From assembly GCA_938030665.1 (NCBI GenBank), contig CALHHY010000115.1, positions 1 through 64,000 on the forward strand: a stretch of DNA of 64,000 nt, read 5' to 3'. The notes under the pieces are model-generated. The model did no database searches, was not told the DNA's origin, and saw only the letters and a list, made by a program, of their open reading frames with translations. Of the stretch, positions 1 to 64,000 are shown in pieces (within the stretch, counting starts at the first letter, position 1; every line of letters begins with the position of its first letter). Source of the stretch: an uncultured Litoreibacter sp. Its GTDB lineage: Bacteria > Pseudomonadota > Alphaproteobacteria > Rhodobacterales > Rhodobacteraceae. Both the position numbers and the translations under genes were made by a program.

Positions 1-68
1 GCGATGGATTTGCCGCTGCCGGATTTGCACGAGATCTCCCTCCCGTTGGCGAAGACGTTATTGGCCAT
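1..68 (-). CDS. DUF4150 / PAAR-like domain protein, N-terminal fragment (continues past left window edge)
   Basis: Minus-strand translation from ATG at 68: MANNVFANGREISCKSGSGKSI, typical start of DUF4150 PAAR-like proteins; overlaps the stop of the next gene (TGATG). Too short for the ORF track. Confidence 0.7.
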   Translation of the reverse strand, partial: MANNVFANGREISCKSGSGKSI

Positions 69-1072
69 CAGCCCACCCCCTCCAGCACCATCGCGGCCCG
101 CCTGCCGTCGTCATGGGAGGCATGCACCATCACCACCGGGCCCGGCGCATACTCTTTGCGATGGGCCATGAGACCCACCCCCAAGCAAATCGGAACAATG
201 GCGGCCCCGGTTTGGCCGATACCGTCGCACGGGTGCCACAGCTCCTCCGGGTCGCGTTTGCCGCGCCAGAGGCGGGCTTGAGCAAGAGCCGCTTCCTTGA
301 AATAATACTGCTCTCCCGACAGGTCCGAGATCCGATAGGAAATGTCCTCATAGGTCAGCCCTGCCTGCCCCAGCGCATCGCCCATGGCCTTGACCATACC
401 TTCGGCTCTGAGAGGCTCCCCGGACGTGATCGTGGCGGCTTCAGCGCCAAAGCCGACACCGCGCAAGCATAGCCCATTGGCGCCTTGTGTCAGCAGCACC
501 GCCGCGCCAGCCTCGCCCGCAATGAAACCGTTGGAGTTGCTTTCGGTCAGCAGCCGGTCTTTTCGCGAGAGCGTCCGCAACGTGTCAGCCACCAGAAAGC
601 TGTCTGTGCCAGCCACTATGACGCCCGACGCACCCCGTTCCAAATGCACCTTGGCGTCCCCGAGTGCCACCACACCGCCGACTTGCCCATAGGAGTAGCT
701 GCGCGATTCCGGGTGTAGGCCATGGCCCAAAACCTCCCGTAGCCCGGCCCAGAGGCGGGTCTCCAGCCCTTCAAACCGGCCAGGGCGATCCGTCTCAGGC
801 AAACAAACCAGCACCGGCAAGTCTTCTGGCGCGGCGCTTGCCGCGGCAAAACACTCCTGCAGGGCCCCGGCAAGCATATGGGTGAGACGCGCTACACCGC
901 GCCAAGGTGTCTCTAACGGCACTTCGGCGCCCAGGATCCAGTCTCCATCGCGCGAGATGAACCGCGTCTCCGCGAAGTTATCAAGCCGCGCGCGAAGAGC
1001 AGCGCAGGTCGCAGGCGCAGAGAGGCCAATCGCGGTGCGCATGCCGCAGGCGCGGACCATCACCCCGCTCAT
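68..1072 (-). CDS. Beta-ketoacyl synthase-like (thiolase fold) protein of a DUF2169/DUF4150 module; probably lacks canonical catalytic residues
   Basis: 334 aa; thiolase-fold blocks (YSYGQVGGVVALGDAKVHLERGASGVIVAGTDSF; GIGQTGAAIVPICLG). Located between DUF2169 and DUF4150 genes. Confidence 0.7.
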   Translation of the reverse strand: MSGVMVRACGMRTAIGLSAPATCAALRARLDNFAETRFISRDGDWILGAEVPLETPWRGVARLTHMLAGALQECFAAASAAPEDLPVLVCLPETDRPGRFEGLETRLWAGLREVLGHGLHPESRSYSYGQVGGVVALGDAKVHLERGASGVIVAGTDSFLVADTLRTLSRKDRLLTESNSNGFIAGEAGAAVLLTQGANGLCLRGVGFGAEAATITSGEPLRAEGMVKAMGDALGQAGLTYEDISYRISDLSGEQYYFKEAALAQARLWRGKRDPEELWHPCDGIGQTGAAIVPICLGVGLMAHRKEYAPGPVVMVHASHDDGRRAAMVLEGVG

Positions 1073-2169
1073 TCTGCGACCTCCTTACGCGGCAGGGCCT
1101 TCAGAGTTGGATAGTAGGTCTTGCCCAGCTTCCGTGCACGCCAGAAGGCGCGGGAGCGTTTGCCGACAATGCATTCCGTGACCTCGAAAATGTCACGTGA
1201 TAACGGCAGACCTGCCCGCCATGTAAGGTCCACCACCCGGGCGCCCGTGCGCAGCACAACCGTATCAAGCGCGGCGGTCAGCTTGACGTCCTCCGCCCGG
1301 CGGCGCGCGAAAAGAACCGGCATCTCGTGGCGCGGCAGGGTGAACTCGGTGCGGCCCTCAGACGTCAGGTTCACAAGCACCACCCGTTCCCCACCGCGCA
1401 GATGCGGCACCTGCTGGTCGAGCGGCGCACCCTGATAGTATCGCGGGTCGAAATCAGCGGGCAGGAACGGGAACACACTGTCGATCCAGTTCTGGTCGTA
1501 GGTGCCGCCGAATTTCAGCCGCTGCGGCCAACCCCGCGCAATGGGACCAAGGCCGGCGGGTTGATAATCGCCCCAAGGGGTCTCCACGGCCTCGCCGGGC
1601 TGCTCGAAATTTGGAAGTGGCTGCCCGGTCAAGTGGGCAAGGTTCGACATCTTGTGCCAGCCCCGTCCTGCCGGGTTCGGCGCATAGGCGTCTGTGCCGT
1701 CTTCCTTGGGATCAGAGCTATCGACACCGCCAAAGGCCAGCCCGTAACTGACCGGCATTTCTGCGAAGGGCTTTGTCCCCGATGCCCGGGGGCCGGCAGG
1801 CCCGGACAGCCAGACCCGGTTCCCTACGGCGTCGAGCGATTTGGACCAACCACCGAGGCTGGCTCCTGCCCGTACCCGGTCCGCCGGGCGGCCCCCAGGC
1901 GCATAGACCGTGGCGTCAAAAAGAATGTCAGTGCGCGCTTTGACATGGGCGAAGTCCATCTCCTCGCGTTGTGCGGAATGGCCGGGCTCCCCCCAGAACG
2001 TGTCAGCCATCAAAAGCGGTGTCTGAACGGGCGCAAGCTGGCAGGACTGTCGCGGATCGTCTGGGAAGGCAAAACTAGCCTTGACGACCAGAACGACATG
2101 CTCCCGACCGTCGCTGTCGATTGCCGCCGTGAATGCTGCGGCGAAGCCAGTCTCGTTATCAATCTGCAT
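1069..2169 (-). CDS. DUF2169 domain-containing protein (T6SS effector adaptor/chaperone-like)
   Basis: 366 aa; MQIDNETGFAAAFTAAIDSDGREHVVLVVKASFAF start and GLAFGGVD...NPAGRGW motifs typical of DUF2169; 4-nt overlap with next gene. Confidence 0.8.
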   Translation of the reverse strand: MQIDNETGFAAAFTAAIDSDGREHVVLVVKASFAFPDDPRQSCQLAPVQTPLLMADTFWGEPGHSAQREEMDFAHVKARTDILFDATVYAPGGRPADRVRAGASLGGWSKSLDAVGNRVWLSGPAGPRASGTKPFAEMPVSYGLAFGGVDSSDPKEDGTDAYAPNPAGRGWHKMSNLAHLTGQPLPNFEQPGEAVETPWGDYQPAGLGPIARGWPQRLKFGGTYDQNWIDSVFPFLPADFDPRYYQGAPLDQQVPHLRGGERVVLVNLTSEGRTEFTLPRHEMPVLFARRRAEDVKLTAALDTVVLRTGARVVDLTWRAGLPLSRDIFEVTECIVGKRSRAFWRARKLGKTYYPTLKALPRKEVAE

Positions 2170-2247
2170 CCGTAAATCAATGCTCTTCTAAAAGCTTGAT
2201 TAAGGCATAAAGCATCTCGTCACGCAACGGTGGCGCGGGCTTAGTGG

Positions 2248-2260
2248 GGGTCTGTTGCGC
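2248..2260. repeat. Possible terminal inverted-repeat remnant of an IS6-type element (GGGTCTGTTGCGC)
   Basis: Resembles IS6-family ends of the type GGCTCTGTTGCAAA; lies just beyond the transposase remnant. No matching second end seen. Confidence 0.35.
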
Positions 2261-2345
2261 TAGCCGGGACGGTCAAGTTTGTGACTTTCTAAATTTGTTG
2301 GGTCATGCAGCTAAAACTAGCTTGCTGATAAAGTGAGGCTCAACC

Positions 2346-2713
2346 TCAACGCCTGGTCGTTTGTCGAATGCTATCAGTATAGGGATCATGTCGCGGATTG
2401 ATCTGACTTTTGACGCAACGAGAGGCCTGCGCCCTGTCTGTCACTATTGTTGCGGGCCGGTGCAGGCGCCCAGGCTCGATGTTTCTGTCGAGAAAGGCTT
2501 TCGCATCCCGTCTGGTGGCCAGACGGCACTTTACCATCTGACCGTTTGCGTCGACAGCGCGTCACCGGTACCGCCATCTGCCACCGACACGGAGGTAGGT
2601 TTCATCAACATGCCAATCGACGCTTGCTCGGCGGCGATTTTTTCGGCCCGTTTGGTCAGTTCGGGTCGGAATTTCTGAACGCCGCGATTAGCCGTAATGC
2701 TGCGCTCGGCCAA
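2346..2713 (-). pseudogene. Decayed IS6-family transposase fragment (frameshift, in-frame stop, 3' truncation)
   Basis: LAERSITANRGVQKFRPELTKRAEKIAAEQASIG in one frame, then VDETYLRVGGRWRYR*RAVDANGQMVKCRLATRRDAKAFLDRNIEPGRLHRPATIVTDRAQ...INPRHDPYTDSIR in another. Confidence 0.85.
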
Positions 2714-2950
2714 GGGCGACCCTTTCGCCGGCCCCGCTGCGGCTCTTGCGTCTTCCGAGAAGACCCTGCCGGGCACCCCGTCGCTTGCACCTGTGCCGCT
2801 TCCCGCCGGTGGCATGTTGCTGATCACGGGCCTTGGCGCATTGAGTTTCACGCTTAGAAAGAAGGCATAAGGCCTGACACGCACGGACAGGAAAGGGCCG
2901 CAGGGACCTAACCCTACAGCCCTTTCTGAAGTCATAAGCGTCGTGGCGTT

Positions 2951-3544
2951 TTAGCCGTCCTGACGACCATAGGCTGAGCCCCAGCCCCAGGCGCCGGAGC
3001 CGAACCCGCGCGCCACGACGCGTTCACGGTAGATGCCCGAGACCACGTCGCCGTCACCCGCCAAAAGCGCCTTAGTCGCACACATTTCGGCGCAGATTGG
3101 CAGCTTGCCCTCCGCGATGCGGTTGCGGCCGTATTTGGCGAACTCGGCGGTTGAATGCGTCTCTTCCGGGCCACCGGCGCAAAAGGTGCACTTGTCCATC
3201 TTGCCGCGCGACCCAAAATTGCCCGCTTGCGGGAATTGCGGCGCACCGAACGGGCAGGCGTAGAAGCAGTAGCCGCAGCCAATACACAGGTCCTTGGAGT
3301 GCAGGACCACCCCTTCCTCATTCTGGTAGAAGCAATCCACCGGGCAGACGGCCATGCAAGGCGCGTCCGAGCAATGCATGCAGGCGACCGAGATCGATCG
3401 CTCGCCGGGCGAGCCGTCATTGATGGTCACCACCTTGCGGCGGTTGATCCCCCAGGGCACCTCATGCTCGTTCTTACATGCGGTGACGCAGGCGTTGCAT
3501 TCGATGCAGCGTTCAGCATCTACGAGAAACTTAGCTCTTGCCAT
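2951..3544 (-). CDS. Formate dehydrogenase FDH3-type beta subunit, 4Fe-4S protein
   Basis: Four Cys clusters (CIECNACVTAC, CMHCSDAPCMAVCPVDC, CIGCGYCFYACPFGAP, CTFC); adjacent to catalytic subunit. Confidence 0.9.
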   Translation of the reverse strand: MARAKFLVDAERCIECNACVTACKNEHEVPWGINRRKVVTINDGSPGERSISVACMHCSDAPCMAVCPVDCFYQNEEGVVLHSKDLCIGCGYCFYACPFGAPQFPQAGNFGSRGKMDKCTFCAGGPEETHSTAEFAKYGRNRIAEGKLPICAEMCATKALLAGDGDVVSGIYRERVVARGFGSGAWGWGSAYGRQDG

Positions 3545-3557
3545 CTCTCATTCCTCC

Positions 3558-6533
3558 CTAAGCTGCCCAGATTTTGCAGAGAGTGGCTTTCGTCTCCTGC
3601 ATCTGGGTCACTGAATCGTAGCCATAGGTCTGCGCCGTGTTGGTGCTTTCGCCCAGCACATAGGGGTCGGCCCCGTCGGGATATTTGTCCCGCTGGTCCA
3701 CACCCTCGAAATGGCCACCAAAGTGGAACGGCATGAAGGCCACGCCTTCGCCGACCCGCTCGGTCACCATGGCCATCACCTTGACCTTGCCGCCTTCGGG
3801 CCCTTCGACCCAGACCTGCGCGCCGTCCCGGATGCCAAGGTTGTTGGCGTCGCGGGTATTCACCTCGACGAACATGTCCTGCTGCAGTTCAGCCAGCCAC
3901 GGGTTGGAGCGCGTCTCGTCGCCCCCACCCTCATATTCGACCAGGCGGCCCGATGTCAGAATGATCGGATACTCTTGCGAGAAATCATTCTTCTGGATCG
4001 AGGCATACATGGTCGGCAGCCGGTAGAATTTGCGGTCCTCATAGGTCGGATAATCCGCCACCAGGTCCCTGCGGTTGGTGTAAAGCGGCTCGCGGTGGAG
4101 CGGCACCGGATCAGGGAAGGTCCACACAACGGCGCGGGCCTTGGCGTTGCCAAAGGGCGCCATCTCATGCGCGATGGCAACGCGCTGGATGCCGCCTGAC
4201 AGGTCCGTTTTCCAATTCACCTTGGCGACCTTGTCGTCATAGTCGGAGGGGAAGGGCGACATGCCCGCCTCGCCCACTTCCTTGGTGAAATCGGCAAACC
4301 CGTCAACGCTGGCCGCTTTGGCGATAAAGGCGCGCTCCTCCTTTGTCAGCTCTGTATGCCAGCCAAGGTCTTTGAGCATCTGGTAGGTGAATTCAGGGTA
4401 GCCGTCCTGAATGTCTGACCCCACGCTTGCCACGCCTTCGGCCAGTAGGTTGTCGCCGTCCCGCTCCACGCCGAAGCGCGCGCGGAAGGTCAGCCCGCCC
4501 TCGGAGACACGTTTGGACATGTCATAGAGGTTCGGCGTGCCAGGGTGGTTCATCTCCGGCGTTCCCCAGCAAGGCCATGGCATGCCATAATAGTCCCCGT
4601 CGGCCGGGCCACCAACCGCCTGCAACGTGGTGCGGTCAAACGTGTGCTGGTTGGCCATGTGCTTCTTGATGCGCTCAGGGCTTTGGCCCGTATAGCCGAC
4701 GGTCCACATACCGGCGTTGAATTCGCGGGTGATGCTTTCGACGTTCGGGGTCTCGGCATCTTCCATCTCGATATTGCGGAAGAAGCGGTCGGCCCAGCCA
4801 AACTTGTTGGCGAACTTGGCCATGATGACCTCGTCCGGCAGCGACTCAAACAGCGGGTCGACCACCTTGTCGCGCCACTGGATGGAGCGGTTGGACGCCG
4901 TCACCGAGCCACGCGTTTCAAACTGGGTACAGGCGGGCAGCAGGTAGACCCCGTCTTCCCGGTCATGCAGCACGGCAGACACGGTGGGATAAGGGTCCAC
5001 GACAACCAGCATATCCAGCTGCTCCATCGCAGTCTTCATTTCCTTCATCCGGGTCTGAGAGTTCGGGGCATGCCCCCAAAGCACCATGGCCCGCACCCTG
5101 TCGGGGTTGTCCATGTTGTCGGGGTCTTCCAGCACCCCGTCAATCCAGCGCGACACCGGAATGCCCGTCAGCTGCTGCAGCGAGGTTTCCTTGCCGTCGG
5201 CATCCTTGCCCTTGGCGAACTGGTTGCGCAGCCATTCGGGATCCTCGCCCCAGACCCGCGCCCAGTGCCCCCAAGAGCCCGCCGATAGCCCGTAATAGCC
5301 AGGCAGCGTGTGCGACAGGACGCCAAGGTCGGTTGCACCCTGCACGTTGTCATGGCCGCGGAAGATGTTGGTGCCACCGCCGGAGGTACCCATATTGCCA
5401 AGCGCCAGCTGCAAAACGCAGTAGGCGCGCGTGTTATTGTTGCCGTTGGTGTGCTGGGTGCCACCCATGCACCAGATCACGGTGCCGGGGCGGTTGTTGG
5501 CCATCGTCCGCGCGACGCGCTTCAGCTGGGAGCCGGGTGCGCCGGTGACGCGCTCGACCTCTTCGGGGGTCCATTTCGCGACTTCTTCCTGAATTTGGTC
5601 CATGCCCCAGACACGGGTGCGGATGAATTCCTTGTCCTCCCACCCGTTGTCGAAGATGTGCCACAGGATACCCCAGACCAGCGCCACGTCGGTGCCGGGC
5701 CGGAAGCGGACATACTCATCCGCATGGGCGGCTGTCCGGGTGAAACGCGGGTCGCAGACGATGACCGGTGCGTTGTTCTGCTCCTTCGCGCGCAGCAGGT
5801 GCAGCAGGGACACCGGGTGCGCCTCTGCCGGGTTGCCGCCAATTATAAAGATCGCGCGGGAGTTGTGGATGTCGTTGTAGCTGTTCGTCATGGCGCCGTA
5901 GCCCCATGTGTTGGCCACACCCGCAACGGTGGTCGAATGGCAAATCCGGGCCTGGTGATCGACGTTATTGGTGCCCCAGTAGCCGGCGAATTTGCGGAAC
6001 AGGTAGGCCTGCTCGTTATTGTGCTTGGCCGAGCCCAGCCAATAGACGCTGTCCGGGCCGCTTTCGTCGCGGATTTTCATCATGCCGTCGCCGATCTCGT
6101 CGATCGCCTGATCCCAGCTGATGCGCTTCCATTCCCCGCCTTCTTTCTTCATCGGGTATTTCAGGCGGCGTTCGCCATGCGCATGCTCCCGCACGGCGGC
6201 CCCTTTGGCGCAATGCGCACCAAGGTTGAACGGGCTGTCCCAGCCGGGTTCCTGCCCCGTCCAGACGCCGTTCGACACCTCTGCCACGACTGTACACCCG
6301 ACCGAGCAGTGGGTGCAGACCGATTTGACAAGCTCGACCGCACCGTCAGCCGCAGTTTGCGCTGTTGCCGGTGCAACCGCGCCCCCCGTGGCAGAGATCG
6401 CTGCAAGCCCGCCAATGGCCAGCCCCGAGCCGCGCAAGAAGGCGCGGCGGTTTACCGATGTTTCAGAAATGTCAGACAGTATGCCGGTCCGCTGGGGGCG
6501 TCGCGCTACCCCGTTGGTCTTTTTCCTAAGCAT
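3558..6533 (-). CDS. Formate dehydrogenase alpha subunit (molybdopterin oxidoreductase), Tat signal, Cys at the Sec/Cys ligand position
   Basis: RRAFLRGSG Tat motif, CTHCSVGC 4Fe-4S motif, ARICHSTTVAGVANTWGYGAMTNS active-site block. Confidence 0.93.
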   Translation of the reverse strand: MLRKKTNGVARRPQRTGILSDISETSVNRRAFLRGSGLAIGGLAAISATGGAVAPATAQTAADGAVELVKSVCTHCSVGCTVVAEVSNGVWTGQEPGWDSPFNLGAHCAKGAAVREHAHGERRLKYPMKKEGGEWKRISWDQAIDEIGDGMMKIRDESGPDSVYWLGSAKHNNEQAYLFRKFAGYWGTNNVDHQARICHSTTVAGVANTWGYGAMTNSYNDIHNSRAIFIIGGNPAEAHPVSLLHLLRAKEQNNAPVIVCDPRFTRTAAHADEYVRFRPGTDVALVWGILWHIFDNGWEDKEFIRTRVWGMDQIQEEVAKWTPEEVERVTGAPGSQLKRVARTMANNRPGTVIWCMGGTQHTNGNNNTRAYCVLQLALGNMGTSGGGTNIFRGHDNVQGATDLGVLSHTLPGYYGLSAGSWGHWARVWGEDPEWLRNQFAKGKDADGKETSLQQLTGIPVSRWIDGVLEDPDNMDNPDRVRAMVLWGHAPNSQTRMKEMKTAMEQLDMLVVVDPYPTVSAVLHDREDGVYLLPACTQFETRGSVTASNRSIQWRDKVVDPLFESLPDEVIMAKFANKFGWADRFFRNIEMEDAETPNVESITREFNAGMWTVGYTGQSPERIKKHMANQHTFDRTTLQAVGGPADGDYYGMPWPCWGTPEMNHPGTPNLYDMSKRVSEGGLTFRARFGVERDGDNLLAEGVASVGSDIQDGYPEFTYQMLKDLGWHTELTKEERAFIAKAASVDGFADFTKEVGEAGMSPFPSDYDDKVAKVNWKTDLSGGIQRVAIAHEMAPFGNAKARAVVWTFPDPVPLHREPLYTNRRDLVADYPTYEDRKFYRLPTMYASIQKNDFSQEYPIILTSGRLVEYEGGGDETRSNPWLAELQQDMFVEVNTRDANNLGIRDGAQVWVEGPEGGKVKVMAMVTERVGEGVAFMPFHFGGHFEGVDQRDKYPDGADPYVLGESTNTAQTYGYDSVTQMQETKATLCKIWAA

Positions 6534-6647
6534 GTTTTCCTCCCTTGCGTGCGTCGGGCCTCCCGCCCTTGCGTGCCTGGTTTCTTTATGTGTTGCGGGC
6601 GGTCGGGCGGTTCAGCCGCTGGCCCGTAGATCTTGGGTGACCGCGTC

Positions 6648-6881
6648 CTAGAACCGGGCGCTGTCGAGATAGGCGCGGGTATGCGCGGTGTCCTGCATCT
6701 TCTCGGACGTGGGGTCGACAGGCAGGGCGTCGGCCTTGCCTGTCCCGGTGGCCAACGCCACAGCAGCAACCGGCGCGGTGGTTCCGGCCAGTTTCAGAAA
6801 ATCGCGGCGGCCCTTATCGGTGGCCCGGCCTTCGGTCTTCTTGGTCATGGGATGTCTCCCTCCCTTTGTTTTGGCGAGCAT
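6648..6881 (-). CDS. Small Tat-signal formate dehydrogenase-associated protein
   Basis: 77 aa, KGRRDFLKLAGTTAPVAAVAL twin-arginine motif; conserved position upstream of FDH alpha. Confidence 0.8.
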   Translation of the reverse strand: MLAKTKGGRHPMTKKTEGRATDKGRRDFLKLAGTTAPVAAVALATGTGKADALPVDPTSEKMQDTAHTRAYLDSARF

Positions 6882-6902
6882 CCCCGCCGGTAATGCGAGT
6901 AG

Positions 6903-7508
6903 CTAGCCCGCCGTCATTCTGAACGCCTCGCGCTCAATCTCCATAAAGGCGCGCCCGACATTGCCAAGCGATGCGTAAAGCACCGAATTCTTCGCCCCTT
7001 CCAAATCGGCGAAGAAATGCCCGGCCCAGGGCGCGATATGTTTGTTGAAAAAGGTCTTCTGGTCATCGACCGTCGCAGGTGCGCTAAAGCGGCCGACGAT
7101 CATGCCTGCCATCATCTCCATCAGCGAGGCGATGTTGTCCTCCGGCTCATAGACATTTGCGGCCCGCGTCATACCGCGCGCAGCCATGTCGCTGCGCAAG
7201 GCGGCAAGGGGCTTTTCGTTCAGGAACCCGGTGAGGTAGTAGCTGGCATAGGGCAGCAATTCGCCCCGGCCAAGGCCGATGAACAGCGCATTGAACTCGG
7301 TTTCAACCTTCGCAGGCTTTGTCGCCTTGGCCACCCGTGCGAGCCCCGCGATGGCCTGCCCCAGCTCGCTTTCATCGCCTGAAAGGCCTGTGCATTGATC
7401 CAGCAACAGCTGATCCGGCGGGCCGGACAGCATCAGCCCAAGGAAGTTGTAAAGGTCCGCCCGTAAGCGGTCCTCGGAGGAGACGTCGATTTGCGCTGTA
7501 GCTGTCAC
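6903..7508 (-). CDS. TorD/DmsD-family molecular chaperone
   Basis: YNFLGLMLSGPPD...LPYASYYLTGFLNEKPLAALR...EPEDNIASLMEMMAGMI, TorD family signature; FDH context. Confidence 0.85.
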   Translation of the reverse strand: MTATAQIDVSSEDRLRADLYNFLGLMLSGPPDQLLLDQCTGLSGDESELGQAIAGLARVAKATKPAKVETEFNALFIGLGRGELLPYASYYLTGFLNEKPLAALRSDMAARGMTRAANVYEPEDNIASLMEMMAGMIVGRFSAPATVDDQKTFFNKHIAPWAGHFFADLEGAKNSVLYASLGNVGRAFMEIEREAFRMTAG

Positions 7509-8107
7509 GCGGCCTCCCCTGTTCTGAATTTCATGCGGCGCGGCGTAGGAGGAGCATAATCCGCCCCCTCCTCTTCCTCGTATGCGACGAAGGTCTCATG
7601 TGGCGGGGTCGCGGCATCCGGCGCCTCCGCCAGTACCTCTTCGGCCTCTATCTCGGGCATTTCTGGGTCGTCTTCATCCACGGCCGCAGAGGCCGCCGCC
7701 TCAGCCTGCCGGGCCATTTCCTCGACATGGCGCAGCATGCCCTTGCCCACCTGATAGGCGGTTTGCAGGTTCTCGACCACATTGGCCTTGTCGGTAAAAT
7801 CCTCACCGTAATCGACCATCGCGTCGACATTGGCCAGCACAGGGTTGCTGCGCCAAAGAACCCGCAGCGCGCGGCGTCGGATGCGATCAGGCACGGCCTT
7901 GCTCATAAAAGCGGAGAAGTCGTCGCCCAGGCCCAAGGTTTCAGGCTCCCGCAGGTCAAGTTCTGCCAAGATCTCGTCATCGGTCTTCTCTTCCAGCGCG
8001 GCATGCGCTTGAGCCAGCTCCGCGTGGTCACGGGCGGCGTCCTCTGCCTGCGTCTCGGCGGCAACGCCCGCGCGCCGGCGGGACCAGAAATCAGCCTCAC
8101 CCGTCAA
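7505..8107 (-). CDS. DUF3306 domain-containing protein
   Basis: FWSRRRAGVAAE start, IRRRALRVLWRSNPVLANVDAMVDYGEDFTD, typical DUF3306 next to DUF3305 in FDH loci; 4-nt overlap. Confidence 0.85.
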   Translation of the reverse strand: MTGEADFWSRRRAGVAAETQAEDAARDHAELAQAHAALEEKTDDEILAELDLREPETLGLGDDFSAFMSKAVPDRIRRRALRVLWRSNPVLANVDAMVDYGEDFTDKANVVENLQTAYQVGKGMLRHVEEMARQAEAAASAAVDEDDPEMPEIEAEEVLAEAPDAATPPHETFVAYEEEEGADYAPPTPRRMKFRTGEAA

Positions 8108-8673
8108 TGCAGTTTCTCCTTCGCGGGCTTGCTGCCCGGCGCGCGGTAGACATCGGCCATCTGCCGGATCCGGGCGTCGCCCACCCCGTCCTCACGCAGA
8201 TCCACCCGCTTCTTGTCGCGGCGGCGCTTGATGAAAACCTCGTCCTCGTGATGCAGCGCTGCAAAATCACGCACCCAGGCCACCAGGCCTTCGGGCATCG
8301 GCACTTTCTCGACCAGCTCCTCGCCGGTATCCGCGTAATCCTGCGCCTCATAGGGGGAGGCCGTGGCCAACACGACGTCCAAAGGCGCGTCGCCTGCCCC
8401 GTCGCGCATTACAACGTAGATGGCCGGTGTTTTTGCGGATAATCCTTGCAGATAGGCTTCGGTATCGGTGCGAAACAGCTCTAGCGGGACGGTCGCGGCG
8501 TGAAACTCAACCGCGTCGCCCTCTTCACGCAATGTCACCCAAGACGCATCTTTCGCCCCGGGCAGCACCGCAACCACCTTGTGCTGATGGCGCGCCCAAC
8601 GGGTCACACCGGGCACCCGCCTTACGACGATCCCCAGCGGCATTGAGATGGATTTTTGCGGCTGTTCGGCCAC
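8104..8673 (-). CDS. DUF3305 domain-containing protein
   Basis: MPLGIVVRRVPGVTRWARHQHKVVAVLPGA, DUF3305 signature. Confidence 0.85.
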   Translation of the reverse strand: MAEQPQKSISMPLGIVVRRVPGVTRWARHQHKVVAVLPGAKDASWVTLREEGDAVEFHAATVPLELFRTDTEAYLQGLSAKTPAIYVVMRDGAGDAPLDVVLATASPYEAQDYADTGEELVEKVPMPEGLVAWVRDFAALHHEDEVFIKRRRDKKRVDLREDGVGDARIRQMADVYRAPGSKPAKEKLH

Positions 8674-8956
8674 GAATGTCCCCGTTTCCTACCCGTTTCG
8701 ATGCAAGCCTGCATGACCCAGGGGCAATCTCAAAGCATTTTCTTAACCATGACCGTACACGATTTCGTCTCGCTGCGCTGCGGCAGATGGCAACCCTGTT
8801 TGAACGTTGGGTTCTTTCATCAAACCCGCTCCGCCCTTGCAGCCGCAGCATCACGCATCTCTGAACGCGCGTCAGAGTTTCTAGTTTACGACCCGCGCGA
8901 ATCCCGACTAGCCTGACGCGCATCGGGGCAGTGCATCCATCGGGGAGGGGTAGAGC

Positions 8957-10903
8957 ATGACCAAAAAACTGGTTTTGTGCGATTGTCTGGGCAGCCAGAA
9001 GCCTAACGCGACCTCGATATCGCAAGGCAGCGGGCTGCGCTGTTCCAAGGTCTACACAAGCCTCTGCCAGGACCAGTTGGGCGAAGCCGCGAAGGAATTG
9101 GCAGACGAGGACACAATTGTCGCCTGCCAGCAGGAACGCGCGGTTTTCGAGGAACTGGCAGCCGAGCTTGAGCTACCCGTTCCCGGCTTTGTCGATCTGC
9201 GCGACCGCGCGGGCTGGGGCGAGGGTGACTCGGCGCCAAAGATGGCAGCTCTTGCGGCAGAGGCCGCGCTGACCTTACCGGCTGGCAAATCCATCGACGT
9301 GATCTCCGAAGGGACCTGCCTTATCCTTGGCGGGTCGGCGGCGTTAGCAGCCGCGGCTGATCTTAGCGGCACGCTTGCGGTGACGGTTCTGATCGCCGAT
9401 GCAACCGAGATGCCAGTAGATCGGCGTTTTGACGTCGTGGTGGGGCAATTACGTCAGGGGCGCGGCGCTTTGGGCGGGTTTTCCGTCAGCTTCGACCGCC
9501 TGCAAGAGGTCATCCCCGGCGGCCGTGGCGCAGTGCAGCTGACCGCCCCGCAGGACGGCGCGCAGTCGGAATGCGATATCATCGTGGATCTGACCGGTAA
9601 CCCGCCGCTATTCCCCGCCCATGAGAAGCGCGAAGGATACCTGCGGGCCGACCCCGCCCATCCGCCAAGTGTCGCGCGGGTCCTGATGGAGGCCGCGCAG
9701 CTGATCGGGACCTTCGAACAGCCGCTTTATGTCTCGCTCGAACCCTCACTTTGCGCCCATAGCCGCGCTGAAAAGAAGGCCTGCACCAATTGCCTTGATC
9801 TGTGCCCCACCGGCGCGATTACGTCAGCCGGGGAGCATGTGGCGATTGATCCGCTGATCTGTGCGGGCTGCGGCGCGTGCTCTGCTGCCTGCCCCTCCGG
9901 CGCCATCCGCTACGACGCGCCGCCCGTGGACGCGGTGTTCAGAAGGCTCGCAACATTGGCCAGCACCTTTCGAAGCGCGGGCGGCGCCATGCCGCGGCTT
10001 CTTGTGCACGACCTCGCACACGGGCGGGAGATGATCAGCCTTGCCGCCCGCTTCGGGCGCGGCCTGCCGTCCGATGTAGTCCCGTTCGAGCTGGAAGCGC
10101 TGGCAAGTTTCGGCCATGCGGAGATGCTGGCAGCTTTGGGCAGCGGGTTCGGCAATGTCGATATCCTGCTTTCACCCAAAAGTGACCGCGCCCCGATTGA
10201 GGTTCAAGCCACCCTCGCCCGCGCGATCAGTGGGGCCGACAATGTGGCGCTGATCGACCCGGTTGATCCTGAGGCCTTGTCCGACCTACTTTACGCGGCG
10301 TCGCCAATTTCAGGCGAAACAGACCCTGTTCTACCGCTTGGTACGCGCCGGCAGGTCACCCGGCTCGCGGCCAAGGCCCTGCAACCCGACGCGAAGACGC
10401 TGCCCCTGCCCGACGGCGCGCCCTACGGGGCTGTGCTTGTGAACACGGATGCCTGTACGCTTTGCCTGTCTTGCGTGTCGCTCTGCCCCTCCGGCGCGCT
10501 TGGCGACAGCCCAGACCTGCCTCAACTGCGCTTTCAGGAGGATGCCTGCCTGCAATGCGGCCTTTGCGCCAATATCTGCCCGGAGGCCGCGATCACCTTG
10601 CAGCCGCAGCTTAACCTGACGGATACCGCGCTGAACCAGGTGGTGCTGCATGAGGAAGAACCGTTCCCATGCGTCGAATGCGGCGCGCTGTTCGGGGTCA
10701 AATCAACGGTCGAGCGGATCACCGAAAAACTGGCTGGAAATCACGCCATGTATGACCGGCCCGAGGCGCTGCGTATGATCCAGATGTGCGACAATTGCCG
10801 GGTGCAGGCGCAGTTTCATGCCGATGACAGCCCGTTCAAGGGCGCGGAGCGGCCCAGGACCCGCACGACTGATGACTACCTGTCAAAGCGGCGCGATCAC
10901 TGA
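8957..10903 (+). CDS. 4Fe-4S dicluster ferredoxin-type protein of FDH locus
   Basis: 648 aa with CTNCLDLCPTGAI, CAGCGACSAACPSGAI, CTLCLSCVSLCPSGAL, CLQCGLCANICPEAAI. Confidence 0.88.
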   Translation: MTKKLVLCDCLGSQKPNATSISQGSGLRCSKVYTSLCQDQLGEAAKELADEDTIVACQQERAVFEELAAELELPVPGFVDLRDRAGWGEGDSAPKMAALAAEAALTLPAGKSIDVISEGTCLILGGSAALAAAADLSGTLAVTVLIADATEMPVDRRFDVVVGQLRQGRGALGGFSVSFDRLQEVIPGGRGAVQLTAPQDGAQSECDIIVDLTGNPPLFPAHEKREGYLRADPAHPPSVARVLMEAAQLIGTFEQPLYVSLEPSLCAHSRAEKKACTNCLDLCPTGAITSAGEHVAIDPLICAGCGACSAACPSGAIRYDAPPVDAVFRRLATLASTFRSAGGAMPRLLVHDLAHGREMISLAARFGRGLPSDVVPFELEALASFGHAEMLAALGSGFGNVDILLSPKSDRAPIEVQATLARAISGADNVALIDPVDPEALSDLLYAASPISGETDPVLPLGTRRQVTRLAAKALQPDAKTLPLPDGAPYGAVLVNTDACTLCLSCVSLCPSGALGDSPDLPQLRFQEDACLQCGLCANICPEAAITLQPQLNLTDTALNQVVLHEEEPFPCVECGALFGVKSTVERITEKLAGNHAMYDRPEALRMIQMCDNCRVQAQFHADDSPFKGAERPRTRTTDDYLSKRRDH

Positions 10904-11628
10904 ACCTGAATAGGCGCGCCCAGATCTGCGGGCGCGATAGAGCCTACATAGGCGGTAATCGCCTCGATCTCTTCCAGCGTGACCTCTATTGGGGCAATGG
11001 GTGAGGGCAGGTGATCGGGAAAAGGGTCCGTCACTTCCGCCACTTGGGTGAAGGCAGGATGCGGGCGCAGCAGGAAGAAGGTCTCGAACCGTTCCTGCCA
11101 ATCAGGAAAGCTGCGCATCAGCGCAAAGGAGGGGGAGGAGCCGATGGCGTTCATCCGGTTCGTCTCGTTGATCACATGGCAGCGGCCGCATTGCGCGAGG
11201 CTCAGCTTTTCGCCCAGCTTGGCGTCGCCCGACAGGCTCGCGACCGTGGCCTGCACCTGCGCCGTCACGTCAGCGCTGAATACGGCCCCTTCGGCTGGAC
11301 GAAACTGCTCAATGGTGCCCTTGCCCACGTCAGACAGCAACCAATCCAGAAACGCGTCCGTATGCGGCCCGTCTGTCTTGCTGAAATGCCAGACCTCATC
11401 GCCGCGGCTGAACACGGGCACGCCATCCGCCCCGAAGCGTGCCTGCGTCGCGCCCTCGGTCACGGTGATCCTGATCCCTGTTTTCAGCGAGAAGCGGGGC
11501 AGCAGGTGCTTCAAAATGCCCGTTTGGGTGAGGGCGTCCGGGGCGTGCAGGTCGAAGGATTTTTCCTGCGCGCCGGCAGCGCCTGCAAAAACAGCCAGAA
11601 TGGCAATCACAGATTTGAGCATTCGCAC
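10897..11628 (-). CDS. c-type cytochrome, periplasmic
   Basis: Signal peptide (MRMLKSVIAILAVFAGAAGAQ) and one CGRCH heme-binding motif. Confidence 0.75.
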   Translation of the reverse strand: MRMLKSVIAILAVFAGAAGAQEKSFDLHAPDALTQTGILKHLLPRFSLKTGIRITVTEGATQARFGADGVPVFSRGDEVWHFSKTDGPHTDAFLDWLLSDVGKGTIEQFRPAEGAVFSADVTAQVQATVASLSGDAKLGEKLSLAQCGRCHVINETNRMNAIGSSPSFALMRSFPDWQERFETFFLLRPHPAFTQVAEVTDPFPDHLPSPIAPIEVTLEEIEAITAYVGSIAPADLGAPIQVQ

Positions 11629-11715
11629 GCGCCTCCCAAGCGCTAGGTTGCAAGTCAGCCTAGGGTCGCTAGGGTCAATGCGTCAACATCAAGCAATCCG
11701 GGGGAGGATCGGGCC

Positions 11716-11907
11716 ATGAGCGACGATTTCAACATGTCGATGCGCAAATTTCTCAAGCAGGTGGGCGTCACCTCGCAACAAGCCATTGAAGAGGCGATGC
11801 GGAACACGGCGGATACCGCTGGAAAAAGCTTTGAGGCCAAGATTGTGCTGACCGTGGACGGGCTTGACCTCGAACACACCGTCACCGGCCAGATACAGGG
11901 CGACTGA
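11716..11907 (+). CDS. DUF6494-like small protein
   Basis: 63 aa, MSDDFNMSMRKFLKQVGVTSQQAIEEAMR; abuts the Mrp gene. Confidence 0.65.
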   Translation: MSDDFNMSMRKFLKQVGVTSQQAIEEAMRNTADTAGKSFEAKIVLTVDGLDLEHTVTGQIQGD

Positions 11908-12959
11908 TGGCACTGTCCCGTGACGCCGTTCTGGAGGCGTTGAAAACCATCGCCGCACCCGGGGGCGAGAATATCGTGGAGGCCGGGCTTGTCCGCGCGC
12001 TGGACGTAACCGACGGGGCTGTGCGCTTTGTGATGGAGGTCTCTGCGCCTGAACCCTACCTGCCGATCAAGGCGGAGGCGGAAGAAAAGCTGGCGGGCCT
12101 TGGCGCCGGCCCCGTCTCCATCGTGATGACGGCGCATAGCAAACCCACGCCGCCGCCCGATCTGAAGCCGCGCGCGGCAGCCCCCTCCGGGCCGGAGCCG
12201 ATACCCGGCGTTGACCGCATCATCGCCGTGGCCTCCGGCAAAGGGGGCGTTGGCAAGTCCACCGTGGCCTCCAACCTCGCCTGTGCGCTGGCGGCAGAAG
12301 GGCGGCGCGTGGGGATGCTGGACGCCGATGTGTATGGGCCCTCGCAGCCGCGCATGCTGGGAGTCTCCGGCAGGCCGCAAAGCCCTGACGGCAAGCTGAT
12401 CCTGCCGATGCGCAATTTCGGGGTCACGATGATGTCCATCGGGCTGATGACGAACGAGGATCAGGCCGTGGTCTGGCGCGGGCCGATGCTGATGGGCGCG
12501 TTGCAGCAGATGATGATGCAGGTGCAATGGGGCGCGTTGGACGTGCTGATCGTGGACCTGCCCCCTGGTACCGGCGATGTCCAGATGACGCTTGCGCAAA
12601 AAGCGCGGCTTGATGGGGCCATAATAGTGTCTACACCGCAGGATGTGGCGCTTCTGGACGCGCGTAAAGGCATCGACATGTTCAATCAGATGGGCACGCC
12701 GATTCTGGGCATGATCGAGAATATGAGCACTCACATATGCTCCAATTGCGGGCATGAAGAGCATGTGTTCGGTCATGGCGGCGTCGTATCAGAGGCAGAG
12801 AAACTGGGCGTGCCGTTATTGGCAGAAATCCCGCTGCATCTTGACATCCGAATGGCCGCAGATGGGGGCGCCCCGATTGTCGTCTCCAAACCCGACAGCA
12901 CGCAGGCAGCGGGGTTCAGAACTGTTGCCAAGGCCCTGATCGACGCCGGCCACGCATGA
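11907..12959 (+). CDS. Mrp/NBP35 (ApbC) family Fe-S carrier ATPase
   Basis: Deviant Walker A SGKGGVGKSTVASNLA, LIVDLPPGTGD, CSNCGHEEHVFG. Confidence 0.92.
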   Translation: MALSRDAVLEALKTIAAPGGENIVEAGLVRALDVTDGAVRFVMEVSAPEPYLPIKAEAEEKLAGLGAGPVSIVMTAHSKPTPPPDLKPRAAAPSGPEPIPGVDRIIAVASGKGGVGKSTVASNLACALAAEGRRVGMLDADVYGPSQPRMLGVSGRPQSPDGKLILPMRNFGVTMMSIGLMTNEDQAVVWRGPMLMGALQQMMMQVQWGALDVLIVDLPPGTGDVQMTLAQKARLDGAIIVSTPQDVALLDARKGIDMFNQMGTPILGMIENMSTHICSNCGHEEHVFGHGGVVSEAEKLGVPLLAEIPLHLDIRMAADGGAPIVVSKPDSTQAAGFRTVAKALIDAGHA

Positions 12960-13660
12960 CCGACCTGTGCTTTCCACCTCTGTTCACGGGCCATGCGGTC
13001 CCAAGTGGCACCGCCCCCTTTGAAGCCGCGAAGGCGGAAGCGGTGCGGGGATGTGATGCGGGTTTGGTCACCTATGATCTGGGCGCGGACAGCTTGCGCG
13101 CGGCCATCGTCTTTGCCCCAGAGGTGCCCTTGGCTGAAGCGATGGCGATGCTGCCGCTCTGCGGTGTCGGCTTTCAGAACGCCCTTGGGGCATTGGCCCC
13201 GCCTGAGGTCGCGGTGCATCTGGACTGGGACGGCGGGATCAGGCTGAACGGGGCCGTCTGCGGCGGGTTTGCGGTCGCATCCTCCGACATAGACCCTAAT
13301 CATATTCCTGACTGGCTTGTCGTGGGCCTCAGCCTGACCTTGTGGCCCCGCAGCGACGATCCCGGCGAGACGCCTGATGAAACTGCGCTTTACGCAGAGG
13401 GTTGCGGGGACGTGGACCCGGCGCAGCTGCTGGAAGCATGGGTTCGCCATACGCTGGCCCAGATCAATATCTGGTCCGATGACGGCGTGGCCCCTTTGCA
13501 CAAGGAATGGTCCGGTATCGCGCATGGCATCGGAGACCCGATTTCGATCGCGGGCCAGACAGGCGATTTCATCGGCGTGGACGAACGGTTCGGCATGCTG
13601 CTGCGCGACGCCAACAACACGCATCTCATACCCCTCACCCAATTGCTGGAGCCCGCCTGA
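12956..13660 (+). CDS. Biotin/lipoate-protein ligase-like family protein
   Basis: LPPLFTGHAVPSGTAPFEAA...LDWDGGIRLNGAVCGG; resembles BPL/LplA-like proteins of FDH loci. Confidence 0.65.
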   Translation: MTDLCFPPLFTGHAVPSGTAPFEAAKAEAVRGCDAGLVTYDLGADSLRAAIVFAPEVPLAEAMAMLPLCGVGFQNALGALAPPEVAVHLDWDGGIRLNGAVCGGFAVASSDIDPNHIPDWLVVGLSLTLWPRSDDPGETPDETALYAEGCGDVDPAQLLEAWVRHTLAQINIWSDDGVAPLHKEWSGIAHGIGDPISIAGQTGDFIGVDERFGMLLRDANNTHLIPLTQLLEPA

Positions 13661-13661
13661 C

Positions 13662-14150
13662 ATGAAGCTCGCCCGTGCCATCCATTTCGACGAAAGCGAT
13701 ATGAACGTCTACCATGCGCCCGCGCGCACCGGCGAGTGGTGCGTCTCCGGCGGGTTCGAATTCTCCAACTGGTCGGAAGGGGATTTGGCCGGCAAAGCCA
13801 AGCAGGCGTTCTCCAACGGCTGGCTTGGGGTGGAGACCTTCGGGCGGGTGACTTTCGTCGCGGTAACCCAAGCAGAGCCGCAGGAATATCAGGCTCTGTT
13901 ACAGGCCCTTGCGGCGCATTTCGTCGCCGTCTACGGCGCGCCATCGCTCGACGCGGCCCTGCCAGTGGCGGAAGAAGAGCTGCAACAGATGGCCGAACTT
14001 TGCGCGGAGCATGACCCCAACACCGTCATCACCGTGGCGCGTGAACTCACAGAGGCCGGGGTGAAGGAAAGCTACCGCGTGATCAAGCAGCAGGAGGCGA
14101 GCCTAGATCAGTTCGCGATCCACGGCTCGCTGGATGAGGACCCGAACTAG
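13662..14150 (+). CDS. DUF6505-like protein
   Basis: Internal ATG of supplied ORF 13377-14150: MKLARAIHFDESDMNVYHAPARTGEWCVSGGFEF; starts right after the upstream stop. Confidence 0.65.
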   Translation: MKLARAIHFDESDMNVYHAPARTGEWCVSGGFEFSNWSEGDLAGKAKQAFSNGWLGVETFGRVTFVAVTQAEPQEYQALLQALAAHFVAVYGAPSLDAALPVAEEELQQMAELCAEHDPNTVITVARELTEAGVKESYRVIKQQEASLDQFAIHGSLDEDPN

Positions 14151-14161
14151 CACTGACGCGC

Positions 14162-17100
14162 CTAAGGCATCGGCCCGTTTCTTGCCCGATTCAGAAGGCG
14201 ACCGATCCAGACAACGAGTACCAGCAGCGTGAAGGCGCCCAGCAAGACAGGTGCGACTTTGGCGTCACTGTCGCAGAATGTCAGGACCAATAGCAGCAGG
14301 AACAGCGTCAGATTGATCAGACGGACCGTGCCCACCATCAAGACCCGAAAAGCCAGTTTCTCGGCATTGCCGCTGTAGTAGGAGCGCCAGGTCAGAACCG
14401 CCATGGCAGCGAAAAGCCCCATGCCGATAAGGGACAGATAGGCACGCTGTGGACAGGCCACTGTGCAAAGGTCCCGAAAGGCGGTTTCGAAACTGCCAAA
14501 CAGTTCCGGCAACCGATTCTGATCAAACAGGCCGTGTATGATCTTGGCGAGTTCTGCTGTTTCCGGGCCGTCCACCAGGGGGAGCGGCCAGAACCCGATC
14601 CCCGCGAAATTATCCCGGAAATAGATGGCGTCATCTTCAAACTGACCGAACGTGTCCCTTTGTGCCGCCAGCCTCTTGGGCTTTACGGTCGGTTGCACGT
14701 TTTTATGGCCACCGGGGGGCAGCACCGGGATGATCGAATGCAGGACATTGCTGCGCTCGTCGCCCTGAAACAGTCCCTGTTCCATACGAAAACGCAGGCC
14801 CTTCTTGTTGTCGGACGTCTTGCGTTCCAGGAAAAACAGGATGCGGCTGATCATCTTCAGCGTGTCACGTTCCGTCTCAACTGACTTGGCCGGGATCGGG
14901 ATGCCGCGATTGTCGCGTGCCTGCTCCTGCACAATAATGGTGCGGGTGATCAGCAGGTCATAGAGCTCGTCAAACAGGCCGGTTTCAAGATCATCGGCAA
15001 CCCGTGCAAAATCGAAGGCCACGTTTATGTCCAGCCGCTCGCGGTTGGGCAGGGCGGCATGCACCTCCTTGATGATGTTGATCATCTGATCCATCTCGGC
15101 CGGGGTCATCTTGTTGGGCTCATAGCCGTGAAAGATCAGGGTCAACCCATCCGGTTGGGGTGTGTCAAATATTGTTGGCAGCGCAGCCGCGAAATCCTTC
15201 AGCCGGTAGCTGGGTACTTTGTCAAAGGGGGCCATTTGCACCGATATCTTTGCGATGGCCTGCTCGATGTTGCGGATGCTCCAGTGTTGCCAATTGCGCA
15301 GATCAAAGGCCACATCGACCTTCCCGCGATGGCGATGCGCTTCATTGACGAAACTGCGCTTGGCGGCGGTCCATTGATCCTCGTGCTTCAGGATCACGTC
15401 ACGTTGGCCAGCGGGCGCATCCGGGTCCACGAAGTCAAATTCCAACCCGTAATAGGCAACGCGCCCGGTCAGGCTGAAATCGATCCGGTGCGGCATCGGT
15501 TCTGCGGCGTCCGTTTCCTCCAAAGCAGCGGCACTTTCCACGGTCGGAGCTACCGGCGCAAACCAGAATGGGTAAAAGCTATAGACCTCCGTCTGCTTGT
15601 TGGTGGCCGGGACGCAGCCGCATTTCTCCTTCGCGAAGCCCTCGGTCAGGCGCGGTGCCGCGGACCTCGGGGCCTCCGTCAGGGCCACGTTAACGATCTT
15701 GTTCAGCAGGTAGTCGGATAGGGGGCGGTCGACGGGTTGCAGGTCCGCAGGTGGAACAGTGTCTAAAGCCGCCTGAAACAACCGGAGGGAGGGGTATTGC
15801 ACGCCCGCAACCTCCTTCATCCGCTCAGTCAGTTTGCCGCCCGTTGCGTCGGCCTTCGCCTCGGCGATATAGGGGATGGCAAGGATCGCGCGTCGCAGTT
15901 TGGGCGTCAGGGACCAGCCTCCTTTGGCTGCGGGGACAATCATCTCAAGCTCTTTAGCGACCTTCTGCGCACTCTGCACCTCCGCAATGGGCCGAAGAGT
16001 GGAGCGAACCTGCCCTTTAAGAAGCTCGGGCTTGGTCGCTGGCAGGAAGTTCTCCGCCAAGAGCGCTTCGATGAAGCTGCGGTTCTTCAGGCTTTGTTCC
16101 AGCGACAGGGCCGTGGCGTCGGTCACCCCCGTGGTGGGCGGCGGCGGCGCATCCGGCTGCGGGATCTCCTCAGACAGGGCCGGAGTGTCATTCAACGGCG
16201 CGACTGGTTCGGCTGCAGCGGCCAACAAGTCGGCGGCCTTCTCAATCTCAAGTTCCGCTTCCGCGAGGGTCTGCGCGCTCAGGGCGGTCTGGATTGCAGC
16301 AATCAAACGTTCCTCCGACGGGAAGGCCGCGTCGAGGAATTCTTCGATCACCTCCTTGGCGTCTTGCAGCTCAGGCTCCGCGACCAGGTTGGTCGTCTCC
16401 TCGGCATTCAGCTCAAAGCTCAACCCTAGGTTCTGGGTGTCCAGCACAACGCTGCGAACGGTCGGCAGGATGCAGTCGTCCAGCGTGCCAGAAAGGGTCT
16501 GTTCCAGCTCTGCCCATAGCCTTTCAACCGATCCTAACTCGGCATGTTCTTCGGCAAACGCCATCAGCAGCGGTTCGAGATCGAGGGAGGTTTCGATATT
16601 CGCGATGTCCTCCTCGGTCAGCTCGAAATACGTGGTGCTCGTCTCAGCAATATTTAGTGCGCAGGGATTGGGACTAGCCACCTGAGTGACGGAGGGAGAG
16701 CGATTGCGGAACCGCTTGATGACATCTCGCACGGAGGCCGGCGACCCGGCCATCCCGATCAGTGTCGGAGCGTTCTGGGCAGCAAGCCAAGGACCGAATT
16801 CGGGGTCCGTCAAATTACCAAGCGCGCCGGGGAAGTCCCGCTCTAATGCGCCAAGCGCCTCCAGTGCATCTACGAAATCTGTCGCCCCTCCGGCCATCGG
16901 CAGGACGCGGCACAGTTCGATCGGGCTGACCACATCAAAAGAGGAATAAAGCTGCCGCATCACGGCCTGCGCACTGGCACTTTCCGCCGTAGCCGCTACT
17001 GCCTGAAGGCAGGAAAACGGTGCCGTCTGATCGCCCAAAACCTTCGCCTTCATAAGCGGTGTCGCTGCAAGGCGGATCGGCAGGGCCTGTTGTTGCGGCG

Positions 17101-17479
17101 TAAGTGGGTCCGACAGCGTTGCCTTGAAATCAGATGACAACAAATTCTCGCGCCAGCGGCTGCCAGTCCCCGTCACCAAGGCCAGTTCCCCATAAGTTTC
17201 GGCCAACTTTAGAGTCGACGCTACGCTGGCTTCCCCGTCGCGGCTGATGAATTGGCACAGCCGATCAAGCCCCGCGAGCGTGTAGGCCCCCATCTGCCCA
17301 TCATCCAGCAGTGGGTTTGCATCGTTCAACGCTGTACGAAGCCCGAGCTGCACCGGTGCGACCGGTGCCCGCTGGACCGCCGCATTGTCGGGGTCCAGAA
17401 GATCCGTGCAATTGGCGAAGGCCATCCCCGGCAGCAGCAGGAAGAAAACGGCCAGCAGCGTGTTACGCAATGCAATCAT
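14162..17479 (-). CDS. Large secreted/membrane-anchored CIS-associated protein: signal peptide, PG-binding-like N-terminus, degenerate GH18-like domain, C-terminal TM helices
   Basis: 1105 aa; MIALRNTLLAVFFLLLPGMAFA signal peptide; VYSFYPFWFAP / IDFSLTGRVAYYGLEFDF GH18-like blocks; hydrophobic C-terminal helices; 4-nt overlap with the CIS ATPase. Confidence 0.7.
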   Translation of the reverse strand: MIALRNTLLAVFFLLLPGMAFANCTDLLDPDNAAVQRAPVAPVQLGLRTALNDANPLLDDGQMGAYTLAGLDRLCQFISRDGEASVASTLKLAETYGELALVTGTGSRWRENLLSSDFKATLSDPLTPQQQALPIRLAATPLMKAKVLGDQTAPFSCLQAVAATAESASAQAVMRQLYSSFDVVSPIELCRVLPMAGGATDFVDALEALGALERDFPGALGNLTDPEFGPWLAAQNAPTLIGMAGSPASVRDVIKRFRNRSPSVTQVASPNPCALNIAETSTTYFELTEEDIANIETSLDLEPLLMAFAEEHAELGSVERLWAELEQTLSGTLDDCILPTVRSVVLDTQNLGLSFELNAEETTNLVAEPELQDAKEVIEEFLDAAFPSEERLIAAIQTALSAQTLAEAELEIEKAADLLAAAAEPVAPLNDTPALSEEIPQPDAPPPPTTGVTDATALSLEQSLKNRSFIEALLAENFLPATKPELLKGQVRSTLRPIAEVQSAQKVAKELEMIVPAAKGGWSLTPKLRRAILAIPYIAEAKADATGGKLTERMKEVAGVQYPSLRLFQAALDTVPPADLQPVDRPLSDYLLNKIVNVALTEAPRSAAPRLTEGFAKEKCGCVPATNKQTEVYSFYPFWFAPVAPTVESAAALEETDAAEPMPHRIDFSLTGRVAYYGLEFDFVDPDAPAGQRDVILKHEDQWTAAKRSFVNEAHRHRGKVDVAFDLRNWQHWSIRNIEQAIAKISVQMAPFDKVPSYRLKDFAAALPTIFDTPQPDGLTLIFHGYEPNKMTPAEMDQMINIIKEVHAALPNRERLDINVAFDFARVADDLETGLFDELYDLLITRTIIVQEQARDNRGIPIPAKSVETERDTLKMISRILFFLERKTSDNKKGLRFRMEQGLFQGDERSNVLHSIIPVLPPGGHKNVQPTVKPKRLAAQRDTFGQFEDDAIYFRDNFAGIGFWPLPLVDGPETAELAKIIHGLFDQNRLPELFGSFETAFRDLCTVACPQRAYLSLIGMGLFAAMAVLTWRSYYSGNAEKLAFRVLMVGTVRLINLTLFLLLLVLTFCDSDAKVAPVLLGAFTLLVLVVWIGRLLNRARNGPMP

Positions 17480-18810
17480 GACGTTCGTCCTTCCTTTCGC
17501 ATTTCATTCTGGATCGCCTCCTTGAAATCTGCGGCCGCTAAGACCTCGCTTTCGCGTCGCAGGGCGGTGATCGCTGCATGGCGGACAACGTTGGAGATCG
17601 CGCCGCCGGTCAGCTCATGCGCGCGGGCTAGGCCGTTGATATCGACATCCGGCCCCACGGGAAGACCCTGCATAATGCCTTGCCAGATACGCCTGCGCGC
17701 AGCTTCATCAGGTCGGGTGAAGCCCAAGGCCATCTGAAACCTGCGAAAAAACGCGTCATCAATGTTGGACCGCAGGTTGGTGGCGAGGATCACCAGACTT
17801 TCGCAATCCTCGATGCGTTGCAGAAGGTAGGAAACCTCCTGATTGGCATAGCGGTCATTGGACGAACTCGTCGCAGTCCGTGCGCCGAACAAAGCGTCGG
17901 CTTCGTCAAAAAACAGAATCCACTCCCGTTCAGCTGCCATGTCAAAGACAAGGCCCAGGTTCTTCTCCGTCTCGCCGATATATTTGGAGACCACCATCGA
18001 CAGATCAATGCGGTAGACATCAAGCCCGGTTTGCTTGCCCAAAAGCGTGGCCGTCAGCGTCTTTCCAGTTCCGGGCGGGCCATAAAAAAGCGCCTTGAAC
18101 CCGCCCCCGAATTGGCGTTCCAGGTTCCAGTCCTTCAGGATCTTGTCTCTGTGGGTCAACCATGAGGTAATGCTGCCAAGCTGATGCAGCAGGGGCGCGG
18201 ACAGGACGAGGTCAGCCCAGTCAAGCTTGGTCGTCAGCCGCTTGGCCGGAAAACTGGGGGAGAAATCAGGCTTTGGCGCGACGCCATTGCACAATGTGAT
18301 CACACGATGCATCGCGAGATCAAGAAGGGTGCTCGGCGTGGCATTGTTACCCTCCAGCCCATTCAGTTGAAGCCCAAGGAACCGCCGCAACGGATGATCG
18401 GGGTCGAGCAATCGCATCGCCGCGATGCGGGACTGGGTTTGGGTGCCGGCGACAAGAAACAACGCCGTCTCTGTCGTTGGCTGAAAGCCGTACGGCCCTT
18501 GATGGCCACCGAATTGGGAGAACACACGATCAATCGCGGAGTTCTTGACGTAAAATGGGTCTAACACTGCCGAATTGACGTGTGGTGCCAAGGCCAACGC
18601 TTGAACCAGCCGGGCCTCAACGTCCAGCGCGTATGTTTTGATCGACGCGCCAAGTGCGGTATCGATTCCGTGCATCGGTACGGGTGGCAAAGCGAGCGCA
18701 TCGGTTTCACCCGCAAAGAAATGCGTCAGGCGCGCCTCGATCACTGCGCCAAGCCATTCCAGCTCTGCCGCGACCGCCGAGGCGTTGAGAGTATGGGCCG
18801 CATCAGTCAT
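17476..18810 (-). CDS. AAA+ ATPase of contractile injection system (Afp15-like)
   Basis: Walker A YGPPGTGKT, Walker B ILFFDEADALFG, NDRYANQEVSYLLQRIE; start chosen at MTDAAHTLN. Confidence 0.9.
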   Translation of the reverse strand: MTDAAHTLNASAVAAELEWLGAVIEARLTHFFAGETDALALPPVPMHGIDTALGASIKTYALDVEARLVQALALAPHVNSAVLDPFYVKNSAIDRVFSQFGGHQGPYGFQPTTETALFLVAGTQTQSRIAAMRLLDPDHPLRRFLGLQLNGLEGNNATPSTLLDLAMHRVITLCNGVAPKPDFSPSFPAKRLTTKLDWADLVLSAPLLHQLGSITSWLTHRDKILKDWNLERQFGGGFKALFYGPPGTGKTLTATLLGKQTGLDVYRIDLSMVVSKYIGETEKNLGLVFDMAAEREWILFFDEADALFGARTATSSSNDRYANQEVSYLLQRIEDCESLVILATNLRSNIDDAFFRRFQMALGFTRPDEAARRRIWQGIMQGLPVGPDVDINGLARAHELTGGAISNVVRHAAITALRRESEVLAAADFKEAIQNEMRKEGRTS

Positions 18811-21800
18811 TGCGGTCCCTCCAGTGAACATGACAGGGTATGCGCATCCATGGCAGCGCAACCGGCGTAATGGGCCAAGGCAATCCGTCCAGTAGCATGT
18901 CGAACGGTCCCGGCAGCACGTGCAGATGGGTGCCGGTATCGTCCGCCGTCAGACTGCCGGGACGCACCAAAAACGTTTCGCGCAGCCCGTCGGGCGACGT
19001 TTTCCCAAGTCTGCCCCATTGCGCCACGACTGCCGCAAGTAGCCCCTCAATCAGCGCTTCCGTTTCCTCATTCAGCGGCCGCTGCGTAAGTTCGGGCCGC
19101 CCCTCAAGCCCTAGCAGGACATAATGCAATGCATCCGGCCGGCCATGTGATCCGGTGAGACCCTGCAGCACGCTGAAAGCATAATCGCGGCGCGTCTCAA
19201 TGATCTGGCGGTCGGCGTCCAGAATCTCCAATCGCTCAAATAGGAGCCGAAGATGCGGATGGAGCAGCACGAGTCCTGCGTGGTCTGTGATCACATCCTG
19301 GGGCCCGGCGGATGAAGAAGGCGTTTTGCTATCCTCACGAGGCTCAACCGTCTGGTCACTTAGCGATGCCGGTGCGGTTGTCCCGATGTCGGTCAGAACC
19401 GCATCAACCGCAGCGGCAAGCTCATGTCGAAGCGCCGGCCGGGGACCGCCGACCTGATAGGATAGACGTGTCGAAAGGACGCGCGCCAAATCGATCCGCT
19501 CGCTAGTATCTGGCGCAAGCCTTTCAAGACTGGCCGCGACCGAGCCGGCGAGACTCTGTGGAAACGACAAACTCAGAATGCTGAACTCCAGCAGAAAAAA
19601 ATCCTTTGGGGTCGGTATGTTTGACTTTGGCAAAGGCGGCGTATGGGTGGAGTCGTCGCCGCCCAAATCGCCGTGCTTTGCATCAAAAACGTGCCGGTAG
19701 CGTTCTGGAAGCGCCTCCCAGAGCAGTTCGAAATGGCCCCTGTGGATGATAATGTTCGTAGAACCAATAGTGTCTAACAAGCTAGAAAGCACTTCCGCTT
19801 GAGCTTGCTGCACGCCGGACGATAACGGATTCTTCTGAAGTCTCTCCACCAAGAGCGTCAAAGCCTTGCGGTGCTTATTTCGCGAGGTCACCTGCGCCCG
19901 GGGGTTATCGACGTCCGTCGGAATTGTATTGTTCAGACTTACTACGGAGTTGCCGGAAATCGATGAACGATCTCTCCGTTCCCGCCCAGCTTGCGCCTCG
20001 GTCGGTTGGTCAGCTGCGTCCGCTGTTCTTGTGATCACATTCACAGCAACCCCTTGTAACAAGTCTTGCAAAAGAGCTGTTTTTGCGTCTTTGCCCCCCT
20101 GCTTATCGTCGACATTGTTGCGAACATATCGGCGCGCGTCTGGGTGAAGTTGTGCAAGCGCAACGGAGATTAATTGATCTTGCGTCGCGTCAGAAAGCGC
20201 CTGCAACAGCAGGCCCAGCTGCCCATGATACCGACCTGCAAATGCGCGAAGCTGGTGGAATGTTATTGCCGGATCATCCGTTAGGCATTCCCAGAAAGCC
20301 AGGTCACCCTTCTGGACCACATCCGGTGACTGAGATTGCTCGGACCGCCTGCGATTGTCGTTCGGCGTAGCTGAGGCCCGCTTAGACCGGGTTCTCTTTG
20401 ATTGATTTTTGAGGTTGCTACCTGCGGTCGACCTGCCATCCGACGGTCCTGAAAGATCAGAGAAATCGATGGGCCGTTCGTCAAGAAGTGTACGCATCAA
20501 GCGTCTGAGTTTCTCAGGTTGGTCTGCGTAACTTGCGACAAAAGAGGCAAGCGTTGCGCGGAAACGTTCGGCGCCATCCGGAGCCAGCCGGTCGCAAAGC
20601 GTCGCGATGTCTTCCGCGGCAGCAGTACAAATAAACGGCTCTAACCCAGCAGAATTTTCGTTCCACAATCTCCGCAAGGTTTCAGCAGAAGCGCTTACAA
20701 ACTGATCTCTGGTCAACGGTTGAACCGGGTCCAGATGATTGAAGAAGCCAGCAACCCCCACCTGAAGACGCATCACATCGTCCTTATGCTGGCCGACCAT
20801 GCCAATCATATGATGCGCCGCGTTCGGTAGAAAGATCGCAAGATAATCGGCCAGACGGCCAAATGGCGCCGTTTCCAGTACCCTCATCCGTTGCTTAGCG
20901 CTGAGCTTTGCGATGCGAGCAAACTCCTGATGCCAATCCGGCTCGTTGCCTCTAGGGCTATCGCGGCTATAACCAACGTTCGCTGACCCCAGTCTTCGCT
21001 CAATATCAGCCCGGTCCGGGCTTCGAATGGTTTTGAAATCACTCGATGCGCGCGAAGTTAAGTTTTCAAAATTGATGGCAGCCCCGTGGAGTAGTGCCCG
21101 CAATAGCAGTAACCGCTGATCGGTAGACTGAGGCTCCTCACCCAGAACCTGTTTAAGCTTCTGGCGCAATTCGGCGGCCCCTTGGGGGATCAGGTTGATC
21201 AGCAGTTTACGCTGTTCGTTGTCATCAAGTTCCTCGAAATGAGTCTCCAACTGGGTGGGATTGGCTCGCCAAAGCGCTCTTATTGCAGAATGACGATTTG
21301 ACTGATCGGCCGATTTCTTATCCCGCGGGAAAAGCTCTGCATTATAATCTGAACCAGCCAGAAGCGCGCGCAGGCTCGCATGCGACTTTCCGGGTTGATT
21401 GAAAACAGAGAGGATCGTCTGAACGTCGCGGTCCAGCTCAGAAGCGGGGCTTTGAGACGCCAGGAGCGCCCAAATACGATCCCGCCGCTGTTTGGGAATA
21501 TGCGCCTGAACGGCCTCGTTCAAAGCGACAGAGTTCGTCCGACTAAGCGCTCTTAGACCTGCATGCGATATACCTGTCCGACCGAAGACAGCAAGAAGCG
21601 TCTCGATGTCCTGATCCAATTCTGAGGATAGCATGGTTGACCGTACCGGAGCATCGGGCAACGTTTGCGACCCCTCATGGTCAGAGTCTTGTGCCAAGAA
21701 ATTGGTCAGAAGCGGCAGCACCACAGCCGCCGCAAGCAGCGCTGACTTCTGGTCGATCTCCAGATCGTTCGACACGCCCTCAAAGCTCGCCAGAAGCTCG

Positions 21801-22534
21801 GACACATGGTTCTGTACGTCCTCAAGCCAGAAACGATGCGCCTCCAGCTGTTGGACCATGAGCGCATCCCCGCCGCTGTCAGGTCCGTCTGCAAACGGTA
21901 AAGAGCGCTGGAGAATTGCGATGACACTCGAATGCGGCCCCGGTTCCTCTTGAACAAGATAACTCGGCGATGTGAGTTGGTCTTGCAGACGCGCGATGTC
22001 CGCAGCGGACCAGCTTTCATACATCCTCTGACGTCGTGTAGATGTAGAGAATAGGCTGGAATAGAGCCTTTCTTGGTGTTCAGGGTACTGTGCAATATGC
22101 GAAGCGATAATCTGTCGCGCCTTTGCGGCGGAGAGCCGCAAAAGATCGGCGGCCGTTGGCGGTGTGAACGGGTCTGACCCGCGTTCGGTGGGTGCCTCTA
22201 AATTGTCATCTCCCGGACCCTGACCCGGCCAGATCACATAAGGAGCCAGCGCGTTGCGCAGCTTCTGTGCGAAGACGTAGCGCAGCTCTGCCCAGTCCGG
22301 GGGATCGGACCAGTGCCCTAGGTCAATCTCCAATATCTCAACGTCGGCAAGTGCCTGGCGGAGAGGCCCAGCATCCAACACCTGCTCCAACACGGGCAGG
22401 ACCTCTGCTTTCAAGGCCACCGCAAGGCTATCCAGCGTGGCGAGCGAACTATTCAAAGCTTCGACATGCAAGTCCGTCTGCAGGATGCCGATGCGCGGAC
22501 GGACGCGTGCCTTTGAGGTCACCGGCGCGCTCAT
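18803..22534 (-). CDS. CIS tape measure protein (Afp14-like)
   Basis: 1243 aa; IGILQTDLHVEALNSS...LDLGHW-like N-terminus typical of CIS tape measure proteins; position between ATPase and baseplate genes. Confidence 0.8.
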   Translation of the reverse strand: MSAPVTSKARVRPRIGILQTDLHVEALNSSLATLDSLAVALKAEVLPVLEQVLDAGPLRQALADVEILEIDLGHWSDPPDWAELRYVFAQKLRNALAPYVIWPGQGPGDDNLEAPTERGSDPFTPPTAADLLRLSAAKARQIIASHIAQYPEHQERLYSSLFSTSTRRQRMYESWSAADIARLQDQLTSPSYLVQEEPGPHSSVIAILQRSLPFADGPDSGGDALMVQQLEAHRFWLEDVQNHVSELLASFEGVSNDLEIDQKSALLAAAVVLPLLTNFLAQDSDHEGSQTLPDAPVRSTMLSSELDQDIETLLAVFGRTGISHAGLRALSRTNSVALNEAVQAHIPKQRRDRIWALLASQSPASELDRDVQTILSVFNQPGKSHASLRALLAGSDYNAELFPRDKKSADQSNRHSAIRALWRANPTQLETHFEELDDNEQRKLLINLIPQGAAELRQKLKQVLGEEPQSTDQRLLLLRALLHGAAINFENLTSRASSDFKTIRSPDRADIERRLGSANVGYSRDSPRGNEPDWHQEFARIAKLSAKQRMRVLETAPFGRLADYLAIFLPNAAHHMIGMVGQHKDDVMRLQVGVAGFFNHLDPVQPLTRDQFVSASAETLRRLWNENSAGLEPFICTAAAEDIATLCDRLAPDGAERFRATLASFVASYADQPEKLRRLMRTLLDERPIDFSDLSGPSDGRSTAGSNLKNQSKRTRSKRASATPNDNRRRSEQSQSPDVVQKGDLAFWECLTDDPAITFHQLRAFAGRYHGQLGLLLQALSDATQDQLISVALAQLHPDARRYVRNNVDDKQGGKDAKTALLQDLLQGVAVNVITRTADAADQPTEAQAGRERRDRSSISGNSVVSLNNTIPTDVDNPRAQVTSRNKHRKALTLLVERLQKNPLSSGVQQAQAEVLSSLLDTIGSTNIIIHRGHFELLWEALPERYRHVFDAKHGDLGGDDSTHTPPLPKSNIPTPKDFFLLEFSILSLSFPQSLAGSVAASLERLAPDTSERIDLARVLSTRLSYQVGGPRPALRHELAAAVDAVLTDIGTTAPASLSDQTVEPREDSKTPSSSAGPQDVITDHAGLVLLHPHLRLLFERLEILDADRQIIETRRDYAFSVLQGLTGSHGRPDALHYVLLGLEGRPELTQRPLNEETEALIEGLLAAVVAQWGRLGKTSPDGLRETFLVRPGSLTADDTGTHLHVLPGPFDMLLDGLPWPITPVALPWMRIPCHVHWRDRND

Positions 22535-24666
22535 TGTGCCGGCTCCAGCGTTTGTAGAAACGCATGTAATTCGAGTTGACCGTCAGGCGTTGGCTTGATT
22601 TCACGCAACTCTTCAAACCGGGCCATGTGAGGGTGATCCAGCCAAAAGACGTCAATCTTCACATGCGCAGGAGCCAGCCGCTGAACCAGCTGCGCGACAT
22701 AACCGCGGTAGGCATCCAATCGGGTGCGAGCGGTCCAACTTGTGATCAACAATCTTGCGCAATTGGCACGATAAGGCGCGCGGCTTCCAGCGAAGCCAAC
22801 ATCCTCGATCAGGTAACAGCCTTCACTGCGTTCGTGGAGCGCCCGCCAGCTGGCGCGCAGCCGGTGCACTGTCTCAAGGCCATCCGTTTTGTCCAGACCA
22901 GCTGCGATCAGAATAGGCTCTAATCCATCGGAATAGTCAAATAATACCTGCCATCCTTTGTTGTCGTCTGGGGCCATAGTGAAGGCAAACGGATCAGCGG
23001 CTCGGGCGTATAGGGCCGGTGAAAGCACACCTTCTGACACCCAAGGGGACTGTTCACGCAAGATCGCGTCATCATAGGGGAGGGCCTGATCGTCCAGGGG
23101 CACCAACATGTCAAACGGGTTCAGATCGCGCCTGCGTTCGGGATTGGCCACGCGGGCTGGCTGCTGTGGCGCCTCCGCGGCAAGTTGAAAACCACAGGCG
23201 GTAAGGGGCGCGGCGGCATTGCCTGGTGTGATCGGCAAATCAGCGAGCAAGCCAAGATAGCCCAAAAACCCGCCGATCGTCCAGCCGCCGGGTCCCACGC
23301 CCTTCGCTGCGTTGATCTCGGTCAGGGCATGCAGGATGCGTTGCCGCCAGGCCAGCTCGAACGCGTGCCGCTCGCGGGCGCTGCGGTAATGATGCAGCCC
23401 CGTGTGCCGGGTAGCAGGCAGAGTTTCACCATGAAGCGCGATACGGTAGTCCAGCAGCGCGATGCGCTGACGGTAAAGCACAGGATCGTCCAAGGCCGGA
23501 TCGGTCCGCGCCGCGAATATGGCCGGAAGTTCCGCCAACGCTGTGCGGTGCAAATCCAAATGTGTCTCTAAACTGTTACGAAACGCGGCAAGTGGCACGT
23601 CTGAGCGGTCGTGCTGATACCCATGAGCCGGATACAGTCCGGGTAAAAGCGTATCCACATGCGCTGCTTCAAATGACCGATCTTGGCCGCCATAGCGCAC
23701 TTGCCAATCAGCTTGCGTGACATGGTGATGCGTGGTGCTGATCTGCTCCGCAGTGATACGCATCAGCTCTTCCCGGATGGTCGCCGCGGACAGGTCGACG
23801 TTCAGCCCATTCAGCGTGAAATCCAGACCGACCTGACCATCGGTAACCGGGCGGACCGTGGCGTAGAAATTCGGCACCCCGGTGCTGCGACGGTCCAGCG
23901 GGTCTAGCTCAAGCTCGGTGATGTTGCGGATACCGGGAATATCGCGCAGCGTTTTGAGATGCGCGTGCAGGTCGGGGGACCGCGTCCGCCGCGCCCCGCT
24001 GCGCCGCCAAAGGGCAATGGGATCGTCATACACATCGTCTCGCGTCGCCCCGATGACGGTCGTGCGCGTGTAAGGCAGCCCCCGAAGAATGACGGACACG
24101 GCGTGGTAAAGCTCTGCTGCGACCCGCTCCGGCAGGACGGTATCGCTGATCTCGACCTCGCCTTTCAGGATCACGCGCTGCTGTTTGGCAATGACGACAC
24201 GGCCCAACCCGGTGCAAAGCGGCCGAATGCGGGCAAACCCTTCGCGGACGATGGTTTCAAGCCGCTTCGCCCCGATTTGATCTTCGGCCGGAACCACCAC
24301 CGCGTCGTATAACCCCGGCTCCCGAGCAGGATCGACCCAGGCACGGGCAACCCCGGGAAGGTCGGATAGATACGCATTGAGGTCCTGCAAGGTCACGGGT
24401 GCGCTGCGCAGAACCTTTCGCGGGTTGTATTGAGGATGCTCAACGCCTGCTGCAAATGCCCCGTTCTGATCCGTCAGCAGGTCTCGCACCGGAAAATCAG
24501 CCTGATAGGCGGTCTGGCTTAGGGCGAAACACGTCTGCTCCAACAGGGTGACGCCGGGGTCGTGCAGGTTGTAGTCGGTCCATAACTCGCCCGAGGCATG
24601 TTGCGCGTGGTCTATCGCCTCCCGGCGCAGCTCGGCAAAGGTGATATGAGGCGGGTTATCCGTCAT
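22531..24666 (-). CDS. CIS baseplate protein (Afp12-like / baseplate J-type)
   Basis: LWTDYNLHDPGVTLLEQTCFALSQTAYQADFPVRDLLT, typical N-terminus of Afp12-class baseplate proteins. Confidence 0.8.
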   Translation of the reverse strand: MTDNPPHITFAELRREAIDHAQHASGELWTDYNLHDPGVTLLEQTCFALSQTAYQADFPVRDLLTDQNGAFAAGVEHPQYNPRKVLRSAPVTLQDLNAYLSDLPGVARAWVDPAREPGLYDAVVVPAEDQIGAKRLETIVREGFARIRPLCTGLGRVVIAKQQRVILKGEVEISDTVLPERVAAELYHAVSVILRGLPYTRTTVIGATRDDVYDDPIALWRRSGARRTRSPDLHAHLKTLRDIPGIRNITELELDPLDRRSTGVPNFYATVRPVTDGQVGLDFTLNGLNVDLSAATIREELMRITAEQISTTHHHVTQADWQVRYGGQDRSFEAAHVDTLLPGLYPAHGYQHDRSDVPLAAFRNSLETHLDLHRTALAELPAIFAARTDPALDDPVLYRQRIALLDYRIALHGETLPATRHTGLHHYRSARERHAFELAWRQRILHALTEINAAKGVGPGGWTIGGFLGYLGLLADLPITPGNAAAPLTACGFQLAAEAPQQPARVANPERRRDLNPFDMLVPLDDQALPYDDAILREQSPWVSEGVLSPALYARAADPFAFTMAPDDNKGWQVLFDYSDGLEPILIAAGLDKTDGLETVHRLRASWRALHERSEGCYLIEDVGFAGSRAPYRANCARLLITSWTARTRLDAYRGYVAQLVQRLAPAHVKIDVFWLDHPHMARFEELREIKPTPDGQLELHAFLQTLEPAQ

Positions 24667-25523
24667 AGCAGATCCGGATCACGTGGCGGCTGCCCCCGTG
24701 ACCCGCGCATCGTCTGATCAAACCAGAGCCGCGTAAGTCGGTACTGGATCGTGTGCTTGCCACCGAAATCGGCATTTGTGCAAATCTGCAACCGGAAGTG
24801 ATGCGGCGCGGGGTCCTTCACCCAACGCAACCGGATGCGATCCGCGTAGCTGCCATACATCGCGGTTTGCGTTCTGATCTGGCGGCGCCTGAATATCCAA
24901 TTCAACACCCGGTTACGCGGATGGTAGGCGTTCATCGCGATGGCATAGAGCATCGAGTAGCGCCCCTGCCCCTCCTGCCCGCCTGCGCCCGCGACCACCT
25001 CAAAGGCCTGACAGCCGGTCATCTCCTTCGTGATGTCCTGCCATTTGCCGTTGGCGTAGACCTCCTTGACCCCGGCGCTTTCAACCCCGATCCGGCCATG
25101 CATCCGGGCGACCCCGTTTACGTCAAGCGGCCAGGTCGGCTTGTGAAGCCCGATGCCCACCTGCCCGGCAGCGTCAATGCTAATACCGCGTTCAGGCACC
25201 GCATCATTGGCATCTGGCGGTTTGTTAGGGTCTAGTTTATGGGCATTCTTCCCTTTGTCAGGGCGGATATGTAACGCGCCGGGATTGGTATCACCATGCT
25301 CGATCACCCATGATGGGGACGGGGTGCCATAATCCTCATAAAGGCTCATCACCTTTAGCGATGACCCGACCGAGCTCAGCTTCAGCCCGTCAATATCGGT
25401 TTTGTCGAACCCGTCCTCGACCTGATTCACACTGCTGTCGATCAGGTCACGGTAATGGCTTGCGCTTGGCAGCGCGCCATCGCGAAAGAAGGATTTTAAC
25501 GTTGTGCGGTCCGTTTTGCTCAC
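24663..25523 (-). CDS. Tail-fibre-like CIS protein (Afp13 position)
   Basis: GISIDAAGQVGIGLHKPTWPLDVNGVARMHGRIG resembles tail-fibre motifs (GVGTxxPxxxLDVNG); lies among baseplate genes. Confidence 0.6.
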   Translation of the reverse strand: MSKTDRTTLKSFFRDGALPSASHYRDLIDSSVNQVEDGFDKTDIDGLKLSSVGSSLKVMSLYEDYGTPSPSWVIEHGDTNPGALHIRPDKGKNAHKLDPNKPPDANDAVPERGISIDAAGQVGIGLHKPTWPLDVNGVARMHGRIGVESAGVKEVYANGKWQDITKEMTGCQAFEVVAGAGGQEGQGRYSMLYAIAMNAYHPRNRVLNWIFRRRQIRTQTAMYGSYADRIRLRWVKDPAPHHFRLQICTNADFGGKHTIQYRLTRLWFDQTMRGSRGQPPRDPDLL

Positions 25524-25524
25524 G

Positions 25525-28500
25525 TCAGCTTCCTTCTCCTACGACCAGCATGTCACCAACGGTGAGGCGGCTGATACCTGTCGGGGCCGCGGGCTCTTGT
25601 TGCAGGTCAGTCTCAACCGTCAGCACATGGTCGCGAGTGGACAATGGCAACGCCCATGGACGGGTAGCACGCAGAACGGCGCCCGCCCCGCGCGCTGTGT
25701 CGGCAAGCCGGTACACCGCCGCATCATCGCCCGCCAGATGCAGCACCGAGAACTCGGACAGGGCGCGGACATATGGCTGGGCCAGGATATGCGCCTGTAA
25801 CGCCCGGATGTTGAGCGACCAGCCAAACCGTCCGAGCGTTTCATCTGCGGTCCAGACCGATAGATAGGCCGCCAGGTCCTTCTTCAGCTGTTGTGCCATG
25901 GCCCCGTTTTCGCGCTCTGGCTCAAAGTCCAGCTTGGCACGCACCTGCAACCGCTCAAAACTTGGGTTAACGACTTCGAGCTGCGCATTGTTAGAGCCTA
26001 TTTTTGTAACAAACGCTTTGATACGGGACAGCGTGGCGACGTCGAACAAACTTGGCTCAAAACTGCCATTTGTCCCATGTACCAAGGCCCGGCGCGCCAC
26101 GACAAGCGTCGCATATCCCGGCTGCGGCATCGGCGTTGTTCGCCGCGTATGGGGCAGGCAGTTGGCCATCCAGACCTCTGGGAAGGCTTCCAGCACCAGC
26201 CGCTCGATGTCCCACGGCGTGACGGCGCGACCCCGGTGTTTCAACCGCTCGCCAACTCGCGTGACAAAGGCCTGTTCTGTTTCCGGGGGGTGGATTGCGG
26301 CGGGGGTCACGATCTCCGAAATGCCTGCAATATCGGGGCGGGCCGGGTTGAAGGTCCAAACCCGGGACGCCGACGCGCCGGGGGCGAAATTGGTGTCGCG
26401 AGCGCTGGCCCAGACGCCATTCACCTTGACCCGTTCTAGCTGCGGGAAGTCGTCCAACCGCTGACCTTGGGCGATGGCCGCAATCCAGACCCCGCCGACG
26501 GGCATCTCGGGCGAGTGCCGGGCGGCATCCTCGGGCAGGTCAATGGAGACAAGCCCCGATCGCATCAGCCCCGCGGTCGTATCAGAAGAGATCGCGGTTC
26601 CCGGCAGACGCTGCCATCCAAGCGGTGACAGATAGTGCCAAGTCACCGGGTTAGATGCGGGCACAACGCGCAAATGCCCGCTTTGCGCCATCTCAAAACA
26701 CAAGACGGTTGGCCCTGTCACATGCGCGCCCGTAAGCTGGATAAACAACTGCCCGAAACCGAACCGTTCCGGGAACAGGCAAATGGGGCGCAGCATGCGT
26801 TGCGGGAAGACCTCGACCTGGCCAAAGGGGCCAACCTGCACGATGCTGTCGCCGGTGCGGGCCGAGTCCGGGGCTGCGACCTCGATCGTGTCAGTGGCCG
26901 TATATGAAAGACTAAACCGGCCTATCTTGGGCACAAAGGGCTTGGGCGGCAGCACCCTTTGCCGCAAAGGGTTCAAACGGGGGCGCATCGCGTCAACCAG
27001 GGCCAGCGGATAGCGATTTGCATGAAATCCACCAGCCGTGCCGCTGAGCCTCAAACGCACGATACCTGCGCGAATGGTCTGACGGGATGCAAACTCCTTT
27101 GCTTTCACCACCCCGTGCGCGGGCTGGGTATGCCCCGTTACCGCGCCGTGGTAGCGCCAGCCTGGCGTCACGACATCGGTGATCGGGTCGCTTTCAAGCA
27201 TCGCAGCCGGTCCGCCTTTCACGGCCTTCCAACCGTCGCCGCTTAGATAGTCGACACTCAGCTGCGGTTTGGGTGCCTCCACGCCGCGGCCATAACTTTC
27301 ATAATGCGTGGACAGCCCGCCGGGTTGATCCGGCAGATCCGTCCAGTCGAGTGATATGCCAACATGAGTGACCGATTTACGCGCCATCTCGGGCGCGCCG
27401 GCAACAAATGTTGCGCCGTCATCCGGTTGGATGCCGAAAGGCAGGAACGTCTGATCCGTGGCAACAAGTCCGTCATCCGAGAACGCGGCGAGGGTTTTCA
27501 GCCCGGCGACCTGCACGCTGATATCAATACTTTCAACCCGGTAGCGTTCGAAAAACGACACCGGGCAGACAACGGCGGACCCGGCCATGCGTAGCGACAG
27601 CTTGGGGGCGGCTCCCGGCGCAAGCCCCGCGATAGCGGGCATGCTGTCATCAAGGGCCATGCTGATGCACAGGCCCGCTGGCGCGCCTTGATCGCTGGGG
27701 GCGACGTGCAGAATGCCGGGCCGCACCATGCCCTGTGCGGTGCTGATCCGAATATCAAATGCGTCGCCCAAAAGCTTTTGGAAAACATCAACAGGTGCGT
27801 TGTCGATTGCGCCATCTGGCAAAGCGGAAAAGGCTCTAAATATGCCCGATTGTTGCACATTCATTGGTGACATGGCGCTATTTGGGTCACGGTTCTGGCC
27901 GGTCAGCTCCGTGCGACCTCTGGCAATCTGCGCAAATATATCGCGCCAATACCGACCCTTCGGGAAGTCAATGTTGTGGATGATGCACAAGCCGGCGATC
28001 CGCATCAACAACAGGCGCAAGGCTAGGATATTGGGCACCGGGTTGCGCGCCAGAACCTCGTAGATCAACCACAGGCTGGGCCGGACGTTTCGACGCCGGG
28101 CGGTGTCGCTGATCTTGAAGGCGAGAAGGTGGATGGCAGATTCAGGTGGGCCCGCACAGAAGGCCGCGATTAACGCCGGATCAGCGCGCAAAGCCAGGAC
28201 CAACTCCGGCTCAACCGTGCCGCGCTTGGGCCGCTCTTCCCCGTCGCGGTAGGGCGTGGATATGGCGGGCAAGTCCGTGGGAGGGCTGAGATTGATCTGA
28301 ACGGTGATCTTGCGCTGCCCCTCGGCCAGTTCAAGCGTGGTCGAGTAAATGTCCAACCCCATGTCGATCGCTGCTGGGGCCCCTGCGTTAAACATCTTCC
28401 CACTGCCCACATCGCCGCCCTGCGCATATGTCGCCGTGACGCCTGTGATCGCGTTGAATGCCGCGTTGAACGACACGTCAGGGTCGGTCTCATAGCTTAA

Positions 28501-29424
28501 CGTGGCAACGGCCGTCACTTTCGCCGGGTTCAGATGGACCCCCGCATCTGTCGCAAAGCTTTGCACGGTGTTGTCAGGCAGCCGCGCCTCTAATCTGCTA
28601 CCCGCAGGCAAAAAGCTGGGTTGGGGCCCGGCGGTCAAATCAAGCAGAACGGTTTCGGGCGTCGCAGGGCGGGGCTTCTGGCCAATAATGTCTTCGTAAA
28701 AGAACCGCGTGTGACGCGGCACAATCGCGTTGATCCGGTCCTCGATCCGGCCGGAAACCTTAATCTCGGCAAGCAAAAGGCCCAGAACAGGCTCTATTCT
28801 TTTCGATTTCAATCGCATCTCGAACGCGGCCCTTGCCTGCGGTTGCAAGGCGGCCACGGCGTTTCGTAACATGCGATGCGCGGTCTCCAGCGCGTGCTTC
28901 ATTGCGCGGGCCTCAGCGATGCCCCCGCGAGCAGACGCGAGCTGAGGGGCGAGACCGGCAGCCTCGATCCCCTTTAGCAGCGCCGTCGGCCTGTATTGTG
29001 CGAGCTCTGCCAGGACACGCTCCAAATCCGCCTCGACATTGAGCTGGTCCAGCTGATCGCGAAACGTATCAAGCGGCCCCGTGCGGATGCGGCCGACCCA
29101 GTGATGCAGCTTCTTGGCCAGGTCGGAGAGTAGCCGAACCGCTTTCAGCGGCTCATAATCAAGCGCATTCTCAAAAGAAAATGCAGCGTCGTCGGCCCGA
29201 AAGGTCAAGATTTCGGCAAATAGAAATGCGGGTTCCTGATGGAAAAGCCGCTGCCAAGGCCCCTTTTCCGGATGAAGCGCGCCCGCAGATAGCCGATTTC
29301 CCGCCGCACAGAACGCCTCCGCCAACCCGTCCATATGGATGCGAAACCTGCCCTCCCCTAATGCAGGAGGCAGGCGGTCGCTGGCGCGGGTGCCGGGTGT
29401 TACGTTGATGTCGGTCCAGTCCAA
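25525..29424 (-). CDS. CIS baseplate J-like protein (Afp11-like)
   Basis: 1299 aa; VLLDLTAGPQPSFLPAGSRLEA; RVGERLKHRGRAVTPWDIERLVLEAFPEVW. Confidence 0.85.
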   Translation of the reverse strand: MDWTDINVTPGTRASDRLPPALGEGRFRIHMDGLAEAFCAAGNRLSAGALHPEKGPWQRLFHQEPAFLFAEILTFRADDAAFSFENALDYEPLKAVRLLSDLAKKLHHWVGRIRTGPLDTFRDQLDQLNVEADLERVLAELAQYRPTALLKGIEAAGLAPQLASARGGIAEARAMKHALETAHRMLRNAVAALQPQARAAFEMRLKSKRIEPVLGLLLAEIKVSGRIEDRINAIVPRHTRFFYEDIIGQKPRPATPETVLLDLTAGPQPSFLPAGSRLEARLPDNTVQSFATDAGVHLNPAKVTAVATLSYETDPDVSFNAAFNAITGVTATYAQGGDVGSGKMFNAGAPAAIDMGLDIYSTTLELAEGQRKITVQINLSPPTDLPAISTPYRDGEERPKRGTVEPELVLALRADPALIAAFCAGPPESAIHLLAFKISDTARRRNVRPSLWLIYEVLARNPVPNILALRLLLMRIAGLCIIHNIDFPKGRYWRDIFAQIARGRTELTGQNRDPNSAMSPMNVQQSGIFRAFSALPDGAIDNAPVDVFQKLLGDAFDIRISTAQGMVRPGILHVAPSDQGAPAGLCISMALDDSMPAIAGLAPGAAPKLSLRMAGSAVVCPVSFFERYRVESIDISVQVAGLKTLAAFSDDGLVATDQTFLPFGIQPDDGATFVAGAPEMARKSVTHVGISLDWTDLPDQPGGLSTHYESYGRGVEAPKPQLSVDYLSGDGWKAVKGGPAAMLESDPITDVVTPGWRYHGAVTGHTQPAHGVVKAKEFASRQTIRAGIVRLRLSGTAGGFHANRYPLALVDAMRPRLNPLRQRVLPPKPFVPKIGRFSLSYTATDTIEVAAPDSARTGDSIVQVGPFGQVEVFPQRMLRPICLFPERFGFGQLFIQLTGAHVTGPTVLCFEMAQSGHLRVVPASNPVTWHYLSPLGWQRLPGTAISSDTTAGLMRSGLVSIDLPEDAARHSPEMPVGGVWIAAIAQGQRLDDFPQLERVKVNGVWASARDTNFAPGASASRVWTFNPARPDIAGISEIVTPAAIHPPETEQAFVTRVGERLKHRGRAVTPWDIERLVLEAFPEVWMANCLPHTRRTTPMPQPGYATLVVARRALVHGTNGSFEPSLFDVATLSRIKAFVTKIGSNNAQLEVVNPSFERLQVRAKLDFEPERENGAMAQQLKKDLAAYLSVWTADETLGRFGWSLNIRALQAHILAQPYVRALSEFSVLHLAGDDAAVYRLADTARGAGAVLRATRPWALPLSTRDHVLTVETDLQQEPAAPTGISRLTVGDMLVVGEGS

Positions 29425-29457
29425 TGTCTTACTTTCTAAATTGGGCGTCGGTCATAG

Positions 29458-30402
29458 CTACTCAGACGCCGCTTCAGGGGCCGGTTCGGGTGGATCGTCT
29501 GACAGAAAAACGGCACTGATCGTGCCCAGATCGCTTTCGATGATAAGGATGCCCCCGAAGGATTGGGGCGGGCCGGGTCGGTCCATCGGGGCGAATTGGG
29601 AAGCCTCAAAAGAGGCGCGGAGCGGCACGGGTTCGCGGCCCGTTTGGAACGGGTACCGGCGCGCGCCGCTGACGCTTACCTGCACTTCACCTTGCCCGCT
29701 GCTGACAAACCTGGCCCCGCAAAGAAACAGCTCCGTCCAGGTCAACTCCGAGAATGTGACGCGGCCATCGGTCGGCAGCTCGAATATCGTGAATGACCCC
29801 CTGCCCGAACCGTAACCGGCCTCAAACCGGAAGCGCGCCTGAACCTCTTGCGTCGTCAGCCCCCCTTCGTCGTCGAAGGCGTGCAGCTGCAGCGCTACGG
29901 GGCCGGTAAACACCGCCTTGCCAGTGGTAGGAATTTCAGTCGCCGCAGGGCCGGGACCCACAACCAATGGCCCCTGATAATTGACCTTCTTGGTGCGGTA
30001 ATTGAGGTCATAGACATTTGGCAGCTGATCGGTCGGGCCGAAACCGCTGCGTGCCGTCGCCTCCGACTTACGGGAGCCTTTGAATCCATCATCGTCCAAG
30101 GGCCGCAGCCTGCGGATCGCGGTGTCATCAAACTGGATGTTCTTCTTCAGCCCACGCCGGTTGATCCGCCCGTCAATAAAAACAGGGTCGAAGCCAAGTG
30201 CTGCAACGGGTTGGCGCAAGTAAGCGCCGGCCAAGCGACGGCCTTCACGCGGTGTGATCACACAGGGCTGGTCCTGAACAAGCCCTACCAACTGCGCCGT
30301 TGGGCTTTCCTTCACATCATCCACAACCCCCTCGCAGGACGCAAGGAAGGCGGCGGCGAACAGCGCGCAGATCACGGGCGATATGGAGAGGCGCCAACCC
30401 AT
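29458..30402 (-). CDS. Putative lipoprotein encoded within the CIS operon
   Basis: Start at MGWRLSISPVICALFAAAFLASCEG gives a type II signal peptide with lipobox LASC; stop at 29458. Confidence 0.65.
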   Translation of the reverse strand: MGWRLSISPVICALFAAAFLASCEGVVDDVKESPTAQLVGLVQDQPCVITPREGRRLAGAYLRQPVAALGFDPVFIDGRINRRGLKKNIQFDDTAIRRLRPLDDDGFKGSRKSEATARSGFGPTDQLPNVYDLNYRTKKVNYQGPLVVGPGPAATEIPTTGKAVFTGPVALQLHAFDDEGGLTTQEVQARFRFEAGYGSGRGSFTIFELPTDGRVTFSELTWTELFLCGARFVSSGQGEVQVSVSGARRYPFQTGREPVPLRASFEASQFAPMDRPGPPQSFGGILIIESDLGTISAVFLSDDPPEPAPEAASE

Positions 30403-30403
30403 T

Positions 30404-30841
30404 CTAATAGGCCGGAACGGGCGTGTCGGAGACCAGAGTGCCCTCCCGCTGATAGAAGGGGAACACCATGTTGGCCCGGTCATTGGTCTGATTCACGGTG
30501 TATTCGAGCCGGATCGCCAGACCCCCCTCTAGCCAGTCCTCGGTCTTGACCTCGATATCCAGCAAGGTGATCCGAGGTTCAAAGTACAGCACGGCCTGAG
30601 TGATCGCGACCTCAATCGCCGCATCAAGGTCTTCCCCCATGGGATCAAAAACGAGGTCGAACAGGCGGCAGCCGTAATCGGGCTGCATGATCCGCTCCCC
30701 CGGCCGGGTGCCCATCAGGATGCGCAGGCTTTCCGCGATGTCTTCTTCTGCCGCCACCATGGCCGCGCGCCCAGTGGCCGGGTCAAGCCGCAGCGGGAAG
30801 GCCCATCCGCGCCCCAGAAATGCCGGTTCCACATCATTCAT
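30404..30841 (-). CDS. gp25-like baseplate wedge protein (Afp9-like)
   Basis: FLGRGWAFPLRLDPATG...ESLRILMGTRPGERIMQPDYGCRLFDLVFDP, gp25/IraD-like family. Confidence 0.92.
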   Translation of the reverse strand: MNDVEPAFLGRGWAFPLRLDPATGRAAMVAAEEDIAESLRILMGTRPGERIMQPDYGCRLFDLVFDPMGEDLDAAIEVAITQAVLYFEPRITLLDIEVKTEDWLEGGLAIRLEYTVNQTNDRANMVFPFYQREGTLVSDTPVPAY

Positions 30842-30844
30842 CAA

Positions 30845-31165
30845 TTATCCCCCAATCATCACAGTCGGCGCGCCGAGAATGATCGCACCGCCATGGGACG
30901 TCGTGTCGCCCATCCGCGCCGCCGGTTTACCGCCGATCATGACCGTGCCCGAGCCCTTGGCGATGGTCGCAGGCGGCCCGACGCAGGTGCAGTTGTCGCC
31001 CTGAACCGCTGCGGGCAGGCCCGCGATCAGCACCGTCGGCACCCCCGGTCCGATGATTGGCCCGCCCACATGCGGGACGATCCCGGTCACCATCGGGCAG
31101 CTGTGCATGTCGGTCAGTCTTGCGGCTGGTGGCATTGTCCCTCGCGCCCCTTTTCCATGTCTCAC
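30845..31165 (-). CDS. PAAR-domain spike tip protein (Afp10-like)
   Basis: MPPAARLTDMHSCPM...GLPAAVQGDNCTC...GKPAARMGDTTSHGG. Confidence 0.93.
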   Translation of the reverse strand: MRHGKGARGTMPPAARLTDMHSCPMVTGIVPHVGGPIIGPGVPTVLIAGLPAAVQGDNCTCVGPPATIAKGSGTVMIGGKPAARMGDTTSHGGAIILGAPTVMIGG

Positions 31166-31167
31166 CC

Positions 31168-32934
31168 TTAGTTGATCATCACGACGCCGCCGGTCACCTT
31201 CGCCTCGCCGCCGCCCTCAAGCGCCGCCGACGCACCGCCACTACCTTTGAACGAGGCGCTCGCGTCGCAGGTCACGTTCACCCCGGAAATGGTAGCATCA
31301 GAGCCTGCGCCGATATCGACCGTGCTAGCTGCCGTCACCTCGATGCTGCCGGCGCTGTCAATCTTGATGCCGCTGCTACCCATGGTGATCGTGTTGCCGT
31401 TGCTGTCAGAGATCTTCACCTCGGCCGCATCGTCATCCATCACCACGCTATGCCCGCCCGGGGTCGAAACGGTGATGATCTTCTTTTCCTCGTCAAAGAG
31501 GATTTTCATGTCCTCCCGCGTGACAATTGACTTGATGAAGTTGTCATCTGTCGGGGCATTGGGCTGGGCCGCCGTCGCGCTATGCAGCGAGCCGATGACC
31601 ACCGGGGCATGCGGATCAGCGTTCAGGAACGCCACCAGCACCTCGTCATCGATCTCAGGCATGAACTGGATCCCGGCGTTGTTGCTGGCATAAGGCTGGG
31701 CATAGCGGGCCCATACCGGCGCGCCCTCGGCCGTAATGAGCGGCAGCAACACCTTGATCCGCAACAGCCCATCGGGGTCTTCTGCCAGCTGCTGCACCTT
31801 GCCAATATGCAGCCCATGGATGGGCGAGGCGAGGCCTTGGGTGACACCCCCGCCGACGGACGGGCCATCCGCCACAAAAGTTTCCGGCAGGCCCAGAGTT
31901 GCTGTCGTCTCCCACTGGCCCTTTTCGGCCTTATGCGTCACGGCGGAGATATAGGCCTTCCCTTCGTACCGCTTACCAAGGTTCTTGAGCTCTAGAACAC
32001 TATTGGCTTGAGCCTTGTTAGAGCCTTGAAACCGGCAGCGCCCCTGAATGCCAGACAAGACGGACCGTGTCAGGCGGGCATCCGACATGGTCTTCAGCTC
32101 CGCCGCGGCCAGCTCCCGCGAGGTGGCGAACGCCAGTTCCCGTTCCACCACGGTCTTGGCCAAATTCGACGGCGTCACATTGCCCCATGTGCTGGAAGGA
32201 AGGGCGCCGCCGACCCCCTCGACAGTTTCTTGTGTTTTGGAATCCCAGGCCCGCCCCTTGGCAGTGCTCGCCAGAAACTGCGCGTCGATCCGCGCGTCGA
32301 ATTCCAGTATGTCGTCGCCCAGAGTGCAGGTCAGAACCGGATCGCCTGATGTGTCAGGGGTGCCGACATGTACCTTGCCTGCGGCAACATAGACAATTTG
32401 CCCATTGCGCTCGGCCACACTGCGCAGAAAATCCCAGTCGGTCATATCATGCTGGATCTGGTCTCGCGCGACGTCCTGCGTGGCGGTGACGTCAGTGGTC
32501 AAACCGTGGTCGGACAGGATCGCGTTGATAACATCACTGTCTTTTTGCTGCTGAAACAGGGTCGTTTTCTTGACGCGCATCATCGCCACCGCCTTGTCGC
32601 GGGCGATGACCTCCAGCACTGGGCCGCGGCTCATCGTGATCCGCATCCGTTTGCCGACAATAACCCCTTCAAAGAACGTCAGCGCGCCCCCGTCACCGTA
32701 GCTGCCCGCGATGGTGATTGCTTTGCCTTCTTCGAAAACGCTGCTGTCGGCTTCGGGAAACTCGCCCTCCGCCACGTCGCCTGCTGCAAGGCGCAGCACG
32801 GCCTCAGGCATCTGCCCCACCCCTTCCTCAGCATGGGCGGAGATGACCTGATAGAAATCCGGAATGGCCGCGCCATCTGTTTTGACCTGCAGACCGAAGA
32901 CACCTTCGGCACCTGTTCTGGGGCTATCGGCCAT
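31168..32934 (-). CDS. VgrG-like spike protein (Afp8-like, phage baseplate gpV type)
   Basis: GLHIGKVQQLAEDPDGLLRIKVLLP...VWARYAQPYASNNAGIQFMPEIDDEVLVAFLN OB-fold block and C-terminal beta-helix repeats. Confidence 0.93.
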   Translation of the reverse strand: MADSPRTGAEGVFGLQVKTDGAAIPDFYQVISAHAEEGVGQMPEAVLRLAAGDVAEGEFPEADSSVFEEGKAITIAGSYGDGGALTFFEGVIVGKRMRITMSRGPVLEVIARDKAVAMMRVKKTTLFQQQKDSDVINAILSDHGLTTDVTATQDVARDQIQHDMTDWDFLRSVAERNGQIVYVAAGKVHVGTPDTSGDPVLTCTLGDDILEFDARIDAQFLASTAKGRAWDSKTQETVEGVGGALPSSTWGNVTPSNLAKTVVERELAFATSRELAAAELKTMSDARLTRSVLSGIQGRCRFQGSNKAQANSVLELKNLGKRYEGKAYISAVTHKAEKGQWETTATLGLPETFVADGPSVGGGVTQGLASPIHGLHIGKVQQLAEDPDGLLRIKVLLPLITAEGAPVWARYAQPYASNNAGIQFMPEIDDEVLVAFLNADPHAPVVIGSLHSATAAQPNAPTDDNFIKSIVTREDMKILFDEEKKIITVSTPGGHSVVMDDDAAEVKISDSNGNTITMGSSGIKIDSAGSIEVTAASTVDIGAGSDATISGVNVTCDASASFKGSGGASAALEGGGEAKVTGGVVMIN

Positions 32935-32937
32935 GCG

Positions 32938-33624
32938 TCACCTCATAGGCGGGAAGCGCAGCAGCGTTCCCGGCGTCAATGAGCGAAAATTGTCGAGGCC
33001 GTTCAAAGCCGCAATTTCAAGGTACTTGCCCGCGTCCTTGTAGATGCGGTGGCACAGCATCGGCAACGTGTCCCCGTCGACCACCTGAACGACATGGGTC
33101 AGATCAGGCGACTTGCGTTTGGCTTCCAGCGCTTCCTGCGCCTCGGTGCGGGCCTCGATGAAATCCATCTTGATCTTGGCGCGTAAAGCTTCGCCGTTGG
33201 GGTGGAATAGAGTATAATCCATGGACATGGAGGTAAGCCGCCCGAAGAAGGCTTTCAGCCCCTTCCCCCACATGATTTTGACGGCTGTTGGCTCATGCTC
33301 GTCGCCATCATAATCGTAGACGATCTTGCGCAACTGTTCGATCTGCTTCGCGACGGTCTGCTTCTTCTTGTCAGGCACCACCCCGGTGCCGTCGACAATG
33401 ATCGAGAAGCTCACTTTCTCCGGCTCGGCCATCGCATATTTCGGCACCGGGGCGGAGCTGCCAATCGGGTTCTCCCCCTGCCCCATCGTGCCGGTGTAGT
33501 TTAGCCCGAAATTATGCGAATAGCTTTCCGGGTTAATCACGGCCTCAAAGATGTTGGCCGGGCCTTTCTTGGGCTCTATCTTGCTTTTGCCCATCTTGCA
33601 GCGCTGAATGCGGAGCTTGGCCAT
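32938..33624 (-). CDS. LysM-type CIS baseplate/hub protein (Afp7-like)
   Basis: EPKKGPANIFEAVINPESYSHNF...; C-terminal LysM-like VVDGDTLPMLCHRIYKDAGKYLEIAALNGLDNFRSLTPGTLLRFP. Confidence 0.88.
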   Translation of the reverse strand: MAKLRIQRCKMGKSKIEPKKGPANIFEAVINPESYSHNFGLNYTGTMGQGENPIGSSAPVPKYAMAEPEKVSFSIIVDGTGVVPDKKKQTVAKQIEQLRKIVYDYDGDEHEPTAVKIMWGKGLKAFFGRLTSMSMDYTLFHPNGEALRAKIKMDFIEARTEAQEALEAKRKSPDLTHVVQVVDGDTLPMLCHRIYKDAGKYLEIAALNGLDNFRSLTPGTLLRFPPMR

Positions 33625-33627
33625 CGG

Positions 33628-33801
33628 CTATCGCTCCCCCGCGCGTCGCTGCGCGTCCTCAAGCATATCGCGCATCTCGGAAAGCAGGTCGCGGCGCCAT
33701 AGCTCCAACTCTTGCCGTGTTACGGAAGGCGCCGCGTCTCGATCCGCAGGCGCGCTGCCGAACGTGCCTTTGACCACCAATGTCCCGATCTCTACCGCCA
33801 T
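33628..33801 (-). CDS. DUF5908-like small CIS protein (Afp6 position), absent from supplied ORF track
   Basis: Manual translation: MAVEIGTLVVKGTFGSAPADRDAAPSVTRQELELWRRDLLSEMRDMLEDAQRRAGER*; start overlaps upstream stop by 1 nt (TGATG), ends 4 nt before the LysM gene. Confidence 0.8.
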   Translation of the reverse strand: MAVEIGTLVVKGTFGSAPADRDAAPSVTRQELELWRRDLLSEMRDMLEDAQRRAGER

Positions 33802-34256
33802 CAGACTTTCCTTTTGATCGTGTTATACGCAAGCTCGATCGTCTCTACGGCCAGCTCGTTTTTCATCGCGTCAAAGCCGCCAACCTCCCAGCTAACCGGG
33901 TAGGCGTTGGTCACGGTCCAGCTGGCCAGGGGGTCCCCCTCCTCATCCAGAAGGGAAACCGTAAGGTCTTTCGGCTCGATCCGCTTGGCTAGGTCCCGTT
34001 CCAGCGTTGCCTGACACCACTTCACCAACTCGCTGTTCTTCTTGGTCAGACTGCGCTTCAGCTTCAGGTTCGGGTTCTTCGCCGGTTTGGGTAGCTGGTG
34101 GACGAAACGGTTTTCCCCGCCTTCGACCACCGCTTCGGTGTCAAACCCCGCCTTCAGCCCGGACACTTCTTGAAAAGCCGCGTCCGAGATGGACGGGCCG
34201 GCCCCGGAAAAAGCGACCGAGAAGTGAAACGCTACGGGAAAAACAGGGTCTGACAT
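33801..34256 (-). CDS. CIS tube protein (gp19-like, Afp5-like)
   Basis: MSDPVFPVAFHFSVAFSGAGPSISDAAFQEVSGLKAG...AYPVSWEVGGFDAMKNELAVETIELAY. Confidence 0.9.
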   Translation of the reverse strand: MSDPVFPVAFHFSVAFSGAGPSISDAAFQEVSGLKAGFDTEAVVEGGENRFVHQLPKPAKNPNLKLKRSLTKKNSELVKWCQATLERDLAKRIEPKDLTVSLLDEEGDPLASWTVTNAYPVSWEVGGFDAMKNELAVETIELAYNTIKRKV

Positions 34257-34265
34257 GGCTTAACA

Positions 34266-34724
34266 TCACGCGTTTTCGATCACGAAGCCCTCATGGGCGA
34301 TCTCGATGCTTTCGACCGCGACCTCATTGCCCTCGGCCTTCAGATCAGTGCCCTGCACCTTGACCGGGAAGGCGTTTTGGACCTTCCAGACCATGGTCGG
34401 CGCCTGCGCCTCGTCCAGCAGCGAGATCGTCAGCGCCTTACGCTTGATGGTGTTCATCTTCACCTCTTTGAACCAGTCAAACAGCGCGTTGTCCTGAATG
34501 AAGACGCCTTTCTTCATTGTGATGTTGGAGTATTTGATCATCCCCGGCATCTTGATCTTGGAGAAGACCGGGTTGTTGCCCGCGCGGTATTCCAGCGGTT
34601 CGTTTTCCATGTCGAGGCCGGAGACCTCCTGAAACGCCATTTCCGTGTCGTCCCACTTCACCTGGAAATGGAACTTTGGAAGCGGCCAGATTGCGTTTGT
34701 TTGGGCGGAGCCATCATCTGCCAT
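34266..34724 (-). CDS. CIS tube protein (gp19-like, Afp1-like)
   Basis: WPLPKFHFQVKWDDTEMAFQEVSGLDMENEPLEYRAGNNPVFSKIKMPGM. Confidence 0.93.
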   Translation of the reverse strand: MADDGSAQTNAIWPLPKFHFQVKWDDTEMAFQEVSGLDMENEPLEYRAGNNPVFSKIKMPGMIKYSNITMKKGVFIQDNALFDWFKEVKMNTIKRKALTISLLDEAQAPTMVWKVQNAFPVKVQGTDLKAEGNEVAVESIEIAHEGFVIENA

Positions 34725-34746
34725 GTGTCTATTCCTTTTCTAAAAC

Positions 34747-37050
34747 TTATGATTTCTGCATTTGCTGCTGGAACGTGATCTCGATGAATTCTGCGGGCCG
34801 GGTCACGGCGACCAACACGGTAATCCGCAGGATCCCTTCAAGAATGTCCTCGGGGGTCATCGTCTCCCCCAGACCAACATGGACGGAGAAAGCGTCCGTC
34901 GGCACAGCCCCCGCAAGACCGCCCTGCTTCCAGATCCCGGTTAGGAAGTTCTCGATCATAGATCGCATCGTGACCCAGGTATTGGCCGTGTTAGGCTCGA
35001 AAACATAGGCTTTGGCGGCCAGTCGGATCGATTCCTCCAGCATGATCATGGTACGGCGCACGCTGATATAGCGCCAATCAAGGGAGTTGCCGTCCAACGT
35101 CCGCGCGCCCCAGACCAGCGTGCCCTCGCCCACAAATGGACGGATCGCATTGATCGACTTACCGGTGGTTGAGACGTTTAGGTTCTCTTGCTCGGCATGG
35201 TCGATATTGACCGTGGGCGACACGACAGAGTTGACCGACACATTGGCCGGCGCCTTCCAGACCCCGCGTGAATTGTCCACTGCTGTGTAGATCCCGGCCA
35301 TGGCCGCTGATGGGGACATATTGTTCATGTAGGCCGTGATCGTGTCCATGATGGTGACGTAAAGCGGGGCCACCGCGCGCATCGTTTTGTCGATGGTTTC
35401 CACCGTTGGGTCTTCAGGCGCATTGGGGTCTTCGACGCCGTCGAACAGCACTTTGACCTCCTGCGGATCGCCTACCACGTCGCCTTTGGCCAGCGCGTAG
35501 AAGACGGAGACAGCGTCGCCCTTGAAGTCATCTTCGGGGTCAAAGGTGATCGTGCTTTTGTCGTCCTGCACTGTCCAGACGCCTACTTTGGGCACGGTTA
35601 GGGTCTTTCCTTCGACGGCAGCGATGGCGTTCGCAGCCTCCTCGTCAGCCTTCTTTTTGTCGGCGGCCGTGGCGTCGTCCTTCTCGGCTGCTTCTTTAGC
35701 AGCCTTTGCCGTCGGGTTCTTTTCGATCACCTCATCTGCGTCGATCTCATCCGCGCCTTGCAGCACGATCAGCTCGTCCGTCTCCTTCGTCACATCAACA
35801 GCGGCCGTCCCGCCGCTGGCGGCAGTCCCTTTCGGCACGACTTTCTGGCCCGTCACCACCTTGATCTTGCGCGCGCCTGTTTCGATGTCGTCGCTATCGG
35901 TGACGATAACGCTGAACTCCCCATGGCCGTCGGTGCCGCCATCGGGGTCATGCACAAAGCTGATCGCCCCCGACTTCAGCTCCTCCTGAGTGAACTCCGT
36001 TATCGCCTCGTCAGGTTTGTCCGTCTTCACAACCATGCCGGCCATTTTATCGGCCTCCCCCTCAATGTGGAATTTCAGCTTGGCTGCAGAGGTGCTTTCG
36101 TCTTTGGCGGAGATATCCGTTTCGGTCACAACAACGGTTTCGCCGGGCACAACGGACAGGGTGAAATCGCCGGTGAGCACCGGGGTGCCAACACGCTCGA
36201 TCTCCGGCACGATGTTTTCGTCCTGCTCGACCGAGCGGCGCAGCAGGGAGATCAGCTTTTTGCGGCTGTCAAAGTCCACATTCAGAAAGTTGAAATCGCG
36301 GTTTGAATAGACCGACGTGTTCAGCCAAGGGTAATACGCCGCGCCGTAATCCAGGCTGCTGGTACCAAGCGCGTCACGGAACCGGGCCACCGGGCGACCG
36401 CGCGGGCCATCCTGTTCCAGATAGCCGCCGGGGATATCAAGGATCGCAAAGCGGCTTTTCATCTCCGCCCCACAATGTTTCAGCACCTGCTGCTGCACGC
36501 TGATAGCGTCCTGATGGGACAGGCGCGTGACATCGGGGGTGACGATCATCGTGGGCTCCGGCTCTTTCTTCAGCACGGTCAGCGCGTCGGTCATCGGCTT
36601 TGCGGTGATGTCATCCTCGAACGTGCCGACTGAGACGACGTAGCACGCCCCGCCGCCGTTCTGGAAAAACAGCCGCATCGCGCCGTAAAGCGCGTAGGCC
36701 GGGTTCTTTTGGACCAGCTCGAACTTCTCTTCGCCGCGCGGGCCTTTGGTGGAGAAAACCGCCTGCGGCAGTTCCGGCTTCATTGCTGCCCCCTCGACGC
36801 TCAACGGCGACGTCCCCTCCCGAGGGGTGAAGGGTTTCAACTCGAAGACCGGCTCCGGCCCGAAGCCGAAGAAGTTGTGGAATTCCGACATGGAGGTCAG
36901 CCGCTTCGGGACGCCCGCCAATGGCAAATTGCCGTTCATCGCCTTTTGCGTATAGCCGATGAAGGCGGGGACGGCGGTCGCCACCTGCACGACGGAATTG
37001 GGGAAGGCGTTCTTCTCGACGATATAGACGCCGGGGGTTTTCATGGCCAT
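34747..37050 (-). CDS. CIS contractile sheath protein with large internal insertion
   Basis: MAMKTPGVYIVEKNAFPNSVVQVATAVPAFIGYTQ N-terminus and SAAMAGIYTAVDNSRGVWKAPANV...FVGEGTLVWGARTLDGNSLDWRYISVRRTMIMLEESI C-terminus; ~260-aa insertion between. Confidence 0.95.
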   Translation of the reverse strand: MAMKTPGVYIVEKNAFPNSVVQVATAVPAFIGYTQKAMNGNLPLAGVPKRLTSMSEFHNFFGFGPEPVFELKPFTPREGTSPLSVEGAAMKPELPQAVFSTKGPRGEEKFELVQKNPAYALYGAMRLFFQNGGGACYVVSVGTFEDDITAKPMTDALTVLKKEPEPTMIVTPDVTRLSHQDAISVQQQVLKHCGAEMKSRFAILDIPGGYLEQDGPRGRPVARFRDALGTSSLDYGAAYYPWLNTSVYSNRDFNFLNVDFDSRKKLISLLRRSVEQDENIVPEIERVGTPVLTGDFTLSVVPGETVVVTETDISAKDESTSAAKLKFHIEGEADKMAGMVVKTDKPDEAITEFTQEELKSGAISFVHDPDGGTDGHGEFSVIVTDSDDIETGARKIKVVTGQKVVPKGTAASGGTAAVDVTKETDELIVLQGADEIDADEVIEKNPTAKAAKEAAEKDDATAADKKKADEEAANAIAAVEGKTLTVPKVGVWTVQDDKSTITFDPEDDFKGDAVSVFYALAKGDVVGDPQEVKVLFDGVEDPNAPEDPTVETIDKTMRAVAPLYVTIMDTITAYMNNMSPSAAMAGIYTAVDNSRGVWKAPANVSVNSVVSPTVNIDHAEQENLNVSTTGKSINAIRPFVGEGTLVWGARTLDGNSLDWRYISVRRTMIMLEESIRLAAKAYVFEPNTANTWVTMRSMIENFLTGIWKQGGLAGAVPTDAFSVHVGLGETMTPEDILEGILRITVLVAVTRPAEFIEITFQQQMQKS

Positions 37051-37066
37051 GATATGGGTCTCCCTG

Positions 37067-37810
37067 TTATGCTATAGATACGAAGATATCTGCTTGAAAT
37101 TGCACCGGTTCTCCGGCGGACTGGCTTGAATTGATTGAGTGAGGATGCGGGGCCGGAAGCACGCGGATCAGGGTTTGCGGCCCAAAGGGGCCGGGCTGGC
37201 GCAAGGTGAAGCGCTGCATCGGACGGGCCCGCATCGGGATCGGGTCCTTGCTGCGGATGATACGCACCGGCTGCCCCGTTGGCAGCGTGTCCGCTAGCGG
37301 CTTTTCAAAGGGCGCGGCCCCATCCGCGGTTACCACCTCCAGTTCTTTTTGGGTGTCGCCGCCCGTCACCTGATATGCCCAGTGCACATCGATACTTTCA
37401 AAGCGAACTGTAAGATGGCGAGCGGCCCTGTCGCCGTCGTCAAACGTGATTTCCAATAGCCCGAGCGTTGCCTGGTCCCCGATGTTGCGGGGGCGCTTGG
37501 CGGGGTACCCCTCCCCGAAGGTCCAGCTGTCCTGACCGGGTTTCAAACGCTGCACCTGTAGCCCGTCCAACCCAACCCCTTTGGTCAGCCAAGGCACCTG
37601 CGCGTCGGGGCCTGAAACAACGACGGTCACCTTGCCAAGACCCGCATCGGCAGGGGCCAGTATCACGACCGCGTCCCCGTCGCGGCGCAACAGCAAGTCC
37701 TGCGCGGCGAAGGCACGTGGGTCCACGGGCGCCACCTCCAGCGGAGGGGAGGCATCGCCCCAATAGTCATGGCGCAAGGTCAGACGCAGGCGTTCGACGT
37801 AATCGGTCAT
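37067..37810 (-). CDS. Conserved-position CIS operon protein of unknown function
   Basis: 247 aa between DUF4255 and sheath; 4-nt overlap with the DUF4255 gene; no recognised domain by eye. Confidence 0.6.
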   Translation of the reverse strand: MTDYVERLRLTLRHDYWGDASPPLEVAPVDPRAFAAQDLLLRRDGDAVVILAPADAGLGKVTVVVSGPDAQVPWLTKGVGLDGLQVQRLKPGQDSWTFGEGYPAKRPRNIGDQATLGLLEITFDDGDRAARHLTVRFESIDVHWAYQVTGGDTQKELEVVTADGAAPFEKPLADTLPTGQPVRIIRSKDPIPMRARPMQRFTLRQPGPFGPQTLIRVLPAPHPHSINSSQSAGEPVQFQADIFVSIA

Positions 37811-38382
37811 GACACGGCCTCCGGCTTGACGATCTGGCCGGGCCGGCGAATAAGCGGCTCCACCCGTTGCACCATCTGCCCGTCAATCATGACAGAGCGC
37901 ATTTTGTACATAACCGACGGCACGTACCGGCCGCCCAGATTCCCCCAAAGCTGGCCAAGCTCTTCTGAGCGGAGGTTCGATATCTCCAGCGCCAGCTGGC
38001 TCAGCCCATCGGCCATGTCCGGGGTGTTTTGCGGGGTAAAGACCGGGTTGCTTTGGAAAAACATCATCGCGGCGGAGACCAGCTTGAGCCCTTCGGAGTA
38101 GATGTCGGCATCATGGCCGGACGCAAGCATGAGGTAGATATCAAGATGCACCGGCTCCGCCTGAACAACCTGGCGGGAGGTGCCGGATGTCCGGCCCCGC
38201 GGCACAGCGTCCTCCGCAATATTGACCAGAAACAGCACCAGCCTGTTGCGGGCCTCAGCCGCGGGCTTGCCTTCCTCATCCAGCAGCGGCGACAAGGCGA
38301 CAAGGCTGTCGCCCGTGCCGAACTTGGCTTTCAAATGGTCATCAAGCCGGCGCCGGACCAATTCAAGCGCCACATCAATCAC
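37807..38382 (-). CDS. DUF4255 / Pvc16 N-terminal-like protein (sheath/tube terminator, Afp16-like)
   Basis: MIDVALELVRRRLDDHL...LVLFLVNIAEDAVPRG...PVHLDIYLMLASGHDADIYSEGLKLVSAAMMFFQSNPVF. Confidence 0.9.
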   Translation of the reverse strand: MIDVALELVRRRLDDHLKAKFGTGDSLVALSPLLDEEGKPAAEARNRLVLFLVNIAEDAVPRGRTSGTSRQVVQAEPVHLDIYLMLASGHDADIYSEGLKLVSAAMMFFQSNPVFTPQNTPDMADGLSQLALEISNLRSEELGQLWGNLGGRYVPSVMYKMRSVMIDGQMVQRVEPLIRRPGQIVKPEAVS

Positions 38383-38527
38383 AATGAATCTCGTTTCGAA
38401 TGAGATATTTCATCCTTAAAATCCCCCACCCGGACGCGGCCGGGCTGGCCCAGAATACAGCGGGCAGGTACATCCTATGACATAAGCTCCGTCCCACAAT
38501 GGTGTTAAACCTCACCTCTCACCCTCC

Positions 38528-39166
38528 CTACTCTGCCGCCAGGCCGTCGGGCCGTGCCCGCAGCCCAAGCACCAGTTTCAAAACACCCGTCACAGCAAGC
38601 CCGGTTGCCAGGAACCAAAGCGACACGTAGCCATAGGTCATCAGCAGGAAGCCGGCGTCATCACTGCGCGCGATCACAGTATTGGCGCGGCCCACGATCT
38701 CGTCCGCGCCGATCACGGACGCCGTGGCCGACGCCATGATGATGATCAGGAAATACTGCACCCAGGCGACCCAGAACGTCTCCCCCGCGCCGCTGATCCG
38801 CGCGCGATATTGCGTGAAATAAGCCAACGTCTGGTCTGAGGCGAAGCCGATCACCGGGAAGGTCAGCGCAACCGTCGCCTTGAACCACAGCGGCACCTTC
38901 AGGATGGTGCCATCCAGCCAGGTGACCTCGTTGGGGATCATGAACGCCATGTAGAAAAGCAGCACAAAGCTGGGCACGTTGCGGCAGATGCTGGTCAGAA
39001 ACTCCGCACCCGCACGGATCAACCCGCTATAGCCCGCCCGCACGCAGCCCAGCAGGCCGCCGATAAGGGTGCCCAACAGCATCGAGAAGGCCGAAATCAT
39101 CAGATTGCCCTGATAGCCTTCGGCGAAGTTTGCCGTCTCCTGCCACAAGATCTCTATCCCGGTCAT
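38528..39166 (-). CDS. Amino-acid-type ABC transporter permease
   Basis: Start at MTGIEILWQETANFAEG; ISAFSMLLGTLIGGLLGCVRAGYSGLIRAGAEFLTSICRNVPSFVLLFY, HisM/GlnP-type permease. Confidence 0.8.
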   Translation of the reverse strand: MTGIEILWQETANFAEGYQGNLMISAFSMLLGTLIGGLLGCVRAGYSGLIRAGAEFLTSICRNVPSFVLLFYMAFMIPNEVTWLDGTILKVPLWFKATVALTFPVIGFASDQTLAYFTQYRARISGAGETFWVAWVQYFLIIIMASATASVIGADEIVGRANTVIARSDDAGFLLMTYGYVSLWFLATGLAVTGVLKLVLGLRARPDGLAAE

Positions 39167-40803
39167 GCGCGCACCACCCATCCGCGCGCGCGGCGCAACA
39201 GCCAAAGGACCAGCGTGACCAGCAGGAAGTAGAAGACCAAAAGCCCGTTCATCAGCGTCGTCGCGTCGCCGCCATCAGCCACGGTCAGGTTCACGCTTGA
39301 GACGAGCTCCGCCACCGCGATGGTGCTGGCCATACCGGCTGCCTTGACGATATTGACGCAGGCCGCCACCAGCCCGTCAAAACTGCGGGCAACCGCGCCG
39401 GGCAGAAGGGCCAAAGCGGCCTCATTTGGGCGGGCGTCGCGTTCCTGCGCCAGTCCATGGGTCAGCATCACCGCGCAGGACGCGCCCGCGTAGAGCGAAA
39501 AGATCACACAGGCGATGACGAAACCACCCGGTGCCAGTTCCGGCGAGGCGAGGAACAACCCGCCCAACCCAAAGAACACGATATACAGCTGCAGGATCGG
39601 CGGGGTCATCCGCGCCACGGTGACCAGGACCCGTTGCGGCAGAAGCAACACCTGGCCCAGAAGGCCCCATTTCCGCAGCCCGGCCTCCATCAGGGCGAAG
39701 ACCGTTCCGACAACCAGCGCCCCAATGATGGCGATGCCGCTAAGCGCCAGGGTCAGCCCAAGCCCTTTCAGCAGCCGGTTGCGGTCGTAATCCGCTGTCA
39801 GCACACCTAGGTCGATGCCCGTAGACCCTTTCAGATGAGCCGCCCATCCCGTCAGTTCAGCATCATCGCTGCTGCTGTAGGGGTCCATATCGACGCAGAT
39901 CGCGGCCCGCTCGCCCGTTTCAGGGTCACGCGCACAGACGGGTTGGCCATCTACGTTGCGCGACCAGAGCGCATGCAGATCCTTTATGAAGTCGGTTTGG
40001 TCAATCTCCCAATGGGTTTGGCGTTCAAGGATGCGGCCGCTCGCGTGCCACTCCCCCACCATGTCGGAGACGAAGCGCCCGAGGCTGCGACCCCCCTCTC
40101 CCTTGGGGACAATGATGGCCCATGGGATTTCGATGATCGGCTTGACCAGCACGTCGAACCGGTCGCTTGGGTTGTCGCGCCGGTAGCGCTCCAGCGCGGT
40201 ATCATCAAAGGCCCAGCCGTCGCAGCGTTGGTAGTTCAGCGCCAAAAGCGCCTCCCGCCGGCCGGAGAAATATTTGCCGTTGATCCCCCGCAGCTCCTCC
40301 AACTCACGGTTGTAATAGGCGCTGCGGTTCAGACATATCGGGACGCCCTCAAGGTCGGGCCAATCCTCCACATCAAGCGAGGTGCGGCCATAGACCACCA
40401 CGCCGCTGGAATAGTAATTCGGCTGGATCAGGTCGGCCTGCGCGCGGCGTTCGCGGGTGTCCCCGGTTGTCGCAATGACGACGTCGACGCGCTTTTGATT
40501 GACCCGGTCGATGCGGTTGCTGGCGCTCACCCCCACCACGTTCAGCCGCACACCCAGCCGGTCGGCGAGGTCTTGGGCAAGATCAATCTCCAACCCCTCG
40601 ATGCGGCCATCGGCGCGGCGCACGCCCCATGGCTCGTAATCGGTTTTGACGCCTACGGTCAGCTCACCCCGGCTGAGGATGGTAGCCAGATGCCCATCGG
40701 GACGCGCGGGCGGCTCAGCGATGAGCGCCGGGTGGACAGGTTTCAGCTGCGCCGTGGCTGCACTGGCCACTAGCATTGCGCAGAGGGTCAAAATCCACCT
40801 CAT
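39163..40803 (-). CDS. Substrate-binding protein (SBP_bac_3) fused to ABC permease domain
   Basis: Start MRWILTLCAMLVASAATAQ; ELTVGVKTDYEPWGVRRADGRIEGLEIDLAQDLADRLGV then LLKGLGLTLALSGIAIIGALVVGTVFALM permease. Confidence 0.85.
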   Translation of the reverse strand: MRWILTLCAMLVASAATAQLKPVHPALIAEPPARPDGHLATILSRGELTVGVKTDYEPWGVRRADGRIEGLEIDLAQDLADRLGVRLNVVGVSASNRIDRVNQKRVDVVIATTGDTRERRAQADLIQPNYYSSGVVVYGRTSLDVEDWPDLEGVPICLNRSAYYNRELEELRGINGKYFSGRREALLALNYQRCDGWAFDDTALERYRRDNPSDRFDVLVKPIIEIPWAIIVPKGEGGRSLGRFVSDMVGEWHASGRILERQTHWEIDQTDFIKDLHALWSRNVDGQPVCARDPETGERAAICVDMDPYSSSDDAELTGWAAHLKGSTGIDLGVLTADYDRNRLLKGLGLTLALSGIAIIGALVVGTVFALMEAGLRKWGLLGQVLLLPQRVLVTVARMTPPILQLYIVFFGLGGLFLASPELAPGGFVIACVIFSLYAGASCAVMLTHGLAQERDARPNEAALALLPGAVARSFDGLVAACVNIVKAAGMASTIAVAELVSSVNLTVADGGDATTLMNGLLVFYFLLVTLVLWLLRRARGWVVRA

Positions 40804-41576
40804 CGCGACACCTCCGCATAGATGCCGTAACCCCAACGGGCTGGGCAAAGCGGGGTCAGCACCGCATCAAGCGCGCGCGCCCACGGTTTGGTCAGCAGCC
40901 AGTTTTCCGAAAACACGCTTTCCGCCCCGATTTTGCACAAGGTGAGGCCCGCATCGGAAAGCTCCTGTGTCAGCCGCGCGGGGGTGTAAAGCTGGTAGGC
41001 AAAAGCCACCTGCTGCCCGTTCATCTCGCGGGTATAACTGATCCGCCCGGCATCACCGCGGCGTTGTTCAGCCTTGAACCGGCGGGCCGCGTTCGGGACC
41101 GAGATCAGCAACCGGCCCGCGCCGGGTTTCAGCGTTCGGGCAATCTGTTCCAACGCACGGTGGCGGGCAGCGGGATCGGTGATATGGGCGAGCACTCCGA
41201 AAAGGCACAGCACCACATCGGCCTGCCCTTCGCGCGCGACGTAGCGCTCCAACAAAGCTGGGTCCGGGCCCAGAATGGCAAGCTCCTCCCAATCCTGCGC
41301 TTGCGCGGCGAGCAGACCCAGGGCCTCCGCGCTGATGTCGAAACCGGCAGCGCTACCGACATAAGGGCGCAAGGCCAGCAAGTAGCGGCCGGAACCGCAG
41401 CCATAGTCCACCAGCCGCGTTTGCGGGGTGACATGGTCAAGGATGCGCCGCCAGACGGTCGGGTTGGGGCCAGGGTAGCGCTGGTCATAATGACCGCTGC
41501 TGTAATAGGTCGCATAGGCGTGGCGGATCGCTTCCGCCGGTTGGCCTGCGCCGCTATGATGCCCCATGCCCCCCAT
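40800..41576 (-). CDS. Class I SAM-dependent methyltransferase
   Basis: TRLVDYGCGSGRYLLALRPYVGSAAGFDIS motif I; DVVLCLFGVLAHI. Confidence 0.85.
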   Translation of the reverse strand: MGGMGHHSGAGQPAEAIRHAYATYYSSGHYDQRYPGPNPTVWRRILDHVTPQTRLVDYGCGSGRYLLALRPYVGSAAGFDISAEALGLLAAQAQDWEELAILGPDPALLERYVAREGQADVVLCLFGVLAHITDPAARHRALEQIARTLKPGAGRLLISVPNAARRFKAEQRRGDAGRISYTREMNGQQVAFAYQLYTPARLTQELSDAGLTLCKIGAESVFSENWLLTKPWARALDAVLTPLCPARWGYGIYAEVSR

Positions 41577-42907
41577 CAGTTCGGCGACACCGTGCCGTCG
41601 CCCAGATGGCGGGTCACCACGCTGCGCCAGGAGACGTCCCGCATCTGCGCAATCAGGGCGCTGTCGATGGAGCGGCGCACCCCCTCCGAACCGGGGCGGC
41701 GCATGATGGCCCAGCCATAGGGTTCATTGCGGTAGACGGTGCGCTGCACGCTGACCGCGTTTTGATGTGGTCCGTTGCGCGCCTCGTAGCTGAGCGCGAT
41801 CCAGTCGCCCAGCACCGCGTCCACCTGCTTTTGTGCCAGCAGCTTTACCGCGTCAGGCCAGCTGCGGGTCAGCACCACCGCGCCGGCAAGCCCTGTCTCC
41901 TCCGACATCTCCGAGGGGCCAGTAATTGGCGTGTTCTCGGCGCAGGCCAGCCAATCCAGCCGCGTCTTCAAAACCGGGCGCAACGGGTCATCCTGCGCCA
42001 TTCTGCGGCCCAGAGCCTGATATTGTTCAAACAGATATTCCTGCGAGGTGGAGCATTTCAGCGTCGCAATCCGCATCGTCGTGAACTGCGCGGGGCTGAC
42101 ATCTGACCCTTCGCCTACGGAGCCCACGAAAGCGGTCGTCAGGATCCCCAAGATCGTGGCGGACAGGGCGGTGCCGACAATCGCCATGAAGATTTCCAAC
42201 AGCTTTGCTATCGGGGTGGTGTAGCTGTCGCCCACCCCCTTGAGCCCGATGGTGCGCACCACGGCTTCTAGCAGGTGTTTTATCCCCAGAAAGCCTGCCG
42301 GGTCGTCAGACATCAGCAACCGCCGTACCAGATAGGCCATCATCAGATTGAACCCCAGAAACAGCACGATGGCCTGTGCGACCGTGGGCTGGAACAGCGT
42401 CTCGACGACCGTGCCGGCGGCATGCTCGAAATCAATCGCGTCCGATTGCGGCAGTGCCAGCGCAATCCCGGAGGACAGGTATTGCTGCGAAAAGTCGTAT
42501 TCCCGCATCCGGTCCGCCGTGATCGTCAGAGGCGAGATCACGATATCGGCCAACCCTGCCCGCATCGCGGCTTCCTGCGCGTCGATTGTGTCGCAATCCA
42601 TGAAGGCGATCGACAGTCGCCGCGCCGCGCGGTCGGTCTCGCTCATCTGCCGCAGCTCTTCAGTGGTTGGCGCAGGCTGGGAGGGGTCGAAAAGCGTTTC
42701 CGACACCCGTTGCCAGATGTCGATGGCCAGGCCCTTTCGCGCGCCATCCTTGTCCACATAGGTGAAGGGCTTGGCGTCGCGCACGGCAACGGTAAGGTCC
42801 GCACGGATATCCGGGCCCTGACACTCTGCCCACGCAGGTGCAGCACATAAAATAGCTAACAAAGACGCCCCAATGGCACGCCTTAAGAGCCGACAGAATC
42901 GGTGCAA
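41576..42907 (-). CDS. Substrate-binding domain interrupted by a two-TM pore module, GluR0-like ligand-gated ion channel
   Basis: SBP_bac_3 lobes flanking VAQAIVLFLGFNLMMAYLVRRLL (TM), VVRTIGLKGVGDSYTTP (pore-loop-like), LLEIFMAIVGTALSATILGILTTAFV (TM). Confidence 0.75.
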   Translation of the reverse strand: MHRFCRLLRRAIGASLLAILCAAPAWAECQGPDIRADLTVAVRDAKPFTYVDKDGARKGLAIDIWQRVSETLFDPSQPAPTTEELRQMSETDRAARRLSIAFMDCDTIDAQEAAMRAGLADIVISPLTITADRMREYDFSQQYLSSGIALALPQSDAIDFEHAAGTVVETLFQPTVAQAIVLFLGFNLMMAYLVRRLLMSDDPAGFLGIKHLLEAVVRTIGLKGVGDSYTTPIAKLLEIFMAIVGTALSATILGILTTAFVGSVGEGSDVSPAQFTTMRIATLKCSTSQEYLFEQYQALGRRMAQDDPLRPVLKTRLDWLACAENTPITGPSEMSEETGLAGAVVLTRSWPDAVKLLAQKQVDAVLGDWIALSYEARNGPHQNAVSVQRTVYRNEPYGWAIMRRPGSEGVRRSIDSALIAQMRDVSWRSVVTRHLGDGTVSPN

Positions 42908-43132
42908 AACCTAAGTCCCTCAAACAATCAGGCGCCGGAAAACAACTTCGTGAACAACTTATGACGCCCTACTTGACCCTAGGTAAATCTAGCCCAACCA
43001 AGCAAGCGAAAAGTTGTCAACGACGCGCGGGGCCCACGATCCGGGGACGGAGATTTTCGTAGCCTCATCGCCAGCACCGCGTTACAAAAGCGCAGATCTC
43101 TATTCGAGATCAGGCCGTTGACGGGAGGGGGC

Positions 43133-43987
43133 ATGGAAATACTCGTATCGGTCGTGCTGCCTCTGGGGCTGGCGTTCATCATGTTCAGCCTCGGCGTCGG
43201 GCTGACCCCGGCGGATTTCTGGCGGGTGGGCCAGCGCCCTCTGGCCTTTGGAATCGGCGCGGTCAGCCAGGTTTTGCTGCTGCCGGTTGTCGTCTTGGCC
43301 CTAACGCTTCTGTTCGGGCTTACGGGCGAGCTGGCGGTTGGCATGATGATCCTCGCGGCCTGCCCCGGCGGGGTTACAAGCAACATCCTGTCCCGCCTTG
43401 CCAAGGGTGATGTGGCGCTTTCGGTCTCGCTGACCGCGGTGATCAGCCTGCTCAGCGTGGTTACCGTGCCGCTGATCCTCAGCTTTGCGATGGACCGTTT
43501 CATGGGGGCCGGCGCCCCGCCGGTGAATATCACGCGCACGGCCGTCACCATGTTCCTGCTGACGGTGGTTCCAATCCTCGTCGGCCTTGGCCTGCGCGCG
43601 GCCTTTCCGCAGAAGATGACTGCCGCGGAGCCAATCCTGGTGCGCCTGGCCACCGCGCTTTTCGTCATCATCATCGTGGCCGCGTTGGCCGCCAACCTTG
43701 ACCTATTCGTGGCAAACCTTTCCGTGCTCGGCCCCGCGCTTGTCAGCATGGTCGTGATCCTCGTGGCCACTGGCTACGCGGTGCCGCGCCTGTTGGGCCG
43801 CAGCCGGACGGAGGCCAAGACGATCTCCGTCGAGACGGGGGTGCAAAACGGCACGCTTGGCATTGCCATCGCCGCGATCATCGTGGGCGACAGCCTGAAC
43901 GCCTATGCGGTGCCATCCGCGATCTATGGCGTGATCATGTATCTGACAATCCTGCCCGTTTTCTTCATCTACCGGCGGATGGAGTAG
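43133..43987 (+). CDS. Bile acid:sodium symporter family protein
   Basis: MEILVSVVLPLGLAFIMFSLGVGLTPADFWRV; ACPGGVTSNILSRLAKGDVALSVSLTA; start chosen at MEILVSV. Confidence 0.88.
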   Translation: MEILVSVVLPLGLAFIMFSLGVGLTPADFWRVGQRPLAFGIGAVSQVLLLPVVVLALTLLFGLTGELAVGMMILAACPGGVTSNILSRLAKGDVALSVSLTAVISLLSVVTVPLILSFAMDRFMGAGAPPVNITRTAVTMFLLTVVPILVGLGLRAAFPQKMTAAEPILVRLATALFVIIIVAALAANLDLFVANLSVLGPALVSMVVILVATGYAVPRLLGRSRTEAKTISVETGVQNGTLGIAIAAIIVGDSLNAYAVPSAIYGVIMYLTILPVFFIYRRME

Positions 43988-44000
43988 TAGGGGCGGCCGG

Positions 44001-45653
44001 GTGGAACAATCAGACGTCATCATTGTCGGCGCGGGGCTGGCCGGGCTGGTCGCCGCCGCCGAGCTTGCGGATCGCGGCAAGCAGGTCACCATTATTGATC
44101 AGGAGCCGGAGGGGTTTCTGGGCGGGCAGGCCTTCTGGTCTCTTGGCGGGCTTTGCCTGATCGACACGCCCGAGCAACGCCGCATGGGCATCCGCGACAG
44201 CCGCGACCTCGCCTTGCAGGATTGGATGGGCGCGGCCCAGTTTGACCGACCCGAGGACACGTGGCCCCGCAGATGGGCAGAGGCCTATGTCGATTTCGCC
44301 GCCGGCGAGATGCGGCCTTGGCTGCACGGCATGGGGATGCGGTGGTTTCCCATTGTGGGGTGGGCGGAACGGGGCGGCGGCTTCGCCTCTGGCCATGGCA
44401 ACTCCGTGCCACGGTTCCACCTGACCTGGGGCGTGGGTCCCGGCACGCAAGAGCCGTTCGAGCGGCGCGTCAGGGCGCATGAAGACGCGGGGCGCATTAC
44501 ACTGAAGTTCCGGCATCGCTGCTCCCACATCATCATGGAAAACGGCGCGGCCAAAGGCGTCGGGGGGGAGGTTCTGGCCCCCGACAACGCGCTACGCGGG
44601 CAAAAGACCAACCGCGACATAGCGGGCGAATTTGAGCTGCGCGCGCCTTCGGTCCTCGTCACCTCAGGCGGGATTGGCGGCGATTTCGACCTGATCCGCA
44701 AGGCGTGGCCGACCGACCGGCTGGGACCCGCGCCTGCCAATATGATCGCGGGCGTCCCGGCCCATGTCGATGGCCGGATGGTGGGTATCAGCCAGCAGGC
44801 GGGCGGGCATCTGATCAATAATGACCGGATGTGGCATTACACCGAAGGCGTAAAGAACTGGGACCCGATCTGGCCCAACCACGGCATCCGCATCCTGCCA
44901 GGCCCGTCGTCCCTGTGGTTCGACGCGCGGGGCAACCGGTTCAAGCCCCCGGCGCTGCCTGGATTTGACAGCCTTGGCACCTTGAAGGCGATCCTGGACA
45001 CCGGGTTCGACTATTCATGGTTCATCACCACGCAAAAGATCATCAAGAAGGAGTTCGCACTTTCCGGGTCGGAGCAGAACCCAGATTTCGAGCAGAAATC
45101 TTGGAAAGAGGTGTTGAAGCAGCGCATCTTCAACAAGGCCGCCACCCCCGCTGTGGAGGCCTTCAAGGAACATGGCGAGGATTTCGTCACCGCCACCAGC
45201 TTACCTGAGCTCGTCGCCAAAATGAACGCGTTGCAGGGCAACGACCTACTGCCGCTGGACCGGATTGAGGCAGAGATCAAAGCCCGCGACGCGCAATGCG
45301 ACAACCCGTTTACCAAGGACGCACAAATGATGGCGATTCATGCGGCGCGCAAATATCGCGGCGACAGGTTCCAGCGCACGGCCAAGCCGCACCGGATCCT
45401 TGACCCCGACAATGGGCCGCTGATCGGCGTGCGGCTGAACATCATCACCAGAAAGACGCTCGGCGGGCTCAAAACCGACCTGAATAGCCAAATGCTAACC
45501 GCTGAAGGCCCACCTATCCCCGGCCTGTTTGCCGCAGGCGAGGTCGCGGGGTTCGGCGGCGGGGGCTATCACGGCTATAACGCGCTGGAAGGCACGTTTC
45601 TGGGTGGTTGCATCTTCTCAGGCCGGCAGGCCGGGCGGGCGGATACGATCTGA
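44001..45653 (+). CDS. FAD-binding dehydrogenase (fumarate reductase/KstD-like)
   Basis: VIIVGAGLAGLVAAAELADRGKQVTIIDQE; C-terminal GLFAAGEVAGFGGGGYHGYNALEGTFLGGCIFSGRQAG. Confidence 0.88.
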   Translation: MEQSDVIIVGAGLAGLVAAAELADRGKQVTIIDQEPEGFLGGQAFWSLGGLCLIDTPEQRRMGIRDSRDLALQDWMGAAQFDRPEDTWPRRWAEAYVDFAAGEMRPWLHGMGMRWFPIVGWAERGGGFASGHGNSVPRFHLTWGVGPGTQEPFERRVRAHEDAGRITLKFRHRCSHIIMENGAAKGVGGEVLAPDNALRGQKTNRDIAGEFELRAPSVLVTSGGIGGDFDLIRKAWPTDRLGPAPANMIAGVPAHVDGRMVGISQQAGGHLINNDRMWHYTEGVKNWDPIWPNHGIRILPGPSSLWFDARGNRFKPPALPGFDSLGTLKAILDTGFDYSWFITTQKIIKKEFALSGSEQNPDFEQKSWKEVLKQRIFNKAATPAVEAFKEHGEDFVTATSLPELVAKMNALQGNDLLPLDRIEAEIKARDAQCDNPFTKDAQMMAIHAARKYRGDRFQRTAKPHRILDPDNGPLIGVRLNIITRKTLGGLKTDLNSQMLTAEGPPIPGLFAAGEVAGFGGGGYHGYNALEGTFLGGCIFSGRQAGRADTI

Positions 45654-45681
45654 CCCCACCCGCCGCGCCATATACTATGCG

Positions 45682-48129
45682 TCAGACCTTAACGCGCTCA
45701 GAGGTGGGATCATAGAACGGCTTTGACGACACCTCAGCCTTGACCCGCGTGCCTGCGACGTCGATCTCGTAATCCGAGGCCAGCACATCGGCCAGCTTCT
45801 CGCCGGGGCATTGGATGTAGCCCATCCCCATGGCTGCCCCCTCCGAATGGCCATAGGCGCCCGAGGTCAGGTAGCCAGCAAGCTCCCCATCCCGGAAAAC
45901 CGGTTCGGCGTGGTAAAGCAGCGGCTCAGAGTCGGTCAGCTTGAATTGCAGCAACCGCATCTGCAGCCCCTCATCCTGCTTTTTCAGGATCGCGTCACGC
46001 CCCATGTAGTCAGGCTTATCCTTCTTGACCGCAAAGCCCAGGCCCGCCTCCATCACATGGTCTTCGGACGTGATGTCATGGCCGAAATGGCGGAACCCTT
46101 TTTCGATCCGGCAGGTATCCATCATGTGCATGCCGCAAAGTCGCATGCCGAAATCAAATCCCGCCTCCGCCAGCGTTTCAAATACATGGCCACATTGATC
46201 AGCGGAGACATAGACCTCCCACCCCAGCTCACCTACATAGGTCACGCGGTGGACGCGGGCGAGGCCCATCCCGATCTCGATCTCTTGCGCCGTGCCGAAC
46301 GGATTGGTCTCGTTCGAGAAATCCGCGCTGGAAACGGTTTGCAGAAGCTCACGCGAGCGCGGCCCCATAATCGCCAGAACGCCCTCGCCCGCCGTCATAT
46401 CCATGATCGTGACGTCGAAATCCTTGGCGCGCGCAATGCGCTCCATCCAGGTCTGATCGGCCAGACGCGTGGCCGCCGGGGTCACGACAAGGTAGTCGAA
46501 CTCCCCCAGACGGGTGACGGTGACATCCGCCTCGATCCCCGCTTTTGAATTCAGGAACTGGGTGTAGACGATCTTGCCATTGGGGACGGAATAGTTGCCA
46601 CCGCCCACATAGTTCATGAACGCCTCTGCATCGCGCCCCGCCACCCGGATTTTGCCGAAGGAGGACATGTCATACATGCCGACATTCTGCCGGACCGCCA
46701 TATGTTCTTCCCGCACGTTGTCGAAGAAGTTCTGGCGCTTCCAGCTATACTGGTACTCGGCTTCCTGATTTTCGCGCGCGAACCAGTTGGCGCGGTCCCA
46801 TCCCGCCAGCTCCCCCATGACCGCGCCGCGTTCCAGCAGGTGGTGGTGGAACGGGGTACGGCGCACGCCACGGGCGGTTTTCTTCTGCAGGTAAGGGAAG
46901 TGGTCGGCGTAAAGCAGGCCAAGCGTCTCTTTCGAACGCTCGAACAGGTAGGTCTTGTTGCCCTGAAACGGCTGCATCCTTGAAATATCGACGTCGCCCA
47001 GGTCAAACGGCTTCTCGCCTGCATCCATCCATTGCGCCAATGCCTGACCCGCGCCACCGGCGGATTGGATACCAATCGAATTGAAGCCTGCGGCGACCCA
47101 GAAATTGTCCAGCTCAGGCGCGAGGCCCAGATGGTAGGCGTCATCGGGCGTAAAGCTTTCAGGCCCGTTGAAGAACGTATGAATGCCCGCCTCCGCCAGC
47201 ATCGGCATCCGCTCAACAGCGGCTTCAAGGATCGGCTCGAAATGGTCGAAATCCTCGGGCAGCTGGTCGAACTCGAAATCCTTCGGGATATCCAGCGTCC
47301 AGGGTTTCGAGACAGGCTCGAACGCGCCCAGCAGCATTTTTCCTGCATCTTCCTTGTAGTAGGCGCATTCATCAGGCACCCGCAGTACCGGCATTTGCGT
47401 CAGGCCGGGCACGCTTTCGGTCACAATGTAGAAATGCTCGCAGCTATGCAGGGGCACGTTGACACCCGCCATACGACCCACCCCATGGCCCCACATGCCG
47501 CCGCAATTGACCACATGCTCACAGGCGATCTGACCGGTTGCGCCGTCCTTGTCTTCCCAAGTCACGCCAGTGACGCGGCGGCCCTCTTTCTGGATTGCGG
47601 TGACCAGATGGCCTTCCTTGACCAGCGCCCCGTTCTGCCGGGCACCTTTTGCCAGCGCCTGCGCGATGTTGGCCGGATCACCCTGACCGTCAAGCGGCAG
47701 GTAAACCCCGCCGACCACGCCGTCGATATTGATATGCTCGTAGCGCTTCTTGACCTCGGCGGGCGAAATCGGCTCCGCCTCCACCCCGAAGGAGCGGGCC
47801 ATGGCGGCCTGGCGGCTGATTTCTTCCTGGCGTTCCTCGGTCAGGGCGACGGTGATCGAGCCGCAACGCTTGAACCCGGTCTCCACCCCCGTTTCGGCCG
47901 CCAGATCGCCGTACAGCTCCTGGCTGTATTTCGCGAGCTTCGTCATGTTTTTCGTCGCACGAAGCTGCGCGATCAGGCCTGCCGCGTGCCATGTCGTGCC
48001 GGAGGTCAGCTGTTTGCGCTCCAGCAGCACAATGTCCTTCCAGCCCTGCTTGGCCAGATGGTAGGCGACGGAACAACCGATAACGCCGCCGCCGATGATG
48101 ACGACGCGCGCGGATGTGGGAAGGCTCAT
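45682..48129 (-). CDS. Dimethylglycine/sarcosine dehydrogenase-type FAD oxidoreductase with GcvT-like C-terminus
   Basis: VVIIGGGVIGCSVAYHLAKQGWKDIVLLERKQLTSGTTWHAAGLI; GcvT-like AYVGELGWEVYVSADQ. Confidence 0.9.
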   Translation of the reverse strand: MSLPTSARVVIIGGGVIGCSVAYHLAKQGWKDIVLLERKQLTSGTTWHAAGLIAQLRATKNMTKLAKYSQELYGDLAAETGVETGFKRCGSITVALTEERQEEISRQAAMARSFGVEAEPISPAEVKKRYEHINIDGVVGGVYLPLDGQGDPANIAQALAKGARQNGALVKEGHLVTAIQKEGRRVTGVTWEDKDGATGQIACEHVVNCGGMWGHGVGRMAGVNVPLHSCEHFYIVTESVPGLTQMPVLRVPDECAYYKEDAGKMLLGAFEPVSKPWTLDIPKDFEFDQLPEDFDHFEPILEAAVERMPMLAEAGIHTFFNGPESFTPDDAYHLGLAPELDNFWVAAGFNSIGIQSAGGAGQALAQWMDAGEKPFDLGDVDISRMQPFQGNKTYLFERSKETLGLLYADHFPYLQKKTARGVRRTPFHHHLLERGAVMGELAGWDRANWFARENQEAEYQYSWKRQNFFDNVREEHMAVRQNVGMYDMSSFGKIRVAGRDAEAFMNYVGGGNYSVPNGKIVYTQFLNSKAGIEADVTVTRLGEFDYLVVTPAATRLADQTWMERIARAKDFDVTIMDMTAGEGVLAIMGPRSRELLQTVSSADFSNETNPFGTAQEIEIGMGLARVHRVTYVGELGWEVYVSADQCGHVFETLAEAGFDFGMRLCGMHMMDTCRIEKGFRHFGHDITSEDHVMEAGLGFAVKKDKPDYMGRDAILKKQDEGLQMRLLQFKLTDSEPLLYHAEPVFRDGELAGYLTSGAYGHSEGAAMGMGYIQCPGEKLADVLASDYEIDVAGTRVKAEVSSKPFYDPTSERVKV

Positions 48130-48581
48130 GGATACATCTCCGAGAATTTGGCCTTGTGAAGGGCGATCATCTCGTCCTCCGTCGTGCCAGTGTCATAAGG
48201 GGGGGTCACCAGAGGCTTCACCTCGGTAACGGAAATCTTGACGATCAGGTTGAACCGGTCGGTCAGCTCGCCCCAGACCTCCTGAAACCGGGGGAGGAGC
48301 GCGTCATATTCCCCCGTGCCTTTGCGCACCATCGCCCCGGTCCCGCGCAGCCGCGCGCCCTTGCGGATGAACGCGTCCACGAAATTGACTTCGCATTCCG
48401 GGTTGTGGGTCAGGTTGGTGACGGTCTGCGGTGACCTTATTTCGCCAAAGGCAATGGTGCTGTCATCGACCACCAGAAACGTCCCCTTGGGGCTAACCGA
48501 CGGCCTGCCCCCCGGCGTGATGGTCGCGATATGGCCCAGCCGCCACCGGGTGATCAGCTCTTGTGTTCTGTTCGGGATCAT
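48126..48581 (-). CDS. Pyridoxamine 5'-phosphate oxidase-like FMN-binding protein
   Basis: MIPNRTQELITRWRLGHIATITPGGRPSVSPKGTFLVVDDSTIAFGEIRSPQT. Confidence 0.8.
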   Translation of the reverse strand: MIPNRTQELITRWRLGHIATITPGGRPSVSPKGTFLVVDDSTIAFGEIRSPQTVTNLTHNPECEVNFVDAFIRKGARLRGTGAMVRKGTGEYDALLPRFQEVWGELTDRFNLIVKISVTEVKPLVTPPYDTGTTEDEMIALHKAKFSEMYP

Positions 48582-49453
48582 GCCGCGAACCTTTTGCTTA
48601 GCTCGGCGATATGGGCAGGCCCCACCTCGCAGCAGCCGCCTACCACCTGCGCGCCATCGGCAATCCATTGGCCCGCGAAATCGGCATAGGCAGAGGGCGT
48701 CAGGTCTTCGCGGGCAGACAGCACATCCACGGTTGCGCCAATATGGTCGAATTTGTCAGTGATGCCAGTAAAGCCGTTGGCATAGGCCCCCACCAATGCG
48801 CCGCAGCCGGCGATCAGCGGCACCGCCGTGCTGACGGCCTCCGGGCGGGAGCAATTGATCAGCACCGCCTCCGGCTGGAATTCTGCGATTAGTGGCAGCG
48901 CGTCGGTCAAGTCCTCCCCGGACCGCAATTTGCTGCCATCCGTGTCCAAGACTGACAGCGCCAGCCAGACCGGCTTGCCCGTCACACCCGCCCCCATCAG
49001 CCCGCCCCGCGCCTGATCGACGGAGGCCATGGTTTCAAGAAGGTGCATGTCGACAAATGGCAGCTGGTAGCGGGCAAGCTGCGCATAGATTTCCGCCGCT
49101 TCGCTTGCAGGCGGGGCCAGGTCCGGCTGGTAGGAAAATCCAAGCGGCCCCATGGCACCGGCCACAAGCCCGGACCCATGCGCGTCACGGGCGTTGCAAG
49201 CAATCTCGCATGCCAGGTCGGACAGCTCCTGCAACCGGTCGAACATGTCGTAGGTTTCCAACCTGTCCGGCAGCACGGCGTAGGTGTCCGTCGTCGCGAT
49301 TTGCGCGCCGGCGGCAAAGAAATCGTCATGCACGGCCCGCACCAGCTCAGGTGCGTCCAGTAATGCCTGCGTCGACCACAGGCCCGTGGCCTTGCCCGCG
49401 CGTCGGATCAGCTCCTGCCCCATGCCGCCATCCAGGATCGTGACCCCGCTCAT
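48578..49453 (-). CDS. Homocysteine S-methyltransferase family protein
   Basis: MSGVTILDGGMGQELIRR; AVLINCSRPEAV; zinc motif VVGGCCEVGPAHI. Confidence 0.88.
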   Translation of the reverse strand: MSGVTILDGGMGQELIRRAGKATGLWSTQALLDAPELVRAVHDDFFAAGAQIATTDTYAVLPDRLETYDMFDRLQELSDLACEIACNARDAHGSGLVAGAMGPLGFSYQPDLAPPASEAAEIYAQLARYQLPFVDMHLLETMASVDQARGGLMGAGVTGKPVWLALSVLDTDGSKLRSGEDLTDALPLIAEFQPEAVLINCSRPEAVSTAVPLIAGCGALVGAYANGFTGITDKFDHIGATVDVLSAREDLTPSAYADFAGQWIADGAQVVGGCCEVGPAHIAELSKRFAA

Positions 49454-49553
49454 AGCAGGGCGCTCCCGCCGCGCAGCGGCGCCCCCGAAGGTGACGCGCA
49501 CCGCGCGGAAGGGAGGGGGGCGGGCCCGCCGCCGAACAAGGGCGCTACGCGGG

Positions 49554-52007
49554 TCATGCCCGAATACGCGCGTTTTCAGGGTCCCAAAGCGGCGCGTCTT
49601 CCTGCACCACGGCAGGGTATTTCTGGCCGTAGATCTCGACATGCAGTTCGGTGCCGGGCTTTGCGGCCTCGGTCTTCACCACGCCCAATGCCACGGATTT
49701 GTTGATACGGAAGCCCCAGTCGCCGGAGGTGGTTTCCCCAACGATCTCGTCACCCATCCAGACAGGCGACATGTAAGGCGCGTCGGCCTCGCCTGCCTCC
49801 ACGATCAGCGTCACGAAGCCCTTCTTCGGGCCTTGTTGCATCTCGTTGGCCAGCGCGGTTTTGCCGGGGAAATCCTGCTCCTTATTCAGACGCAGGAACC
49901 GGTCAAGGCCGCCTTCCAGCAGGGTGTAGTCGGTGGAAAGGTCCCCCTTCCACGTGCGGTACCCTTTCTCGATCCGCATGGAATTCAACGCATACATGCC
50001 AAATGGCACGGCACCCGCGGCCCGGATAGCGTCATAAACGACGGGACTGTCATCGAAGGAGGTATGGACCTCCCACCCCAGCTCGCCGGCGAAGGAGATG
50101 CGGAACAGCTTGGCGGGCTTGCCCGCCACGGTGGCATCCTGAATGGTCAGCCACCCGCTTTCCAGATCCGCGCCCTCGGTGATCCCCGCCAGCATGTCAC
50201 GCGACTTGGGGCCGGTCAGAAGGTGGGTTGACCAGTCCGTGGTGATGTCGACCAGCTCAAGGGAGCCGTCTTCAGGCAGCCGCGATTGCAGGAACTCGAA
50301 ATCATGCCATTGCGCGACGGCGGCGGTCATGATCCAGAAATCATCGTCACCCCAGCGGATGATCGTCACCTCCGTCACGATCCGGCCGCGCGAGTCGGTG
50401 AAATAGCCCAGGTTCATGCGGCCCGCTTTCGGCAACGCGCCTGCGATCTGCGTGCGCAGCCATTCGGCAGCACCAGCCCCTTTCAGCGTGTAACGGGAGA
50501 AGCCCGGCATATCGAGCACACCTGCGGAGTCGGTGCAGGCCTCAACCTCTTCCTTGATCCGCTGCTTCCAGGGACCTTCGCGCATCCAGGTTTGTGTCGC
50601 TTCCTCAGACGTATCGTCGCCGTCCTTGGCGAACCAGTTCGCCCGCTCCCAGCCGTTATACGCGCCCATTTGCGCGCCAGAGGCCAGCAGCGTTGCGTGG
50701 TTGGGCGACAGCTTCTTGTCGCGCCCTGCTGGCCATTCGTGATGTGGGAAATGCATGGCGTATTCGTGGCCATAGGTCTCCAGCGCCTTGGCATGGCAAT
50801 AATCGTGGTCGGCGTAATCGGTGTAACGGCGCGGGTCGACGGACCACATGTCCATCTCCGTCTCGCCATGCATGATCCATTCGGACAGCACCTTGCCAGC
50901 ACCACCGCCCTGCGCGATGCCGAAGGTAAAGGAATGGCCTTCAAAAGCGTTTTTGACACCGGGCATCGGGCCGATCATCGGCAGACCGTCGGGCGCATAG
51001 GGGATCGGGCCGTTGATGTTGCGCTCCACCCCGCCTTCACCCAGCAGCGGCAGACGCGCCATCGCGTCCTCGATATAGAATTCAAGCCGGTCCAGATCGT
51101 CAGGATATAGCTGGAAGGAGAAATCTTCCGGCATCTGGTCGTCAGGCGTGACCCAATGCGCCTTGCAGTTGCGCTCATATGGCCCGAGGTTCAGCCCGTA
51201 TTTGTCCTGCCGCAGGTAATAGCTGATATCGGGGTCGCGGATCATGGGCATTTTGTGACCCTGCTCCTTCGTCCAGTCCTCAAGCTCGGACAGCTGACCG
51301 GTCAGGAAATACTGGTGCGACATGACCACCATCGGTACGGTGCGCCCGCCGAACGGCTTGAACATCTCGCCCAAGCGCTGCGCGTAGTAACCCGCGCAAT
51401 TGACGACCTTCTCGCAGCGGATATAGCCCTTGTCGGTCTTCACGATCCACTCGTCACCGTCCCGCTCAATGCCCGTGACCGGGCAGAAACGCTCGATCCG
51501 GCCCCCTGCGTCGCGCGCACCTTTTGCCAGTGCCTGGGTCAGCTGCGCCGGGTCAATGTCACCATCCAGCGGGTCCCACAAGCCGCCTGCCAGATCATGG
51601 GTTTCCATGAACGGGTTATGGCCGCGCAGCTCTTCGGGGGTGCAGATATCCATTTGCAGACCCTGGTACCGCGCCTGGGAGGCGATCTTTTCGAACTCCT
51701 GCATCCGCTCTTTCGTATGCGCCAGCCGGATCGCGCCGGTGACGTGGTAGTTCATCGGATAGTCCACGTCGTCGGCCAGCGTGCGGTACATCTCCAGGCC
51801 GAAGCGCTGCATGTTCATCACCGCCCAGTTCGGCGCGAAGTTGGGGCAGTTGCCCGCCGCGTGCCATGTCGATCCGGCGGTCAGCTCGTTCTTCTCCAGC
51901 AGCACGGTGTCGGTCCAGCCCGCCTTGGCCAGGTGATACAGCGTCGAGGTGCCGACGACGCCGCCGCCGATGATGACCACGCGGGCCGTCGTTGGAAAAT
52001 CTGACAT
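49554..52007 (-). CDS. Second dimethylglycine dehydrogenase-type FAD oxidoreductase with GcvT-like C-terminus
   Basis: Start MSDFPTTARVVIIGGGVVGTSTLYHLAKAGWTDTVLLEKNELTAGSTWHAAG; AGELGWEVHTSFDD. Confidence 0.9.
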   Translation of the reverse strand: MSDFPTTARVVIIGGGVVGTSTLYHLAKAGWTDTVLLEKNELTAGSTWHAAGNCPNFAPNWAVMNMQRFGLEMYRTLADDVDYPMNYHVTGAIRLAHTKERMQEFEKIASQARYQGLQMDICTPEELRGHNPFMETHDLAGGLWDPLDGDIDPAQLTQALAKGARDAGGRIERFCPVTGIERDGDEWIVKTDKGYIRCEKVVNCAGYYAQRLGEMFKPFGGRTVPMVVMSHQYFLTGQLSELEDWTKEQGHKMPMIRDPDISYYLRQDKYGLNLGPYERNCKAHWVTPDDQMPEDFSFQLYPDDLDRLEFYIEDAMARLPLLGEGGVERNINGPIPYAPDGLPMIGPMPGVKNAFEGHSFTFGIAQGGGAGKVLSEWIMHGETEMDMWSVDPRRYTDYADHDYCHAKALETYGHEYAMHFPHHEWPAGRDKKLSPNHATLLASGAQMGAYNGWERANWFAKDGDDTSEEATQTWMREGPWKQRIKEEVEACTDSAGVLDMPGFSRYTLKGAGAAEWLRTQIAGALPKAGRMNLGYFTDSRGRIVTEVTIIRWGDDDFWIMTAAVAQWHDFEFLQSRLPEDGSLELVDITTDWSTHLLTGPKSRDMLAGITEGADLESGWLTIQDATVAGKPAKLFRISFAGELGWEVHTSFDDSPVVYDAIRAAGAVPFGMYALNSMRIEKGYRTWKGDLSTDYTLLEGGLDRFLRLNKEQDFPGKTALANEMQQGPKKGFVTLIVEAGEADAPYMSPVWMGDEIVGETTSGDWGFRINKSVALGVVKTEAAKPGTELHVEIYGQKYPAVVQEDAPLWDPENARIRA

Positions 52008-52017
52008 GGAAGTCTCC

Positions 52018-52401
52018 CTATTGCTCATGTTGCGGAAGGTTATCCGCGATGTCGTAATAGTCGCCTTTATCAGCGACGAAGATGTGTTTTTCGGTGTGAA
52101 GGCCCGTCGGCCCGTCCAATGTCCCTGTGCCAATAGAGACCGCGCCGGCGTCCCCGTCGTGCATCCAAAAAAGCGACGATCCGCAACGGTGGCAAAAGCC
52201 GCGCTTGGCATCCGTGGAGGAGGCGAACCACGACAGCGTTTCATCTGATGTCAGCGCGAATTGATCGGCCCCAACTTGAGTCGCAGACCAATAATGGCCG
52301 GAGGTTTTGCGACATTGGCCGCAGTGGCACGCCACCGATGGGCGCAATTCGCCCTTCAATTCGTAACGAACACCCCCACACAGACATTGACCTGTTTTCA
52401 T
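52018..52401 (-). CDS. GFA (glutathione-dependent formaldehyde-activating-like) family protein
   Basis: MKTGQCLCGGVRYELKGELRPSVACHCGQCRKTSGHYWSATQV; internal start of ORF 52018-52683. Confidence 0.88.
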   Translation of the reverse strand: MKTGQCLCGGVRYELKGELRPSVACHCGQCRKTSGHYWSATQVGADQFALTSDETLSWFASSTDAKRGFCHRCGSSLFWMHDGDAGAVSIGTGTLDGPTGLHTEKHIFVADKGDYYDIADNLPQHEQ

Positions 52402-52697
52402 GCCGTTCTTCCCGGTGATTGGCTTGCCCCAAGCACGACACCACAGATCAACACCGCCGCGCCTATAAGTTTGCCCCAGAAAAACGCCTCCGGCACTGTG
52501 GCCAGCAGCGCGGTGACGCCCGCGGCAGACAGCAGCAGGAATAGCGTGGCCTGCGTCAGGATGGCCAGCACCCCCCAAAGGCTGCGTTTGAATCCGTGGG
52601 TCAGCCCGTTGGTCACGCAATTTACCGCGTTCGGCCCCGGCGTCGTCACGAAGACGACCCAGAACAGCGCGAATATGATCCAACCCTCGACGCTCAT
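52398..52697 (-). CDS. Short LysE-family protein (N-terminal half only)
   Basis: MSVEGWIIFALFWVVFVTTPGPNAVNCVTNGLTHGFKRSLWGVLAI is LysE-like, but ends at 99 aa (family usually ~200 aa). Confidence 0.65.
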   Translation of the reverse strand: MSVEGWIIFALFWVVFVTTPGPNAVNCVTNGLTHGFKRSLWGVLAILTQATLFLLLSAAGVTALLATVPEAFFWGKLIGAAVLICGVVLGASQSPGRTA

Positions 52698-52699
52698 TG

Positions 52700-53272
52700 C
52701 TAATAGACCGGCGGGGCTATGACCCAGATCACCTGCGCGGGATCGGGATAGGGGTTGGCCCAGCTATACTGCTCCCCCCTTATGCGGAAGCTGTCGCCGG
52801 CGTTCAACGTATGCGACGTGCCGTCAATGCTGACATCCAGCCTGCCGGAGATGATATAGCCCACCTCCTGGGTCGGACGGGAGTTCGGCTCCGACAGTGA
52901 CGCGCCGGGCTCGAAGGTGGAGTGGACAACCTCAAAATCATCGGTCAGGTCGGGCGATAGAAGCTCTTCGACCAGCCCTGCCTCGCGCGACCCGATGGGA
53001 CGGCGCGCACCCGCGCGTACGATGAAGCCCTGCTCATGCGCGGGCACCGCGTCCTGTCGAAACAGGCTGGAGACAGATACATCCAGCAGCCGCGCCATCT
53101 GGCGCAGATCGGTAACACCGGGTTCGGATTTGTCCCTTTCGACCTGGCTGAGCCACCCGACGGAGCGGCCAAGCGCGTCCGACATCTCCACCAGCGTCAA
53201 CCCGCGCGCTTTGCGCAGCGCCCGCAGGTCGGCCCCCAGCGTCTGGGTCTGAGATGGGTTGTCGAACTTCAT
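52700..53272 (-). CDS. XRE-family transcriptional regulator with C-terminal cupin
   Basis: LRALRKARGLTLVEMSDALGRSVGWLSQVERDKSEPGVTDLRQMARLLDV HTH; cupin block. Confidence 0.92.
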   Translation of the reverse strand: MKFDNPSQTQTLGADLRALRKARGLTLVEMSDALGRSVGWLSQVERDKSEPGVTDLRQMARLLDVSVSSLFRQDAVPAHEQGFIVRAGARRPIGSREAGLVEELLSPDLTDDFEVVHSTFEPGASLSEPNSRPTQEVGYIISGRLDVSIDGTSHTLNAGDSFRIRGEQYSWANPYPDPAQVIWVIAPPVY

Positions 53273-53366
53273 GCCCTCTAGCCGCGCCTCGTGAAATTTT
53301 GTCCCGTTTTTTCACGTAACGTCAGAAGGCTGAGTCGGGCAAGTATTTTGTATGCCACGGCATGTT

Positions 53367-53816
53367 TTACGTGAGCGTTTTTTCGAAATAGACGCGGTCA
53401 AACCCGTTCTCGACCCGCCTGCCGGTCTCAATATATCCGAGCTTGGGATAAAGCCTTAGGTTTTGGGTCATCTTCGCATTGGTGTAGAGAGAGACGGACT
53501 TGGCACCGTGATCTCGGGCCACATCCTCGCAATGCGAAATCAGCGCGCGGCCCACCCCTTTTCCCCGCGCTGTATCGACTACCGCCACGTTTTCCAGAAA
53601 CAATTCGGGGGCCATCAGATAGAATACGATAAAACCCGAAAACGCGCCGTCAGCGCCATGGGCCACGTGGACATGACCTTGTGCTATCTGGGCCCGAAAA
53701 TCCGCCACCATCGGTGCCGGTTCACGCCCGATGGCCGCAATGTAGGGGCTATAGGCCTGCCGAGCACAGGTGTTTACCTCAGGCAGGTCGTCGGGCGTGG
53801 CGCGTCGGATCAACAT
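53367..53816 (-). CDS. GNAT family N-acetyltransferase
   Basis: LFLENVAVVDTARGKGVGRALISHCEDVARDHGAKSVSLYTN. Confidence 0.9.
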   Translation of the reverse strand: MLIRRATPDDLPEVNTCARQAYSPYIAAIGREPAPMVADFRAQIAQGHVHVAHGADGAFSGFIVFYLMAPELFLENVAVVDTARGKGVGRALISHCEDVARDHGAKSVSLYTNAKMTQNLRLYPKLGYIETGRRVENGFDRVYFEKTLT

Positions 53817-53831
53817 TTAGCGGCGCGCATG

Positions 53832-54293
53832 TTACAGCGCCTTACGGAAAATGACCTTGTCATCACCCGCCGCCCAGAAATCGCGGATGCGTGCCTCTTC
53901 CTCGTAGCCATTCTTGGCGTAGAAAGCGCGGATCCGCGCAAAGTCGTCGGTGCCAGAGGTATCCACGATCAAGACGCGATAGCCGTCCTTTCGCAATCTG
54001 TCCTCGGTCGCCGCAACCAACGCAGCGCCGAACTGCCGGCCCTGAACATCAGGATGAACGGCCAAGGCACGCATGTTGCAGGTCCCATCCGTCAATTCCT
54101 CAGGCGTGGTGAAGCAGAAGCCTATGGCCGCGCCCTCATGATGGCAGGTCAACCACATGGCCTCCGCCTCACCTGCCAAAGCAGGCGCGAGCATGTCGGG
54201 CAGCATCTCGGCGGGGAAAAGCTGCGTGGCTTCTAATACATTCTGCAGGGCGGAAACGTCCTCGGATGCAGTGGCCTTGATCAGTGGTTTCAT
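53832..54293 (-). CDS. GNAT family N-acetyltransferase
   Basis: NMRALAVHPDVQGRQFGAALVAATEDRLRKDGYRVLIVDTSGTDDFARIRAFYAKNGY. Confidence 0.88.
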   Translation of the reverse strand: MKPLIKATASEDVSALQNVLEATQLFPAEMLPDMLAPALAGEAEAMWLTCHHEGAAIGFCFTTPEELTDGTCNMRALAVHPDVQGRQFGAALVAATEDRLRKDGYRVLIVDTSGTDDFARIRAFYAKNGYEEEARIRDFWAAGDDKVIFRKAL

Positions 54294-54353
54294 GTCATCT
54301 TCATCTCATTGGCGCTGATGCGGTTTGGACAGTAGGCAGGTCGACCGACCAAA

Positions 54354-54806
54354 CTACCTGGCAAAGCAATCGGCTAGAATGCCCTCCAACGCGGATGCAT
54401 CTTCATGGGTGAACGCGTCGGGCTGGTCGCTGTCTATGTCCAGCACAGCGATGATATCACCGGCGGCGTTGCGCACCGGCAGCACCAGTTCCGACCGGGT
54501 TGACGACGCGCAGGCGATATGGCCCGGGAAAGCGTCTACATCCGGGACAAGCTGGGTTTCCCCTGTGCGGGCGGCAGCCCCGCAAACCCCGCGAGAAAAG
54601 GGGATCACCAGGCAGCCGTGCCCGCCCTGATAGGGGCCGATTTTTAGAAGCTCCGACGCCGTCACGCGGTAGAACCCGGTCCAGTCGAAACGGTCATCGG
54701 CGTGATGCAATTCGCACACGATGGTGGCCATCAAGGCGACCGCGTCATCCTCCCCCTCCGTCAAGCTGGCAATGCTGCGCGACAGCGCTGCGTAATCGGC
54801 CCTCAT
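54354..54806 (-). CDS. GAF-domain protein, likely free methionine-(R)-sulfoxide reductase
   Basis: FDWTGFYRV...IGPYQGGHGCLVIPFSRGVCGAAARTGETQLVPDVDAFPGHIACASSTRSELVLPV, fRMsr pattern with conserved Cys. Confidence 0.8.
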   Translation of the reverse strand: MRADYAALSRSIASLTEGEDDAVALMATIVCELHHADDRFDWTGFYRVTASELLKIGPYQGGHGCLVIPFSRGVCGAAARTGETQLVPDVDAFPGHIACASSTRSELVLPVRNAAGDIIAVLDIDSDQPDAFTHEDASALEGILADCFAR

Positions 54807-55975
54807 CCGCGTTCAATCGCGATGGCCGTGCCTTCGCCGCCGCCGATGCAGATGGCCGCCACCCCGCGCTTCAGCCCGCGCTTTTCAAGCGCATTGAGCA
54901 AGGTCACCATGATCCGCGCACCTGACGCCCCGATAGGATGACCCAGGGCGCATGCCCCGCCATTGACGTTCACTATGTCATGGCTCAGCCCCATCTCGTG
55001 CATGAAGGCCATCGGCACGACCGCGAAAGCCTCGTTGACCTCCCATAGATCAACATCCTCTTTAGACCAGCCGATGCGCTCCAGCAGCTTTTGCGCGGCG
55101 GGCACCGGGGCCGTGGTAAAAAGGCTGGGTGCCTGCGCGTGACTGGCGTGGCCCACGATCCGAGCGCGGATATTGAGCCCTTGCCCATGTGCAGCATCTT
55201 CGGACGCCAGCACCAGCGCCGCCGCCCCGTCGGAGATGGAGGAGGAGTTCGCCGCCGTCACCGTGCCGCCGTCGCGGAAGGCTGGCTTGAGCTGCGGGAT
55301 CTTTTCGGGGCGCGCCTTGCCCGGTTGCTCATCCGACGCGATCTCGCTGTCGCCGCGACGCGACGGCACGGTGACCGGCGCAATCTCACCCTCAAAGGCG
55401 CCGCTTTCCTGCGCCTCCAATGCGCGGTGGAGCGAGGCCAGCGCATAGCCGTCCTGCGCCTCCCGCGTGAATTGGAACGCCTCGGCGCAATCCTCGGCGA
55501 ATGTCCCCATCAGCCGACCCTTGTCATAAGCATCTTCAAGCCCGTCCAGGAACATCGAATCCTGCACATTCTGATGGCCGATCCGTGCACCACCCCGCAT
55601 TTTGGGCAGCAGGTAGGGGGCATTTGTCATGCTCTCCATCCCTCCGGCAACCATCGTTTCGGCATAGCCCAAGGCGATCTGGTCAAAGCCCATCATCGCC
55701 GCCTTCATGCCTGAGCCGCACATCTTGTTAAGCGTGGTTGCGGGCACGTCTTCGCCCAGGCCTGCTGCAAAACCGGCCTGACGCGCCGGGGCCTGGCCCT
55801 GGCCTGCGGGCAGCACGCAGCCCATCAGCACCTCGTCCACGCTGGCAGCGCCCGCGTCCGCCAGTGCGGCCTTGATGGCCACCCCGCCAAGCTGAGCTGC
55901 GTTCATGGGCTGGAAATCACCCTGAAACCCGGCCATTGCCGTGCGTGCCGCCCCAGAAATCACGACTGTCTTCAC
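54803..55975 (-). CDS. Acetyl-CoA C-acyltransferase (thiolase)
   Basis: [53 protein letters not shown] start inferred at [16 protein letters not shown]. Confidence 0.9.
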
Positions 55976-56068
55976 AATAGCTCTCCATAAATCGAAAATT
56001 TGCGCCATAGATACCGAATGGTAACGAATGGTGTCTAGTGCGGTCGGGACCCAGCACTGGAGCAGCCC

Positions 56069-56413
56069 ATGAACCTGACCGGCCTCACCCAAAACGGCGT
56101 TCTTATCCTGACCCCGGATTCGGAGCGTATCGACGCCGCTGGCGCGATCTACCTTAAGGATCAGTTCCGCGACCTGACAACTGACACGGACTGTCGGGTG
56201 GTGATGGATTTATCCAACGTCACCTTCATGGATAGCAGCGGTCTGGGGGCAATGGTGTCGGCGTTGAAGCTGCTTCAGGGGCGCAAGCTTGAGCTGTCAG
56301 GCCTGACGCCGGTTGTGGCAAAGGTGCTGAAACTCACCCGAATGGATCAGGTGTTTGTTGTTCACCCGGACCTAAATGCAGCCTTGGCTTATGACGGCGC
56401 CAATGCAGCATGA
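56069..56413 (+). CDS. STAS-domain anti-sigma factor antagonist
   Basis: CRVVMDLSNVTFMDSSGLGAMVSALKLL, STAS Ser phosphorylation motif. Confidence 0.9.
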   Translation: MNLTGLTQNGVLILTPDSERIDAAGAIYLKDQFRDLTTDTDCRVVMDLSNVTFMDSSGLGAMVSALKLLQGRKLELSGLTPVVAKVLKLTRMDQVFVVHPDLNAALAYDGANAA

Positions 56414-56888
56414 TCCGCATCCAAATGTGGAATTCAATGCGCTTGATCCGGCAAGCGACTGGCAGACATTCACTGGCGAAACAGGAAGCAACGGCATTCG
56501 GGACGTCATGCTGGTGGTATCAAGACAATTGGCGGAAGCTATCCTGATCCCCGAAGGGCTGCGCGAAAACGCGGAGGTTGTGATCGCCGAAGTGCTCAAC
56601 AACATCGCGGAACATAGCTACAAGGGGGAGGCTGGCGGAAAGCTGCAGCTGCGCCTTGGCCTGCACGCGACCTGGATAGACGTAGAGACACAAGATTTCG
56701 GGGTCCCGATGCCGGGGCTCGATATCCCCGCGAAGCGGCAACCGAACCCTGACGCACCCGCTGCCGCACTGCAAGAAGGCGGATTTGGCTGGTACCTTAT
56801 TCATACGCTGGCCCCGAAGCCGCACTACATCCGCCGGGGCAAAACAAACATCCTGCGTTTCAGGGTGACGGAAAGCGCCCTGAACTAA
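56394..56888 (+). CDS. ATP-binding anti-sigma regulatory kinase (HATPase_c, RsbW-like)
   Basis: EVVIAEVLNNIAEHSYKG N-box, DFGVPMPG; coupled to STAS gene; exact start uncertain. Confidence 0.85.
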   Translation, partial: TAPMQHDPHPNVEFNALDPASDWQTFTGETGSNGIRDVMLVVSRQLAEAILIPEGLRENAEVVIAEVLNNIAEHSYKGEAGGKLQLRLGLHATWIDVETQDFGVPMPGLDIPAKRQPNPDAPAAALQEGGFGWYLIHTLAPKPHYIRRGKTNILRFRVTESALN

Positions 56889-57288
56889 CGCCCGTAAGCC
56901 AGCCAGTTTCGCCAGCGGAGCGCAGGTCCAGGCGGATTGCCCGATTGTTTCCAGAGGCCCGACAGTGCAGATCATTGTTCTTCGGATTTAGCGATTTGCC
57001 CCACGCTCGCCGCAATTCTTGCGCATCTCGGTCGGAATTGAAGGCGATCTAGGTCGGGTAGCTGCATAGCTTCCCTCGGCGCCGCGTTTATCAGCCCCCA
57101 CCCAGATGCGTGGCGTCGAGGAACCTTCCCCCTCCCAGAATCGTCGACTTACCCATCACACCCACGCAATGCTATTTTGCGATTGGCCCCGGATGGTGCT
57201 TCAGGGCGCGTATCGAAACTGTGTCCTAGACATTCGACACAGCAATCCTATCCTGCTGCCTCAACACCATCCGTGCAGAGAGGCTTGC

Positions 57289-58869
57289 ATGCGCGACTTC
57301 CACCTTCCCGGCCGCTCCACGGTTATTGCTGCAAACGGGCTTTGCGCCACCTCCCACCCACTGGCCGCGAAAGTCGCTGTGCAAATGATGGAGGCTGGCG
57401 GCAACGCCGTCGACGCCGCAATCTCCGCCGCGCTGCTTTTGGGCATATGCGAGCCGCAGATGACAGGCATTGGGGGCGATTGCTTTGTGCTCGTCAAGCC
57501 TGCCAGCAGCGACGATGTCGTCGCATTGAACGGATCCGGGCGCGCACCCAAAGGGCTGGATGCCGCTGATCTGCGCGCGGCTGGGCAGTCCATCATGGAC
57601 CCGTCTAGCGCGGCGTCGGTGACGGTGCCGGGCGCGATGGACGCATTTTGCAGACTTTCCAAGGATTACGGCAGCCTTGGCCTCAAAGCCATCTTCGCAC
57701 CCGCGATCCATTATGCCGAAGCCGGGGTGCCGGTCGCGCCGCGCACCACCTTTGATTGGAAAGTCGCGAAAGATGTCCCCCAAGGTGCAGCCGCGGGTTT
57801 CTATCTGTTGGACGGAAGAGCACCCAGCGCGGGGCAGATGTTTCGCGCCCCTCAACAGGCCGAGGTCTTGCGCCGCGTGGCCCAGGACGGGCGCGATGCG
57901 TTCTACGAGGGCGAGATCGCCGAGGACATGGTCACCTCGCTTCAAAACGCGGGCGGCGCCCACACCCTAGAAGATTTCGCGAGCACGCGCTGCGACTACA
58001 CGACCCCTATCTCAGGCACCTATAAGGACATCGAGCTGGTCGAGCATCCGCCCAATGGGCAAGGCGCGACAGCGCTGTTGATGAACAATATCCTGGCGCA
58101 GTTCGACATTGCCGCACTCGACCCGTTCGGCAGCGCGCGCGCGCATATCGAGGCTGAGACCGCAAAGCTGGCATATGACGCGCGCAACCGCTTCCTGGCC
58201 GATCCCGACCACATGGCCCGGCTCGACCATATGCTGGCGATGGAAACGGCCAAAAAACTGGCGGCGTTGATTGACACAAAAAAAGCGATGGCCGCGCCGG
58301 CGCCCTTGACCGAGAATATCCACCGCGAAACCGTCTATCTGACCGTTGTGGATCGCAACCGGATGGCCGTGTCGCTGATTTATTCGATCTTCCACAGCTT
58401 CGGGTCTGGGATCGCGTCAGACAAGTTTGGCATTCTGTTCCAGAACCGCGGCGCCGGCTTCAGCCTTGAGGACGGCCACCCCAACGAGGCGAAAGGTGGC
58501 AAACGCCCGATGCACACGATCATCCCCGGCATGCTCAAAAAAGCAGGCAAGGTGGTGATGCCCTTCGGCGTGATGGGCGGTGCATATCAGCCCAACGGGC
58601 ATGCTCGGTTCATCTCCAACATCGCCGATTTCGGCATGGACCCGCAGGCCGCGATTGACGCCCCACGCAGCTTCTCAGACGATGGCGACATGAAGGTCGA
58701 GCGCGGCTACAGTGACGCCGTTCGGCAGGAGCTGTCGGATATGGGCCATAATGTCAGCATCCCCGATACCGCAATCGGAGGGGCACAGGCCATCATGATT
58801 GATGATGAGAACGGTGTGCTGCATGGCGCATCAGATCCACGCAAAGATGGCTGTGCGCTAGGCTATTAG
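57289..58869 (+). CDS. Gamma-glutamyltransferase family protein
   Basis: ANGLCATSHPLAAKVAVQMMEAGGNAVDAAISAALLLGICEPQMTGIGGDCFVLV; start chosen at MRDFHLPGRST. Confidence 0.9.
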   Translation: MRDFHLPGRSTVIAANGLCATSHPLAAKVAVQMMEAGGNAVDAAISAALLLGICEPQMTGIGGDCFVLVKPASSDDVVALNGSGRAPKGLDAADLRAAGQSIMDPSSAASVTVPGAMDAFCRLSKDYGSLGLKAIFAPAIHYAEAGVPVAPRTTFDWKVAKDVPQGAAAGFYLLDGRAPSAGQMFRAPQQAEVLRRVAQDGRDAFYEGEIAEDMVTSLQNAGGAHTLEDFASTRCDYTTPISGTYKDIELVEHPPNGQGATALLMNNILAQFDIAALDPFGSARAHIEAETAKLAYDARNRFLADPDHMARLDHMLAMETAKKLAALIDTKKAMAAPAPLTENIHRETVYLTVVDRNRMAVSLIYSIFHSFGSGIASDKFGILFQNRGAGFSLEDGHPNEAKGGKRPMHTIIPGMLKKAGKVVMPFGVMGGAYQPNGHARFISNIADFGMDPQAAIDAPRSFSDDGDMKVERGYSDAVRQELSDMGHNVSIPDTAIGGAQAIMIDDENGVLHGASDPRKDGCALGY

Positions 58870-58890
58870 ACCGGCGCGGTCGAGGACACG

Positions 58891-59220
58891 CTAGTTGAAA
58901 TCGAATTGCAGCGGGTATTTGCCCTGCCCGTCGAAAGAACCAAACATCGCGTTCAGGTCAGGGTGCTCGACAGGTTTACCGGTGGTGTCTTCCAGCAGGT
59001 TCTGCTCTGACACGTAGGCCACGTAATAGCTTTCATCATTTTCGGCCAGCAGATGATAGAACGGCTGATCACGCCGGGGGCGAGACGCCTCCGGAATGTT
59101 GTCATACCATTCTTCGCTATTGTTGAATTCAGGGTCGACGTCAAAAATGACACCGCGAAACGGATGTTTCTTGTGCCGAACAACCTGGCCAAGTGTATAT
59201 TTTGCGCACTGTCTAAGCAT
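58891..59220 (-). CDS. hspQ: Heat shock protein HspQ
   Basis: YTLGQVVRHKKHPFRGVIFDVDPEF...RDQPFYHLLAENDESYYVAYVSEQNLLED. Confidence 0.9.
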   Translation of the reverse strand: MLRQCAKYTLGQVVRHKKHPFRGVIFDVDPEFNNSEEWYDNIPEASRPRRDQPFYHLLAENDESYYVAYVSEQNLLEDTTGKPVEHPDLNAMFGSFDGQGKYPLQFDFN

Positions 59221-59306
59221 AACAATTGATGACCCCCGATGCTTTAGTTAGACCCCGCTTTGTGGGTTTGTCCACATTTCCAAGCGAAAAAACAACGAAA
59301 CAGTCT

Positions 59307-60188
59307 GTGAACCTTATCCTGACAGTCTTTGAAGTCGTAGCGCCGGTGTTCCTGCTGGCGAGCATCGGCTTTGCCTGGGTGAAGCTTGGTTTCGACTACC
59401 GAATCGAGTTTGTAACCCGGTTGGCCATGACCCTGTCGGTGCCCTGCCTGATATTCGCGGCCCTCATGCAGACCGAGATCGCGCCCGAGGCGCTTGGCAC
59501 CGTGTTTCTGGCGACGGTCGTGACATACGCGCTGATCACCGTGGGCTGTTACTTGCTGGTCAAGGCCGGGCGGCTGAACGTGCGCACCTATCTGGCACCG
59601 CTGATCATGGGTAACACGGGCAATCTGGGATTACCCTTGGCGCTTTTTGCGTTCGGGGATGAGGGGTTGGGTTACGCCGTCGTCATCTTTGCAATGATGG
59701 GAATTTATTCCTTTACCTACGGGGTCTGGCTGGTCTCGGGCGGCGGCGACCTGCGCAAAGTGGTGGAGGAACCCTTGGTCGGGGCCACGCTTCTGGGCGC
59801 GCTGTTTCTGTGGCAGGGCTGGCAAACGCCGCGTTTCCTGACCAACACGATTGAGCTTGTGGGCCAAATGGCGATCCCGTTGATGCTGATCACGCTTGGC
59901 GTCGCGGTGGCGCGGCTGCAACCGGGCGCCGTCAGCCGGGCGATCTGGCTGTCGGCGCTAAAAGCCGCGCTATGCGTCGCCGTCGCATGGTCTGCCGGCA
60001 CCTATTTTGCGCTCGCGCCCGTGCCCTTGGCCGTCCTGATCCTGCAGGCTGCGACCCCGGTGGCTGTGACCTCCTACCTGCTGGCGGCGAAATACGAGGC
60101 GGATGCCGACCCGGTGGCGGGGCTTGTCGTGGTTTCCACCCTGATGTCGGTTGGCTTTATCCCGCTGATCCTCGTCTTTTTGATTTAG
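59307..60188 (+). CDS. AEC family transporter
   Basis: NLILTVFEVVAPVFLLASIGFAWVKLGFD; MGNTGNLGLPLALFAFG; GTG start inferred at 59307. Confidence 0.88.
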   Translation: MNLILTVFEVVAPVFLLASIGFAWVKLGFDYRIEFVTRLAMTLSVPCLIFAALMQTEIAPEALGTVFLATVVTYALITVGCYLLVKAGRLNVRTYLAPLIMGNTGNLGLPLALFAFGDEGLGYAVVIFAMMGIYSFTYGVWLVSGGGDLRKVVEEPLVGATLLGALFLWQGWQTPRFLTNTIELVGQMAIPLMLITLGVAVARLQPGAVSRAIWLSALKAALCVAVAWSAGTYFALAPVPLAVLILQAATPVAVTSYLLAAKYEADADPVAGLVVVSTLMSVGFIPLILVFLI

Positions 60189-60268
60189 CGCCAGCGTTGC
60201 GCGCTTTGCACAGGAGCGAATTTCGGGTAACATTGCCCCAATAAGCCGGACAACCGGCACCGCAAAAC

Positions 60269-60865
60269 ATGAGCAGGCAGATGATCACCCCTTTCCGCGC
60301 TATGGCGCTTTTATTGCTTTTGGCAGCCTGCGGGTCGAACACCGGATCCGCCCCCCGCAACCTGGATAATGCGTGCCTGATCGTGGCGCAGAACCCGAAC
60401 TGGCTGCGCGAAATGAAACGGACGGAGCGGAAATGGGGCGTGCCTGTCGCCGTGCAGATGGCCACGATCTACCAGGAAAGCAAATTCGTGCATAACGCGC
60501 GCCCGCCACATCGCTACGCGCTTGGGGTGATCCCCAAAGGGCGCCAGTCATCCGCCCTAGGTTTCAGCCAGGCGCTGGACGGTACCTGGAAGGAATACCA
60601 ACGCGACCAGAACAAGTTCCGCGCCAAGCGCACCCGCTTTGGCGACGCGGTTGATTTCATGGGCTGGTATATGGATGGCAGCGCCCGGCGGATCGGCGTG
60701 TCGAAGACCGACACACGCAACCAGTATCTGGCCTATCACGAAGGGCGGACGGGGTTCGCGCGCGGCTCCTACCGGAACAAGTCCTGGCTGGTGCGTATCG
60801 CAGGAGAGGTTGCCGCGCGGGCGCAGACTTATAACGCGCAGCTGATCTCCTGCGGGAAGGTCTAG
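60269..60865 (+). CDS. Lytic transglycosylase SLT-like lipoprotein
   Basis: Lipobox LLLLAACGS; KWGVPVAVQMATIYQESKFVHNARPP...ALGFSQALDGTWKEY. Confidence 0.85.
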   Translation: MSRQMITPFRAMALLLLLAACGSNTGSAPRNLDNACLIVAQNPNWLREMKRTERKWGVPVAVQMATIYQESKFVHNARPPHRYALGVIPKGRQSSALGFSQALDGTWKEYQRDQNKFRAKRTRFGDAVDFMGWYMDGSARRIGVSKTDTRNQYLAYHEGRTGFARGSYRNKSWLVRIAGEVAARAQTYNAQLISCGKV

Positions 60866-60878
60866 GAAGGCCGCCCTC

Positions 60879-61508
60879 ATGACAAAATCCGGCCCGGATG
60901 AGCTTCACCATTACGCGGCCAAGGGCAGTCTGCTGGAGGCCCCCGACGGGGCCTGCCTGTTCCGCCCCGGTGACGAGGGGCGTGCCTTTCTGATCGTCAC
61001 CTCCGGCGCGGTGCGGGTGGAGCAGACAAACAGCGCCGGTCGCACCATCGTTTTGTACCGGGTAGAGGCGGGCGATAGCTGCGTTCTGACGACCACCAGC
61101 CTGTTGTCGCGCAAACCCTACGCGGGCTACGGCTATGCAGAAGGGGATGTGAGCGCCATCGCGATTTCCGCCGCGCAATTTCGCCAGCTCCTGGCCACCG
61201 ACGCGCGGTTTCAGGAACTTGTCTTTCGCAGCTTCGCCGACCGCGTGGGGGAACTGACGGATGTCATCGACGAGCTGCTGGAACACCGCACGGACCTCAG
61301 GCTCGCGCGCTGGCTGGCAGAGCGCGACACCGCGCCGATCTCCACGACACAACAGGCCCTCGCACAAGAGCTTGGCACCGCGCGGGAGGTCGTGTCGCGC
61401 AGTTTGAAACTGTTTGAAAAGCGCGGCTGGATCTCACATAGCCGTGGCACAATCACGGTGCACGATGCGCCAGGTCTACGCGCCTATGGCAGTCAGGCGG
61501 GTTTGTGA
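60879..61508 (+). CDS. Crp/Fnr family transcriptional regulator
   Basis: cNMP-binding-like domain; HTH TTQQALAQELGTAREVVSRSLKLFEKRGWI. Confidence 0.9.
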   Translation: MTKSGPDELHHYAAKGSLLEAPDGACLFRPGDEGRAFLIVTSGAVRVEQTNSAGRTIVLYRVEAGDSCVLTTTSLLSRKPYAGYGYAEGDVSAIAISAAQFRQLLATDARFQELVFRSFADRVGELTDVIDELLEHRTDLRLARWLAERDTAPISTTQQALAQELGTAREVVSRSLKLFEKRGWISHSRGTITVHDAPGLRAYGSQAGL

Positions 61509-61575
61509 CTCTGTCACGGTAACGATGCGCAATTCGTGATCTGAAGGCCCCGTAACCACGAGGGAAGGACCTTCA

Positions 61576-61764
61576 ATGACACGCAATCTTGGACAAATCG
61601 ACCGCATCGCCCGCTTCATTTTGGGCACCATCCTGATTTTGATGGCAGCCATGGGCATGATCGGGGCGTGGGGCTATCTGGGCGTCATTTTTGCCGCCAC
61701 ATCGCTGATCAGCTTTTGCCCGATCTATCGGATCTTTGGCCTGAAGACGTGCCAAGACTGCTGA
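61576..61764 (+). CDS. DUF2892 (YgaP-like) small membrane protein
   Basis: MTRNLGQIDRIARFILGTILILMA...SFCPIYRIFGLKTCQDC. Confidence 0.88.
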   Translation: MTRNLGQIDRIARFILGTILILMAAMGMIGAWGYLGVIFAATSLISFCPIYRIFGLKTCQDC

Positions 61765-61851
61765 TCCGGCGCGTGGCGATTGCCGCAGCCATCGTTGCGG
61801 CAATCGCGCTATTGGTACTGCTGGCCACCTTGGTGGCCTTCGCATGACGGC

Positions 61852-62454
61852 TTAGAAGCCGCGCGCCGCGATCTCTTGCGGGATGTTGAACTTACGCGAC
61901 GGGATCGAACTGGTTTCCTGCAATTGCTGCATGATCACCGTTGTCTTCTGGCCCGCATCGTTGGTGATCACCCATTGGCGCAGCTGCACCGGATTGCCGG
62001 TGAATTTCAGCTGGATATTGCCGTATTCCGGGTGCTTGGGGTCCTGGACCGTAACGACGGTCGCCTCCCCCTCTTCGCGGTGGCCTACGATCATGTTGTT
62101 CTGGTTGAAGTTGATGTTGCGCGCCAGGATCAGGTTCAGCGGCGTGCGCGCCAGCGGAAACTGCTCAGGCCGGACATTTGATTTGGGGTCGAAAATGGCT
62201 ACCTGACTGCCGCCCGCAATCACCAGCGAGTTGTCAGGCGGGTCGTATTCAAACCGGGCGCGGCCGGGACGTTTGATGAAAATGGTGCCCGTGGTGATGG
62301 TGCCGTCATCATTAATCTGGGTGAAATCACTGGTTGCCGACGTGATCCCCTGAATGTAGCGCGCCACATCGTTCAGCGGGACTTTCTCGGCCCAGGCCTG
62401 CCCGGTCATCAACAGCACCGCCGTTGCCGTCACGATAAAGCTTCTGCGTCTCAT
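61852..62454 (-). CDS. lolA: Outer-membrane lipoprotein carrier protein LolA
   Basis: FTQINDDGTITTGTIFIKRPGRARFEYDPPDNSLVIAGGSQVAIFDPKSN; start chosen at MRRRSFIVTAT. Confidence 0.9.
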   Translation of the reverse strand: MRRRSFIVTATAVLLMTGQAWAEKVPLNDVARYIQGITSATSDFTQINDDGTITTGTIFIKRPGRARFEYDPPDNSLVIAGGSQVAIFDPKSNVRPEQFPLARTPLNLILARNINFNQNNMIVGHREEGEATVVTVQDPKHPEYGNIQLKFTGNPVQLRQWVITNDAGQKTTVIMQQLQETSSIPSRKFNIPQEIAARGF

Positions 62455-62559
62455 GGTGTTACCTCGAATTGCTTTGATCAGCATATAGGTCGCAGCATGC
62501 CGGCCCACCAGTGATAGGCAATAACAAGCCTGCGATAGCCGATACGTTGCGCTCAGGCG

Positions 62560-64000
62560 CTAGTGCTGTTCGGGCACCAGAATCTCGCGCTTGCCCACAT
62601 GGTTGGCGGGGGAGACGAGCCCCTCCTCCTCCATCTGCTCGACCAGCCGGGCGGCCTTGTTATAACCGATGGCAAGCTTGCGCTGGATATAGGAAGTGGA
62701 GCATTTCCGATCCTTGATCACCACCTGCACCGCCGTGTCATAAAGCGCGTCCTCGCCGTCGGTGTTGCCACCCAGGCCCAGCACCATGTCGATATCGGAA
62801 GATTTCTCCTCATCGGGGCCTTCGACAACGCCGGACATATAGGCCGGCGGCCCGTAGGATTTCAGGTGGTTGACGATCTCTTCCACCTCCTCGTCGCTGA
62901 CGAAAGGCCCGTGCACGCGGGTAATCTTGGAACCGCCTGCCATGTAAAGCATGTCGCCCATACCCAGCAGCTGCTCCGCCCCCATCTCGCCCAAAATGGT
63001 GCGGCTATCGATTTTGGAGGTGACCTGGAAGGAAATCCGGGTCGGGAAGTTGGCTTTGATCGTACCGGTGATCACATCAACCGACGGGCGCTGCGTGGCC
63101 ATGATCAGGTGGATGCCCGACGCCCGCGCCATCTGCGCCAGACGCTGGATGCAGGCCTCGATCTCTTTGCCGGCGACCATCATCAGATCGGCCATCTCGT
63201 CCACGATCACCACGATATATGGCATGGCCTCGGGCTGGAATTCCTCCGTCTCGAAGATCGGTTCGCCGGTTTCGTCGTCAAAACCCGTCTGCACCGTCCG
63301 GGAGAACATCTCCCCCTTAGACAGCGCGTCTTTCACCCGGCCATTATAGCCGTCAATGTTGCGCACGCCCATTTTGGACATTTTGCGGTAGCGCTCTTCC
63401 ATCTCGCCCACGGTCCATTTCAGCGCGACAACCGCCTTTTTGGGATCGGTCACAACAGGCGACAGCAGATGCGGGATGCCGTCATAGACGCTGAGCTCCA
63501 GCATCTTCGGGTCGATCATGATCAGCCGGCATTCTTCCGGCGTCAGCTTATAAAGCAGCGACAGGATCATCGTGTTGATCGCGACGGACTTGCCCGACCC
63601 CGTGGTCCCAGCAATCAGCAGGTGAGGCATCTTGGCCAAGTTCGCCACGATGCTTTCGCCACCGATATCCTTGCCCAAAGCCAAAGGCAGCTTCTGCGTC
63701 CCGTCGCCGAAATCGCGCGACGCCAGTATTTCGCGCAGCACGACCATCTCGCGCTTTTCATTCGGCAGCTCGATCCCGATGACAGACCGGCCCGGTACGG
63801 TGGAAACCCGCGCGGACAACGCCGACATGGATCGCGCAATATCATCGGCAAGACCAATGACGCGGGAGGCTTTCAGACCGGGTGCAGGCTCCAGCTCATA
63901 CATCGTGACAACGGGGCCCGGTCGGACGGAGACGATTTCGCCCTTCACGCCGTAATCATCCAGCACCGCCTCCAGCATCCGCGCGTTTTCTTCCAGCGCC
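62560..64000 (-). CDS. ftsK: DNA translocase FtsK, C-terminal part (5' end beyond window)
   Basis: Walker [44 protein letters not shown], gamma-domain [42 protein letters not shown]. Confidence 0.95.

What the first reader, a model, noticed from the sequence alone, without database searches (positions are those of the whole stretch)
14162..17479. Candidate envelope anchor for the CIS: signal peptide, PG-binding-like N-terminus and C-terminal TM helices
Seen: N-terminal signal peptide; QLGLRTALNDANPLLDDGQMGAYTLAGLDRLCQFI (17246-17353) resembles PG_binding_1 repeats; two or three hydrophobic C-terminal helices (YLSLIGMGLFAAMAVLTW, LINLTLFLLLLVLTF, VAPVLLGAFTLLVLVVWI). Established: membrane-attached CISs (e.g. 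cyanobacterial tCIS) need anchors absent from released eCIS. Inference: this protein may dock or gate the particle at the inner membrane/peptidoglycan.
Basis: partly seen in the sequence, partly recalled or inferred. Interest (0 to 1): 0.8.

Follow-up and report, generated by a model that had tools for sequence, protein, structure and literature searches.

The report
Envelope protein of a contractile injection system
The last gene of a phage-tail-like injection system in a marine Rhodobacteraceae genome makes a large exported protein anchored in the inner membrane; it travels only with one lineage of these systems, as expected of the part that fixes the syringe to the cell envelope, although no binding to the syringe has been shown.

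Summary
Window 14162-17479 (-) encodes one 1105-aa protein ("P1") with a signal peptide, a PG_binding_1-like N-terminal motif and three C-terminal TM helices. It overlaps the CIS AAA-ATPase gene by 4 bp and ends the CIS operon.

P1 homologues were found in Rhodobacterales, Burkholderiales, Nitrosomonas and Lysobacterales (Dyella). In all 30 fetched loci with upstream sequence they directly follow tape-measure then AAA-ATPase. Charges of TM loops in 33 homologues fit a periplasmic body with a cytoplasmic loop and tail. In 394 family genomes, all five with a real P1 also carry CIS, but 21 CIS-bearing genomes lack it; P1+ systems sit on one side of a branch of the CIS tree.

A second envelope gene turned up: a predicted lipoprotein (29458-30402, -), in 14/14 tested P1+ Rhodobacterales genomes and one weak hit among 21 P1-less CIS genomes.

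So P1 is a dedicated envelope component of one CIS lineage. Docking is the best explanation, but inferred. A homologue is solved (PDB 9r9a chain B, "Uncharacterized protein"); no paper was found. T6SS membrane-complex, tCIS Cis13-type and CisA-type anchors do not fit. A GH18-like fold was tested and not supported.

The parts
14162..17479 (-). P1: exported, inner-membrane-anchored CIS-associated protein, 1105 aa; last gene of the CIS operon
   Evidence: homologues; PDB 9r9a_B homologue E 3.4e-40
17414..17479 (-). signal peptide, residues 1-22, predicted cleavage AFA|NC
   Evidence: heuristic; SignalP not available
17204..17371 (-). PG_binding_1-like region, residues 37-92 (DGQMGAYT motif)
   Evidence: Prob 83%, P 8.6e-6; controls
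14387..14443 (-). TM helix 1, residues about 1013-1031 (out to in)
14288..14344 (-). TM helix 2, residues about 1046-1064 (in to out)
14201..14257 (-). TM helix 3, residues about 1075-1093, followed by a basic cytoplasmic tail ending RARNGPMP (RARNGPKP in most Rhodobacterales homologues)
17476..18861 (-). CIS AAA+ ATPase (Afp15/Pvc15 position); its stop overlaps the P1 start (ATGA)
   Evidence: PF00004 2e-27
18803..22534 (-). CIS tape-measure protein (CIS_TMP)
   Evidence: PF19268 1.7e-44
22531..24666 (-). 711-aa protein before the tape measure (Cis12 position), no TM helix
   Evidence: identity by position
24663..25523 (-). 286-aa short-fibre-like protein (Cis13 position), no TM helix
   Evidence: identity by position and motif
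25525..29424 (-). baseplate J-like protein; best PDB match 9rce_A
   Evidence: 2.6e-90
29458..30402 (-). predicted lipoprotein (lipobox FLASC), second candidate envelope component, co-occurring with P1 in Rhodobacterales
31168..32934 (-). VgrG-like spike; best PDB matches 9rce_F, AlgoCIS 7aef, tCIS 7b5h
32938..33624 (-). CIS_tube / Pvc7-like protein, used for the tree
   Evidence: PF19266 1.2e-44
33801..34256 (-). tube protein 2 (gp19-like)
34266..34724 (-). tube protein 1 (gp19-like)
34747..37050 (-). sheath protein with an inserted cadherin-like domain
37807..38382 (-). Pvc16-type cap protein, here at the front of the operon
   Evidence: PF14065 4.7e-33

Best explanation
P1 is the dedicated envelope component of one lineage of AlgoCIS/tCIS-type contractile injection systems in Proteobacteria. 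It is made from the CIS operon, coupled to the AAA-ATPase gene, exported by its signal peptide and held in the inner membrane by three C-terminal helices. About 1000 residues lie in the periplasm, where the N-terminal PG_binding_1-like segment probably contacts peptidoglycan; a basic loop and the conserved basic C-terminal tail (RARNGPxP) face the cytoplasm. The most likely mechanism is docking: the cytoplasmic loop and tail recruit the assembled particle, baseplate first, to the inner membrane, while the periplasmic body, in Rhodobacterales together with a co-inherited lipoprotein, fixes the site in the envelope so that the tube can fire outward or the particle is held until the cell is breached. 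Shown by sequence: export signal, TM helices, loop-charge pattern, synteny, lineage-restricted co-occurrence. Inferred: peptidoglycan contact, docking, direction of firing.
For: Always directly behind tape measure then AAA, start overlapping or within about 10 bp in nearly all loci. All five strong hits among 394 family genomes are CIS+, against 26/394 CIS+ overall; P1+ systems are one side of a branch (90/93; 0 of 500 shuffles as low). N-out/C-in topology from charges in 33 homologues: loop 1 net +61, loop 2 net -19, tail net +70. Cysteines invariant in five Rhodobacterales homologues, as expected of an exported protein. PG_binding-like motif. Companion lipoprotein in 14/14 P1+ Rhodobacterales genomes versus one weak hit in 21 P1- CIS genomes. 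The core matches the clade that includes tCIS and AlgoCIS. A homologue is in the PDB as 9r9a_B, with a code close to those of CIS entries 9r9h, 9r9n and 9rce (adjacency is circumstantial).
Against: No interaction with a baseplate protein is shown and no structure could be predicted. Only about 30 residues would face the cytoplasm, a small docking surface unless P1 is oligomeric. P1+ systems carry eCIS-type hallmarks: eCIS_core proteins occur in 14/14 tested P1+ Rhodobacterales genomes and just downstream of P1 in Herbaspirillum and Lysobacterales/Dyella loci, which fits a released particle as well as a docked one. The lipoprotein was not found in five beta/gammaproteobacterial genomes, so it is not a universal partner.
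Confidence: 0.6

Rival explanations
1. P1 is a release or lysis factor: a periplasmic protein that acts on peptidoglycan or the membrane so that the assembled eCIS particles can leave the cell; it does not dock them.
For: PG_binding-like motif and TM helices; eCIS_core candidate cargo in the same genomes and next to P1 in some loci.
Against: No hydrolase domain by Pfam, NCBIfam or PDB sequence search; its GH18-like look is not supported. Lysis proteins of phages are usually small; 1100 aa with a long conserved periplasmic part and a companion lipoprotein suggests a structural role (inference).
Confidence: 0.2
2. P1 and the lipoprotein form an envelope sensor or gate that triggers firing at the membrane, as CisA is needed for firing in Streptomyces, rather than a static anchor.
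For: CisA precedent: CIS contraction and function in S. coelicolor depend on a membrane protein (PMC12237407); P1 has a large periplasmic part and a small cytoplasmic part, like a receptor.
Against: CisA has the opposite layout (cytoplasmic N-terminus, one TM, periplasmic C-terminus). No direct data.
Confidence: 0.15
3. P1 is a self-protection or immunity protein at the inner membrane and only rides in the operon.
For: Membrane and periplasmic location; last gene of the operon.
Against: Its fixed place behind the AAA gene in Rhodobacterales, Burkholderiales, Nitrosomonas and Dyella, and its long conserved ectodomain, are unlike immunity genes, which track their toxin; it travels with the particle's structural lineage instead.
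Confidence: 0.05

Closest known systems
PDB 9r9a chain B ('Uncharacterized protein', 864 aa)
   Same: Homologous in three stretches: N-terminal region, the CGC/YGFYPFW region and the C-terminal TM region (profile E 3.4e-40); carries an LNDGIVGPTT motif, as a Nitrosomonas homologue carries LTDGLIGPVT.
   Different: About 240 aa shorter. Organism, entry title and paper could not be identified with these tools.
Thylakoid-anchored CIS (tCIS) of Anabaena, anchors Cis12/Cis13 (PMC8894136)
   Same: Close core machinery (spike E 6.1e-105 to 7b5h); a membrane-attached particle is the proposed shared behaviour.
   Different: tCIS uses a TM helix in Cis13 and an extension of Cis12; here the proteins at those positions have no TM helix and a separate exported protein is present.
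CisA of Streptomyces coelicolor CIS (PMC12237407)
   Same: A dedicated membrane protein of a CIS locus with a part on the far side of the membrane.
   Different: CisA: cytoplasmic N-terminus, one TM, periplasmic substrate-binding-like C-terminal domain, downstream of baseplate genes. P1: signal peptide, periplasmic body, three C-terminal TMs, behind the AAA gene.
T6SS trans-envelope complex TssJ-TssL-TssM
   Same: An inner-membrane protein with a large periplasmic part plus a lipoprotein: P1 plus the 29458-30402 product would be a parallel layout.
   Different: No T6SS membrane-complex family is found in either protein. TssM has N-terminal TMs and a cytoplasmic domain (own knowledge); P1 has C-terminal TMs.
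AlgoCIS (Algoriphagus eCIS)
   Same: Core parts (baseplate J E 4.1e-53, spike E 3.6e-107).
   Different: Described as an extracellular CIS (PMC13314943); P1 was not compared directly with the Alg proteins.

Membership tests
CIS of the AlgoCIS/tCIS/T6SSiv-like clade (host operon) | sheath, tubes, Pvc7-like tube, spike, baseplate J, tape measure, AAA and cap genes in one locus | tested here: met
P1 / 9r9a_B family | significant sequence homology along the protein | tested here: met
   three stretches, E 3.4e-40 (33-sequence profile)
P1 / 9r9a_B family | same complex and same function as 9r9a_B | not testable with these tools
   entry title, organism and partner chains not available; no paper found
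T6SS membrane complex (TssJLM) | detectable IcmF/TssM, TssL (DotU) or TssJ family domains | tested here: not met
   Pfam scans of P1 family and lipoprotein
tCIS-type anchor | TM helix in the short fibre-like Cis13 protein | tested here: not met
   no TM helix in 24663-25523; none in 22531-24666
CisA-type adaptor | cytoplasmic N-terminus, single TM, periplasmic C-terminal domain | tested here: not met
   signal peptide, three C-terminal TMs, cytoplasmic C-terminus by charge rule
PG_binding_1 domain protein | PG_binding_1 domain | tested here: inconclusive
   Pfam below threshold; profile-profile Prob 83%, P 8.6e-6 with clean controls; binding not tested
GH18 chitinase-like domain | homology to PF00704 and DxxDxDxE motif | tested here: not met
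   hhalign Prob 5% or less in most tests, 22% at best; catalytic Asp/Glu positions not conserved

The most novel reading that the evidence does not exclude
P1 and the co-inherited lipoprotein form a trans-envelope docking and exit complex, unrelated to TssJLM, that turns an eCIS-type particle of Proteobacteria into one that fires from inside through its own envelope: a separate origin of T6SS-like architecture on a CIS carrying eCIS-type (eCIS_core) effectors.
Probability: 0.3. Interest if true: 0.85.

Novelty: new variant of a known kind. Interest (0 to 1): 0.62.

Why it matters
How a CIS relates to its own cell envelope decides its mode of action (released, docked, or self-directed). P1 gives a gene marker that splits CIS within one family into two groups, with and without an envelope module, and the module can be removed and tested. 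If docking is right, membrane-attached CIS evolved by another route than T6SS, tCIS and the Streptomyces system.

Tried and rejected
Structure prediction of P1 with a 33-row alignment was interrupted and the tool then switched off, so no fold search was possible. A GH18-like TIM barrel was suspected from motif order (FYPFW, SRIAFYG, DGVTL) and tested with two GH18 alignments; not supported. First genome-contig scan with the single protein found nothing; the alignment query worked. No match in plasmids or phages. The G246 hit (E 3.8e-4, 130 C-terminal residues, frame with stops, no CIS) was rejected as chance similarity of TM regions. The lipoprotein has no Pfam family; lactoferrin-binding protein B at E 0.5 is not significant. 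The paper behind 9r9a was not found. A profile search of 21 CIS+ P1- genomes was empty; it had no internal positive control, but the single-sequence search still found 27%-identical homologues at E 1.1e-51.

Full report
WHAT WAS CLAIMED.

OBSERVATION. The frame is open from an ATG to a stop with no interruption. By a simple hydropathy and AxA rule the N-terminus is a signal peptide (h-region 2.6, cleavage AFA|NC); twelve other CIS proteins of the locus score at most 1.8. Three C-terminal TM helices are found in the window protein and its homologues. No Pfam model matches the window protein. The PG_binding_1-like stretch was tested by aligning the profile of the homologues' residues 25-110 with a profile of PG_binding_1 domains taken from the same and related genomes: Prob 83%, P 8.6e-6, in register with the DGxxGxxT motif. 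Windows of the same protein away from this region gave 0.8% or less, and column-shuffled copies at most 10.3%.

SURROUNDINGS. The operon on the minus strand reads cap (Pvc16-type), a 247-aa protein, sheath, two tubes, Pvc7-like tube, spike, PAAR and gp25-like frames (visible in the translation; named from motifs, not tested), a predicted lipoprotein, baseplate J, a 286-aa fibre-like protein, a 711-aa protein, tape measure, AAA ATPase, and P1. P1 starts inside the AAA stop (ATGA overlap) and is the last gene. In the PDB the baseplate J, spike and one tube are closest to 9rce, AlgoCIS (7aeb/7aef) and the Anabaena tCIS (7b5h).

HOMOLOGUES AND SYNTENY. Whole-genome searches found P1 in one of 20 other genomes of the genus and in four other genera among 394 family genomes. 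A scan of GTDB species contigs with a five-row alignment gave 32 loci: Rhodobacterales, plus Herbaspirillum, Collimonas, Duganella, Ramlibacter, Nitrosomonas, and Dyella and another Lysobacterales bacterium. In all 30 loci that hold the upstream DNA, P1 directly follows tape measure then AAA, mostly overlapping by 1-4 bp or within about 10 bp. P1 is absent from the plasmid and phage collections.

CO-OCCURRENCE. In the 394 family genomes 26 carry the CIS marker PF19266 and five have a strong P1 hit; all five are among the 26. By hand calculation this has a chance of about 1e-6 (about 1e-5 leaving the window genome out), ignoring relatedness. The 21 remaining CIS genomes have no P1 by profile search (no internal positive control). 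In one of them the AAA gene is followed by the cap gene (L085), as in the afp/pvc order (own knowledge). On a tree of the Pvc7-like protein the nine P1+ systems are one side of a branch (support 90/93; 0 of 500 label shuffles as low); the tree has long branches, so deeper joins are uncertain, and two of the nine rows are the same genomes fetched twice. One genome (G021) holds a P1+ and a P1- marker. In the window's genus one genome (G006) has a strong CIS marker without P1.

TOPOLOGY. Summed over 33 homologues, the loop between TM1 and TM2 has net charge +61, the loop between TM2 and TM3 -19, and the C-terminal tail +70. With an N-terminal signal peptide this fits a periplasmic body of about 1000 residues, a cytoplasmic loop and a cytoplasmic tail. 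Several cysteines are invariant in the five aligned Rhodobacterales homologues, as expected of an exported protein. The C-terminal RARNGPxP tail is conserved in Rhodobacterales and is the obvious candidate for contact with the particle (inference).

A SECOND ENVELOPE PROTEIN. Window 29458-30402 (-) encodes a 314-aa protein with a lipobox (FLAS|C). Homologues occur in all 14 P1+ Rhodobacterales genomes tested, most with a lipobox-like start (alignment), in one of 21 P1- CIS genomes and then weakly (29% over 202 residues), and in none of five beta/gammaproteobacterial P1+ genomes. Two envelope genes thus travel together with one CIS lineage in Rhodobacterales.

CARGO. All 14 P1+ Rhodobacterales genomes examined hold an eCIS_core protein, against none of 14 control genomes; the frequency in P1- family genomes was not measured. 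In Herbaspirillum and Lysobacterales/Dyella loci eCIS_core proteins lie just downstream of P1. The P1+ systems therefore appear to carry eCIS-type effectors.

A SOLVED HOMOLOGUE. A profile of 33 P1 sequences matches PDB chain 9r9a_B, an 864-aa 'Uncharacterized protein', in three stretches including the TM region (E 3.4e-40). The entry codes 9r9h, 9r9n and 9rce belong to CIS-like tube, spike and baseplate chains, so 9r9a may come from the same project; this rests on code adjacency alone. No paper could be found. Others may thus already know what the homologue does, which lowers the novelty claim.

MECHANISM. The best reading is docking at the inner membrane (0.6). Rivals are a release factor (0.2), an envelope sensor or trigger like CisA (0.15) and immunity (0.05). 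Shown: export signal, TM helices, loop charges, synteny, lineage restriction, companion lipoprotein. Inferred: peptidoglycan contact, contact with the particle, direction of firing.

COMPARISON. It is not a T6SS membrane complex by sequence, not a tCIS-type anchor (the Cis13- and Cis12-position proteins have no TM helix; PMC8894136) and not CisA-like in topology (PMC12237407). A guess that its middle part is a GH18-like barrel was tested twice and not supported.

VERDICT. A real, well-supported envelope component of a distinct CIS lineage; the anchoring role remains an inference. Novelty: new variant of a known kind.

Noticed in passing
window 29458-30402 (-): Predicted lipoprotein inside the CIS operon, co-inherited with P1 in Rhodobacterales; no known family.
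   Followed up: yes
window 34747-37050 (-): The sheath protein carries an inserted cadherin-like domain (PF16184, residues 290-388); several relatives' sheath matches break off around it.
   Followed up: no
window 41576-42907 (-): Periplasmic substrate-binding domain apparently interrupted by hydrophobic helices, with a weak match to glutamate-gated channel ligand domains (PF10613): a possible prokaryotic ionotropic-glutamate-receptor-like channel.
   Followed up: no
window 39163-40848 (-): Signal peptide, substrate-binding domain and permease-like TM helices fused in one frame next to the CIS operon.
   Followed up: no
window 1069-2169 (-): DUF2169 protein (often linked with T6SS, own knowledge) at the window edge, some 12 kb from P1; a separate secretion-related locus may lie there.
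   Followed up: no
L171 (G000:C26:56070-56267): The window's own genome has an eCIS_core protein on another contig, a candidate cargo of this CIS.
   Followed up: partly
L051, L054, L055, L056: In these P1+ relatives the CIS is split: spike-to-cap genes run towards the tape measure-AAA-P1 block on the opposite strand.
   Followed up: partly
L066, L067, L068: Dyella/Lysobacterales P1 homologues are about 790 aa and begin differently; one of the 33 homologues has a He_PIG Ig-like domain match, so the N-terminal module of the family appears exchangeable.
   Followed up: partly
L057 11971-18433: Three eCIS_core proteins in a row behind P1 in Herbaspirillum chlorophenolicum.
   Followed up: partly

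Follow-up and report, generated by a model that had tools for sequence, protein, structure and literature searches.

Two predicted beta-sandwich modules at a permissive and likely outward-facing site of the CIS sheath protein in Rhodobacterales

Sheath proteins with additional outward Ig-like domains have already been published for phage tails and for related contractile injection systems (CIS). In type 2 and type 3 phage tail sheath proteins, the conserved core is extended by Ig-like beta-sandwich domains that lie away from the tube, and a survey of these proteins proposes both adhesion and stabilisation as hypotheses for their role (PMC9230969). AlgoCIS of Algoriphagus machipongonensis is a single-sheath CIS, and domains III and IV of its sheath protein Alg2 extend outwards in the cryo-EM structure (PMC8894135; PDB 7adz). 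The sheath protein Cis2 of the Anabaena tCIS has a reported 'extra peripheral domain' relative to the PVC and Afp sheaths (PMC8894136; 7b5h). The SalCIS sheath (PDB 9r9h, 9r9i, 9r9n, 9rce), on which no paper was found in the literature searched, is 519 aa long and has no insertion; 9r9h shares a deposition group with 9rce, whose chain B bears the name SalCis12.

The window, which denotes the whole stretch of 64,000 nucleotides of DNA analysed here, contains a CIS gene cluster in which one sheath gene was seen. The genes assigned to the cluster are the following:

37807..38382 (-), Pvc16_N cap protein (Pfam Pvc16_N, E 5e-33)
37067..37810 (-), probable cap adaptor, Cis16B-like, 247 aa, between the sheath and Pvc16_N genes (weak phmmer match to the SalCis16b cap, E 0.004)
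34747..37050 (-), CIS sheath protein, 767 aa (Pfam Phage_sheath_1C, E 1e-10; phmmer 9r9h, E 1e-175, and AlgoCIS 7adz, E 2e-101)
34266..34724 (-), probable inner tube protein, adjoining the sheath gene (by-eye likeness to the neighbouring gp19-like ORF)
33801..34256 (-), inner tube protein, gp19-like (Pfam Phage_T4_gp19, E 3e-43)
32938..33624 (-), CIS_tube protein (Pfam CIS_tube, E 1e-44)
31168..32934 (-), spike protein, VgrG-like (Pfam Phage_base_V, E 2e-21, and Phage_GPD, E 4e-6)
30845..31165 (-), PAAR spike tip (Pfam PAAR_motif, E 9e-26)
30404..30844 (-), gp25 baseplate wedge (Pfam GPW_gp25, E 2e-25)
25525..29424 (-), baseplate J-like protein of the Alg11/Cis11 type, 1299 aa (phmmer 9rce_A, E 3e-90, and 7aeb_G, E 4e-53)
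22531..24666 (-), baseplate protein of the Alg12/Cis12 type (phmmer All3315, E 8e-23, and SalCis12, E 1e-21)
18803..22534 (-), tape measure protein (Pfam CIS_TMP, E 2e-44)
17476..18861 (-), AAA ATPase of the cluster (Pfam AAA, E 2e-27)

The 767-aa protein has a conserved N- and C-terminal sheath core, and its neighbours encode tube, spike, baseplate, tape measure, cap and AAA ATPase. Pfam places Phage_sheath_1C at residues 658-762, above the cut-off, and scores Phage_sheath_1 marginally under it, while phmmer finds 15 distinct sequences of CIS sheaths with E-values of about 1e-33 or lower. The PDB matches to both flanks of the insertion are CIS sheaths: the nearest solved core is 9r9h, which covers residues 2-269 and 548-767 of the query, followed by Alg2 and Cis2. 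Residues 285-545 correspond exactly to positions 36198-35416 of the window and lie in a single uninterrupted frame; the native sheath sequence runs to about residue 285 and restarts at about 546-550. The parts of the insertion are as follows:

35416..36192 (-), insertion in a peripheral loop of the sheath, residues 287-545; missing in homologues of 500-530 aa
35851..36192 (-), module A, residues ~287-400, Cadherin_3 / CSPG-like beta-sandwich (Pfam Cadherin_3 at 290-388, E 2.4e-13; 21 of 23 aligned inserts)
35416..35850 (-), module B, residues ~401-545, CshA-repeat-like beta-sandwich with strands flanking a helical insert (Pfam CshA_repeat at 478-518, E 2.1e-6; 20 of 23 aligned inserts, counted at E 0.01)
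35611..35745 (-), A/K/D/E-rich helical insertion within module B, residues ~436-480 (modelled helices 438-444, 446-456 and 462-479, pLDDT about 90)

An earlier note on this DNA had proposed an insertion in a CIS sheath protein, composed of a CSPG/cadherin-like and a CshA-like segment with an A/K/D/E-rich linker between them. The insertion itself is borne out by the alignment of 9r9h on both of its sides and by its absence from most homologues. The CSPG/cadherin-like segment is upheld by the Cadherin_3 match (50.4 bits against a cut-off of 25.5), by the predicted fold and by a search of the PDB with a profile of the inserts, in which the best sequence matches are CshA of Streptococcus gordonii (6szc, E 2e-4) and CSPG4 (7ml7, E 0.005). 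The former of these, together with the structure prediction and a marginal CshA_repeat score of 28.8 bits against the curated cut-off of 27, likewise agrees with the CshA-like segment; the cut-off of the NCBIfam repeat TIGR04225 is missed (28.4 bits against 60), and 'CshA-repeat-like' is therefore the safer name for module B. Modelled alone with AlphaFold2, the insert forms two beta-sandwiches of the anticipated Ig/cadherin-like fold (mean pLDDT 93.5, pTM 0.82), with three helices between the strands of module B. Foldseek relates the two-module model to cadherin tandems, other two-domain beta-sandwich proteins and CSPG4 (7n8x_B, 118 columns, TM 0.52 by target length); module B is predicted as a beta-sandwich, and a CshA repeat is absent among the 50 listed matches of the two-module model.

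The A/K/D/E-rich stretch proved to be something other than a linker. Among the aligned inserts it occurs only in the window and in L028, L040, L041, L051 and L059; these six sheaths form one supported group (SH-aLRT 96), and the stretch splits module B at a point upstream of the GVGTW motif. Since module B is in one piece in the members without the stretch, and its strands lie on both sides of the helices in the model, the reading as a linker between two domains is rejected in favour of a helical insertion inside module B that is confined to one subclade. An assembly or chimera artefact is ruled out as the source of the whole insert, because many independent genomes share it and its GC content equals that of the core (0.597 versus 0.596). 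The proteins from which the modules are familiar, CshA and CSPG4, are cell-surface proteins, whereas the window modules lie inside a sheath subunit whose N-terminus is sheath core, without a signal peptide. The make-up of a fibrillar adhesin, in which stalk repeats are accompanied by a signal peptide, a surface anchor and an adhesive domain, was not found: the open reading frame begins with the sheath core (MAMKTPGVYIVEK), and a Pfam scan of the 767-aa sheath at E up to 10 revealed no adhesive-tip or anchor family.

The placement of the insert relative to the particle can be read from AlgoCIS. Alg2 aligns to the window sheath through its residue 242 and again from residue 488, which leaves an insertion of ~245 residues (7adz 243-487) at the equivalent point of the chain; the assignment of Alg2 residues 288-320 and 430-446 to the outer domain (PMC8894135) agrees with this gap. 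Because the outward domains III and IV of AlgoCIS occupy this same site, the window modules should face outside as well. The Anabaena Cis2 differs in having just ~55 residues (7b5h 239-293) at the equivalent point. The search of the PDB with the insert alignment did not recover Alg2, and sequence therefore gives no recognisable homology between the inserted domains. In the full-length model of the window sheath, confidence drops in the C-terminal core, where pLDDT is mostly 41-77 beyond about residue 590, and the superposition of this model on AlgoCIS, the best fold match, has an rmsd above 20 A; the orientation is accordingly taken from the homology of the site, by which the insert is likely exposed on the outer face of the sheath. 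The exposure on the outer surface suggested by the earlier note is likely right, with good support from the shared site.

To survey related sheaths, we scanned 85,488 species, each represented by a single genome, which yielded at least 78 sheath loci, the best matches being kept, and examined 77 sheaths drawn from these loci and further relatives. The stretch from the YPW to the PSAAMAG motif is 87-118 aa long in most of the surveyed sheaths, which are proteins of 500-530 aa, and 340 aa long in the window. Both modules are present in 22 of the 77 among the matches listed, where this stretch measures 291-356 aa; as the sheaths were chosen by similarity to the window sheath, such counts are not population frequencies. 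The carriers comprise the window, Roseobacter, Yoonia, Rhodovulum, Cereibacter, Roseovarius, Loktanella, Octadecabacter, Paracoccus marinaquae and uncultured relatives, and the named ones among the matches listed all belong to Rhodobacterales. The notion of an insert unique to this genome is ruled out by these further carriers of the same two modules, and on the sequences compared the two-module sheath insert is a lineage-wide arrangement in Rhodobacterales. The earlier note had reckoned with an insertion that might be both common and already described: it is common within one lineage, and no published description of an insertion of this type was found in the literature searched, which covered few subscription papers and no preprints. 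Outward extra domains as such being published, it is the two-module Rhodobacterales version that is new.

Relatives in which the sheath and cluster genes are retained differ in what the site contains. Roseovarius lutimaris (L058) has module A alone, an alphaproteobacterial MAG (L056) has module B alone, and two sheaths (L061, and L030 from genome G007 of the window's own genus) have no module and carry short acidic or Pro-rich linkers instead. On a tree built from the core only, the insert states are strongly clustered, requiring 5 changes against a mean of 22.4 after shuffling. Other sheaths fill the same site with K/E/A-rich stretches (Flavobacterium, L055; Undibacterium, L072 and L077), and such different material, including AlgoCIS domains III and IV, marks the loop as a permissive site. 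Of 397 genomes drawn evenly from the window's family, 11 had a close sheath, with open frames of 489 to 790 aa. One genome of the family contains two sheath genes close together, with open frames of 719 and 489 aa (G438:C9:494846-497582). About 100-140 extra residues also occur in the N-terminal half of the sheath in Rubrivivax and the betaproteobacterial UKL13-2 (L083:4007-6037 and L108:4001-5821), at a second permissive site distinct from that of the window's insertion.

The modules could not be traced to phages. Translated searches (tblastn) with the insert found zero matches in 50,697 phage records, so that a phage origin, although tried, is not supported, and the type 2 and type 3 phage sheaths with their Ig-like domains are set apart as phage proteins; a scan of viral contigs with the whole sheath as query gave 13 relatives, mostly 24-28% identical. 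No donor of the modules was found within the same genome, which is only 82% complete. Distant relatives of module B occur in large repeat proteins from other genera of the window's family; one repeat protein of the family (L117) combines five CshA stretches with an OmpA domain.

The inserts are uniformly acidic, with a pI of 4.05-4.8 in 23 of 23 members, and cysteine is absent in 22 of the 23, including both modules of the window. The net charge is -29 in the window insert and -7 in the remainder of the protein; the acidity may merely reflect the habitat of the bacteria. In eight close pairs, which are partly non-independent and reach insert synonymous distances of up to about 1.1, dN/dS is 0.02-0.12 in the insert and 0.02-0.10 in the core, which indicates constraint, with no sign of overall diversifying selection. 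The higher ratios of 0.4-0.6 in distant pairs coincide with high divergence and weak alignment of the insert and are uninterpretable. Non-synonymous change in the insert is 1.4 to 6 times that of the core in most pairs, which would be compatible as well with a weakly constrained insert or with one adapting slowly to a ligand. The identity between the window and L028 is 36% in the insert and 81% in the core. No broken frames were seen in the insert-bearing sheaths, and the order of the two modules is maintained in the 22 sheaths among the matches listed.

We give a probability of roughly one half to the reading that the insert would serve as a passive acidic outer coat, spacer or stabiliser, built of stalk-like modules on an outward-facing loop of the CIS sheath. 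Two tandem acidic modules, predicted as beta-sandwiches, occupy the variable loop between the halves of the conserved core; with the loop on the outer face, six copies of the insert would be shown per sheath ring. The modules would act as passive stalk or spacer folds and would not bind a target, and the highly acidic coat might keep the particles soluble and apart, stiffen the sheath, or both. In CshA, NR1/NR2 bind the ligand and the stalk is made up of the repeats (PMC10952558); the resemblance of module B to these repeats points to a spacer fold, away from a binding site. The same stalk assignment bears on the adhesive role that the earlier note had suggested, in which the outward modules would bind glycans or proteins of target cells or matrix along the sheath and help the particle to land. 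Both modules come from families present in surface proteins, module B resembles the CshA repeats of the OmpA-domain protein and other giant proteins of the same family, adhesion has been proposed for Ig-like phage sheath domains (PMC9230969), and the cluster shows just one tail fibre candidate, a small protein of 286 aa. An adhesive coat nevertheless appears unlikely, and adhesion finds no support in the present results, given a stalk family with no known binding tip (PMC10952558), no known ligand-binding adhesin domain by Pfam, overall purifying selection in close pairs, and a strong negative charge that disfavours non-specific attachment to negatively charged cell surfaces. A long shot is the related view of the Rhodobacterales sheath as a multivalent recognition array, whose many stalk-derived module pairs would recognise one specific partner, be it a target cell, the matrix or other particles, and partly replace tail fibres in first contact.

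The insert might instead act as cement, its modules reaching neighbouring sheath subunits and stabilising the extended or contracted sheath in the manner of the extra domain of phage 812, for which stabilisation has been proposed (as cited in PMC9230969). In the distal layer of AlgoCIS, the tip of Alg2 domain IV comes near domain II of an adjacent subunit (PMC8894135), and the fold of the insert is predicted with high confidence; we consider cementing improbable all the same, as relatives with one module or none keep their sheath and cluster genes and modules of like charge would repel one another. That an outer loop tolerant of any folded insert merely retains near-neutral remnants of domain shuffling, free of selected function, would accord with the strong divergence of the modules (window and L028 again) and with the linkers (L030, L061), K/E/A-rich stretches (L055, L072, L077) or AlgoCIS domains that fill the same site, but the low dN/dS of the close pairs, the intact frames and the maintained module order make it very unlikely. 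The finding leaves the general picture of how CIS work unchanged. It does present a natural series at one permissive CIS sheath site, with both modules, A only, B only or none, and a comparison of these natural variants makes the role of extra sheath domains directly testable; the insertion point tolerates about 200-260 folded residues.

The gene content of the cluster fits a CIS in general, whether released as a free particle or membrane-anchored. Between the two large baseplate genes, a 286-aa protein (24663-25523, -) is short-tail-fibre-like by eye (PLDVNGVARMHG motif); Pfam and PDB searches with it gave no Pfam match and no convincing PDB match. A protein of 1105 aa (14162-17479, -) has a signal-peptide-like N-terminus, C-terminal hydrophobic segments around residues 1046-1097 and no family match, and a stretch of it (YYGLEFDFVDPDA...) resembles GH18-type enzymes, by eye alone. 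Many of the same genomes encode a homologue of it close to the CIS sheath, for instance about 18 kb away in G343, and this recurrence, together with its segments, makes it look like a conserved envelope-located partner of this type of CIS; membrane anchoring of the particle may be possible given these segments. Further along, the long reading frames at 11655-12776 (-) and 12773-13681 (-) lie wholly or largely opposite a conserved-looking plus-strand gene (11907-12959, P-loop ATPase-like by eye) and its neighbours and are probably no real genes, and the CIS cluster seems to end at 14162.
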